Shown piece after piece: positions 1 through 36,368 of a stretch of 36,368 nt of DNA. The first letter of the stretch is position 1, and every line of letters begins with the position of its first letter. The stretch spans positions 1-36,368 of the forward strand of contig CALJWR010000090.1 of NCBI GenBank assembly GCA_937976685.1. Reading direction: 5' to 3'. Below the pieces are notes generated by a model. The model was given only the letters and a program-made list of their open reading frames with translations. It was not told the DNA's origin and did not search any database. Position numbers and translations under genes: made by a program. The stretch is from an uncultured Verrucomicrobiae bacterium (lineage in GTDB: Bacteria > Verrucomicrobiota > Verrucomicrobiia > Limisphaerales > J093).

Positions 1-2
1 GG

Positions 3-3000
3 CCCTCGGCGTCGGTGTTCTGCACCTCGATCGTCTTCCCGGAGTTGGGTCTGACCAACCTCACCGCGGACGACTTCACATCTGCCTTCGTGTACGAGCG
101 AGTCGTGACCGATCTGCGGGTCCGACCCAAGGAAAACAAGATCCAGCTCACTTGGACCAAGGCGGGCGACTACGCCGTGGTGCTGCGCAGCACGGTGGGT
201 CCGCAGCGCGGTTTCGTCGAGATCGGCCGCACGGAGAGCGACTACGCCACGTTCCTCGACACGAACGTCGTCATGGGCGTCGAGTACTTCTACCGCCTGC
301 TGGTGTACTCGTTCAGTCGCCCGGAGCCGCTGGGCGTTTCCGATGTCCGCCTGGCTGTCTCCCGTCCGCGCGATGCCGACAACCGGCCGCCGGCCTTCCT
401 TTCAACCCCGCTGCGCTTGGGCCAGGTGGGCCGATTGTACGAAGTGACCCTCGAGGCGGTGGACCCGGACGGCGACGCACTCACCTTCGGGATACTGGAA
501 GGCCCAACGAACCTCACCGTGAATCCCGCCACTGGACTGGTGCAGTTCACGCCCACCGAGGATCAACTGGGCAGTCAGACGTTGTCCTTTGAAGTCCGTG
601 CGGAGGGCGGGCGCGACGTGTTGACCTATTCCGTGGTGGTGTTCCCGGCGGATAACGCGGCGCCGACCGCCTCCGCCAACGGCCCCTATGTGGCCGTGTT
701 GGGCGAGCCCGTCCAGTTCTCCTCCGCCGGGACCGCCGATCCGGACGGGCACAACCTGAGGATCATCTGGAACTTTGGCGACGGCCGCAGTTCGACCAAC
801 GCAAACCCGGTTCACGTGTACACGGCCGCGGGCCACTATCTCGCGTCGCTGTTCGTCAACGACGGCTACGGCGGCACCGCCACGGCCCGCGCGAATGTAT
901 CCATCCTGCGCCCGAACCGCGCCCCGACTGCGGTCATCGCGGGCGGTCCGGCCTTTGCCATCCGGTTGGGCGAGCCGCTCACGCTCGACGGCACCGGCTC
1001 TTTCGATCTGGACGGCGACGAACTGACGTTCACCTGGAACTGGGGCGATGGAGAATCCGATGCCGAGGCGCCGTCCCGCGCCGCGCACACCTATGCGGCT
1101 CAGGGTTCGTTCGACGGACAACTTCTCGTGGTGGACGGGCGCGGGGGTGTTGGCACGGCCAACTTCACCGTCACGGTCGGACCCGCCAACCGGCCGCCGG
1201 TGGTGGTGGCGACCGTTTCGGATCCGTCACCCCTTGCCCTGACGGAAATCACCTTCGATGCCACGGCGACGACCGACGCGGACGGTGATCCGCTGACCTT
1301 CGAGTGGGATTTCGGCGATCGCAGCCGGACCACCGGACCGCTGGTGACGCACACCTTCCGCGAGGTGGGGGATTACGTCGCCACCCTCCGGGTTCGCGAC
1401 GGTCGCGGCGGCGAGGCGTGGGAAACCTTCGCCATCACGGCGCGCAATTCCCCGGCGACCATCAGCAGCCAGCCGCCGCTGCTCGTGCGCGCGGGCCAGC
1501 CGTACCGCTATGTGCCCGCCGTGACGGATTTGAACGGCGACAGATTCACCTTCGAGTTGGCGCAAGGTCCCGCCACCATGACCGTCAACCCGGGCACGGG
1601 AGCGATGGACTGGCTGCCGGGCGACGCCGACGTGGGGCCGAACCCCGTCGTGCTGCGGGTCACCGATTCCCGGGGTGACGCCACCGACCAATCCTGGACG
1701 CTGGTGGTCACGACCCCGCTCGGACCGGAGATGGATCTCGAGCCGCTGGCCATCGTGATGACCAACGTCACCGTGGATCCGCAGACGCTGGCCCTGGGCG
1801 GGACGGTGCGGGTGGACTTCCGCAACAACGGCGCGGACGAAGTGCCGGTGCCGTTCACCGTCACCGTCTTCGTGGATGCCGACGCGAACGGCCAGTTCTC
1901 CACCAATACCGATCCGGTGGTGGCGGTCGGCAACGTCCCCGCCGGCCTGCGGCAGGGCTTTGTCGCCTGGATCGAAATCGGACTGCGCGGGCAGGCGCTG
2001 TTCGCGGGCGCGCCGCTTTCGGCGTATCTCGACGGCGAGAATGTGGTGCCCGAGTACGACGAGGCGAACAACATCCGCCGGGCCGGTTTCAACGCCAACA
2101 CGAATGTGCCGCCCGTGGTGGATCTCACGGCGTCGTTCCTGCGCGTGGACCGTTCCGGACTGCCGGAAAAGGCGCGGCTCACCGCCCGGCTGGGCAACGC
2201 CGGGTTGGTCCCGGTGGCCGCGGGTGTGCCGCTGGCGTTCTACAACGGCGACCCGCTGGCGGGGGGCGCGCTGCTCGGCGTCGCGCACTCGGCGGGCGAG
2301 TTGCGGGTCGGCACCTTCGAAGACCTCACCATCGAGTGGCTCGGACCGCCGATTGCCGCCCACACCGTTTTCGTGGTCGCTGACGATCAAGGTGACGGGA
2401 CGGGGCTTTATCCGGAAATCAGTGAGACCAACAATCGTTTCAGTGCTGCGGCGGACCTCACGGCCAACGAGCCGCCCGTCGCTGACGCGGGACCGGATCA
2501 GCGGGTCGCCATCGGCGAGTACGCAGGGTTTAACGGTCGCGGCTCGCGTGACCCCGAAGGCAGACCACTGACCTACCGTTGGAGCGTGATCTCCATTCCG
2601 GTCGGCAGCCGGGCGTTTTTGAACGCGGCCGCCACCGAGCAAGCGTGGCTCCAGCCGGACGTGGTGGGTGAGTACGTCGTGCAACTCATCGTCAACGACG
2701 GCGTGAACGACAGTCAGCCGGTCACCGTGCGCGTGAGTGCGGACGATCCCAGCGCGAACCACCCGCCGGCCATTACTTCGACGCCTGCCTTCGAGGGCAT
2801 GACCACCGTGCTGTACGAGTACGCTCTGCAGGCCAACGATCCGGATGGCGACCCGCTGAAATACCGTCTCGGTCAGGCGCCCGCAGGCATGACCGTGGAC
2901 CCGAACTCCGGGCTGATCCGCTGGACGCCCACGGCCGCTGGGTCGTTTTTCGTTCAGGCCATTGTGGAGGACAATCGCGGTGCCGGCCGGTACCAGAGCT

Positions 3001-6000
3001 GGTCGGTGACCGTTCGTGAGTACCAGAACCTGCCGCCCCGTATCACTTCGTCGCCCGCGCTGATGGCGTCGCCCGGCGTCTTTTACTCCTACACCGTGAC
3101 GGCGGAGGATCCGAATCGTGACCCCATCACCTTCGCCCTCGCGGCGCAGCCGGCGGGGATGGCGGTCAATCCAAACAGCGGCGTGATTACGTGGGTGCCC
3201 ACGGCGGCGCAATTTGGCAGTCACCCGGTGACGGTGACCGCGTCCGATGGCAAGGGCGGCGCGGCCACGCAGCGCTTCGACGTGGTGGTGTTTGATGCTG
3301 CCACGGACGGACCGGTGGTTCGCCCGATCCCGGATCAGACCGTCATCGGCCCGGCGCCCTTTGTGGCCATCCCGCTCGACAACTACGTCTTCGATCCAAA
3401 CGACCCGACGGAGGCTCTGACTTGGTCGGTGACCGGGACCAGCCAGTTCACGGTCTCGATTGATGAGAACCGCGTCGCGACGGTGACCTATCCGGCCGGC
3501 ACCCTGGCCTCCGAGCGGCTGACCTTCCTGGCGACGGATCCGGCCGGGAAGTCCGGTTTCGCCGCCGCCACGTTCACCGTGCGCGGTCGGGACAACCCGC
3601 CCATCGCCGCGCTGGCGAATCTGTCCGACACCGAGACCACGCGGATTGAGACGGGATTCTTCGAGCTGCGCGGCACGGCGGACGATCCGGACGCAATTGA
3701 TCCGGTGGCATACCGGGTGACGCTGCACGACGAGAACGGCATGCAGGTGGCGGATGTCACGCCGAAGCCCGTGAACGCCTCGGGCTGGCGGGAAGGCCGC
3801 GTACCGCCGGGCGGAAGCCTCGGTACACTGGACCTTACCCTGGTGCGGAACGGCACCTACACCCTGAATCTGACCGTGCGGGGAGGTGGCCAAACGGTCG
3901 CCACCGCGGCCGAGATCGCTCTCGACACTTCGTTGAAGCTGGGACAGTTGACCTTCAGCGAGCAAGACGTCGTGCTGCCTCTGCGCGGCGTTGGATTGCG
4001 GGTGTTCCGGACCTACGACTCGTTGAACGCGACCGCGGCGGATTTCGGCTACTCGTGGAGCTACTCGGTTTATGACTTGGATGCCAAAATCAACGAACAG
4101 CGCGTGCGGGAGCAGGATCTGTTCGGTGAGTTCTTCAGTCTCCGCACAGGCGGGGGACGTGACGTTACGCTGGACATGCCCGACACCGGTCGGCGGGTGA
4201 CCTTCCGTTATTCGTTGCAACCGGGTGGCATGTTCCGGCTCCGAGCGGTCTGGACGGCGCCGCAGGGCGTCAACGCCACGCTGGTCCCGACCGTGTCGCC
4301 GAACATGGTCAAGCTGTTCAGTCTCCCCGCCTACTGGGAGGCGGCTGGACCTTATGTGGACGCCGACAATTTTGATTTCCCTGGCTTCATCCTGACGCTC
4401 CAGAACGGCACCCAATACCGCGTGGACCGCGAAGACCTGGGTGAGCGGATGATCACTGGGTCAGGCAGCGGATTGGGGAATTACGTTCACGCCTACGGCA
4501 AAGCTTTCCTCAGTCGGATCAGTGAGCCGGGCGGCGAACGGACTGACTTCGTCCGCGACGGGACGGCGCTGAAGAACATTGTCTCGTACGACAAGACGAG
4601 CGAACCGGCGGCGGGCATGTTGTTCCAACGGGACGCGCGGAACCGCATCCAGGCCATCTACACGCCGGAGGCTCTGAACGCCCAAGGTCTCCCTGTCGGA
4701 CCGCCGGCGGTGACTTACGAGTACGATGCCGCGGGCAATCTGATCAAGGTCAACAAGCTGACGGACGCCAGCGAGCCGGGGGCACCGGTCTATTCGACAA
4801 CCACCTATCGTTACGATCACCCCCGCTTCCCGCACTATTTGACCGAGGTTGTTGATCCACGAGGCGTTTCCGTTCTCAAATCGGAATTCGATGCCGCTGG
4901 CCGCCTGGTCGCGACCCGCGACGCGTTCGGTAATCGGACTTCGATCTCCCGGGACATTGCGGGCCGCACGGAGACCGTGTTTGATCAACTCGGCAATCCG
5001 ACGCAACTGACGTACGACGAGCGCGGCAACGTGGTGGCCCAGGTGGATGCCCTGGGGCGGACGACGCTGCGAACATTCGATGCAAGCAACCAGGTCCTGT
5101 CGGAGACGGACCCGCTCGGCAACACCACCCGGTTCACGTACGATGCCAGCGGCAACCGCACTTCCGTCACGGATCCGCTCGGTAACGTGACCCAGTTCCA
5201 GTTCGACGCCTCGGGCAATCCGGTGGCCGAGACCGATCCGTTGGGGCGCACCACGACCAACGAATTCGACCGCGAGGGGCGATACGTCGGCTCCACGGAT
5301 CCGCTGGGTAACCGGGTCACTGCTGCGTACGACGCGACCGGCCGCTCGATAACCATGAAGGACGCGACGGGCGCCACCGTGGGTCGCCTGGAGCGGGATG
5401 TCTCTGGCCGGTACACGTCTTTGGGCAGCGCGGGTTCGCCGCTGCAACTGGCGGGATTCGACTCGGCCGGCAACGCGACCAACACCGCGTATCAGTGGAT
5501 TAATCCCACCAACTTGGCGGACGTGCGCACGATTGCCACCACCCGGGTTTTCGACGCCAACGGCCAGGAGGTGCGCCGGATCCATCCCGACGGCCGCGAA
5601 AGCACCCTGGCCTACGACGCGTTGGGGCAGGTCGTGGCCGCGACCGATGTTCGCGGGAACACCACCCGCTACACCTACGACGCGGCCGGACGCCAGATCG
5701 AGACACGCTTCCCCGACGGCAACGTCGTGCGCACCGTTTATGACGCGGCGGGGCGGCCCGTGCTCGTCACGGAACGCCACGCACCCGGCACCCCCGCCAG
5801 TGCGACCCGCACCACCTACGACGCCGCAGGACGGGCCGGGGGCATCGAGTTGCTGAGCGATGTCATCGTTGAGATTGTCTCCCCAAGCGGGCTGACCCGT
5901 AGTGTGGTGACTGCCGGTGGCGCGGTGGTTGCCACCAACTGGGTTGCTTACGACGCGGCCGGGCGGATCACCAACCTCCTCAGTGAAGTCGGGGCTCGCG

Positions 6001-9000
6001 TCAGCTACGAGTATGACGCGGCCGGTCGAAAGATCGCGCAGGTGGACGCTCTGGGTAATCGCACCCGATTCGAGTACGACGCCGCCGGTCGCCTGACGGC
6101 GCTCCGGGCACCTTCGGGCGACGAGGCCCGCGTGCTGCATGACGCGCTGGGACGGGTGACGCGCACCGTCTTCTCTGACGGCACGTCCACGGAAATGAGC
6201 TACGACCCGGTTGGCAACATCGCTTCAGCGACCGATCCCGCCGGGCGCACTCGACGGTTCGAGTACGACGCGGCGCGCCGGATGACTGCCGCGGTCCTGC
6301 CGCCAGTGGTCAACCCGGAGAATGGCGGAGCCGTCGAGTCGCCGCGATTTGAATACACCTATGACCCCAACGGCAATCTGGCGGCCGTGCGGGATCCCAA
6401 AGGTCGGGTGACGGCGTTCACCTATGACATCTACAACCGTCCCAGTGCCAAGGTGATGCCCTTGGGGCAAACGCAGCAGTGGGTTCATTCGCCCGAAGGG
6501 CTCCTTCTGAGTCACAAGGATGCGGTCGGCCGGGTCCAGGAATTCAAGTACGACGCGCTTAATCGGATCACGAACAAGGTGATCCTTGCTTCCGGTTCAA
6601 TCGTGCCCCGTGAGGAGACCTATTTCCTCTACGACGCCCGGGGAAGACTGGCGCGAGTGGTGGAGAGTCGTGGTGCCACCGATTACGAGTATGATCTGAC
6701 TGGCAAACTGGCCGAGGTGGCTTCGCCCGAAGGCAAGATTCGCTATGAACACGATCCTATCACCGGTCGGCGTGCGCGCGTCTGGACCGACCATTCAGAC
6801 CTCCGCTACACCTACGACGCCGCCGGCCGGCTGCAGACCGTCACCGTGCTGAAGCGGCACGGCGAGGAACTGCCGGCGCCCGAGGTCACGCGCTTTACCT
6901 ACACGCCCAACGGTCAGAAGGAAACCGTGACCTTGCCGAACGGCATTCGCACGACTTACCGCTACGACTCGCTCAACCGGCTGATCTCGGTGGCACATAC
7001 CGGGCCAGCAGGGGGGCTGATCTCTGCGTTCAACTATCAGCTCGCGGCAGACGGGTTGCGGACGGGCGTTACCGAGGTCACGGCCGTGAATGGCGGCGGA
7101 TTCCGTACCAACCGGATTACCTATGCCTACGACGCCATCAAGCGGCTGATCCAAGAGCAGGCGGTGGATGTTGCCGATGGCACGGGCTACGCCGCCCACT
7201 ACACCTATGATCTCGCTGGCAATCGGCTGTCGCGAAGCGTCGCCGTCGGGACGCAAACGCTCTCGACCTTTTACGCCTACGATGAAAACGACCGCTTGTT
7301 GTGGGAGAGCAACGTTGTCTCCCGGGCGGGCGCGGGCGGAGCCGGGTTCTTGCGTGTACCGCCGCCCAGCCGCGGAGGAGCAAAGCTCGCCGCGCCGCCG
7401 CAGCCCGTTGCCTGGACATGGTACTTCATGGAGTCGCTGCCATATCTGCTTGCCCTCTCATGCCTGCTGCCGGTGGCGCTGATCCCCCGGCGGCTCTGGC
7501 GCCGGCTGCGGGTGTGGACCACCAGTTTGAGCCCGACCAACGCAGTCTTGCCGCGCTGCCTGGCGGGGGGCCTGGCAGCCCTAATGGCGCTGCTGCCTCT
7601 GGACCTGAACTCCATCGCCCAGCGAGCCGCTGCCTACGCGGCGCTCGATACGACAACGTGGGGGTTGGATGGGTCGGTCACGACTTACGACTACGACGCC
7701 AACGGGGCCGTGGTGCGGAAGACCACCACGGGACCGCGGGCCGAGGTGGTGGAATTCGAGTACGACCTCGCGGGTCGTCTGGTGGCCAGTACCACGACCC
7801 GGAACGACAGTGGGCGCGAAGTGATTGAAACGACTCGCCATACGCTCAACGCGCAGGGAGTGAGGGTTCGCACTGAAACGAGCACCTCGATTGACGGTCT
7901 GCCGGTGGGCACCACCACGAATGTCTTCATCGTGGACACGGTGAATCCAACCGGCGTTTCACAGGTGCTGGAGGAACTGCCAGCGGTGGGCGCAAAGCCG
8001 AGCGTCTCCTACGTACTCGGTGACGCACCGCTCGCGCAGACCCGCGACAACGGCGCTCTCACAACCCATTATCTCCTGCCAGATGGCCACGGTTCGACGA
8101 GGCAGGTGGCGGATGAGGCGGGGAGTGCCATTAGTTCTTTCGGCTATGACGCCTTTGGCATGATGCTGGGCGGTAACCCGACGTCCTCGAACCCCGCCAT
8201 GACAAAGGTTCTTCACACCGGCGAGATGTTCGATGCCGGGATTGGCCAGTACCATCTTCGCGCCCGCTCGTACGATCCGGGTACGGGTCGGTTCACGTCC
8301 GTGGATCCGGTGTTCGGCGAACTAAGTCTGCCGGAAACACTGCATCGCTACGTCTTCGGCGGGAACGACCCGGTGAACCAGATCGATCCCAGCGGTGAGT
8401 CGGTCATCATCAACATCGGAATTGCGGTCGCCATTTTCCTGGTCATCGGGGCTCTGATGTACGTCGGAAACCGTCCTTGGATTGGAATTGGGGGCGGCGA
8501 CTGGGAGGTGTTCAAGGCATGGCTGATTTATCCAGGTTGCCGGGCTTGGAGTCACGTTCTGTGGGGCAAGGAGCCCAAGGCGGCCAAGGAAACGGCCCGC
8601 CTCATGCGCCACTTCCAGGACTGGTACCGGGAAAACCAGTTTAAGATGCAGCACGTGATGGGTGGCGGACTGTATTTCTGGGCCCCGTGGGCGTGTGTGG
8701 ACCATGCGGTTCAGTTTGCCACTTACATCCGAAGCAAACGGAACGAGGATCCGAATGTGCCGTTGCTGACCTACTACCGGGTGCATTTCATGGGGCATGG
8801 AGAGGCCAGCATCGAATACGGCTTGTTGGGGTTGGTGCCGATTGTCGGTGACTTCCTGCCCGGCGAAAAGGGGGCGAAGCATACCTTCCTGATCGCTCGC
8901 AAGCGAGGTCTAGCCGCCAACAGTTCGGATGACATTGGCATCAACTTCGACAGTTGGTGGTACTACACCTACGCTCCCAACATGCCGACTTTTTACGGCG

Positions 9001-9059
9001 AGTCGGGTTACAAGGATTGGTCCAACATCACCTATTCCGAGTATTCGGACTTGTTCTGA
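3..9059 (+). CDS. Giant RHS/YD-repeat surface protein with PKD/CARDB ectodomain and variable C-terminal tip (5' partial)
   Basis: The frame is open to the left edge, so the true start lies outside; residues are counted from the GTG at 15. About 1-1310 is a string of extracellular modules: a fibronectin-like stretch (30-112), PKD domains with WNFGDG, WNWGDG and WDFGD cores (216-474) and one more near 817-908, two CARDB-like domains (574-694, 699-815), and Ig/cadherin-like repeats with the DPDGD motif. An RHS entry segment begins near 1331 (FRTYDSLN) and YD repeats run from about 1565 to 2730. The RHS core is clear near 2745-2790 (YHLRARSYDPGTGRFTSVDP, then NDPVNQIDPSG). After it comes a tip of about 220 residues with one hydrophobic helix and a possible Cys2894/His2956/Asp2979 triad. 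Unusually, two hydrophobic segments (about 2467-2530) interrupt the YD repeats. RHS proteins form a shell around a toxic C-terminal tip; the tip's activity here is inference. No immunity gene follows on the same strand. Confidence 0.93.
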   Translation, partial: PSASVFCTSIVFPELGLTNLTADDFTSAFVYERVVTDLRVRPKENKIQLTWTKAGDYAVVLRSTVGPQRGFVEIGRTESDYATFLDTNVVMGVEYFYRLLVYSFSRPEPLGVSDVRLAVSRPRDADNRPPAFLSTPLRLGQVGRLYEVTLEAVDPDGDALTFGILEGPTNLTVNPATGLVQFTPTEDQLGSQTLSFEVRAEGGRDVLTYSVVVFPADNAAPTASANGPYVAVLGEPVQFSSAGTADPDGHNLRIIWNFGDGRSSTNANPVHVYTAAGHYLASLFVNDGYGGTATARANVSILRPNRAPTAVIAGGPAFAIRLGEPLTLDGTGSFDLDGDELTFTWNWGDGESDAEAPSRAAHTYAAQGSFDGQLLVVDGRGGVGTANFTVTVGPANRPPVVVATVSDPSPLALTEITFDATATTDADGDPLTFEWDFGDRSRTTGPLVTHTFREVGDYVATLRVRDGRGGEAWETFAITARNSPATISSQPPLLVRAGQPYRYVPAVTDLNGDRFTFELAQGPATMTVNPGTGAMDWLPGDADVGPNPVVLRVTDSRGDATDQSWTLVVTTPLGPEMDLEPLAIVMTNVTVDPQTLALGGTVRVDFRNNGADEVPVPFTVTVFVDADANGQFSTNTDPVVAVGNVPAGLRQGFVAWIEIGLRGQALFAGAPLSAYLDGENVVPEYDEANNIRRAGFNANTNVPPVVDLTASFLRVDRSGLPEKARLTARLGNAGLVPVAAGVPLAFYNGDPLAGGALLGVAHSAGELRVGTFEDLTIEWLGPPIAAHTVFVVADDQGDGTGLYPEISETNNRFSAAADLTANEPPVADAGPDQRVAIGEYAGFNGRGSRDPEGRPLTYRWSVISIPVGSRAFLNAAATEQAWLQPDVVGEYVVQLIVNDGVNDSQPVTVRVSADDPSANHPPAITSTPAFEGMTTVLYEYALQANDPDGDPLKYRLGQAPAGMTVDPNSGLIRWTPTAAGSFFVQAIVEDNRGAGRYQSWSVTVREYQNLPPRITSSPALMASPGVFYSYTVTAEDPNRDPITFALAAQPAGMAVNPNSGVITWVPTAAQFGSHPVTVTASDGKGGAATQRFDVVVFDAATDGPVVRPIPDQTVIGPAPFVAIPLDNYVFDPNDPTEALTWSVTGTSQFTVSIDENRVATVTYPAGTLASERLTFLATDPAGKSGFAAATFTVRGRDNPPIAALANLSDTETTRIETGFFELRGTADDPDAIDPVAYRVTLHDENGMQVADVTPKPVNASGWREGRVPPGGSLGTLDLTLVRNGTYTLNLTVRGGGQTVATAAEIALDTSLKLGQLTFSEQDVVLPLRGVGLRVFRTYDSLNATAADFGYSWSYSVYDLDAKINEQRVREQDLFGEFFSLRTGGGRDVTLDMPDTGRRVTFRYSLQPGGMFRLRAVWTAPQGVNATLVPTVSPNMVKLFSLPAYWEAAGPYVDADNFDFPGFILTLQNGTQYRVDREDLGERMITGSGSGLGNYVHAYGKAFLSRISEPGGERTDFVRDGTALKNIVSYDKTSEPAAGMLFQRDARNRIQAIYTPEALNAQGLPVGPPAVTYEYDAAGNLIKVNKLTDASEPGAPVYSTTTYRYDHPRFPHYLTEVVDPRGVSVLKSEFDAAGRLVATRDAFGNRTSISRDIAGRTETVFDQLGNPTQLTYDERGNVVAQVDALGRTTLRTFDASNQVLSETDPLGNTTRFTYDASGNRTSVTDPLGNVTQFQFDASGNPVAETDPLGRTTTNEFDREGRYVGSTDPLGNRVTAAYDATGRSITMKDATGATVGRLERDVSGRYTSLGSAGSPLQLAGFDSAGNATNTAYQWINPTNLADVRTIATTRVFDANGQEVRRIHPDGRESTLAYDALGQVVAATDVRGNTTRYTYDAAGRQIETRFPDGNVVRTVYDAAGRPVLVTERHAPGTPASATRTTYDAAGRAGGIELLSDVIVEIVSPSGLTRSVVTAGGAVVATNWVAYDAAGRITNLLSEVGARVSYEYDAAGRKIAQVDALGNRTRFEYDAAGRLTALRAPSGDEARVLHDALGRVTRTVFSDGTSTEMSYDPVGNIASATDPAGRTRRFEYDAARRMTAAVLPPVVNPENGGAVESPRFEYTYDPNGNLAAVRDPKGRVTAFTYDIYNRPSAKVMPLGQTQQWVHSPEGLLLSHKDAVGRVQEFKYDALNRITNKVILASGSIVPREETYFLYDARGRLARVVESRGATDYEYDLTGKLAEVASPEGKIRYEHDPITGRRARVWTDHSDLRYTYDAAGRLQTVTVLKRHGEELPAPEVTRFTYTPNGQKETVTLPNGIRTTYRYDSLNRLISVAHTGPAGGLISAFNYQLAADGLRTGVTEVTAVNGGGFRTNRITYAYDAIKRLIQEQAVDVADGTGYAAHYTYDLAGNRLSRSVAVGTQTLSTFYAYDENDRLLWESNVVSRAGAGGAGFLRVPPPSRGGAKLAAPPQPVAWTWYFMESLPYLLALSCLLPVALIPRRLWRRLRVWTTSLSPTNAVLPRCLAGGLAALMALLPLDLNSIAQRAAAYAALDTTTWGLDGSVTTYDYDANGAVVRKTTTGPRAEVVEFEYDLAGRLVASTTTRNDSGREVIETTRHTLNAQGVRVRTETSTSIDGLPVGTTTNVFIVDTVNPTGVSQVLEELPAVGAKPSVSYVLGDAPLAQTRDNGALTTHYLLPDGHGSTRQVADEAGSAISSFGYDAFGMMLGGNPTSSNPAMTKVLHTGEMFDAGIGQYHLRARSYDPGTGRFTSVDPVFGELSLPETLHRYVFGGNDPVNQIDPSGESVIINIGIAVAIFLVIGALMYVGNRPWIGIGGGDWEVFKAWLIYPGCRAWSHVLWGKEPKAAKETARLMRHFQDWYRENQFKMQHVMGGGLYFWAPWACVDHAVQFATYIRSKRNEDPNVPLLTYYRVHFMGHGEASIEYGLLGLVPIVGDFLPGEKGAKHTFLIARKRGLAANSSDDIGINFDSWWYYTYAPNMPTFYGESGYKDWSNITYSEYSDLF

Positions 9060-9152
9060 GGGGAATCTGCCGGCCGAAGTAAATCGGTTATTCTTGGGTT
9101 TCGATTCCAGCGGCGCGTGACCGAGGCACCTTCTGTGTACCGCCTCTATTCA

Positions 9153-9170
9153 GCCACCGAATGCGGTGGC
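9153..9170. terminator. Hairpin between convergent genes, possible bidirectional terminator
   Basis: A perfect 7-bp inverted repeat (GCCACCG / CGGTGGC) with an AATG loop lies between the convergent RHS gene and the CoADR-rhodanese gene. Neither strand has a T-run after it, so it may be a transcription roadblock rather than a standard intrinsic terminator. Nothing else is visible in this 117-bp gap. Confidence 0.3.
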
Positions 9171-9176
9171 GGCGAG

Positions 9177-10859
9177 TCAGCACTTCCCAACGTTGGTCGC
9201 CACCTTCCACGTCCGGTAAGACCCAGTGAGGTTGCGGACGCGAAAGCCGCGCTGGCCCAGAAACCGGCAGGCGAAATACGACCGCTGGCCGCTGGCGCAG
9301 TGAACAATGATCTCCCGGTCCTTGGGCAGTTCGGCGAGGCGCTGGCGAAGCTGGCCCAGCGGAATCTGAATGGATCCCGGAATCACGCCCGCCCGGCACT
9401 CTTCCGGATTCCGCACGTCCAACAGCGCGGTTTTCTCCGGGTCGAGGGTCGCCAGTTCGTGCCACTGCGCCAGCGTCACGAGACCGTTGACGACATTCTG
9501 TCCGGCCATGCCGGCCAGGTTGACCGGATCTTTTGCCGAGCCGAACGGCGGCGCGTAGGCCAGTTCCAAATCCGCCAGGTCGTGAACCGTCAAGCCCGCC
9601 TTGAGCGCGGTGGCGAACACGTCGAGACGCTTGTCCACGCCGTCTGCGCCCATGGCCTGCGCGCCCAGCAAGCGCCCGGAATCCGGCGCAAACAGGACCT
9701 TGAGCGCAATCGGCTGCGCGCCGGGGTAGTAACCGGCGTGCGAGGCGGGATGCAGGTAAAGCGCCTGATACGCGATGCCGGCGCGCTGGAGCGTCTTCTC
9801 GTTGGCGCCGGTGCAGCCGGCCGTCAGCCCAAACACCCGCAGAACGGCCGTGCCGAGCGTGCCGTCATAGTGGGAATGCCGGCCAAAAATGTTGTCTGCC
9901 GCGATGCGGCCCTGGCGATTCGCCGGACCCGCGAGCGGTAGGAGCGTCCATTGGCCGGTAACCCGGTCACGGACTTCGATGGCATCGCCCACGGCGTAAA
10001 TCGCCGGATCGCTGGTCTGCAAATGATCATTCACGCGCAGCCCCCCCAACGAACCCAGTTCCAGACCGGCGGCACGTGCCAGGGTCACTTCAGGCTTCAC
10101 GCCAAGGCCGAGAATCACGAGGTCGGCCGGCAATCGGCAGCCGCTTTTCAGCACGACCACGGAAGCCCGCGCGATCTCGCCCGGAGCCGGCGGCGCAAAC
10201 GAAGCTACGGGGTCGCCCAGGTGCAGCGCGACGTGGTGGGCGCGCAGTTCCGCCTGCAGCCACGCTGCCATTTCGGGATCGAGCGGTGACAACACCTGCG
10301 GCAGCGCTTCCACCAGGGCGACCTCGAGTCCGCGGAGTTTGAGTTGCTCGGCCATCTCGAGGCCGATGTAGCCGCCGCCAATCACCACGGCGCGGACCGG
10401 CGCGGGCATGGCCCGAATCCAGGTGTCAATGGCCTCCACGTCCGGAACGTTGCGGACGGCGAAATGTCCGGGCCGATCCAGGCCGGGGATGGGTGGGCGG
10501 ACCGGCGCTGCCCCGGTGGCCAGCACGAGCATGTCGTAGGCTTCGTCGTACTCGCGGCCGGTTGCCATCTCGCGCACCCGAACCCGACGGTCCGTGCGAT
10601 CAATGGTGACCACCTCGGTTTGGATCCGCACGTCGAGGTTGAAGCGGGCCTTCAGACTGGCCGGCGTCTGAAGCAGCAGGTCATCCCGCGACTGGATCTC
10701 CCCGCCGATGAAGTACGGCAGCCCGCAGTTGGCGAATGACACGTGGGGCCCTCGTTCGAAAACGATGATTTCAGCGGTTTCGGACAGGCGACGGGCCCGG
10801 GCGGCGCAGCTCGCGCCTCCGGCCACGCCGCCCACAATGATCAGGCGCAGGGCTTTCAA
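9177..10859 (-). CDS. CoA-disulfide reductase-rhodanese fusion (FAD/NAD(P)H-dependent persulfide/disulfide reductase)
   Basis: The 560-residue protein begins with an FAD-binding Rossmann motif (VGGVAGGASCAARARR, residues 9-24). It then has the single redox-active cysteine of the CoADR family (SFANCGLP, Cys45), a central NAD(P)H-binding GGGYIGLE motif, and the second FAD motif (AVGDAIEV). The C-terminal 100 residues or so form a rhodanese domain with the active-site loop HCASGQRS (Cys521). Characterised fusions of this type reduce CoA disulfide, CoA persulfide or polysulfide, coupling sulfane-sulfur transfer on the rhodanese to flavin-dependent reduction; it should be cytoplasmic. The start is TTG at 10859, overlapping the stop of the upstream anti-sigma gene (TTGA) without a Shine-Dalgarno sequence, so it is probably translationally coupled. 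It is the last gene of the sigma-factor operon, which suggests control by that sigma factor. The exact substrate is not readable from sequence. Confidence 0.93.
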   Translation of the reverse strand: MKALRLIIVGGVAGGASCAARARRLSETAEIIVFERGPHVSFANCGLPYFIGGEIQSRDDLLLQTPASLKARFNLDVRIQTEVVTIDRTDRRVRVREMATGREYDEAYDMLVLATGAAPVRPPIPGLDRPGHFAVRNVPDVEAIDTWIRAMPAPVRAVVIGGGYIGLEMAEQLKLRGLEVALVEALPQVLSPLDPEMAAWLQAELRAHHVALHLGDPVASFAPPAPGEIARASVVVLKSGCRLPADLVILGLGVKPEVTLARAAGLELGSLGGLRVNDHLQTSDPAIYAVGDAIEVRDRVTGQWTLLPLAGPANRQGRIAADNIFGRHSHYDGTLGTAVLRVFGLTAGCTGANEKTLQRAGIAYQALYLHPASHAGYYPGAQPIALKVLFAPDSGRLLGAQAMGADGVDKRLDVFATALKAGLTVHDLADLELAYAPPFGSAKDPVNLAGMAGQNVVNGLVTLAQWHELATLDPEKTALLDVRNPEECRAGVIPGSIQIPLGQLRQRLAELPKDREIIVHCASGQRSYFACRFLGQRGFRVRNLTGSYRTWKVATNVGKC

Positions 10860-11113
10860 GGTTGAGGAGAACAGTCAGGGTGAGTCTGCCGCCAGCGCTC
10901 GCGCAGGGCCTGGTGGAGACGCTGGCGAAACTCGATCGGCAGTTCGTAGGGCTGGCCGGCCTTGTAGAGCGTGATGGTCTTGCGGATGTTGTCCACGACC
11001 ACCTGACAGGGATTGCACCCGACCAGATGCCGTTGCAGTTCCTCGCAGACGCCCGGCTCGAGGTCGCCGTCCACGTAGTCATTCAACATTGCCAGCAATT
11101 CGTCGCACTTCAT
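10856..11113 (-). CDS. Soluble zinc-type anti-sigma factor (ZAS / zf-HC2)
   Basis: An 85-residue protein with the zinc-binding anti-sigma signature H-x3-C-x2-C (His29, Cys33, Cys36), a further Cys23, and an early Cys3 in MKCDELLAMLNDYVDGDL. Cys3 sits where the redox-reactive cysteine of RsrA-like factors sits. There is no membrane segment, so it should act in the cytoplasm and directly bind the sigma factor encoded 49 bp upstream. In thiol-responsive ZAS proteins, oxidation releases zinc and frees the sigma factor; redox sensing here is inference from the cysteine pattern and the thiol-reductase neighbour. The ATG at 11113 has a GGAGG about 13 bp upstream. Its stop overlaps the TTG of the reductase gene. 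Confidence 0.85.
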   Translation of the reverse strand: MKCDELLAMLNDYVDGDLEPGVCEELQRHLVGCNPCQVVVDNIRKTITLYKAGQPYELPIEFRQRLHQALRERWRQTHPDCSPQP

Positions 11114-11162
11114 GGCGTTCGTTCGGGAAAGGAGCCTCCGGACGGAGGGAAGTTACAGCCGT

Positions 11163-11810
11163 TCATTCGACTTCGTAGTGACGATGGGGCGCCACGCGCC
11201 GGAGCGAATCGCCGAACGCCTGGGTCAGGCGCTCCCGCAGTCGCAGGCGGGCGCGCAAGAGACGGACCTTCACGTTCACTTCGCTGATGCCAAGGGCCTC
11301 GGCAGTCTCACGGACCGAAAATCCCTCAACATCCCGCAGCAAAAAGACGAGCCGGTGTTTGTCGTCGAGCTGCTCCAGGGCTTCCTCAATCAGACGCCGC
11401 GTCTCACTGCGGGCGGCGAGTTCCTCGGGCGAATGCCGCCAGTCCGCGATGAATTCCGGATGGGGGATTGTGCCCTCGTCGCCTTGCGGCTCGGTGGCGG
11501 CTTCCAGGGACACCATCTCGAGTCCACGCCGCTTGCGGAGGATCTTCAGCGCGGCATAGGTGGCGATGCGCAACAGCCAGGTGCTGAACTTCGACTCCGC
11601 GCGGAAGGAGTCGAGGTGTTCGATCGCGTCGAGGAACGTCTGCTGGGTGACATCTTGCGCGTCCTCGTCGTGTCCCACGATGCGCCGGGCGAGGGAATAC
11701 ACCGCGCCTTCATGGCGGTTCACCAGTTCCTCCATCGCGTCGAGGTCGCCTGCCCGGGCGCGCTCGACCAACTCCGCGTCGGCTGCTGACAACTGAGGCT
11801 CTCGGTTCAC
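11163..11810 (-). CDS. ECF-type RNA polymerase sigma factor
   Basis: 215 residues. Region 2 spans NRHEGAVYSLARRIVGHDED, DVTQQTFLDAIEHL (core binding) and SKFSTWLLRIATYAALKILR (-10 recognition). Region 4 contains LDDKHRLVFLLRDVEGFS and the helix-turn-helix VRETAEALGISEVNVKVRL. The open frame runs far upstream to 12269, but that part is out-of-frame sequence of the FtsB-like gene and has no sigma homology. The GTG at 11810, just before the first conserved helix, is the sensible start, with GAGAGGAG about 14 bp upstream overlapping the end of the preceding gene. The next gene encodes its likely anti-sigma factor, so this is an ECF/ZAS pair that probably autoregulates the operon. No consensus target promoter could be recognised. 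Confidence 0.93.
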   Translation of the reverse strand: MNREPQLSAADAELVERARAGDLDAMEELVNRHEGAVYSLARRIVGHDEDAQDVTQQTFLDAIEHLDSFRAESKFSTWLLRIATYAALKILRKRRGLEMVSLEAATEPQGDEGTIPHPEFIADWRHSPEELAARSETRRLIEEALEQLDDKHRLVFLLRDVEGFSVRETAEALGISEVNVKVRLLRARLRLRERLTQAFGDSLRRVAPHRHYEVE

Positions 11811-11830
11811 GGGCAGGCCGGCGGCTCCTC

Positions 11831-12160
11831 TCAGGGGATGGCAGGGCGTGGCGTCGGGGTGGGCGGGCCGGCCACGAAGTGAACGATGGTCTCGTTGGTG
11901 CGGGCGAGGGAAAGCTGAATGCGGGCCTCCCGCTCGATCGTCTTGGGATCGTGTTCGAGGGCGTGGCAGTACCGAATCTTGGCGGCGGCCTGTTCGCGGG
12001 CATCGCGCACTGCGGCTTCCAAGCGCGCCAATTCGATCCGCTGCCGCGCGTTGGTGCGCGTGAGCGGCCAGTAAAGAACCATGACGAACAGGGTCAACGC
12101 CACCACGACGAGGGCGATGATGATCTGGGTCAGGACGGTCCAAATATTTCGAACGGCCAT
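11831..12160 (-). CDS. FtsB/DivIC-like septum formation initiator family protein
   Basis: 109 residues from the ATG at 12160; an in-frame TTG at 12178 would add six residues. One transmembrane helix near the N-terminus (IIIALVVVALTLFVMVLYWP) is followed by a coiled coil (about residues 35-75). The segment LEHDPKTIEREARIQLSLA then NETIVHF matches the FtsB/DivIC pattern of a dipeptide-rich coil end, 'DPxxIExxAR', and a short beta-like tail. FtsB binds FtsL and FtsQ in the divisome, with the coiled coil in the periplasm. The gene leads an operon with an ECF sigma factor, its anti-sigma factor and CoADR-rhodanese. That is not the usual eno-ftsB context, so a dedicated stress or envelope role cannot be excluded. 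Confidence 0.7.
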   Translation of the reverse strand: MAVRNIWTVLTQIIIALVVVALTLFVMVLYWPLTRTNARQRIELARLEAAVRDAREQAAAKIRYCHALEHDPKTIEREARIQLSLARTNETIVHFVAGPPTPTPRPAIP

Positions 12161-12706
12161 GCTTGGCTTGCCGGCCAACCGTGATCGGCGTCTCTAAGGT
12201 CGCTGATTCTCCAGGACGCGTTACCGGCGGTCTGGGATGGAGGGTACCGCTGGCGTCGCCAACACGCAATCCTCAAACTTAATCGCCGCTCCGATCGTCA
12301 CTCATCACGACGCAAATCGGAAGCGTGGAGTGCTGGGCGGACGAAGCGTGGAGGCTCTCTGCGTGCGGGAGAACGGACACGGTTTGTTTCGGCGCCCGAC
12401 ACCGGTTTTTGCGAGCGCGGACCGGCAGGCAAGGCGCCGTCGGGCCCGGCGAGTGACGGGACGGATGTCGGGGGGGGCAAGGGCTCGATTCGCGGGAGCG
12501 ACGAACTGGAGGGGGAGCGGACCTCCGCTTGGTGACGGCTGGCAAGTGCTTTCAGACCAAACGCCCGGCAATCAATTACCACTACCTGCCAGCTTCTGGA
12601 TCACGCGTAACGACTGGGGCGGGGGGCAAGCGAGGCGAGTTTCCGGGTCGCCGGAAAACTTGGAATTGCCGGGCAGCTTCGAAGGGTCGTTGCAAACGGC
12701 GGCCAA
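12161..12706. other. Gene-free 546-bp stretch with one perfect hairpin
   Basis: No open frame here shows protein-like composition on either strand. It must contain the promoter of the FtsB-like/sigma operon (-), but no convincing -35/-10 pair is visible. At 12640-12657 a perfect 7-bp hairpin (TTTCCGG, GTCG loop, CCGGAAA) lies about 50 bp beyond the stop of the DHH gene. It has no T-run on that strand, so it is at best a weak terminator. Confidence 0.45.
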
Positions 12707-13651
12707 TCAACCTGCCCTCCCGGAAGACTCGAGCGCGGCCTCGAGTCCGGCCAGACCCTCTGGCTCCGACGGCGGCGGCGGATTCAAGACGTGGCGCAGA
12801 TATTCGAGGGCCTCGGGGATCTGCTGGATCGAGCGGGGTAGCGTCGCGCCGGCGGCGTTCGGGTGGCCGCCGCCCTTGAGCAATTCGGCGATCTGCTGGG
12901 CTTCGCCGTTTCGACTCCGCAGACTGGCGATGATCATCCCGTTACCCTTGCGGAAAAGGGTCAACAAGACCGGGTAGGGCGGGCGGTCTTCCCGCAGCAG
13001 GCGGTGGACGATCAGGTTCGAGTTGCCGACGATGGTCGAAACGAACGCGACCTCGGAACTGAGGGGCACGAGATTGGCGCGGCTCCACGCCAAGCCGAGC
13101 GGATCCTCGACCCGACGCTTGACAGCCATGACTTCCAGCAGGGGATGGTCCAGCAGGCGCTCCAGATCGCCGCCGATCAGCGCGTGAAGGTTCCAGAAGC
13201 CGTAACTCTTGACCAGATTGGCGTAATCGGTCGCCAACTCGAAGTCGGGATCGTCCATGAGAAACAGGTCGGCCACATTGCTCAAGTGAACGAGCCGGTC
13301 CAAGGACGGCGAAGCCAGTCCTTGCGCGGCGCACAGTTCGTAGCACAACAACGCGGCGGACTTGGCCGGGTCATGGATCAGGCGCGCCACTTTCGGCGGC
13401 CGCTCGAACGGATGGTGATCCACCACCAGCCAGGACGATCGGTCCAGGCGGGGCTCAAAAGCGAAGTCGGTCACCCAAGCGCAACGCTCGGTCAGCGCGC
13501 GCTGGCGCCAGTTGTGATTGTGGCAGGATTGGAGGGGCACGGTCAGGTTGAACAGCCGCTGCGCCAGTTGTTGCAGAAGCAGACCGCTGACGAGCCCATC
13601 CAGATCACTCTCATGGGTCAAAATCACCTCCGGCTGGCAGAAATCCCTCAT
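12707..13651 (-). CDS. DHH/DHHA1 family phosphoesterase
   Basis: 314 residues from the ATG at 13651. The upstream ATT-initiated extension has no homology. The DHH domain has a motif I variant (THESDLDG, then VSG), NHNW, and the eponymous DHH motif (VVDHHPF). The C-terminal DHHA1 domain carries the family loop GGGHPNAAGATLP. These proteins are Mn-dependent phosphodiesterases acting on nanoRNA, pAp, cyclic-di-nucleotide products or single-stranded DNA ends. At this length and without RecJ's extra domains, an oligoribonuclease/pAp-phosphatase-like role is more likely than RecJ, but the substrate cannot be assigned. After DHHA1 there is a Pro/Glu/Ala-rich low-complexity tail of about 25 residues. 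No Shine-Dalgarno sequence is evident. The gene is transcribed away from the DUF1549/DUF1553 operon. Confidence 0.85.
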   Translation of the reverse strand: MRDFCQPEVILTHESDLDGLVSGLLLQQLAQRLFNLTVPLQSCHNHNWRQRALTERCAWVTDFAFEPRLDRSSWLVVDHHPFERPPKVARLIHDPAKSAALLCYELCAAQGLASPSLDRLVHLSNVADLFLMDDPDFELATDYANLVKSYGFWNLHALIGGDLERLLDHPLLEVMAVKRRVEDPLGLAWSRANLVPLSSEVAFVSTIVGNSNLIVHRLLREDRPPYPVLLTLFRKGNGMIIASLRSRNGEAQQIAELLKGGGHPNAAGATLPRSIQQIPEALEYLRHVLNPPPPSEPEGLAGLEAALESSGRAG

Positions 13652-14057
13652 CGTTGGGATACGGTACCGAACATTCCTGGACAGGGCCAATTGGTAATTG
13701 CGGTCGGACGGTTTCCCGGGACAAACATCTTCGATCGCCCGCGGATCCCCGTTGGGCGAGCAACCGCTGAAATAGGTCGGGCAGCGGCCGTCGGTAAGCC
13801 GGCAGCGAGCGGCCGACGCCCCTGATGGATCTCGAACTGTATCGAATCGTCGCCCGCCTGAGTGGTTGCCGGGGGCCTTGGACCGTCTCGGTTCCAGGTC
13901 TATCCCAGTGTTGTCCGGCCGGGCTGGCGTCCGCCGCCGACGTGAATCGGGATGCTCTTCGTTCGTACCACCGTGTAACCCACCGTCCGCAGCGTGCGTC
14001 GTTCTTGGTCAAAGGCCGCCCCCTGACACCGGGGGGGAAAAGTGCTGTCATTCTGTC
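13652..14057. other. Divergent intergenic region (406 bp)
   Basis: This lies between the DHH gene (-) and the DUF1549/DUF1553 gene (+) and must carry promoters for both. No recognisable promoter box, repeat or RNA gene is seen. Open frames crossing it have compositions unlike proteins and no conserved motif. Confidence 0.4.
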
Positions 14058-15641
14058 ATGCGAAAGCGTCCGTGTGTCCTCCTGTTCCTGGCCGGGTGGC
14101 TCGCCACCATGGTTGCCGGCGCGACCGATGCGAATCTCTTTTCTGCCGCGTCCACCACCACTCCTCCCAGCCGGATTGACGAGCTGGTGTTCGGCCAGTT
14201 GCGGCAGTTGAAGATTCAGCCAGCGGAGCCGTGTTCAGACGCGGTGTTTGTGCGGCGGGTGTATTTGGATGTGATCGGCACCCTGCCCGGCGCCGTCGAG
14301 GCGCGCGAATTCATCCTGGACCGCCGCCCGACCAAGCGCGCGGCGTTGATTGACCGGTTGCTGGACCGGGACGAGTTCGCGGATTACTGGGCGATGAAAT
14401 GGAGCGACCTGCTGCGGGTGAAGGCGGAGTTTCCCGTCAATCTGTGGCCCAACGCGGCGCAGGCGTATCACCGGTGGATTCGCGACAGCCTGCGGAAGAA
14501 CAAGCCTTACGACCGGTTTGCGCGCGAGTTGTTGACGGCCAGCGGCAGCAACTTTCGTGAGCCGCCGGTGAACTTCTACCGCGCCGTCCAGAGCAAGGAG
14601 CCGCCCGCGCTCGCCCGGGCCGTGGCGCTCACGTTCATGGGCGTGCGCGCGGACCGCTGGCCCTCGAATCAACTGGCCGGCTTGGCCACGTTCTTCGCGC
14701 AGGTGGGCTACAAAAGCACCGTGGAATGGAAGGAGGAAATCGTCTTCAACGACCCGGCGTCCACCAATGTGGCGGTGTATCTGGGGACGGCGCGCCAGGC
14801 GCGGTTCCCTGACGGCAAGACGATCACGCTCCCGGCGGACCGCGATCCCCGCGAGGTCTTCGCGGACTGGCTGATCACGCCGAGGAACCCCTGGTTCACG
14901 CGCAACATCGCCAACCGCGTGTGGTCGTGGCTGCTGGGGCGCGGGATCATTCACGAGCCGGACGACATCCGCCCGGACAATCCGCCGAGCAATCCCCAAT
15001 TGCTGGCGTATCTGGAAAGCGAACTGGTGGCGGCGGATTACGACCTCAAGCAGCTTTTCCGGCTGATTTTGAATTCGCGGGTGTATCAGCTTTCGTCCGT
15101 GCCCGGCGACGAATCGCCCGAGGCCGCCGCGCATTTTGCCTGCTATCCGCTGCGCCGGCTGGAGGCGGAGGTGTTGATTGACGCGATCAACCAGATCACC
15201 GGTTCGAGCGAGAAGTATTCCAGCGCCATCCCCGAGCCGTTCACATTCATTCCGGAGGACATGCGTTCGATTGCGTTGCCGGACGGCAGCATCACCAGTC
15301 CGTTTCTGGAGCTGTTTGGCCGGCCGCCCCGCGACACGGGGCTGGAATCCGAGCGCAACAACCTCGTCACGGCGGCGCAGCGCCTGCATCTGCTGAACTC
15401 ATCGCACATTCAGCGCAAGATCGAGCAGAGCCGCATGGTGCAATACCAGTCGCAATCGCGGAAGCCGCCGCGCGAAATCGCCACGGCCCTGTATCTGGGC
15501 ATCCTGTCGCGGTTCCCCACCGAGGAGGAATTGCAGGCGGCGGAGGCCTACGCGAACTCCGGCAAGGTCCGTCCGCGCGAGGCGGTCGTGGACCTGGCGT
15601 GGGCGCTGATGAACAGCGCCGAGTTCCTGCACCGGCATTGA
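14058..15641 (+). CDS. Exported DUF1549/DUF1553 domain protein
   Basis: 527 residues from the ATG at 14058. The preceding open frame back to 13866 has no protein-like features, whereas MRKRPCVLLFLAGWLATMVA is a clear Sec signal peptide. The DUF1549 region follows (IDELVFGQLRQL, then VRRVYLDVIGTLPG, and the ALIDRLLD...WAMKWSDLLRVK block). The C-terminal DUF1553 region has NPWFTRNIANRVWSWLLGRG, the PDDIRPDNPPSNPQLL segment, and LYLGILSRFPTEEEL near the end. This pair is almost confined to Planctomycetes and Verrucomicrobia and has no established biochemical function. Many relatives carry an N-terminal cytochrome c (CxxCH) domain; it is absent here. It is the first gene of a three-gene operon, 29 bp before the DUF1501 gene. 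Confidence 0.93.
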   Translation: MRKRPCVLLFLAGWLATMVAGATDANLFSAASTTTPPSRIDELVFGQLRQLKIQPAEPCSDAVFVRRVYLDVIGTLPGAVEAREFILDRRPTKRAALIDRLLDRDEFADYWAMKWSDLLRVKAEFPVNLWPNAAQAYHRWIRDSLRKNKPYDRFARELLTASGSNFREPPVNFYRAVQSKEPPALARAVALTFMGVRADRWPSNQLAGLATFFAQVGYKSTVEWKEEIVFNDPASTNVAVYLGTARQARFPDGKTITLPADRDPREVFADWLITPRNPWFTRNIANRVWSWLLGRGIIHEPDDIRPDNPPSNPQLLAYLESELVAADYDLKQLFRLILNSRVYQLSSVPGDESPEAAAHFACYPLRRLEAEVLIDAINQITGSSEKYSSAIPEPFTFIPEDMRSIALPDGSITSPFLELFGRPPRDTGLESERNNLVTAAQRLHLLNSSHIQRKIEQSRMVQYQSQSRKPPREIATALYLGILSRFPTEEELQAAEAYANSGKVRPREAVVDLAWALMNSAEFLHRH

Positions 15642-15670
15642 AGTTCACGACAAGACAAGAAAGGCGTGTG

Positions 15671-17050
15671 ATGAGCCGACATTCCATGGAAAAATCGCTG
15701 GACCGTGACGCTGCGCGCGTGTGGCGGTCGCTGGGCGCGCCCCTGACGCGACGCGAGGCGTTGCGGCGCTGCCTGTTTGGCGCGGGCGGATTGCTCCTGC
15801 TCAACGGCTGGGGGCTGCAAAGCTTCGCCGCCACCCGCCCGGCGAAGGCGAAGTCCGTCATCCAGGTCTGGCTGTGGGGCGGCCCCTGCCACATTGACAC
15901 GTTCGATCCCAAGCCCGAGGCCGGGCGCGACTATTGCGGGCCGCTGGACAGTCCCATCGAGACCAACGTGAACGGCATTCGCATCGGCCAACTGCTGCCC
16001 ACCTTGGCGAAACAGGCCGACAAGTTCTCCATCATCCGCAGCCTGACGCACGGCAACAACGGCCACGAAACCGCCGCCTACATGGTGCAGACCGGCCACG
16101 ACGCCGGCGGCCGGGACGTGTATCCCAGCGCGGGCGCGGTGGTGTCGCTTTTCAAGGGCTACGACGCGGGCTATCAGGGCCTGATTCCGCCCTACATCGT
16201 GCTGACCGAGCCGCAGGGGCGTTTTTCGGAGGCGGGTTTTCTGGGCGGAAAATACAAGCCCTTTGCCACGGGCGGGGATCCGGGGCGGCCGGTGTTTGAG
16301 GTGGAGGGCGTGGTGGCCGCCGGCATCAGCGAACAGCGCCAGCGCGAGCGGCGGTCGCTGTTGCAGAAGCTCAACACGCTGGGCAAGGCGATGCCCGGCG
16401 ACGCCACGCTGAAGACGCTTTACGCCTCCGAAGATCAGGCCTACGAACTGATCCTGGGCGACGCGGGCAAGCTGTTTGACCTGACGCGGGAGCCGGCGGA
16501 ATTGCGGGATCGCTACGGCCGGAACACGTTCGGCCAGTCCTGCCTCATGGCCCGGCGGCTGGTGGAGAAGGGCGTGCCCTACGTGACCATCAATTACAAG
16601 GGCTGGGACACCCACAAGCAGCATTTCCAGGCGATGAACCGCAAGCTGCCGGAACTGGACAAGGGTCTGGCAACGCTGCTGGACGATCTCGCGCAACGGG
16701 GCCTGCTCGACAGCACCATTGTCTGGGTCAGCGGCGAATTCGGGCGCACGCCCAAGGTGCAATGGGAGGCCCCGTGGAACGGCGGACGCAATCATTTTGG
16801 CAAGGTGTTTTCCGCTGTCGTGGCGGGCGGCGGCTTCAAGGGCGGCCAGGTCGTCGGCGCTTCGAACGCAACGGGTGAGGAGGTCAAGGAGCGGCCGGTG
16901 TATCCCTGCGATTTGCTGGGCAGCATGTATGAACTGCTGGGGATTGATCCGCAGGCCGCCCTGCCGCATCCCCAGGGCCAGGAGGCTCATGTGCTGCCCC
17001 TGGCATCCGAGGGCGTCAAGTCGGGCGGACGGCTGCGGGAGATCATGTAG
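15671..17050 (+). CDS. Tat-exported DUF1501 family protein
   Basis: 459 residues from the ATG at 15671, with AAAGG about 6 bp before it; the longer frame to 15599 only overlaps the previous gene. The N-terminus has a twin-arginine signal (TRREALRR, Arg27-Arg28) followed by a hydrophobic core and a small-residue cleavage region near residue 54. The mature part shows DUF1501 hallmarks: WLWGGPCHIDTFDPKP, SLTHGNNGHETAAYMVQTGH, GWDTHKQ, and VWVSGEFGRTPK. The fold resembles the alkaline phosphatase/sulfatase superfamily, with conserved His and Asp that could bind metal, but no activity has been established for this group. It pairs with DUF1549/DUF1553 proteins in nearly every planctomycete or verrucomicrobial genome, consistent with this operon. 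Confidence 0.93.
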   Translation: MSRHSMEKSLDRDAARVWRSLGAPLTRREALRRCLFGAGGLLLLNGWGLQSFAATRPAKAKSVIQVWLWGGPCHIDTFDPKPEAGRDYCGPLDSPIETNVNGIRIGQLLPTLAKQADKFSIIRSLTHGNNGHETAAYMVQTGHDAGGRDVYPSAGAVVSLFKGYDAGYQGLIPPYIVLTEPQGRFSEAGFLGGKYKPFATGGDPGRPVFEVEGVVAAGISEQRQRERRSLLQKLNTLGKAMPGDATLKTLYASEDQAYELILGDAGKLFDLTREPAELRDRYGRNTFGQSCLMARRLVEKGVPYVTINYKGWDTHKQHFQAMNRKLPELDKGLATLLDDLAQRGLLDSTIVWVSGEFGRTPKVQWEAPWNGGRNHFGKVFSAVVAGGGFKGGQVVGASNATGEEVKERPVYPCDLLGSMYELLGIDPQAALPHPQGQEAHVLPLASEGVKSGGRLREIM

Positions 17051-17054
17051 GAGG
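17049..17054 (+). promoter_or_regulatory. Strong Shine-Dalgarno sequence deciding the PPC-protein start
   Basis: A perfect AGGAGG overlaps the TAG stop of the DUF1501 gene and sits 6 bp before the ATG at 17061. Good Shine-Dalgarno sequences are rare in this window. This one rules out the longer upstream frame to 16719. Confidence 0.85.
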
Positions 17055-17060
17055 CGCAGG

Positions 17061-18992
17061 ATGCGATTGCCGCGCGTTTTCATTTTGGGGCTGCTGGCCG
17101 GCGCTCTGCCGCTGGCCGCGCAGCCGCGGGAACCCAACATTGGCTACGTTTATCCCGCCGGCGGGCGGCAGGGCGCGACGTTCGAAGTGGTCGTGGGCGG
17201 GCAGTATTTGAATGGCGCGACCGCCGTGCATTTTTCCGGCGACGGCCTTCGCGCGGAAGTGCTGGAGTACAACCGCCCGCTGCCGCAAAACCGCTTCAAC
17301 GAGTTGCGCGAGGAATGGCAGGAATTGCAGCGCAAGCGGATGGCCGCGCGCCAGCAGCCCAATCCCACCAACATCTGGACCAGCGCCGACGAGAAGCGCA
17401 TGGCGGAGATTCGCGACACCATTCTGAAGAACCCGCCCAACCGCCAGGGCAATCCGGCCATTGCCGAGCGGGTGACCGTGAAAGTCACCGTGGCGCCGGA
17501 GGCGGCGCCGGGCGCGCGCGAACTCCGGCTGGCAACGCCGCTGGGCCTGTCGAATCCCCTGGTGTTCCGCATCGGTGAATGGCCCGAGTTTTCCAAGCCC
17601 CCCGCGCAGTCCGTGGGGCCGGAAATCGAACGCCTGCGCCGGCAGTTTGGCGGGCCGGCCGTGGCAGCGGCCGCCCAGTCCCCCCTTCGCGTGACGCTGC
17701 CGGCGGTTCTCAATGGCCAGATCATGCCTGGGGCCGTGGACCGTTTCCGGTTCACCGCGCGCGCGGGACAGGAACTGGTGGCCGTCGCGAGTGCGCGCTC
17801 CCTCATTCCGTATCTGGCCGATGCCGTGCCCGGCTGGTTTCAGGCCACCCTGGCGCTCTATGACGCGAAGGGCAATGAGCTGGCCTACGTGGATGACTTC
17901 CGCTTTCGCCCGGACCCGGTGCTGCATTGCGTCATCCCGCGCGACGGGGATTACGTGCTGGAGGTCAAGGACGCCATCTACCGGGGGCGCGAGGACTTCG
18001 TGTATCGGATCGAAGTGGGCGAACTGCCCTGCGTGACGAGCGTGTTTCCGCTGGGCGCACCGGCGGGCGCGACGACGACGGTGGAACTGGCGGGCTGGAA
18101 TCTGACGACAAACCAGGTCGCGTGGAGCCACTCGGAACCGGGCCTCCATTCCCTTTCGGTGCCCGGTGGAAAGCAGGTTTCCCAGCCTCTGCCCTTTCAC
18201 ACCGGCACGCTGCCGGAGTGCCGGGAACAGGAGCCAAACGACACGCCGCGCCACGCGCAGGCCATCGCCCCGCCCGTCATGGTCAACGGACGCATCGAAA
18301 AGGCCGGGGACGAGGATGTATTCCAGATTTCCGGACGGGCGGGGGAAGCCATCGTGGCCGAGGTGTGGGCGCGGCGGCTCGAGTCGCCGCTGGATTCTGT
18401 GCTCACGCTGACCGACGCCGCCGGACGGCAACTGGCGTTCAACGACGATTGCGAGGACAAGGGATGCGGGTTGAACACGCACCACGCCGATTCCTACGTG
18501 CGGCTCACGCTGCCGAAGGACGGAACGTATTTCATTCGCGTGGCCGACCGGCAGGGCAAGGGGGGCGCGGAATACGCATATCGCCTGCGAGTGAGCGCGC
18601 CGCGGCCCGATTTTGAACTGCGCGTGGTGCCCTCCGCCATCAACGCCCGGCCCGGCGCGAGCGTGCCGGTCACCGTGTATGCGCTGCGCAAGGACGGCTT
18701 CACAAACGAGGTAAAACTGGCTTTGCAGAACGCGCCCCCGGGATTTCTCCTGCGGGGCAGCCTGTCCGCGGGCGAGGACCGGGCGAAGCTCACCCTCATC
18801 GTTCCGGCTTCGGCTCGTCCGGGGTTGATGGATCTCGCCGTGGCCGGCCGGGCGACAATTGAGGGGCGGGAAGTGGTCCGCACGGCGGTTCCGGCGGATG
18901 ACCGGATGCAGGCGTTTTTTTACCGCCACCTTGTGCCCGCGCAGGAATTGAAGCTGTCGGTGTCCGAGCGCGGATCCCGTCGAGTCCGATAG
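17061..18992 (+). CDS. Secreted PPC-domain (pre-peptidase C-terminal) protein
   Basis: 643 residues with a Sec signal peptide (MRLPRVFILGLLAGALPLAA, cleavage likely after AQ). The N-terminal region (about 25-175) resembles an IPT/TIG-like beta-domain (GYVYPAGGRQGATFEVVVGG), interrupted by a charged, Gln/Arg-rich coil. Two bacterial PPC-type beta-sandwiches follow: one around residues 210-320 (DRFRFTARAGQELVAVASAR, DGDYVLEVKD), the other around 390-510 (ECREQEPNDTPRHAQAI, GDEDVFQISGRAGEAIVAEV, DGTYFIRVADRQG). A last beta-domain ends without a membrane anchor. PPC domains usually help export or binding; no catalytic domain is present. It is the third gene of the DUF1549/1553-DUF1501 operon and probably a periplasmic or surface partner. 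The final residues are basic and the gene ends just before convergent genes. Confidence 0.9.
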   Translation: MRLPRVFILGLLAGALPLAAQPREPNIGYVYPAGGRQGATFEVVVGGQYLNGATAVHFSGDGLRAEVLEYNRPLPQNRFNELREEWQELQRKRMAARQQPNPTNIWTSADEKRMAEIRDTILKNPPNRQGNPAIAERVTVKVTVAPEAAPGARELRLATPLGLSNPLVFRIGEWPEFSKPPAQSVGPEIERLRRQFGGPAVAAAAQSPLRVTLPAVLNGQIMPGAVDRFRFTARAGQELVAVASARSLIPYLADAVPGWFQATLALYDAKGNELAYVDDFRFRPDPVLHCVIPRDGDYVLEVKDAIYRGREDFVYRIEVGELPCVTSVFPLGAPAGATTTVELAGWNLTTNQVAWSHSEPGLHSLSVPGGKQVSQPLPFHTGTLPECREQEPNDTPRHAQAIAPPVMVNGRIEKAGDEDVFQISGRAGEAIVAEVWARRLESPLDSVLTLTDAAGRQLAFNDDCEDKGCGLNTHHADSYVRLTLPKDGTYFIRVADRQGKGGAEYAYRLRVSAPRPDFELRVVPSAINARPGASVPVTVYALRKDGFTNEVKLALQNAPPGFLLRGSLSAGEDRAKLTLIVPASARPGLMDLAVAGRATIEGREVVRTAVPADDRMQAFFYRHLVPAQELKLSVSERGSRRVR

Positions 18993-19068
18993 CGGGCGTG
19001 GCCAAGCACCCCGGAGCCGCTCCGACTCCCGGGCGGCGAACCGGGACGCCGGCCCCGGCCGTCGGGAC

Positions 19069-19605
19069 TTACCACTTCACGGGTACCGTCAATCGCTTGC
19101 CGTAGCGGTCCGTGTAGTGAACTTGGTGGTGCTCCCGGCCGTACTCGTACACCAGCCGGGTGATCTTGACGTCGTAGCAGCAGTACTCGGCGATTTCCAT
19201 CAGCTTGCCCTCGCGAAACCACCGCAGCGCCTGCAGGCCGTCGCTGGTCTTTTCGATGCCAAGGGTCGCCGTCGCAATCGCATCCAGCGAAAGGCGGTGC
19301 GGCACCACCTTTTGGACGTCCCAGAGCAGGTCCAATGTGCGGACCTGCGCCGGGTCGAAGAAGGGATGATGGCCGGCGAGAACTTCGTAGTCGAACCCGG
19401 CGATGTTATAGCCCACGACCAAGTCTGCGCGACGCAGTTCCTCCGCCAGCTCGTTCACTCGCCAGTAGCCGTAGATCTCGTAGGTGCCCCGGGTCGTGCT
19501 GTACGTCACCCCCAGGCTGACCTTCATGAGCCGGGCATTGGCCCAGCCACCCACCTCGTCGCGGGACTTCTGGGTTTCCAGATCAAAGAAGACGATGTTC
19601 GGCAT
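19069..19605 (-). CDS. DnaQ/RNase H-like 3'-5' exonuclease domain protein (YprB type)
   Basis: 178 residues from the ATG at 19605. The longer frame to 19893 overlaps lysA and is not protein-like. The three exonuclease motifs of the DEDDy type are present: FFDLET near the N-terminus (Asp8, Glu10), VVGYNIAGFDYEVL with Asn and Asp, and YCCYDVKITRLVYEY, a YxxxD motif. The pattern fits the predicted ribonuclease-H-like domain of YprB-type proteins, here stand-alone, expected to act on single-stranded nucleic acid in the cytoplasm. It lies 32 bp downstream of lysA in the same direction, probably co-transcribed but with no evident functional link. Confidence 0.85.
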   Translation of the reverse strand: MPNIVFFDLETQKSRDEVGGWANARLMKVSLGVTYSTTRGTYEIYGYWRVNELAEELRRADLVVGYNIAGFDYEVLAGHHPFFDPAQVRTLDLLWDVQKVVPHRLSLDAIATATLGIEKTSDGLQALRWFREGKLMEIAEYCCYDVKITRLVYEYGREHHQVHYTDRYGKRLTVPVKW

Positions 19606-19637
19606 GGTGGCGCGGGAGCGATTGGCCGGCGGACAGG

Positions 19638-20936
19638 TCAGCACTGCCAGGCGGCAAGGCGTTCGTGCGACCAGATCGCTTCCACGGGCTGTCGCTCGCG
19701 CACCACGCCGGCCTTGGCGCCGCGAACGAGGATTTCGGCGGGCAACGGCCGGGTGTTGTAGTTGGAGCCCATCACTGAGCCGTAGGCGCCCGCGCTCAAC
19801 AACGCGAGGTAATCGCCTTCCTTCACCGGCGGTAGCGGCCGGTCCTTGGCGAAGTAATCGCCGGATTCGCAAACCGGGCCGACCACGTCGCACGGACGCG
19901 CTTTTCCGGTCAATTTGCGCACGGGCACGATCTCATGGTAGGCGTCGTAGAATGCCGGCCGGATCAGATCATTCATCGCGGCGTCCACGATCACGAACGT
20001 CTTGCGCCCCGTGTGCTTCACGTATTCCACGCGCGTCACCAAGATGCCCGCGTTGCCAACCAGGAAGCGGCCGGGTTCCAAGAGCACGCGCAACCCCAGC
20101 GGCTGGAGCAGCGGGACGAGCGCCGCTGCGTAGGTGGCGGGCGTCAGGATCTTGCGTGCCGCGGAAGTCTCCCACCACTTAGGGTCAGCGCTCGCGAGCG
20201 CCGGCTGATACACGATGCCGATGCCGCCGCCGATGCTGAAGAACTCGACGCCGTACCGGTTCGTCAGATCGCGCGCCAGCGGCGCCACGCGCTCAATGGC
20301 CCGGCGAAACGGCTTCACCTCGGTCAGTTGGGAACCGATGTGCATCTGAATGCCGCGGAGGTGCAGGTGCTGGAGCTTCGCCGCCCGCGCATAGACCGCC
20401 GGAATCTCCTCGAACGCGATGCCGAATTTGTTTTCGTAGGTGCCGGTGGTGATTTTGGCGTGAGTGTGGGCATCCACGTTCGGATTCACCCGGACTGCGA
20501 CCGGGGCTCTGACGCCCAGGCCCGCCGCCACGCGGTTGATGCGGTGCAACTCGGGTTCGCTTTCCGCGTTGAAACAGTAGATGCCGGCCCGCAACGCGAG
20601 CGCGATCTCTCCTTCGGACTTCCCAACCCCCGCGAACACGCACCGGCCCGGGTCACCGCCGGCGGCCATTACCCGCTGCAGTTCGCCGCCGCTGACGAGA
20701 TCAAAGCCCGCACCGAGATCGGCGAAGGTGCGAAGAACCGCAAGGTTGGAGTTGGCCTTGAGCGCGTAGCAGATCAGGTGTTCCAAGGGAGCGAGCACGG
20801 AATCGAGCCGTTGAAAATGCTCCCGCAGCGTGCGCTCCGAATAAACGTACAGCGGCGTGCCGTGCCGGCGGACGAGTGATTCGATGGGGATTCTCTCGCA
20901 GTGCAACCGGCCGGCGACGTAACGAAACTCATGCAT
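19638..20936 (-). CDS. lysA: Diaminopimelate decarboxylase
   Basis: 432 residues, the usual length for LysA, with ATG at 20936. Fold-type III PLP features are visible: the Schiff-base lysine in CYALKANSN (Lys60), LHLRGIQMHIGSQ, the Gly-rich phosphate-binding loop FSIGGGIGI, and EPGRFLVGNAG. The catalytic cysteine motif GPVCESGDYF (Cys356) comes from the partner subunit's active site in the dimer, and SAGAYGSVMGSNYN confirms LysA over ornithine/arginine decarboxylases. It converts meso-diaminopimelate to L-lysine and CO2 in the cytoplasm. The gene follows the Fe-S carrier gene after 138 bp that include a terminator, so it probably has its own promoter. No start-proximal Shine-Dalgarno sequence is seen. 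Confidence 0.96.
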   Translation of the reverse strand: MHEFRYVAGRLHCERIPIESLVRRHGTPLYVYSERTLREHFQRLDSVLAPLEHLICYALKANSNLAVLRTFADLGAGFDLVSGGELQRVMAAGGDPGRCVFAGVGKSEGEIALALRAGIYCFNAESEPELHRINRVAAGLGVRAPVAVRVNPNVDAHTHAKITTGTYENKFGIAFEEIPAVYARAAKLQHLHLRGIQMHIGSQLTEVKPFRRAIERVAPLARDLTNRYGVEFFSIGGGIGIVYQPALASADPKWWETSAARKILTPATYAAALVPLLQPLGLRVLLEPGRFLVGNAGILVTRVEYVKHTGRKTFVIVDAAMNDLIRPAFYDAYHEIVPVRKLTGKARPCDVVGPVCESGDYFAKDRPLPPVKEGDYLALLSAGAYGSVMGSNYNTRPLPAEILVRGAKAGVVRERQPVEAIWSHERLAAWQC

Positions 20937-21010
20937 GGCGGGCGGTTATGCCAAAGGCGGCCCCGGGCGTCACGGAAACACTCGCGGTGCAAGACGACGC
21001 CCGCACCAAC

Positions 21011-21040
21011 AAAAAGCCGTTTCGCATCACACGGAACGGC
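21011..21040 (-). terminator. Intrinsic terminator downstream of the Fe-S carrier gene
   Basis: Read on the minus strand, GCCGTTCC, a loop of about 9 nt, GAAACGGC and then TTTTT form a hairpin (six perfect outer pairs) directly followed by a T-run. It lies 34 bp beyond the stop of the ErpA-like gene and separates it from lysA. Confidence 0.7.
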
Positions 21041-21074
21041 GTTGGTTCAGCCCCGACGATTGATCGGGTCGTCG

Positions 21075-21416
21075 CTAGGCCTCAAAGGATTTCCCGCAAC
21101 CGCAGGATTGCCGGGCGTTCGGGTTCGTGATCTTGAAACCGCCGCCGGTCAGACTGTCCGAAAAGTCCACCACCGCGCCACGCACGTACTCGGCACTCAC
21201 TGGATCTACCAGCACCGCGACGCCAAACTGTTCTGCGGCCAGGTCGCCATCGCGCCGCTCATCAAACACCATTCCGTACTGCAGTCCGGAGCAGCCCCCG
21301 CCCTCGATGTACACGCGCAGCGTCTTGCCGGCATTGGCCGGATCCTTCGCCAGCATGGCGCGCACTTCCGCTGCGGCGTTCTCGGTCAGTCGAATCACTG
21401 GCTCACTGGTCGTCAT
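21075..21416 (-). CDS. Iron-sulfur cluster carrier/insertion protein, HesB/IscA/ErpA family
   Basis: 113 residues. The three invariant cluster-binding cysteines are present: Cys42 in GGGCSGLQYG and Cys105/Cys107 in the C-terminal SCGCGKSF. The N-terminal IRLTENAAAEVRAML and central FSDSLTGGGFKITNPNA segments are typical of A-type carriers. These bind [2Fe-2S] or [4Fe-4S] clusters and hand them to apo-proteins in the cytoplasm. The sequence is closest to ErpA/IscA among paralogues, but the subtype is not certain. It is a single-gene unit, followed by an intrinsic terminator, 51 bp after the end of the RlmI-like gene in the same direction. ATG start at 21416. Confidence 0.95.
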   Translation of the reverse strand: MTTSEPVIRLTENAAAEVRAMLAKDPANAGKTLRVYIEGGGCSGLQYGMVFDERRDGDLAAEQFGVAVLVDPVSAEYVRGAVVDFSDSLTGGGFKITNPNARQSCGCGKSFEA

Positions 21417-21467
21417 GCTTGCGGAACACCCGCAAGCTAGGCCCCGCGCCTTGCCTCGTCAAACGAA

Positions 21468-22694
21468 TCACGGCTCGAAGACCAGAAAAATGGCTTTGAG
21501 GTACTGTGCTTCCGGAAATGTCGCAGGATGATCCGGCGGATGACGCGTTGTGGCCACTTCGGAAAAACGCCGTACGGATTCACGGCCCGCCCGCCGTACT
21601 ACCGCGAAGAATTCCTCCGCCGAGACATGCGCCGAGCACGACGAGGCCACGAGCCATCCTCCCTGCCTCAAGACGTGAATACCGTCGCGGGCCAGCCGGC
21701 CGTACGCCCGCAGCGCCCCTTCACGCCCGGCTTCGCGCCGGGCCAGTGAGGGAGGATCCAGGACCACAAGGTCGTACGCCGGGCGCCGCTGCGCGGCCAG
21801 CCAGTCAAAGGCATCGGCCTGCACCGTCTCCTGCCGACAGCGGGCCACGGAGGGAGTCGTTTGGTTCAGGGCGAAGTTGCGCCGGGCTGCGGCAAGGGCG
21901 TGCGGACTGATGTCGAGGTCCGTGACCGAAATCGCCCCGCCTCGGGCCACGTACAGCGAAAAGCCGCCGGAAAAGCTGAAGGCATTGAGCACCCGGCGCC
22001 CGGCGGCAAGATCGCCAACCCGACGGCGGTTTTCCCGCTGGTCCAGAAAGAATCCCGTTTTTTGTCCCCTGACCACGTCGGCCTCGAACCGCAACCCGGA
22101 CTCGAGGAACTCAACCGGATTGGCGATGTCTGATCCGGAAATCACCTGGCCATCCTGCAGACCGAAGTCCGCGCGCGCGACCTCCTGAATGTTTCGGCTC
22201 AGGCGTAGGACGACTGCCTCTAGGCCGGTGCTGGCGGCGATCAGCGGCACCAGGTTGGGCAGCCGCGGCAGCCACGCGCCGGTGTACAGCTTTAGCACGC
22301 CAACCGAACCGTATCGGTCCAGCACGAGGCCGGGCCAGCCGTCGCTTTCGCCGTTGACCAGGCGAAACCCCGTGGTTTGAGCGTCAAACATTCCCTGCCG
22401 GCGCGCCAGGGCGACAGCAAGCCGCTCCCGCCACCAGGTCGCATCCAAGGCGACCGGCTGCCCCACGTGCAGCAGGCGGACCCGCAGCGGCGAATCGGGG
22501 TCGTACAGGCCGATTCCCAAGAAGCGATCCCGCCGGTCATAGATCACGGCGAGTTCACCGAGGGTCCCCTCACGGTTCTGTTCCCGCACGCTGTCCCCAA
22601 ACACCCACGGATGTCCATCGCGCACGGATGCCTCAGCCGCGGCAGTGACGCGCAGTCGCAGGCGGGGCGCAAGGCTGACAAACGCAACGGACAT
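21468..22694 (-). CDS. Class I SAM-dependent rRNA (cytosine-C5)-methyltransferase, RlmI/YccW-like
   Basis: 408 residues from the ATG at 22694; the 17 extra residues to 22745 look non-coding. A PUA-type RNA-binding domain occupies the N-terminus ([20 protein letters not shown], then [20 protein letters not shown]). Then come a linking beta-domain ([18 protein letters not shown]) and a Rossmann methyltransferase domain with [20 protein letters not shown] (SAM motif I), [12 protein letters not shown], and the catalytic-site [11 protein letters not shown]. The segment [14 protein letters not shown] is diagnostic of the RlmI/RlmK group. RlmI makes m5C1962 in 23S rRNA; orthology is likely but other members of the family have different targets. 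Confidence 0.9.
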
Positions 22695-22860
22695 GTAACG
22701 CGGGCAAGATGCGCGCCCGGGCCGCGGCCGTCGAGGTTCTCGCACTCGTCATCCGCCCCGCCTCGCGTTTCCATTGTCGGCTTGGACAACTTCGCTTGGC
22801 GCAGCGGTGACGAGTTTTTCCCCTTGGTGCGGCGACGGCCAGCAGGGTACAAGGTCGCCG

Positions 22861-23856
22861 ATGAACACGCTTCGGCTCGCCGCTTTCGGCCTTGTTCTCC
22901 ACTGTTTTTTCCGCCCTGCGGCGGCGGAATTGCGGATTGGCATGATCGGTCTGGACACCTCTCACGTGACGGCCTTCACCAAGCTCCTGAACGACCGGTC
23001 CCATCCCCAGCATGTGCCGGGCGGCAAGGTGGTGGCGGCGTTCAAGGGCGGCAGCCGTGACATCGAGTCGAGCTGGTCGCGGGTCGAGGGCTACACGCGC
23101 GAGCTCCGCGAGCAATGGGGCGTTGAGATCGTGGACTCCATCGAGGCGGTGTGTGAGAAAGTGGACGTTGTCATGTTGGAGAGTGTGGACGGCCGGCCGC
23201 ACCTCGAACAGGTCAAGCCCGTGTTCAAGGCCGGCAAACCGGTCTTCATTGACAAGCCAGTGGCGGGATCGCTCCGAGATGCCATCGAGATCTACCGCCT
23301 CGCCCGGGAACACGGGGTGCCCTGCTTCAGCTCGTCATCGCTGCGGTACTATCCGGGTCTCGTCGAGTTGAAGCAGGCGGACATCGGCGAACTCAAGGGT
23401 GCCATCTCCACCGGACCCTGCCACCTCGAGCCGAACCATCCCGACCTGTTCTGGTATGGGGTGCATCCGGCGGAAGCCTTGTTCACCGTGATGGGGACCG
23501 GTTGCGAAAGCGTCGTCCGCACCAGCACCCCCGACACGGACGTGGTCACGGGCGTGTGGCGGGGCGGCCGCGTCGGTACGTTGATCGGCATCCGCAACGC
23601 CGCCGCCCCCTACCGCGTGACCGTTTTCGGGACGAAGCGCGTACTGGACCAGAAGGAGGGCGGGGACTATGCGCCCCTGATTCGCGAGGTGATGAAATTC
23701 TTCCAGACCGGCATCGCGCCGGTTTCGGCGGAGGAAACGATCGAACTCTTCGCGTTCATGGAAGCGGCGGACGAAAGCAAACGCCGGGGAGGCACGCCGG
23801 TCCGGATTGCGGACGTGATTCGACAGCACTCGGCGCCAGCGAGCCCGGTCCGGTAG
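22861..23856 (+). CDS. Secreted Gfo/Idh/MocA-family oxidoreductase
   Basis: 331 residues from the ATG at 22861. MNTLRLAAFGLVLHCFFRPA is a Sec signal peptide ending at AAA before ELRIGMIGLDTSHV, the start of the NAD(P)-binding Rossmann fold. The family motif EKP appears as FIDKPVAGS, with Lys and Pro kept. The C-terminal half has HLEPNHPDLFWYGVHPAEAL, with the HPxE-like active-site region of this superfamily. Most members act on sugars or inositols using NAD(P); exported ones with tightly bound cofactor are frequent in Planctomycetes and Verrucomicrobia. The substrate is unknown. It is divergent from the RlmI-like gene across a 166-bp gap and is followed 70 bp later by proA. Confidence 0.9.
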   Translation: MNTLRLAAFGLVLHCFFRPAAAELRIGMIGLDTSHVTAFTKLLNDRSHPQHVPGGKVVAAFKGGSRDIESSWSRVEGYTRELREQWGVEIVDSIEAVCEKVDVVMLESVDGRPHLEQVKPVFKAGKPVFIDKPVAGSLRDAIEIYRLAREHGVPCFSSSSLRYYPGLVELKQADIGELKGAISTGPCHLEPNHPDLFWYGVHPAEALFTVMGTGCESVVRTSTPDTDVVTGVWRGGRVGTLIGIRNAAAPYRVTVFGTKRVLDQKEGGDYAPLIREVMKFFQTGIAPVSAEETIELFAFMEAADESKRRGGTPVRIADVIRQHSAPASPVR

Positions 23857-23926
23857 TCGCCGCAGAGGTGTTTGGTCCGAAGCACCCTTGCTGGGCAACC
23901 GCAGGTCAGCCGGCTATCCTGCTCGC

Positions 23927-25213
23927 ATGACGTTGCTGGAACAAATGACCACGTTGGCCCGGCAGGCGAAAACCGCCTCCCGCGCCCTCGCCTCGCTGAC
24001 CACTGAGGAGAAGAACTGCGCGCTGCGGGCCATGGCCGACGCCCTGGAACGCGACGCAGAGAACCTCAAGACAGCGAACGCGCAGGACATGGCGGTGGGT
24101 GCCCAGCTCGGCCTGTCAGCCGCCATGCTGGATCGGTTGAAACTCGACGACAAACGCATCGCCGGCATGGCCCGCGGCCTGCGGGAAGTGGCTGCCCTGC
24201 CCGATCCCGTCGGGCGGATTCTCGATGAGCGCACGCGCCCGAACGGTCTGCGGCTGCAAAAGGTCTCGGTGCCGATTGGCGTGGTGGTGATCATTTACGA
24301 ATCGCGGCCCAACGTGACCGCCGATGCCGCCAGCCTCTGCTTCAAATCCGGCAACGCAACGATCCTCCGGGGCGGCAAGGAGGCGCTGCACTCGAACCAG
24401 TTGATCGCCCAAACGATGGTGGCGGCCGGCCGGATGGCCCTCGGCGGTCGCTTCCCGGATCATGCCATACAAGTGGTGCCCACGCCGGATCGCGAGGCCA
24501 TCCCGGCTCTGCTCTCGCTCACCCAGTACGTGGACCTCTGCATGCCGCGGGGCGGCGAAGGACTGATCCGGGCGGTCGCGGAGTGCAGCAAGGTGCCGGT
24601 GATCAAGCATTACAAGGGCGTGTGCCATGTGTTCGTGGACCGCGACGCCGACCCGGCGATGGCGGAAGCCATTGTCCTGAACGCCAAGTGTCAGCGCCCC
24701 GCCGTCTGCAACGCCATGGAAACCCTCCTTGTGGACCAACCCGTGGCGGCAACTTTCCTGCCCCGGATCGCAGCCCGGATGGGTGAACGCCACGTGCAAC
24801 TGCGCGTGGACGAAACGGCGTCCGCCATCTTGAGTGCCGGAGAGAAGCCCCAAGCGGAAATCCGCCCGGCCGCCGAGCAGGACTGGTTCACCGAGTACAA
24901 CGATTACATCCTCAATGTGCGCGTCGTGGACGGGGTCGAGGCCGCAATCGCCCACATCAACCACCACGGCTCGGCGCACAGCGACAGCATCATCACCCGC
25001 GACGAAGCGCGGGCGCGGCAATTCCTCGCCGAGGTGGACAGCGCGGCCGTGTACTGGAACGCCAGCACGCGCTTCACGGACGGCGGCGAGTTTGGCATGG
25101 GCGCGGAGATTGGGATCAGCACCGACAAGATCGGTGCCCGCGGTCCGATGGGTCTCGAGGAGCTGACCAGCTACAAGTGGCTCGGCTTCGGGACGGGGCA
25201 GGTTCGGACGTGA
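23927..25213 (+). CDS. proA: Glutamate-5-semialdehyde dehydrogenase (gamma-glutamyl phosphate reductase)
   Basis: 428 residues from the ATG at 23927. It matches ProA along its length: [46 protein letters not shown], and the catalytic cysteine in [16 protein letters not shown] (Cys261). The end has HSDSIITRD and [19 protein letters not shown]. The enzyme reduces L-glutamyl-5-phosphate with NADPH to glutamate-5-semialdehyde in proline synthesis, in the cytoplasm. proB is not adjacent in the window. The following pabA-like gene begins 80 bp downstream; an operon is possible but not shown. Confidence 0.97.
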
Positions 25214-25293
25214 ACGCGGCACCGATCGCCCTTGGGCGGCTGCCCCCTTTCCGCTTTGCTCTGTTGCCCTGTCCGCTAAGTTGCGCCCCGGCC

Positions 25294-25887
25294 ATGGTCT
25301 TGGTGATCGATAACTACGATTCGTTCACGTACAACCTCGTGCAATACCTCGGGGAAATGGGTGTGCGAATGGCAATTCATCGCAACGACGAGGTCACCCT
25401 GCCACAGATCGCCGAACTGAAGCCGGAGCGCATTCTGATCTCCCCCGGCCCCTGCTCCCCGCGCGAATCGGGCCTCTCGAACGACATCATCCGCACCTTC
25501 GCCGGGCGCGTGCCCATCCTCGGGGTCTGCCTCGGCCATCAGTGCATTGGTCACACCTTTGGCGCGAAGGTGGTTGTTAATTACCGCATGATGCACGGCA
25601 AGACCTCGCCCATCCATCATGACGGTCGAGACTTGTTCGCCGGGATGCCGAATCCGTTCGAGGCTACGCGCTACCACTCACTCGTGATCGAGCGAGCGTC
25701 GCTGCCGGACTTCCTCGAGGTAACGGCCTGGACCGATGAGGACGAGATCATGGGAATCCGGCACCGGTCGCTGCCCATCTGGGGGGTCCAGTTTCATCCG
25801 GAAAGCATTCTTACCCAGAATGGCCGGCGAATCCTGGAGAACTTCCTCAAACTCGGTCAACCGGCGGCCTCGGCCGTCGCCAACTGA
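25294..25887 (+). CDS. pabA: Aminodeoxychorismate/anthranilate synthase glutamine amidotransferase subunit (PabA/TrpG)
   Basis: 197 residues, the family norm, starting at the ATG at 25294 ([20 protein letters not shown]). The class I glutamine amidotransferase triad is visible: Cys79 in [11 protein letters not shown], His168 and Glu170 in VQFHPES. The oxyanion-loop ISPGPCSP is also present. It releases ammonia from glutamine for a synthase subunit (PabB or TrpE) making aminodeoxychorismate (folate) or anthranilate (tryptophan). Sequence does not separate the two, and many bacteria use one protein for both; no pabB/trpE partner is in the window. The YeeE-like gene begins 7 bp downstream, so the two are probably co-transcribed. 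Confidence 0.92.
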
Positions 25888-25894
25888 TCTCCGT

Positions 25895-26461
25895 ATGCCG
25901 AGCGACCCGAACTTGCTGTGCCGGCCGGAAGCTGAACGCGAAGCCCGCGGCCGGTGGAATCCGTACCTCGTCGGCGCAGGCATCGGCGTGCTGAGTTGGA
26001 TCGCGTTTGCGGTGGCCAACCAGCCCTTGGGCATCTCGACGGCAATCTCTTCCGCCGCCAGCGTCTGCGCCTTGCCGGTGCTGGGTTCCGATGGCGTGGC
26101 CACGAATGCCTATTGGGCGAAGTTCCCGCTGAAGTGGGACTATGGCATGGTCTTTTTGCTGGGCACGTTCCTGGGCAGCCTTGCCAGCGTGCTGGTCAGC
26201 CGAACCTTCCAGGTCGAAACCGTACCGGCGACCTGGCGGGAACGGTTCGGGAACGCACCCGGCCGAAGGCTGGCGGCGGCGTTTCTCGGTGGCGTCATCA
26301 TCATGTACGGGGCGCGGCTGGCTGGCGGGTGTACCAGCGGACACGGCATCAGCGGCTCGCTCCAACTGGCGGTCAGCAGTTGGGTTTTCTTCCTCACGCT
26401 CTTTGCTGCAGGTCTGGTCACGGCCGCCGTGTTGTTCCGGGACAGAAGCCGAGGACACTGA
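25895..26461 (+). CDS. YeeE/YedE-family sulfur transporter, first half (PmpA-like)
   Basis: 188 residues starting at the ATG at 25895, 7 bp after pabA. Hydrophobic helices include YLVGAGIGVLSWIAFAVANQ, YGMVFLLGTFLGSLASVLV, LAAAFLGGVIIMYGARLAGG and SSWVFFLTLFAAGLVTAAVL. The signature GGCTSGHGISG near residues 146-156 carries the conserved cysteine of the YeeE/YedE (TsuA-type) family. TsuA-type proteins pass thiosulfate or related sulfur species inward via conserved cysteines. Here the family is split over two consecutive genes, as in PmpA/PmpB pairs, so the two products probably form one transporter in the inner membrane. Substrate inferred only. Confidence 0.88.
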   Translation: MPSDPNLLCRPEAEREARGRWNPYLVGAGIGVLSWIAFAVANQPLGISTAISSAASVCALPVLGSDGVATNAYWAKFPLKWDYGMVFLLGTFLGSLASVLVSRTFQVETVPATWRERFGNAPGRRLAAAFLGGVIIMYGARLAGGCTSGHGISGSLQLAVSSWVFFLTLFAAGLVTAAVLFRDRSRGH

Positions 26462-26483
26462 TCGCTGAACACGCGAACCCACG

Positions 26484-27056
26484 ATGAAACTTCCACTCTC
26501 CGGCGACGCGGCACTCTGGCTGGCTCTGGTGCTTGGGGCCGCCTTTGGCTGGCTGCTCCATCGGGGCGGCGTGACGAACTACAACGTCATCGTGAACCAG
26601 TTCCGCTTCCGCGACTTCACCGTGCTCAAGGTGATGTTCACGGCGATTATTGTCGGAGGCGTCGGGGTGCTGGCGCTGACCCAGACCGGCCATGCGCAGT
26701 TCCACATCAAACCCGCGAACATGCTGGGCGTGACGTTCGGCGCTGCGTTGTTCGGCGTCGGCATGGTCCTGTACGGCTACTGTCCCGGAACCGGGGTGGC
26801 CGCGATCGCCACCGGCAGCCTGCACGCGCTGGTGGGCGTGATCGGGATGCTGGCGGGCGCGGTCCTGTACGCGCTGAGCTTCGCCTGGGTCGAGCCGCAC
26901 ATTCAGAAGATGGCAGCGCTGGGCAAGTTGCGGTTGCCGGAAGTGACGGGGATTCCCGATTGGGGCTGGTTCGCAATTCTGGCCGCTATCGCGGGGGTTG
27001 TGTTTTGGCTGATCGAGACCAAAACCCGACCCACGGGCGCCGCGAGCCGGCAGTAG
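26484..27056 (+). CDS. YeeE/YedE-family sulfur transporter, second half (PmpB-like)
   Basis: 190 residues, ATG at 26484, 22 bp after the first half. Helices include AALWLALVLGAAFGWLLHRG, LKVMFTAIIVGGVGVLAL, MLGVTFGAALFGVGMVLYGY, ALVGVIGMLAGAVLYALSF and WFAILAAIAGVVFWLIE. The second signature YGYCPGTGVAAIATG holds the conserved cysteine matching GGCTSGHG of the other half. Together the pair makes one pseudo-twofold YeeE/YedE unit. No rhodanese, sulfur dioxygenase or BigR-type regulator lies beside it, though a CoADR-rhodanese is encoded 16 kb away. The gene ends exactly where the IS4 remnant begins, so the insertion apparently landed at or just after its stop codon. Confidence 0.88.
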   Translation: MKLPLSGDAALWLALVLGAAFGWLLHRGGVTNYNVIVNQFRFRDFTVLKVMFTAIIVGGVGVLALTQTGHAQFHIKPANMLGVTFGAALFGVGMVLYGYCPGTGVAAIATGSLHALVGVIGMLAGAVLYALSFAWVEPHIQKMAALGKLRLPEVTGIPDWGWFAILAAIAGVVFWLIETKTRPTGAASRQ

Positions 27057-27059
27057 GGC

Positions 27060-27960
27060 CGGGCCGCCCGCACGCGGATTTCCCGCCGTTCGAGCCAGGC
27101 AGTGATGACCCGCGGCTGGCCCTTCTGCCGCACCAGCACGCGCACAATCCGGCTGCCCGCACGCCTCAGCCCAGCGATGCCGACGGCACATCACCCGATG
27201 GGGCACCAGCACGCGCACAATCCGGCTGCCCGCACGCCGCCGGCGCACGACCGGCCCACGAATTGGCGGGCGCGCTCGAATCAGGAAATGGCTGCCCACC
27301 TTCTGACCGGCGGCCGGGGCCGCCGCCACGAAGGCCGCGCTGCCGTGCAGGCGGTCGGCCAGCCAGAGGGCCTCGGCCGGCAGTTGGGCCAACCACTCCA
27401 AGGCCCGCTCCGACTGGCCCGCCCGCTGGCGGCGGCGAGCGGAGAGGGCAGGCCCAGTTCGAGCAGGACGCCGGTGGTGACCCGGGCGACCGCGGCGCGA
27501 CCGCGGCGGCTTTGGACCTTGCGCGGGTCGGCGTGGACCCGGGGGGAGTGTTGGTCAGGCTGAACTGGGTGCCGTCCACCGCGACCAACCGCCAGCTCCG
27601 CCGGAAGGCGTCGGGCTGGGCGGTGGCGACGGCCCGGGCGCGCAGGCCCAGACGCACCAATTCGGCGACGCCCTCCCCCCCCAGGGCAGGCGGGCGCGGC
27701 GCTCGCTCCAGGCACTGTCGGCCAGGGCGTCGTCGAAGAGTTGGCGACCGTGCTGGGCCAGGCTGCCGGCGGCGTTCATGACGTGGAAGACCAGCATCGG
27801 GAGCCGGCGGGCCAGGGGCACGCGCGGGCGGTGTCCGCGGCGTTTGGGCAAGGCGGGCAGGATGGAGCCGAAGGCCTCGTGGAACGCGGCCAGAAAGCCC
27901 GGGCACCCGGGCGTCGCAGCACGGAAGGCTTGTTTCGCCGCATTGTTCTCATCTCCTTTG
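27060..27960 (-). pseudogene. Degenerate, C-terminally truncated IS4-family transposase
   Basis: Transposase-like protein appears in successive frames on the minus strand. The N-terminal part (FLAAFHEAFGSILPALPKRR, then LPMLVFHVMNAAGSLAQHGR) is in one frame. RRSWRLVAVDGTQFSLTNTP (first DDE aspartate region) is in a second, and RAAVARVTTGVLLELGLPSP in a third. WLAQLPAEALWLADRLHG (second aspartate) with QKVGSHFLIRAR is in a fourth stretch, and RVITAWLERREIRVR after a 73-bp insertion. Shifts fall near an 8-C run (27675-27682), a 6-G run (27541-27546), near 27400, and at the direct repeat. The C-terminal third with the catalytic Glu is missing; homology stops beside the YeeE stop codon. No terminal inverted repeats were found. 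It is non-functional. Confidence 0.85.
27130..27238. repeat. 36-bp perfect direct repeat, two copies 73 bp apart, within the IS4 remnant
   Basis: Identical 36-bp copies (beginning GCACCAGCACGCGCACAATC) lie at 27130-27165 and 27203-27238, separated by 37 bp of unrelated sequence. The sequence encodes transposase residues (RIVRVLV on the minus strand), so it is a duplication-plus-insertion that shifts the frame (73 is not a multiple of 3), not a regulatory repeat. Confidence 0.95.
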
Positions 27961-28018
27961 GTAGCACAGGAGGCCAGATAAATACGGTCCACCCCTCGAA
28001 GTCCCGAAAGGGATTAGC

Positions 28019-28156
28019 CTAAACCGGATATTTCATGGCCATGGTAGCAGCCGCCGTGAGGCGGCGTTCCGAGCGGCGTGGGCGCGCCTCCGCCGGCTCA
28101 TGCCGGCCGCCACAGTCTGCGCGCGTTTCCCGCGAACTGTGAAATACCCGGGTTAG
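28019..28156. mobile_element. MITE-like element with 17-bp terminal inverted repeats
   Basis: The ends CTAAACCGGATATTTCA (28019-28035) and, inverted, CTAACCCGGGTATTTCA (28140-28156) match at 15 of 17 positions. The 138-bp interior has no reading frame but two perfect hairpins: GCCGCC-GTGA-GGCGGC (28050-28065) and GCCGGC-TCAT-GCCGGC (28092-28107). The right end overlaps the HAD gene and provides its TAA stop codon. No clear target-site duplication is seen. It is probably a non-autonomous element or an extragenic palindromic repeat family; no cognate transposase is in the window. Confidence 0.65.
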
Positions 28157-28869
28157 CCGAGCACCACCGCAAGCAAACGGTCCCAGTCGCTCCCCTCGGT
28201 ATCGGGTGTCGTGGTGCCGACTTGAAACGTCTGCCAACCGTGCCGCTGCGCGGGTTCCAGGTCGTTATCGAGCCGGTCGCCCACCATCAGCATTTCCCCG
28301 GGACCGATGCCCATCGCCTCGCAACGCGCGGTGAGGATCCGGAACACGTGTGGGTCAGGTTTGCTGAAACCGTGTTCAAACGACCAGAAGCAAAGGGCGG
28401 ATTCGAAGACATCCATCGCCATCTGCTGGGAGGCCAAACCTTCGCGCAGTTCCCGCAAACTGTACGCTTGCGCGTTGGACGCGATCCCGAGGCGGCAGCC
28501 CGCCCGGTGCAGGGTCCCAAGCGCCGCTGCGGCTTTCGCCGACATCGCGGTCGTGCGGCCGGTCTGGGTTTGGCGATAGACGAACTCCGCCCGTAACTCC
28601 GGCCAAAGCTTCGGGAACGCAGGCAGAATCTCGGCGACCACCGTCGGCCACTGAACTTCCGGGAATGGAATGCCTGCCGCTCGGGCCGCCTCGTGGTGGC
28701 GGACGACCGCGCGACCGCAAGCAACGGAAAAGTCCAGCCGGCTGAAGGGCGGCTCGCTGCCGAAAAGCTCCCGAAACAGAGCGCTCCACCGGACGTCCGC
28801 ATCGGGCGGCGGCGGACCGACCTTCAGCAGCGTGTTGTACAGGTCAAAGATGACGGCGCGAGTCTTCAT
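28153..28869 (-). CDS. HAD-superfamily hydrolase, candidate phosphoglycerate-glycoside phosphatase
   Basis: 238 residues. The ATG at 28869 overlaps the TGA of the GT4 gene (ATGA), which decides this start over a GTG at 28884. HAD motifs: motif I IFDLYNTLL with nucleophile Asp9, motif II IASNAQ, motif III Lys in FSKPDPHVF, motif IV MVGDRLDNDL, and a helical cap after motif I. The residue two after the nucleophile is Tyr11 instead of the usual acid Asp, as in haloacid dehalogenases; this weakens a phosphatase call. Next to GT4 and GT81 genes, its likely job is removing the 3-phosphate from glucosyl-3-phosphoglycerate (GpgP-like), an inference from context. The stop codon lies inside the inverted repeat of the MITE-like element. 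Confidence 0.85.
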   Translation of the reverse strand: MKTRAVIFDLYNTLLKVGPPPPDADVRWSALFRELFGSEPPFSRLDFSVACGRAVVRHHEAARAAGIPFPEVQWPTVVAEILPAFPKLWPELRAEFVYRQTQTGRTTAMSAKAAAALGTLHRAGCRLGIASNAQAYSLRELREGLASQQMAMDVFESALCFWSFEHGFSKPDPHVFRILTARCEAMGIGPGEMLMVGDRLDNDLEPAQRHGWQTFQVGTTTPDTEGSDWDRLLAVVLG

Positions 28870-30428
28870 GTGTCCGGGTGCCACAGGAGGGGGAAAAGGT
28901 TATCGCCCGTGAGCTTGGCCGCCAGCAGTTCCCGCTGAACGCGGGTTGAGTCCACCAGCTTGGGCACGGCGTATGGTGCCAAAGGCGCCAGCTCAAAAAA
29001 CCGACGAGCGTAGGCGCGCCCGCCCAGCCACCGGGCGGCCGTCCGGGGCCAGGGAGTCAGCCGGAGTTTCCCGGCAGCGGCCCATTCCCGCCAGGCAACG
29101 AGAAACAGGTTGAGCGGCCTGCATTTCGCCCAGGATTCGGCGGCGGGCTGGGCAAGAACCTCGAGCTGCGCCGTCAGGGTCAGACGGCTGAACGGAATTG
29201 GTTTGGGCGCACTTCCCGCCGCCAGCAAGGCCGGCCGCGGCACCTCCCGTTGCACGGCCCGGGGCATCTGGGACCGCCACGCCTTGAACAGTCGCTCCTG
29301 CCGGCGCCTCTCTGCGGGCCAGTCAAACAACTCGGGCGCGATCAGGATCTCCGCGTAGCTCTGAGGAAACGAAAATCCGAACTTGGCGAGGTCGGGCGCC
29401 ACGTTGGGAAGCTGGCGCGCAAGCAGCGGACGGTGAGCCGCCGAAGCCTCGAGGTACGGCAGTCCAAATCCCTCCTGAACCGAGGTCAGCAATACCGCCT
29501 CGCTGGCTGCCAGCAACTCGGGCACAGTCGGCTGCTGCCGCTCTTCGCGTTCCAAGACGGCCAGTCGGAGCCGCCAGCCCTGGGTCCGGGCCGCGTGCTT
29601 GAGGGCGGCGGCATAGGGCGCCTCCGGCGGCGAGCTGACCCCCGCCGTCGTCACCAGCCACGCTTCGGGCCGCAACCAGCGGGTCAGCAGGAGCGCCTCG
29701 GCGATGTTCTTGCGCCGGAGCAGCCGGCAGGGAAGCAGCCAGACCGGCGCATCGTCCCGCAATTCCTTGCACAACCAGTCCCGCGCGGCTTGCTCGCGCT
29801 CGCGGGACACCGGAGGCCACGGCGCCACCGGATTCGGCAACCACCCGGCGCGGGGACCGAAGTGGCGTTGAAGGAGGCGGGCGTCGCTTTCGTTGATCGC
29901 GGCATGCGCAATCCACGGCGACGCGGGGAGCACGGCGCGGGCCAGCCCGGCAAGCGTCCGGCCGCCGGCCTCCCGGATTCCGGCGTACTGGGGCCAACGA
30001 TTGTCGAACCACCAGTCGTGGTGATGCAGGATCAACGGGATGTTCCCCGCGTGGCACAGCCGGCCGAGTTCACGCGCGAGCCGCACATTCCGCCCGAGAC
30101 CCAAGTTGTGCGCCCAGACTAGTGGGGCATCGCCGCAAAGGTGCAACAAGTGGGTCAATCCGCGCCGGATCGCAGCCGATGAATTCCCTTGCGAACCGGG
30201 CGCCTCGGACGAATAGCCGAAGGAGGAGTGGACGAAGGTCTCGACTTCCGCACCGGACACCGTCCGCGCGATCCCTCGAAGCCAGTTCTCATCGGGAGCC
30301 TCCCCCGCGGCAAGAACGACGCGGGGGATTTGTTTCGGCGCGTGGGCGACCAGTTGCGGCAGGGCCAGTTCGATGACTCGCCGGACGCCGCCGGGGCGGA
30401 AGTGGTGATGCAAAGCCGCCAGGATCAC
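28866..30428 (-). CDS. GT4-family glycosyltransferase, candidate mannosylglucosylglycerate synthase
   Basis: 520 residues from a GTG at 30428; the conserved start ALHHHFRPGGVRRVIELALP follows at once, so no later start fits. GT-B features: the N-terminal Gly-rich loop PGGVRR, acceptor-domain segment LILHHHDWWFDNRWPQY, the sugar-nucleotide domain WLLPCRLLRRKNIAEALLL, and the GT4 E-x7-E motif in QEGFGLPYLEASA (about residues 317-328). A C-terminal extension of about 130 residues beyond the usual GT4 length is rich in Arg, Pro and Leu and has no recognised domain. GT4 enzymes with this N-terminus include mannosylglucosylglycerate synthases, which use GDP-mannose and glucosylglycerate. That specificity is inferred from the HAD and GT81 neighbours, not shown by residues. 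It overlaps the HAD gene by 4 bp. Confidence 0.85.
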   Translation of the reverse strand: MILAALHHHFRPGGVRRVIELALPQLVAHAPKQIPRVVLAAGEAPDENWLRGIARTVSGAEVETFVHSSFGYSSEAPGSQGNSSAAIRRGLTHLLHLCGDAPLVWAHNLGLGRNVRLARELGRLCHAGNIPLILHHHDWWFDNRWPQYAGIREAGGRTLAGLARAVLPASPWIAHAAINESDARLLQRHFGPRAGWLPNPVAPWPPVSREREQAARDWLCKELRDDAPVWLLPCRLLRRKNIAEALLLTRWLRPEAWLVTTAGVSSPPEAPYAAALKHAARTQGWRLRLAVLEREERQQPTVPELLAASEAVLLTSVQEGFGLPYLEASAAHRPLLARQLPNVAPDLAKFGFSFPQSYAEILIAPELFDWPAERRRQERLFKAWRSQMPRAVQREVPRPALLAAGSAPKPIPFSRLTLTAQLEVLAQPAAESWAKCRPLNLFLVAWREWAAAGKLRLTPWPRTAARWLGGRAYARRFFELAPLAPYAVPKLVDSTRVQRELLAAKLTGDNLFPLLWHPDT

Positions 30429-30532
30429 AGCGCGGAGGCTAGTCCGGCCCCCGGCGGGAAGCGAAGCTTTCCTCGTTTCCTAAACCCGTCGCACGTTTCC
30501 GTTGACCAGCCGGTGGCCGGGTGATTACTTGA

Positions 30533-30737
30533 CTTGCGGGTTTCCGGTGAAATCCCGCAAGGGTCTGAGGCGTGGAACCTCAGAGGTCCGTCAGGATGGT
30601 CGGGCCGCCATCCGCTGGACCGTGTCATCCGGTGCATCGCGGACTCGCGATGCGGCGGCGACGCGGGCGTCGGCGGCGCAGAAACTGTGCGAACCTCAGC
30701 CCCCGCGTTCCGCGACGCCGTCAGCCGCATCGGGCTG
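30533..30737 (+). ncRNA. Highly structured segment, candidate 5' leader / regulatory RNA upstream of the GT81 operon
   Basis: Consecutive hairpins fill this stretch. H1: 30533-30544 with 30549-30561, 12 bp with one bulged T and a CGGT loop. H2: 30564-30570 with 30578-30584, 7 perfect bp. H3: GGTCC/GGACC (30585-30589, 30617-30621) enclosing GGATGG/CCATCC (30594-30599, 30608-30613). H4: GCATCGCG-GACT-CGCGATGC, 8 perfect bp at 30634-30653. H5: GGCGTCG/CGACGCC (30666-30672, 30713-30719) enclosing GCGCAG-AAA-CTGTGC. H6: CAGCC/GGCTG (30722-30737). It has no protein-like frame and ends 37 bp before the ATG at 30775. It matches no riboswitch, tRNA, tmRNA, RNase P or SRP RNA consensus I know. Strand is ambiguous because hairpins are symmetric; plus is assumed from the downstream genes. 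Confidence 0.5.
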
Positions 30738-30774
30738 CAAAGCAAGGGCGACACACAATCGAACCCTGCGAGTC

Positions 30775-31155
30775 ATGCAAAGGGCCCATTATGTGCAACT
30801 GATTATGTTCGGCATCGCCGTCCCACTTCTGGCTTATTTCACGCGCCACTTCTCACCGGGAGCGGGGAACACCGTGTATCTGGTCGGGTTCGTTGGCGGT
30901 GGCCTCTGTTTCGTCTGGGGAGTGCTGGGGCTGATCGGTTTCCGGCGGGCCTGGCCGGCGATGGTCACCCTGCTGCTGACCGCCTTCGGGACGCTGCCGC
31001 CCGCCGCCCGCCTGTGGTTGGGGGACGATCCCGCCGCGAGCGACCGTCGGTGGGCGGCGCTGCTGGCAACGGGCATCCTCGCGTTGGCGGTCGGCCTGAT
31101 CGCGCAGATTTCGCATTCCGTACAAGGAACCTTCGCCCGCTCCACGAATGTCTGA
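30775..31155 (+). CDS. Small four-helix integral membrane protein of unknown function
   Basis: 126 residues from the ATG at 30775; the frame upstream to 30502 runs through the structured segment and is not protein-like. Four hydrophobic helices are seen: VQLIMFGIAVPLLAYF, TVYLVGFVGGGLCFVWGVLG, AWPAMVTLLLTAFGTLPPAA and AALLATGILALAVGLIAQIS. No family is recognised. Its last 8 bp overlap the GT81 gene start (ATGTCTGA), so the two are surely co-transcribed and probably translationally coupled. A role with the glycosyltransferase, for example in membrane association or osmotic sensing, is only a guess from this arrangement. No Shine-Dalgarno sequence is visible before the ATG. Confidence 0.75.
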   Translation: MQRAHYVQLIMFGIAVPLLAYFTRHFSPGAGNTVYLVGFVGGGLCFVWGVLGLIGFRRAWPAMVTLLLTAFGTLPPAARLWLGDDPAASDRRWAALLATGILALAVGLIAQISHSVQGTFARSTNV

Positions 31156-32359
31156 CTTCTTCCAAACCGGCGCGGTGGCCACGCTGCATCGGCTGGGTAC
31201 TTCCGGCATCCCCCGCATGGAGCGTGAGTTGGTGGAATTCGGAAAGGAATGTCCAGTCGCGCTGGTGTTGCCCTGTCACGTTCGCGAGCTCGGTTCCAAG
31301 GCTCTGCTCAGCATCGTGCGCTGTCTGAAGTCGGTGCCCTACCTGGCGCAAGTGGTCGTGGGCGTGGACGGCGCGACGCGGCGCAGCGATTTTGATCGGG
31401 CCCGCCGCATTTTCCGCCAGCTCCCTCAACCTACCAGCCTGCTCTGGAACGACGGTCCGCGGATGCGCGCGCTCTTCGCGCACCTCGCCGAATCGGACCT
31501 CGGCGCCGGCCCCGGCGGCAAGGGCCGCAACGTGTGGATTTGCTTCGGCTACGTGCTGGCCAGCGACACGGCCCGCATGGTGGCGGTGCATGATTGCGAC
31601 ATCGCCACCTACTCGCGGGAGTTGCTGGCGCGACTGGTCTATCCTGTGGCGCATCCGAGCTTGGGGTTTGATTTCTGCAAAGGTTATTACGCCCGGGTGA
31701 CCGACCGCCTCAATGGCCGCGTCATGCGCCTGCTGGTGACGCCCCTGCTGCGGGCGCTCAAGAGTATCATCGGCCACCATCCGTACCTCGTGTATATGGA
31801 CACGTTCCGTTACCCGCTGGCCGGCGAGTTCGCGATGGATCTGGACCTGGTGCGGCGCGTCCGCATTCCCCATGACTGGGCGCTCGAGGTGGGATTGCTC
31901 TCGGAGGTGTTCCGCAACTGCGCGCCCCGCGCCATCTGCCAGAGCGAGCTGTGCGAGAACTATGAGCACAAGCACCAGGAGATCTCGCCACGCGATCCGG
32001 ACAAGGGTCTGAACAAGATGGCCACCGACATCGCCAAGACGGTCTTCCGTCGCATGGCGGCCGAGGGCATCCGGCTGGACTCCGGCTTGTTTGACACCCT
32101 ACTCAGTGCCTACAGCCGCCAGGCGGAGGACACCCTGCGATTCTACAACGCCGACTCCGTCATCAACGGGCTGCGGTATCCGCGCCATGAGGAGGAAAGC
32201 GCCGTGTCCACGTTCGTGCGCAGCATCCGCCGGGCCGCCCGCGACTTTCAGGACGACCCCCTGTGGTCACCGCTGATCTCAAATTGGAACCGGGTCCAGT
32301 CCGCGTTGCCCGATTTCGGTCGCGAACTCCACAAAGCCGTCGCGCAGGATAACGCGTGA
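31148..32359 (+). CDS. GT81-family glycosyltransferase, glucosyl-3-phosphoglycerate synthase-like (GpgS)
   Basis: 403 residues, ATG at 31148 inside the end of the membrane-protein gene. GT-A features in GpgS order: VALVLPCHV for nucleotide binding, then GGKGRNVWICFGYVL (Lys125, the PGKG-like loop). Next is the metal-binding DxD in VAVHDCDIATY (Asp149, Asp151), then FDFCKGYYARV followed by GRVMRLLVTPLLRAL, and the GT81-diagnostic YPLAGEFAMDLDL. Then come HDWALEVGLLSEVF (near residue 247) and the late histidine region NYEHKHQ (His274, His276). GpgS transfers glucose from an NDP-glucose to 3-phosphoglycerate, the first step to the compatible solutes glucosylglycerate and mannosylglucosylglycerate. 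It is longer than the actinobacterial GpgS (about 320 residues) by N- and C-terminal extensions. GT4 and HAD genes stand divergently beside it. Confidence 0.85.
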   Translation: MSDFFQTGAVATLHRLGTSGIPRMERELVEFGKECPVALVLPCHVRELGSKALLSIVRCLKSVPYLAQVVVGVDGATRRSDFDRARRIFRQLPQPTSLLWNDGPRMRALFAHLAESDLGAGPGGKGRNVWICFGYVLASDTARMVAVHDCDIATYSRELLARLVYPVAHPSLGFDFCKGYYARVTDRLNGRVMRLLVTPLLRALKSIIGHHPYLVYMDTFRYPLAGEFAMDLDLVRRVRIPHDWALEVGLLSEVFRNCAPRAICQSELCENYEHKHQEISPRDPDKGLNKMATDIAKTVFRRMAAEGIRLDSGLFDTLLSAYSRQAEDTLRFYNADSVINGLRYPRHEEESAVSTFVRSIRRAARDFQDDPLWSPLISNWNRVQSALPDFGRELHKAVAQDNA

Positions 32360-32953
32360 CACCGGCAATCTTCCGGTTCACCGCTCGTGTTGTTTGGTTG
32401 TCAGTTGGCGGGGGAAAAACTGGGCCGCAACCAAACGGCAACGGATGGATCAGCCTCGGCAGGGGACGGCGCCTTACCCCGTCTCCGTTGGTGCCGCCGC
32501 CGCAGTGACTGGTGGCCTTGGCTCGGTCCATGATCTCGAAGCGTTTTCCTCCGCCATAAGGCCACCCGGTTACTCTCCCCCGCCTTGGAACAAGCAGCCG
32601 GTGCTGCTGCCTCCGAGCCGAACTACGGCCCGCCGCTCTCCCGCTGGATCGGGGCCCGGCTCGGCCCCTTGCTGGTCTAGGTCAGCGTGCCGTTCTGTGG
32701 CCCCCGCCTCCTCCTGGAACAGGAAAAAGCCCCGCCCCCGCCCGCTCGGTCCGTGAATGTCCCAGCTCTCCTCCGCGAAGTGGATGCCATCTGGCTCAAG
32801 CCCCAGCCACGCCGGCGACAAGGCCCTTCGCGCCGTCGAGACAAAGATTTTTGTCGCCATCCACCGGCGCTGCAAACCCGAGGGCCGGAGCGGGCATCCG
32901 GAGCGGGCGGCCCGGCGGCTGACCCTCCACCCACTCCACTGCCAGCCGCCAGC
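32360..32953. other. Gene-free stretch downstream of the GT81 gene (594 bp)
   Basis: No convincing gene. A minus-strand open frame (32570-32875) is rich in Gly, Glu, Arg and Ser, without recognisable motifs or start signals, and is probably not real, though decayed mobile DNA is possible next to the MITE. A 5-bp hairpin with a 7-nt loop (ACCGG/CCGGT, 32361-32377) soon after the GT81 stop is too weak to call a terminator. Confidence 0.4.
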
Positions 32954-33059
32954 CTAGCAGGCTGTTGAAAAAGTCTCTTTCGAGCAAAAAACCATGCAAA
33001 AACCCCAATGTTCTTGAGGGTCGCTTTTTCAAAACATGCCTTTTTCAACACCCTGCTAG
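32954..33059. mobile_element. 106-bp MITE with 20-bp near-perfect terminal inverted repeats
   Basis: The left end CTAGCAGGCTGTTGAAAAAG (32954-32973) and the inverted right end CTAGCAGGGTGTTGAAAAAG (33040-33059) differ at one of 20 positions. The interior is distinctly AT-richer than its surroundings (runs such as GCAAAAAACCATGC) and non-coding. Ends of the type 'GGCTGTTGAAAAA' occur on several insertion-sequence families, so this is a non-autonomous derivative mobilised in trans. CTAG at the outer edges could be part of the target or of the element. It lies 179 bp upstream of the pseudopilin gene. Confidence 0.85.
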
Positions 33060-33238
33060 AACGCCTGGTGGAAAGCCCAAGCCCAATTCCACCTCAAACC
33101 CAACCGGCCTCGATCCCCCCAACTGACCGTTGACGAACACTACCGGCAGGGCTGTGAGCCTAAAAGCACACTTGCCAGCCCGTCGCCGGCCGACTAGACG
33201 AAGGGGAGTTTAGCAACCAACGACAATTGACCGCACCT

Positions 33239-34117
33239 ATGAGCACTTTGCCTTTGAAGACGCCGAACCAGCGAACGGCCGGATTTACCCTGATCGAACT
33301 GCTCGTCGTCATTGCCATCATCGCGATTCTCGCGGGCATGCTGTTGCCCGCGTTGAGCCGTGCCAAGGACCGCGCCCAAGCCACCGCGGACATCAGCAAC
33401 GTGAAACAGATCCTGCTGGCGAACGCCATGTACGCAGGCGACAACTCCGACCGCATGGCCCATCCGACGTGGGGCACGGTGGACGGCACGGCCAACGGGG
33501 GGCCGGACGGCTGGGCCTACGCGGTGGCCAACCTGGGTCGGATTCCGGGAGGTCCGGCCTACATTCCTTCGGCCGCCGGACAGTTCGAGACCGGCCCGGC
33601 GTTCACTAATCAGATTCAGTTTTTCAAGATCGGGCAGCTCGGTCCCTTCCTCAGCACGCACCAGGTGATGTGGTGTCCCAAGGACGTGGCCACCCGGGGC
33701 ATCAAGCCCTATCGGGAATGGTGGCGAGCGCGCTACGTGAAGATCACCTCCTATTGCTGGAACGGCACCATCGGCGGTTACGTCGGTCCGAAGGCCGCCT
33801 CACTGAACGGAAAAACCTACAAGACCACGGACTTCCTGCCCACGGATATCATGATGTGGGAGCAGAATGAAACCGATGGGTTCTACTTCAACGACGCCGG
33901 CAATAACCCGGAGACTCCCGGGGAAATCGTCTCCCAGCGCCATGCCGGGGCCACCAGCTACAGCGGTCCCGAAAACAGCCGAGGCGGTGGTGCGCTGGTG
34001 GGCACCGTGGGCGGTACGGCGTACTTCATCAAGATGAAGAAGTTCCTCGATTTCAGGAATCCCAAGCTGTACCCGCGGCCGAACGAACTGCTGAACGGCC
34101 CGGGCTATCAGCCGTAG
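33239..34117 (+). CDS. Type II secretion / type IV pilin-like prepilin (verrucomicrobial pseudopilin family)
   Basis: 292 residues from the ATG at 33239; the TTG at 33227 is an alternative adding four residues. A class III signal is obvious: a basic leader ending in RTAG, cleavage after Gly15, then [20 protein letters not shown] with Glu at mature position 5, followed by the amphipathic helix [19 protein letters not shown]. The large C-terminal globular domain has two cysteines (MWCPKDV, SYCWNG) and ends without a second membrane segment. Prepilin peptidase processing and incorporation in a pseudopilus or periplasmic release are expected. Verrucomicrobia carry many such genes, mostly isolated from secretion operons as here, and their roles are unknown. 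No secretion machinery is nearby. A strong terminator follows. Confidence 0.93.
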
Positions 34118-34145
34118 GCCGCCTCGCCACCGGCAGGATTGGCAG

Positions 34146-34169
34146 AGGAGCGCTGCGGCGCTCCTTTTT
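34146..34169 (+). terminator. Intrinsic terminator after the pseudopilin gene
   Basis: A perfect 8-bp stem AGGAGCGC / GCGCTCCT with a TGCG loop is followed directly by TTTTTGTTT, 28 bp past the stop codon. The opposite strand lacks a T-run after the hairpin, so it serves the plus-strand gene only. Confidence 0.92.
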
Positions 34170-34269
34170 GTTTCGGCCGTTCGGGCTCTCGTGCAGCAAA
34201 AACCGGGGCTGATGCGGCGAGCCGTTGGCCAACCCTTTTCGGTCTGAACGGATCGGTGCTCCCGTCGGA

Positions 34270-36368
34270 TCACTCATGGATCTCGTAAACGCGGCCGTCC
34301 ATGACGAACTTTACGTTGGGCCCCAACGCCAGCCACGGACGCACGCGGGATTTCCGGGCCAGCAACTCGAAATACTCGGGGGAACCGAACTGGATGCGCT
34401 CGATTTTGGCCGTCGGCAGCCACTGAATCTGCGAGTCAACCCAGTGATTCCCGTTTTGGAAGAATGTCCGGCCGTTCAAATGGCGACTCTGCTCGCCGTA
34501 GCGGATCACTTCGGCGGCGAGGGCGCCGGGCCGAGTCGAGGCAAGCACCCTGCTGGGTATAGCGCCCGGACTGGTCCGCACGACCAAGCCGTTTGAGGGG
34601 AGCGTGGTGAGAGCCGTCGCGGCCTCCTGACGGCCAGCCGCCAAGGCGGAATCGGCCTGCAGGGCGTTCCGGTTGACGAGGCCATAGCGGGCGGCGGCGA
34701 CAGCGGACTGTCCGGAGACGTCTCGCTTCAGGCCCGCGTAAGCCGCCTCCGTGGCTTGGAAGGCGGTGAAGTTGGTGGCGAACTGGGGCAGCGACTGAAG
34801 CACGAGCGGCACGCCGCGGGCGCGTTCGTCCTCGTGGATGAGATAGGCCGTGTACGGGGTCACCAGACCGTATTTGCGGGCCAGCTCGACCACCTCGTCC
34901 TTGAGTTCCTTGCTCTCGCCGCGCAGACGGATCTCATCGAGCAAGTGGCCGATCCGGCGCGTTGCCCAGAGCCGGGGAATGAAATCATATTCGATGGCGG
35001 ATCGGGTGAACTCGCTCGGGAACTCGAAGCGGCGGGTCTGCTGACTGAGTTCGCCACCAAGGGTGAGTGTGCCCCGACCCTCGCCCCGGTAACGCCCGAC
35101 GGCGACCAGTTGCTCGCCCTTGAACAGGTCGGGCAGGGGCGACGGGTAAAGGCTGGAGACGCGGATGCCGTCGGGCAAAACCAGCGTCGGATTGGCCAGC
35201 ACCGGGTCTTTGATCTTCGCGAAGAAGTTCGAGACCTTAACCTCGAGATCCTCGTCGGGCAGCACGTAGGCGCTGGTGGCCCGCGTCGTCTCGGTGATCC
35301 GGTCCAGCAGGCGCGTGTTCACGTCCGTCCCGATGCCGAAGCAGAAGACGCGGGTTTTGCCGTGGCTGGCCTGGGTCACGGTTCTGACGATGGTTTCGAC
35401 GTCGGTGGGGCCCACAGTGGGCAGGCCGTCGGTCAGGAAGATGACAAGGAAAGGCCGGCCGCTGTCGGCGGGTCGGAGCGCGAGGGCGCGCTGGAGGGCC
35501 TCGTGAATGGCGGTGCCGCCGAGGGCCCGCAGGTCCTGGATGTAGCGGTCAGCGCGGTCGCGATGGGTGCGGTCTGCCGGGACGAGGTTGCCAAACAAGG
35601 CGTCGGACTCGGTTGCGAAACGGATGACCTCAAAGCGATCGTCGTCATGGAGCGACGCCACGCAGAACTGCAACGCCTTTTTGGCCTGCTCCAGTTTCTT
35701 CCCGGCCATCGAGCCGGAGACGTCCTGCACGAAAACTACATCCTTGGGCAGGACTTTTTCCTCTTTGAGCTCCATCGCGGGCGAAACCATCAGGAGGAAG
35801 AAGCCGTCCTCGCCGTCCGGCCGGTACGTCAGGACGCTGGCCCCAACATCGCCGGCGGCGAGCGCGTACAAGAGCTGGAAGTCGGTGTCCGGCTTCACCT
35901 CCTTGCTCTCGAAACCCACGGTGGCCTTGTGATCCCCGTGCCGACGCACCTCGATCGGATGGCTGGGCGAGTAAATGGACTTGAGCGGGCGGGAGCTCTC
36001 GAGTTCGAGCTTGAGGCTGACCAAGGGAATGGGCCTGGCCGAAAACTTCTCGGTGCTGAGCGGGTACACGTAGCCGACCAGTCCGGAATCGGCGCGCAGC
36101 ACCTGCGTATAGCGGAGCTGGATGTGTTTCCTGCCGCGTGGCTCGATGGGGAAGATGCGGGCCTTGAAGAGGTCGCGGTCGGCGTATTCGAGCAGGGCCG
36201 GATCACGCAGTGAGCGGACGATGTCTTCGTACATCTCCCGGGCCTTGTCGGCCGGGAGCAATTCGGCGGCGACCTGTTTGCCGTTCACGTCCATGCTGAA
36301 GCCGTCAAGCTGGCCGCCGCGAGGGAGGGGGAACAGGTAGGTCCCCTCGAGCTGACGGTCAGTGGGGT
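34270..36368 (-). CDS. VIT domain / von Willebrand factor A domain protein (5' partial)
   Basis: The frame continues beyond the right edge: before Met at 36294 it reads QLEGTYLFPLPRGGQLDGFS, the middle of a VIT domain, so the N-terminus is missing. VIT continues to about 130 residues after that Met (ARIFPIEPRGRKHIQLRYTQ). A vWA domain with an intact MIDAS follows: FVQDVSGSM, GGTAIHEAL and IFLTDGLPTVG. The rest (about 280 residues) is beta-rich and then helical with an Ala-rich part, and ends at FVMDGRVYEIHE without LPXTG or a membrane anchor. Related proteins (inter-alpha-trypsin-inhibitor heavy-chain-like; marine sortase-target type) are exported and bind metal-dependently to other proteins; the signal peptide must lie off-window. 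It is convergent with the pseudopilin gene. Confidence 0.93.
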   Translation of the reverse strand, partial: PTDRQLEGTYLFPLPRGGQLDGFSMDVNGKQVAAELLPADKAREMYEDIVRSLRDPALLEYADRDLFKARIFPIEPRGRKHIQLRYTQVLRADSGLVGYVYPLSTEKFSARPIPLVSLKLELESSRPLKSIYSPSHPIEVRRHGDHKATVGFESKEVKPDTDFQLLYALAAGDVGASVLTYRPDGEDGFFLLMVSPAMELKEEKVLPKDVVFVQDVSGSMAGKKLEQAKKALQFCVASLHDDDRFEVIRFATESDALFGNLVPADRTHRDRADRYIQDLRALGGTAIHEALQRALALRPADSGRPFLVIFLTDGLPTVGPTDVETIVRTVTQASHGKTRVFCFGIGTDVNTRLLDRITETTRATSAYVLPDEDLEVKVSNFFAKIKDPVLANPTLVLPDGIRVSSLYPSPLPDLFKGEQLVAVGRYRGEGRGTLTLGGELSQQTRRFEFPSEFTRSAIEYDFIPRLWATRRIGHLLDEIRLRGESKELKDEVVELARKYGLVTPYTAYLIHEDERARGVPLVLQSLPQFATNFTAFQATEAAYAGLKRDVSGQSAVAAARYGLVNRNALQADSALAAGRQEAATALTTLPSNGLVVRTSPGAIPSRVLASTRPGALAAEVIRYGEQSRHLNGRTFFQNGNHWVDSQIQWLPTAKIERIQFGSPEYFELLARKSRVRPWLALGPNVKFVMDGRVYEIHE

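Follow-up and report, generated by a model that had tools for sequence, protein, structure and literature searches.

Does a divergent gene cluster in an uncultured Verrucomicrobiae bacterium make a compatible solute derived from glucosylglycerate, and if so, which genes carry out which steps and what switches them on? The cluster lies on contig CALJWR010000090.1 (assembly GCA_937976685.1), in a stretch of 36,368 nt that we analysed as a whole and refer to as the window. A sequence-only reading had proposed a glucosylglycerate or mannosylglucosylglycerate locus with a GpgS-like glycosyltransferase of family GT81, a HAD hydrolase in the role of GpgP, a GT4 glycosyltransferase in the role of MggS, and a small membrane protein. 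The assignment to the glucosylglycerate family is favored by a GpgS match, by neighbors in related genomes that recur and resemble glucosylglycerate phosphorylase and MggS, and by a regulatory RNA, but the enzyme names MggS and GpgP have to be given up.

Genes and leader RNA of the locus

On the forward strand, the gene for the GT81 enzyme (31148..32359; 403 aa) follows the gene for a small four-helix membrane protein (30775..31155; 126 aa; identified by its open reading frame and hydropathy). Upstream of this unit, on the same strand, Rfam cmscan found an nhaA-I RNA (RF03057; 30561..30613), which had been overlooked before. The reverse strand encodes an uncharacterized GT4 glycosyltransferase with a C-terminal extension (28866..30428; 520 aa) and its partner, a HAD hydrolase of subclass IA (28153..28869; 238 aa from the ATG at 28869). 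A check of the open reading frames placed all four genes where the sequence-only reading had them, and both couplings are exact: the ATGA at 28866-28869 holds the stop codon of GT4 and the start codon of HAD, and the ATG of GT81 at 31148 lies within the membrane-protein frame, which ends at 31155 (an overlap of 8 nt).

The chemistry of the GpgS family, which is the formation of glucosyl-3-phosphoglycerate (GPG), is established. The window's GT81 matches the model for GpgS of the Methanococcoides type (NF040724) over its full length (314.5 bits; residues 5-402 on model positions 3-399). Its DxD and GKG motifs are kept, and the residues involved, which are D149 and D151 (DCD) and G124, K125, and G126 (the GKG loop), are invariant among 14 GT81 homologues. 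The protein's weak matches in the PDB are mostly to GpgS and MpgS structures, and the solved GT81 relatives match in the catalytic and acceptor region. Unlike curated GpgS, it scores well under the equivalog cut-off of 700 bits. Based on the match and the motifs, we predict that it is a GpgS-like glucosyl-3-phosphoglycerate synthase, as had been proposed. Separately, many verrucomicrobial GT81 matches lie inside open frames of about 1000 aa (for example, in G071, G109, and G243), and the length of these frames suggests fusions of GpgS with another enzyme. In another genome (G010; loci L071 and L072), GT81 and GT4 are both broken by apparent frameshifts, which could reflect decay or an assembly error.

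We rejected the identification of the window's GT4 as MggS, because it scores just 19.5 bits against the MggS model (NF041101), where the cut-off is 640 bits. Its profile matches are to generic GT4 only. The AlphaFold model (pLDDT 93.6) has a GT-B fold, and the closest structures found by Foldseek are GlgM, WaaG, HepE, and BshA, without a specific match. Best hits to lipopolysaccharide or other glycan enzymes had been named in advance as evidence against the pathway; such hits are present, but they are generic and weak. With its E-x7-E motif, donor-phosphate Arg and Lys, and GT-B fold, the protein has the features of a retaining GT-B enzyme: E319, R238, and K240 are invariant and E327 is nearly invariant across 38 sequences. 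This GT4 family is conserved across several phyla, and a search of plasmids with it found no match. Related genomes also encode a second, MggS-like GT4 of 429 aa, which we call MGS and which scores 206-245 bits against the MggS model. The window's GT4 resembles MggS and MGS in its HHHD and E-x7-E motifs, and a profile-profile comparison with the MGS family gave a probability of 99 over 232 columns. It differs from MggS in its low score, its length of 520 aa, and its C-terminal extension, and it coexists with MGS in the same genomes.

HAD phosphatases typically have D-x-D as motif I, and D-x-Y is the pattern of dehalogenases. The window's HAD lacks the second Asp: motif I is D-x-Y-x-T in 17 aligned close homologues and in a wider set, and D-x-Y was seen in every homologue. 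The acidic Mg-binding motif IV is present (GDRxDND, or GNDxxND in distant homologues). Profiles of the Pfam and NCBIfam type identify the protein as a generic member of subclass IA, and with its model (pLDDT 93.6), Foldseek returns phosphatases and dehalogenases alike. Judging from these motifs, D-x-Y is unusual for a phosphatase and is the main weakness of the proposal that HAD is one. The expected role in the pathway is like that of MpgP/GpgP, but those are HAD-IIB proteins. The window's HAD does not match their model (TIGR01486), and none of 58 related genomes has a protein over its cut-off, so we rejected the idea that HAD is a GpgP of the known type.

The nhaA-I RNA scores 46.5 bits (gathering threshold, 37; E = 4.6e-7), and both of its stems are complete. 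In an alignment of 20 RNAs, the pairs of P1 and P2 are kept, with covariation. The GGUCGGGCC loop is conserved as well, and the U in it is kept throughout the set. The six pairs of P1 are formed in 120 of 120 cells, as compared to a mean of 94 and a maximum of 102 after shuffling, and several of the changes are two-sided; the 3' strand of P1 was picked among a few registers, which somewhat favors this count. According to the main text of PMC9646797, the class consists of ON switches that sense Li+, and its rare variants sense Na+. The window's RNA is like these Li+-I and Na+-II riboswitches in its above-threshold score, its two stems, and its loop, and by class membership it is a candidate Li+/Na+ riboswitch. 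In that main text, most targets are nhaA or other cation transporters, and trehalose-6-phosphate synthase is an occasional one; unlike these, GpgS is not named there.

We count at least 12 loci with the RNA upstream of the GT81 unit, among them those of seven related genomes and four other loci. In five genomes without an intervening membrane protein, we measured a distance of 16-68 nt to GT81. In the window and two other genomes (G008 and G011), the RNA is 5' of a membrane protein-GT81 unit. In G025, it lies near a contig end beside GT4, and it probably precedes the same genes. An nhaA-I RNA over threshold is missing at over half of the GT81 loci in relatives. In a distant family (L224), the RNA precedes an operon of a peptidase, a GpgS of another type, GT4, and HAD. 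Its other targets in the order include MscS channels, Na_H_antiport_3, CitMHS_2, and relatives of the window's membrane protein.

Hydropathy indicates four hydrophobic segments in the membrane protein from the ATG at 30775, which is the likely start because relatives align from there. No Pfam or NCBIfam model matches over its cut-off. We rejected the protein as a fixed component of the pathway because few GT81 loci contain it. The sequence-only reading had known of no described pathway that includes it. Members of its family, which has no Pfam or NCBIfam assignment, recurrently occupy the first position 3' of nhaA-I RNAs elsewhere (four loci). Another kind of small membrane protein, marked by a shared CL.RLYWM..GN stretch, is 3' of nhaA-I RNAs at five loci in other verrucomicrobial families. 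At five loci whose target encodes a membrane protein or MscS, a possible short leader ORF starting with MK-x-R-x-x-W-P begins about 20-30 nt 3' of the aptamer. At L184:1476-2369, there is a GT4-like remnant, divergent to an nhaA-I RNA and a membrane-protein gene, and an intact GT4 is present elsewhere in that genome.

Distribution of GT4-HAD, GpgS, and MGS

Across 58 genomes (the bacterium's own and its relatives), GT81 was found in 22 and GT4 in 19. All 19 genomes with GT4 have GT81 as well, mostly in the same divergent layout, so the arrangement is beyond chance. A lack of conserved synteny had been named as a finding that would speak against the locus, and it did not arise. In three genomes with GT81 (G024, G041, and G056), no GT4 was detected. 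Among close relatives, HAD adjoins GT4 wherever the contig extends far enough.

We also considered all 69 GT4 loci that we fetched, some of which are redundant. HAD is directly downstream of GT4 in 45 of these and fused to it in 5; another 5 loci are at a contig edge, and in the remaining 14, HAD is not nearby. The fusions are single proteins of 706-800 aa from five verrucomicrobial genomes. Either of two types of GpgS lies within 3.5 kb of GT4 in 47 of the 69 loci. The window's type of GT81 is mostly absent from the other Verrucomicrobiota and Planctomycetota, and it is very rare among genomes with GT4 and MGS in the survey of the phylum. We considered whether GT4-HAD might substitute for GpgS in such genomes, but dropped this idea, as a GpgS of the actinobacterial type (NF010496; 384-391 bits, cut-off 262) shares an operon with GT4 and HAD. 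The presence of another type of GpgS in these operons implies that the pair follows GpgS activity and not one lineage of GpgS. As a side observation, six GpgS-GT4-HAD operons open with an M20-like amidohydrolase of about 390 aa.

Of 384 sampled genomes of Verrucomicrobiota, 76 have GT4, 56 have MGS, and 49 have both (for both, GT4 only, MGS only, and neither, 49/27/7/301; P = 1e-34, Fisher exact test that ignores kinship). GT4 and MGS are within 10 kb of each other in 34 cases and are divergent in 32 of those 34; a peptidase-like gene and the actinobacterial type of GpgS lie between them. Genomes that have GT4 without MGS contain GpgS-GT4-HAD, GpgS-GT4, or GT4-HAD fusions. Because GT4 keeps this company where MGS is missing, GT4-HAD appears to track GpgS and not MGS.

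A scan of named genomes for MGS found 80 loci, in Verrucomicrobiota, Planctomycetota, Kiritimatiellota, Desulfobacterota, Spirochaetota, and others. Many of these loci hold GT4-HAD-MGS, with or without the phosphorylase and GT81. GT4, HAD, and MGS form one compact run at three loci, and at another (L123), the genes in a row are GT4, HAD, MGS, the phosphorylase, a second MGS, and GT81. In a planctomycete (L157), HAD adjoins MGS and GT4 is not nearby, which would fit a HAD that serves MGS. MGS was not found in the bacterium's own draft genome, which is 80% complete.

In sister genomes, MGS and a GH13_18 enzyme recur beside GT81. A TETN motif and a Glu in loop A mark the glucosylglycerate phosphorylases of GH13_18 (PMC7178133). 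All 10 GH13_18 sequences that we examined have both, including a fragment from the bacterium's own genome. In this respect, the neighbors in sister genomes and the fragment are like 2-O-glucosylglycerate phosphorylase (PMC7178133). The setting differs in the bacterium itself, where the gene lies outside the window and is split over two contig ends.

Proposed pathway and its alternatives

The class of pathway is known. The reading that we prefer, and to which we give about an even chance, is that the locus makes a solute derived from glucosylglycerate in response to ions, and that GT4 and HAD are a glycosyltransferase/phosphatase pair that acts on GPG. Monovalent cations probably turn on the first step: with a rise in its ion, the nhaA-I RNA in the leader would increase membrane-protein and GpgS expression. 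GpgS would convert NDP-glucose and 3-phosphoglycerate to GPG, the divergent GT4 would add a second sugar to GPG, and HAD would then remove the phosphate from GT4's product. In sister genomes, the enzyme that resembles MggS and MggA would provide a second branch, and glucosylglycerate phosphorylase would provide recycling. We infer the acceptor, the donor sugar, the order in which GT4 and HAD act, and the ion that is sensed. A sugar transfer to a phosphorylated intermediate, followed by dephosphorylation, seems likeliest because the GT4-HAD pair travels with GpgS rather than with MGS and occurs as a single protein in some genomes. The same logic is reportedly that of the MggA/MggB route of Petrotoga mobilis, and it is said to operate in Rhodopirellula baltica as well; the likeness of the window's genes to this route lies in gene logic.

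How much of this would be new? It is possible, but we would not count on it, that the GT4 (as distinct from MggS and MggA) and the D-x-Y HAD form a new two-enzyme step that converts GPG to a new glycosyl-glucosylglycerate osmolyte, and that the Na+/Li+ riboswitch, which would control this step directly, joined two non-orthologous GpgS operons in independent events. Alternatively, GT4-HAD might simply be the MggA/MggB of Rhodopirellula and Petrotoga. The locus would then encode an ordinary mannosylglucosylglycerate pathway in which only the regulation is new. This overlaps with our preferred reading and differs only in claiming known enzymes. The gene logic fits the phosphorylating route (GpgS, MggA, and a phosphatase), and planctomycetes share the cluster of HAD, MGS, and phosphorylase. 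We nevertheless think this unlikely: it is MGS and not the window's GT4 that matches the MggS model, and a relative of Rhodopirellula has one MGS beside HAD, with GT4 absent within 10 kb.

We are just as doubtful that HAD is the missing GpgP, converting GPG to glucosylglycerate, and that GT4 decorates free glucosylglycerate or belongs to a side branch. As canonical HAD-IIB MpgP/GpgP is absent from the 58 relatives, some phosphatase is needed; GpgS-GT4-HAD operons exist, and the phosphorylase implies that free glucosylglycerate is present in the cell. Yet HAD tracks GT4 more tightly than it tracks GpgS, as the five fusions also illustrate, and two of the genomes with GT81 (G024 and G056) have no match to GT4, so they probably rely on another phosphatase. 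Much less probable is that the GT4-HAD operon belongs to the synthesis of a surface glycan, or to some other pathway, and is a mere neighbor. Surface glycan synthesis commonly involves GT4 enzymes, and the structures nearest to this one include no specific match, but the linkage and co-occurrence with two types of GpgS, MGS, and the phosphorylase extend across phyla, and we found no recurring glycan export genes at GT4-HAD loci. It is similarly improbable that the RNA match is due to chance, or is what is left of a decayed RNA, and has no control over the GT81 unit. The window's RNA is 161 nt from the start of the membrane protein, which is farther than where the RNA abuts GT81, and its score is among the lower ones in the set; against this, the E value is low, the stems are complete and covarying, strand and position before GT81 are conserved in many genomes, and the same class precedes ion and osmotic genes.

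If our preferred reading is correct, the enzyme that opens an osmolyte pathway is directly linked to a riboswitch class for alkali cations. The main text of the Li+ riboswitch paper raised a link to osmolytes for trehalose only (PMC9646797). We found no description of this regulation or of the GT4-HAD pair in the literature that we searched. Our reading also offers a role that can be tested for a widespread but uncharacterized pair of genes, which is found in 76 of the 384 sampled verrucomicrobial genomes and in several other phyla, and it concerns bacteria whose osmoadaptation is little known.

Other features of the window

Beyond the end of HAD, positions 27100-28000 contain broken frames between sulfur-transport genes and HAD; one of these frames resembles an IS4-type transposase by eye, and it has no Pfam match. 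The two neighboring genes at 25895-27056 each correspond to half of a sulfur transporter of the YeeE/YedE type. At 3-9059, a giant open reading frame (about 3000 aa) combines PKD and Ig-like domains with RHS repeats on their C-terminal side. At the other end of the window, positions 34270-36294 encode a VIT-VWA protein that resembles the marine proteobacterial sortase target protein (262 bits, as compared to a cut-off of 552).

Follow-up and report, generated by a model that had tools for sequence, protein, structure and literature searches.

The window, the whole stretch of 36,368 nucleotides that was analysed, comes from an uncultured Verrucomicrobiae bacterium and carries the following features on and around one intergenic region:

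28153-28884, minus strand: HAD-family phosphatase gene adjoining the GT4 gene (PF00702, 51.3 bits; neighbour conserved in relatives)
28866-30428, minus strand: divergent GT4 glycosyltransferase gene (PF00534, 27.4 bits, just above the cut-off; neighbour conserved in relatives)
30502-30529, plus strand: promoter-like pair TTGACC-16-ATTACT (8/12 matches, weak; below the scan threshold)
30533-30560, plus strand: 5' hairpin adjoining the aptamer (fold; an upstream hairpin recurs in relatives)
30561-30613, plus strand: predicted nhaA-I family riboswitch aptamer (Rfam RF03057, covariation in 71 sequences)
30565-30583, plus strand: aptamer stem P1, lower pairs CU/AG, of the YC/GR type (alignment, covariation)
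30594-30613, plus strand: aptamer stem P2, loop CGGGCC (alignment, covariation)
30614-30774, plus strand: 161-nt leader following the aptamer (within the usual length of MEM leaders, sequence not conserved)
30634-30653, plus strand: perfect 8-bp hairpin whose 3' arm contains an AUG at 30650-30652 (sequence, fold)
30650-30802, plus strand: speculative 50-aa arginine-rich leader ORF overlapping the start of MEM (open frame)
30775-31155, plus strand: small membrane protein MEM, 126 aa, unnamed family (homologues after the same RNA)
31148-32359, plus strand: GpgS-like glucosyl-3-phosphoglycerate synthase, 403 aa (NF040724)

MEM matched no Pfam or NCBIfam family at E 0.001. Its gene overlaps gpgS by 8 nt, and the gpgS frame is intact. 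The GpgS-like protein aligned over its full length to NF040724 with 314.5 bits, which is below the curated equivalog cut-off of 700, so the product of this enzyme is not certain. Judging from the names of the gene families, the pathway may lead to glucosylglycerate or a further glycosylated derivative. The aptamer lies 5' of the MEM-gpgS pair and on the same strand, between this pair and the divergent GT4-HAD genes, in the intergenic region where the first-pass annotation had placed a candidate structured RNA.

A scan of the whole window against Rfam returned a single match above the cut-off, nhaA-I (RF03057), at 30561-30613 on the plus strand, with 46.5 bits (gathering score 37) and with model positions 1-55, i.e., the whole model, covered. 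The window RNA retains the GGGU, the AGG linker, P1, P2, and the P2 loop of RF03057, and the aptamer positions that are conserved in the alignment are kept; its score falls in the lower part of the match list of its order. We built an alignment (A1) of 71 RNAs, consisting of the window, 69 others of its order, and one of the same class, without the weak order matches G470 and G727 and without G564. Across P1 (columns 5-12/21-28) and P2 (columns 40-46/53-59), 96.7% of cells held standard pairs, compared to 80.4% in shuffled sequences and 32-60% with slid partners, and changes on both sides were found at 12 of the 15 pairs. Given this covariation and pairing above the controls, the hairpins 30565-30583 and 30594-30613 represent stems P1 and P2 of a genuine RNA, and we regard the assignment of 30561-30613 to the nhaA-I family as almost certain. 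The comparison of homologues that had been proposed as a check thus came out strongly in favor of a structured RNA. The class, however, is already known, and the match to RF03057 overturns the earlier view that the stretch fits no known class and rules out a new one; what is novel is the genomic setting. A dispersed repeat, which had been deemed less likely from the start, was also ruled out: nhaA-I occurs in one copy in the assembly, and no repeat family of the window covers the aptamer. One chance-like 34-nt repeat pair touches 30721-30754.

The plus strand of 30533-30737 folds into consecutive hairpins (30533-30560, 30565-30583, 30594-30613, 30634-30653, then weaker stems as far as 30737), much as the six described in the first-pass annotation, of which two correspond to P1 and P2. 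They do not form one conserved unit, and to judge from the alignment the conserved RNA is 30561-30613 only. The fold of the plus strand was moderately better than that of dinucleotide shuffles (z -2.92, with 3/200 shuffles equally good), while the minus strand folded better (z -5.63), so folding energy alone cannot assign the strand. A minus-strand element, although favored by energy, was rejected; the Rfam match and the covariation both lie on the plus strand, which is therefore the strand assigned. This agrees with the earlier proposal of a structured leader on the strand of the MEM-gpgS (GT81-type) pair.

The surroundings of the aptamer were compared for 74 RNAs (73 matches in the order plus G411 of the same class), with counts made on 72 of them; G470 (34.6 bits) and G727 (29.2 bits) were dropped as weak and without the P1 signature described below. 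A strong hairpin within 40 nt upstream of the aptamer was found in 40/72 relatives, compared to 8/71 in a control stretch. The position of this hairpin recurs without a common sequence, and the one at 30533-30560 is of the same kind. The dinucleotide AA stands directly before the aptamer in 65/72. Promoter-like pairs with at least 9/12 matches were present upstream in 22/72 relatives against a shuffled mean of 3.65; in the window, TTGACC-16-ATTACT ends about 31 nt before the aptamer, and a scan of 30420-30900 gave no terminator-like and no promoter-like site over the threshold. For the hairpins 3' of 30613, a conserved counterpart was sought in the relatives and none was found. The leaders between aptamer and MEM homologues measure 140-179 nt in five relatives; because homologues begin 141-180 nt past the aptamer, an N-terminal extension of MEM back to GTG 30622 was rejected.

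Within the phylum of the window, nhaA-I was detected in 15 of 387 genomes drawn, and within its order in 47 of 320 genomes, with 73 matches. The corresponding numbers were 34/326 genomes for the phylum of a Desulfobacteraceae record (taken as Desulfobacterota) and 12/284 for that of a Planctomycetales record (taken as Planctomycetota). In the order, gpgS was present in 51 of the 320 genomes (61 rows), and 27 genomes had both the RNA and gpgS (47 with the RNA, 51 with gpgS; kinship is ignored in this count). The RNA lay on the same strand no more than 3 kb upstream of gpgS in 22 rows from 20 of the 51 gpgS-bearing genomes, and no more than 1 kb upstream in 20 rows from 19 of them; in the other 31, no nhaA-I was found within 3 kb upstream of gpgS. 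The arrangement also occurs outside the phylum, at one Desulfobacterota locus (L259; gpgS 50% identity) and one Planctomycetota locus (L299; 52% identity). In our estimate, the RNA very probably regulates the MEM-gpgS operon. A link of nhaA-I to gpgS and osmolytes was not described in the titles and abstract openings that were found; a supplementary table may already contain the association.

ORFs around the 74 RNAs were clustered and the clusters named by a Pfam/NCBIfam scan of one representative each. A script with preset gap lengths delimited the co-directional gene run after each RNA and may have misjudged individual operons; the counts describe RNA loci only. Osmolyte-synthesis genes followed 39/72 RNAs; these encode GpgS, a GT2-HAD fusion with a GpgS-like half, and a bifunctional trehalose-phosphate synthase/phosphatase, together with a sucrose-phosphate-synthase-like protein, a sucrose phosphatase, and a sucrose-phosphorylase-like GH13 protein. 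Genes for Na_H_antiport_3, CitMHS_2, Na_Ca_ex, or MscS followed 20/72, and the MEM family followed 23/72. At least one gene from the osmolyte, ion-transport/MscS, or MEM groups came after 57/72 RNAs; the remaining 15 precede none of the named genes, and 4 of these have no gene call or reach the contig end. At one locus outside the order (L026), the genes after the RNA are presumably trehalose genes, going by their sequence motifs. Two of the 15 RNAs, in two genomes, are followed by an APS-kinase-like gene (L114:1937-2500:+ and its counterpart in L111). Genes of osmotic stress, including trehalose-6-phosphate synthase, have been described near nhaA-I RNAs before, some of these RNAs in tandem, in a study whose passages leave the ligand of these RNAs open (PMC9646797).

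That study left undecided whether Li+ or Na+ is the ion sensed by the nhaA-I RNAs next to osmotic-stress genes (PMC9646797), and the present locus and its relatives offer a direct test of this. According to passages of the same study, the family consists of Li+-I riboswitches and, rarely, of Na+-II variants, and it turns genes on. Terminator-bearing variants are confined there to Deltaproteobacteria, and the one tested binds Na+; this Na+-II RNA, from D. propionicus, has C at position 54, where most members have U (PMC9646797). The window RNA differs from the Rfam consensus at the base of P1, where it reads GGGUCU...AGAGGU as against GGGUGC...GCAGGU (CU/AG in place of GC/GC), and the RNAs of the order are of the type GGGU-YC...GRAGG. 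A pyrimidine occupies position 5, at the base of P1, in 72/72 RNAs of the order and in 29/30 Desulfobacterota RNAs (30 scored of 55 matches listed); G occupies it in 14/15 Planctomycetota RNAs and in 16/19 other RNAs of the window's phylum. The Desulfobacterota RNAs that carry the pyrimidine signature are nearly all followed by a terminator. The YC/GRAGG base of P1 is common to the window and to 29/30 RNAs of the group, D. propionicus itself being compared by description. Unlike Na+-II, the window RNA has U, at U30600, in the presumed specificity position (the mapping to position 54 is inferred) and has no terminator. From the regulon and the shared signature at the lower end of P1, Na+ appears the likelier ligand, although Li+ may be sensed instead and a mixed response can be envisaged, and we favor Na+ as the main ligand of the window RNA with some confidence, in part by analogy to the Desulfobacterota RNAs.

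The strongest competitor, which we nevertheless consider unlikely, is a Li+-I riboswitch proper, in which Li+ would be sensed and gpgS induced during Li+ toxicity or an accompanying salinity response. Its appeal lies in the published family, whose tested members mostly prefer Li+ (PMC9646797), and in the U that the window has where the Na+ variant has C, by the inferred mapping. The RNA is over the cut-off of RF03057, keeps the core motifs P1, P2, and the loop, and sits in the predicted 5' leader of a gene pair, as Li+-I RNAs do. Some RNAs of the order also precede Na_H_antiport_3, which is listed under NhaA in the study, and two precede the APS-kinase-like gene, which could fit Li+ as well because sulfur metabolism is tied to Li+ toxicity (PMC9646797). 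However, the regulon consists mostly of osmolyte synthesis, MscS, and antiporters, which suits Na+ better, and the base of P1 in the window deviates from the Li+-I consensus. Compared to the published nhaA-I RNAs, the RNA of the window stands before MEM-gpgS rather than nhaA, and its host is a member of the Verrucomicrobiota, whereas the hosts named in passages of PMC9646797 are Alpha-, Beta-, Gamma-, and Deltaproteobacteria. A predicted leader position before cation-transport or osmotic-stress genes is what we found, with the RNA on the strand of MEM-gpgS here and relatives also before antiporters.

Slightly less probable still is a poorly selective leader that would respond to Li+, Na+, and NH4+ alike and so act as a general sensor of ionic strength. 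Such a response was reported for the C54U mutant of the Na+-II RNA (PMC9646797), and the window joins the shared P1 signature with a U. This, though, is the behavior of one mutant RNA and of no natural member, and U30600 is the presumed equivalent of position 54. One RNA of the order before gpgS, at L134:1931-1984:+ (GGCCGGGCC), has C at the presumed specificity position, and the same genome holds another gpgS with a U-type RNA. When C-variants were searched for in the genome collection with a loose pattern (at least 80 loci), model R1 had no convincing member among the matches listed (best E 0.00036), and the 14 genomes behind the C-variant loci listed contained no nhaA-I.

The DUF1646 motif (Na+-I) has an overall plan similar to nhaA-I (PMC9646797) and is likewise linked to osmotic-stress genes (PMC9337991), but its Rfam model was absent from the 7 window matches at E up to 5.

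We then considered how binding could be converted into gene control. The window contains no terminator (30420-30900) and no stretch complementary to the 3' strand of P2 (anti-P2; z 0.09). Downstream stretches of the Desulfobacterota RNAs are strongly complementary to this strand (mean z -3.04, n = 30). In the order, z was below -2 for 5/72 RNAs compared to 8/72 with the reversed-query control, so anti-P2 stretches are not above the control for the order as a whole. Four loci (L071, L091, L096, and L125) have an anti-P2 stretch just after the aptamer, some with a T-run behind it, similar to the Desulfobacterota terminators. Sequestration of the Shine-Dalgarno sequence by the 3' strand of P2 was suggestive for RNAs from other parts of the phylum (mean z -0.83, 8/15 below -1) and weak for gpgS-first (-0.58, 5/14) and MEM-first loci (-0.44, 2/9), sets to which the window does not belong.

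In 22 relatives, including many MEM-first leaders, a further hairpin, P3, lies directly 3' of P2 (alignment A2; e.g., L135:2005-2049:+, L074:3782-3826:+, and L080:7325-7369:-, plus 19 more loci). In P3, 89.2% of cells were paired compared to 26-42% in slid controls, with double changes at 8/12 pairs, figures that come from the same sequences on which P3 was chosen. The covarying outer stem overlaps the 3' strand of P2; since the base of P3 uses the last nucleotides of P2, the two should compete. At many P3 loci an ATG follows about 25 nt after the aptamer, within the 3' arm of P3. The P3 model (R2) found its 22 training sites, five reverse-strand overlaps, and two weak others (L105 and L090). 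P3 is possibly an undescribed expression platform. It was not found in the window, where the best match to the P3 model reached 8.4 bits; even with this score, the hairpin 30634-30653, whose 3' arm likewise contains an AUG, is a possible counterpart.

Taken together, the reading that we prefer, and think probable, is an ON-type nhaA-I riboswitch for alkali cations that senses Na+ in the leader of the MEM-gpgS operon. When intracellular Na+ rises under salt stress, the ion would bind a pocket to which the loop of P2 and the bottom of P1 (GGGU...AGG) contribute, and stabilize the fold. The bound aptamer would then turn the operon on, a direction borrowed from the published family, and the cell would make a compatible solute, either glucosylglycerate or a product glycosylated further with the help of the divergent GT4 and HAD proteins. 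Since the window shows no terminator, the switch most likely acts on translation initiation, perhaps at the AUG-bearing hairpin 30634-30653. The osmolyte-sensing leader suggested in the first-pass annotation survives here as a plausible role in osmotic stress, while none of the ligands it named corresponds to the published Li+ or, in variants, Na+. That the aptamer has decayed or fallen out of use, so that it can be recognised but has ceased to regulate its operon, we think very unlikely: the window lacks a recognised platform and its aptamer scores low for its order, but the conserved aptamer positions and the gpgS frame are intact and many relatives have no recognisable platform either.

On a wider scale, this clade combines a consistent change in the lowest part of P1 with placement of the RNA before mechanosensitive channels, Na+/H+ antiporters, and the genes of three osmolyte pathways. 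It is tempting, although somewhat short of an even chance in our estimate, to see the YC/GRAGG RNAs as a Na+-sensing subclass of nhaA-I with a genome-wide salt-stress regulon of glucosylglycerate, trehalose, and sucrose synthesis, MscS, Na+/H+ antiporters, and the MEM family. Part of this subclass would use P3, a conserved added hairpin that shares nucleotides with P2 and holds a start codon, as a translational platform. If Na+ is bound, the RNA would be a main sodium sensor of osmoadaptation in the group, for which none was named in the literature searched. In Rhodopirellula baltica, sucrose, trehalose, and mannosylglucosylglycerate are salt-dependent (PMC3694870); these solute types match those whose genes follow these nhaA-I RNAs, although the species belongs to another phylum, and the passages of that source on its solute pool name no RNA regulator.

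Close same-strand pairs or triplets of nhaA-I were seen in several genomes (L102:5111-5163:- with 4824-4876:-; G943, G936, G972, G1163, G873, and G1153), and a tandem arrangement has been reported for environmental sequences (PMC9646797). At loci beyond the order, a small membrane protein often comes after the RNA (L002, L004, L005, L008, L013, L290, L293, L300, and L261); it measures about 115 aa, begins with a GCL-R-WM--GN-like sequence, and is apparently unlike the MEM of the window. A scan of viral contigs gave one locus. Elsewhere in the window, at 4880-7786, repeats of 27-33 nt read as YDAAGR-like units, which suggest an RHS/YD-repeat protein.
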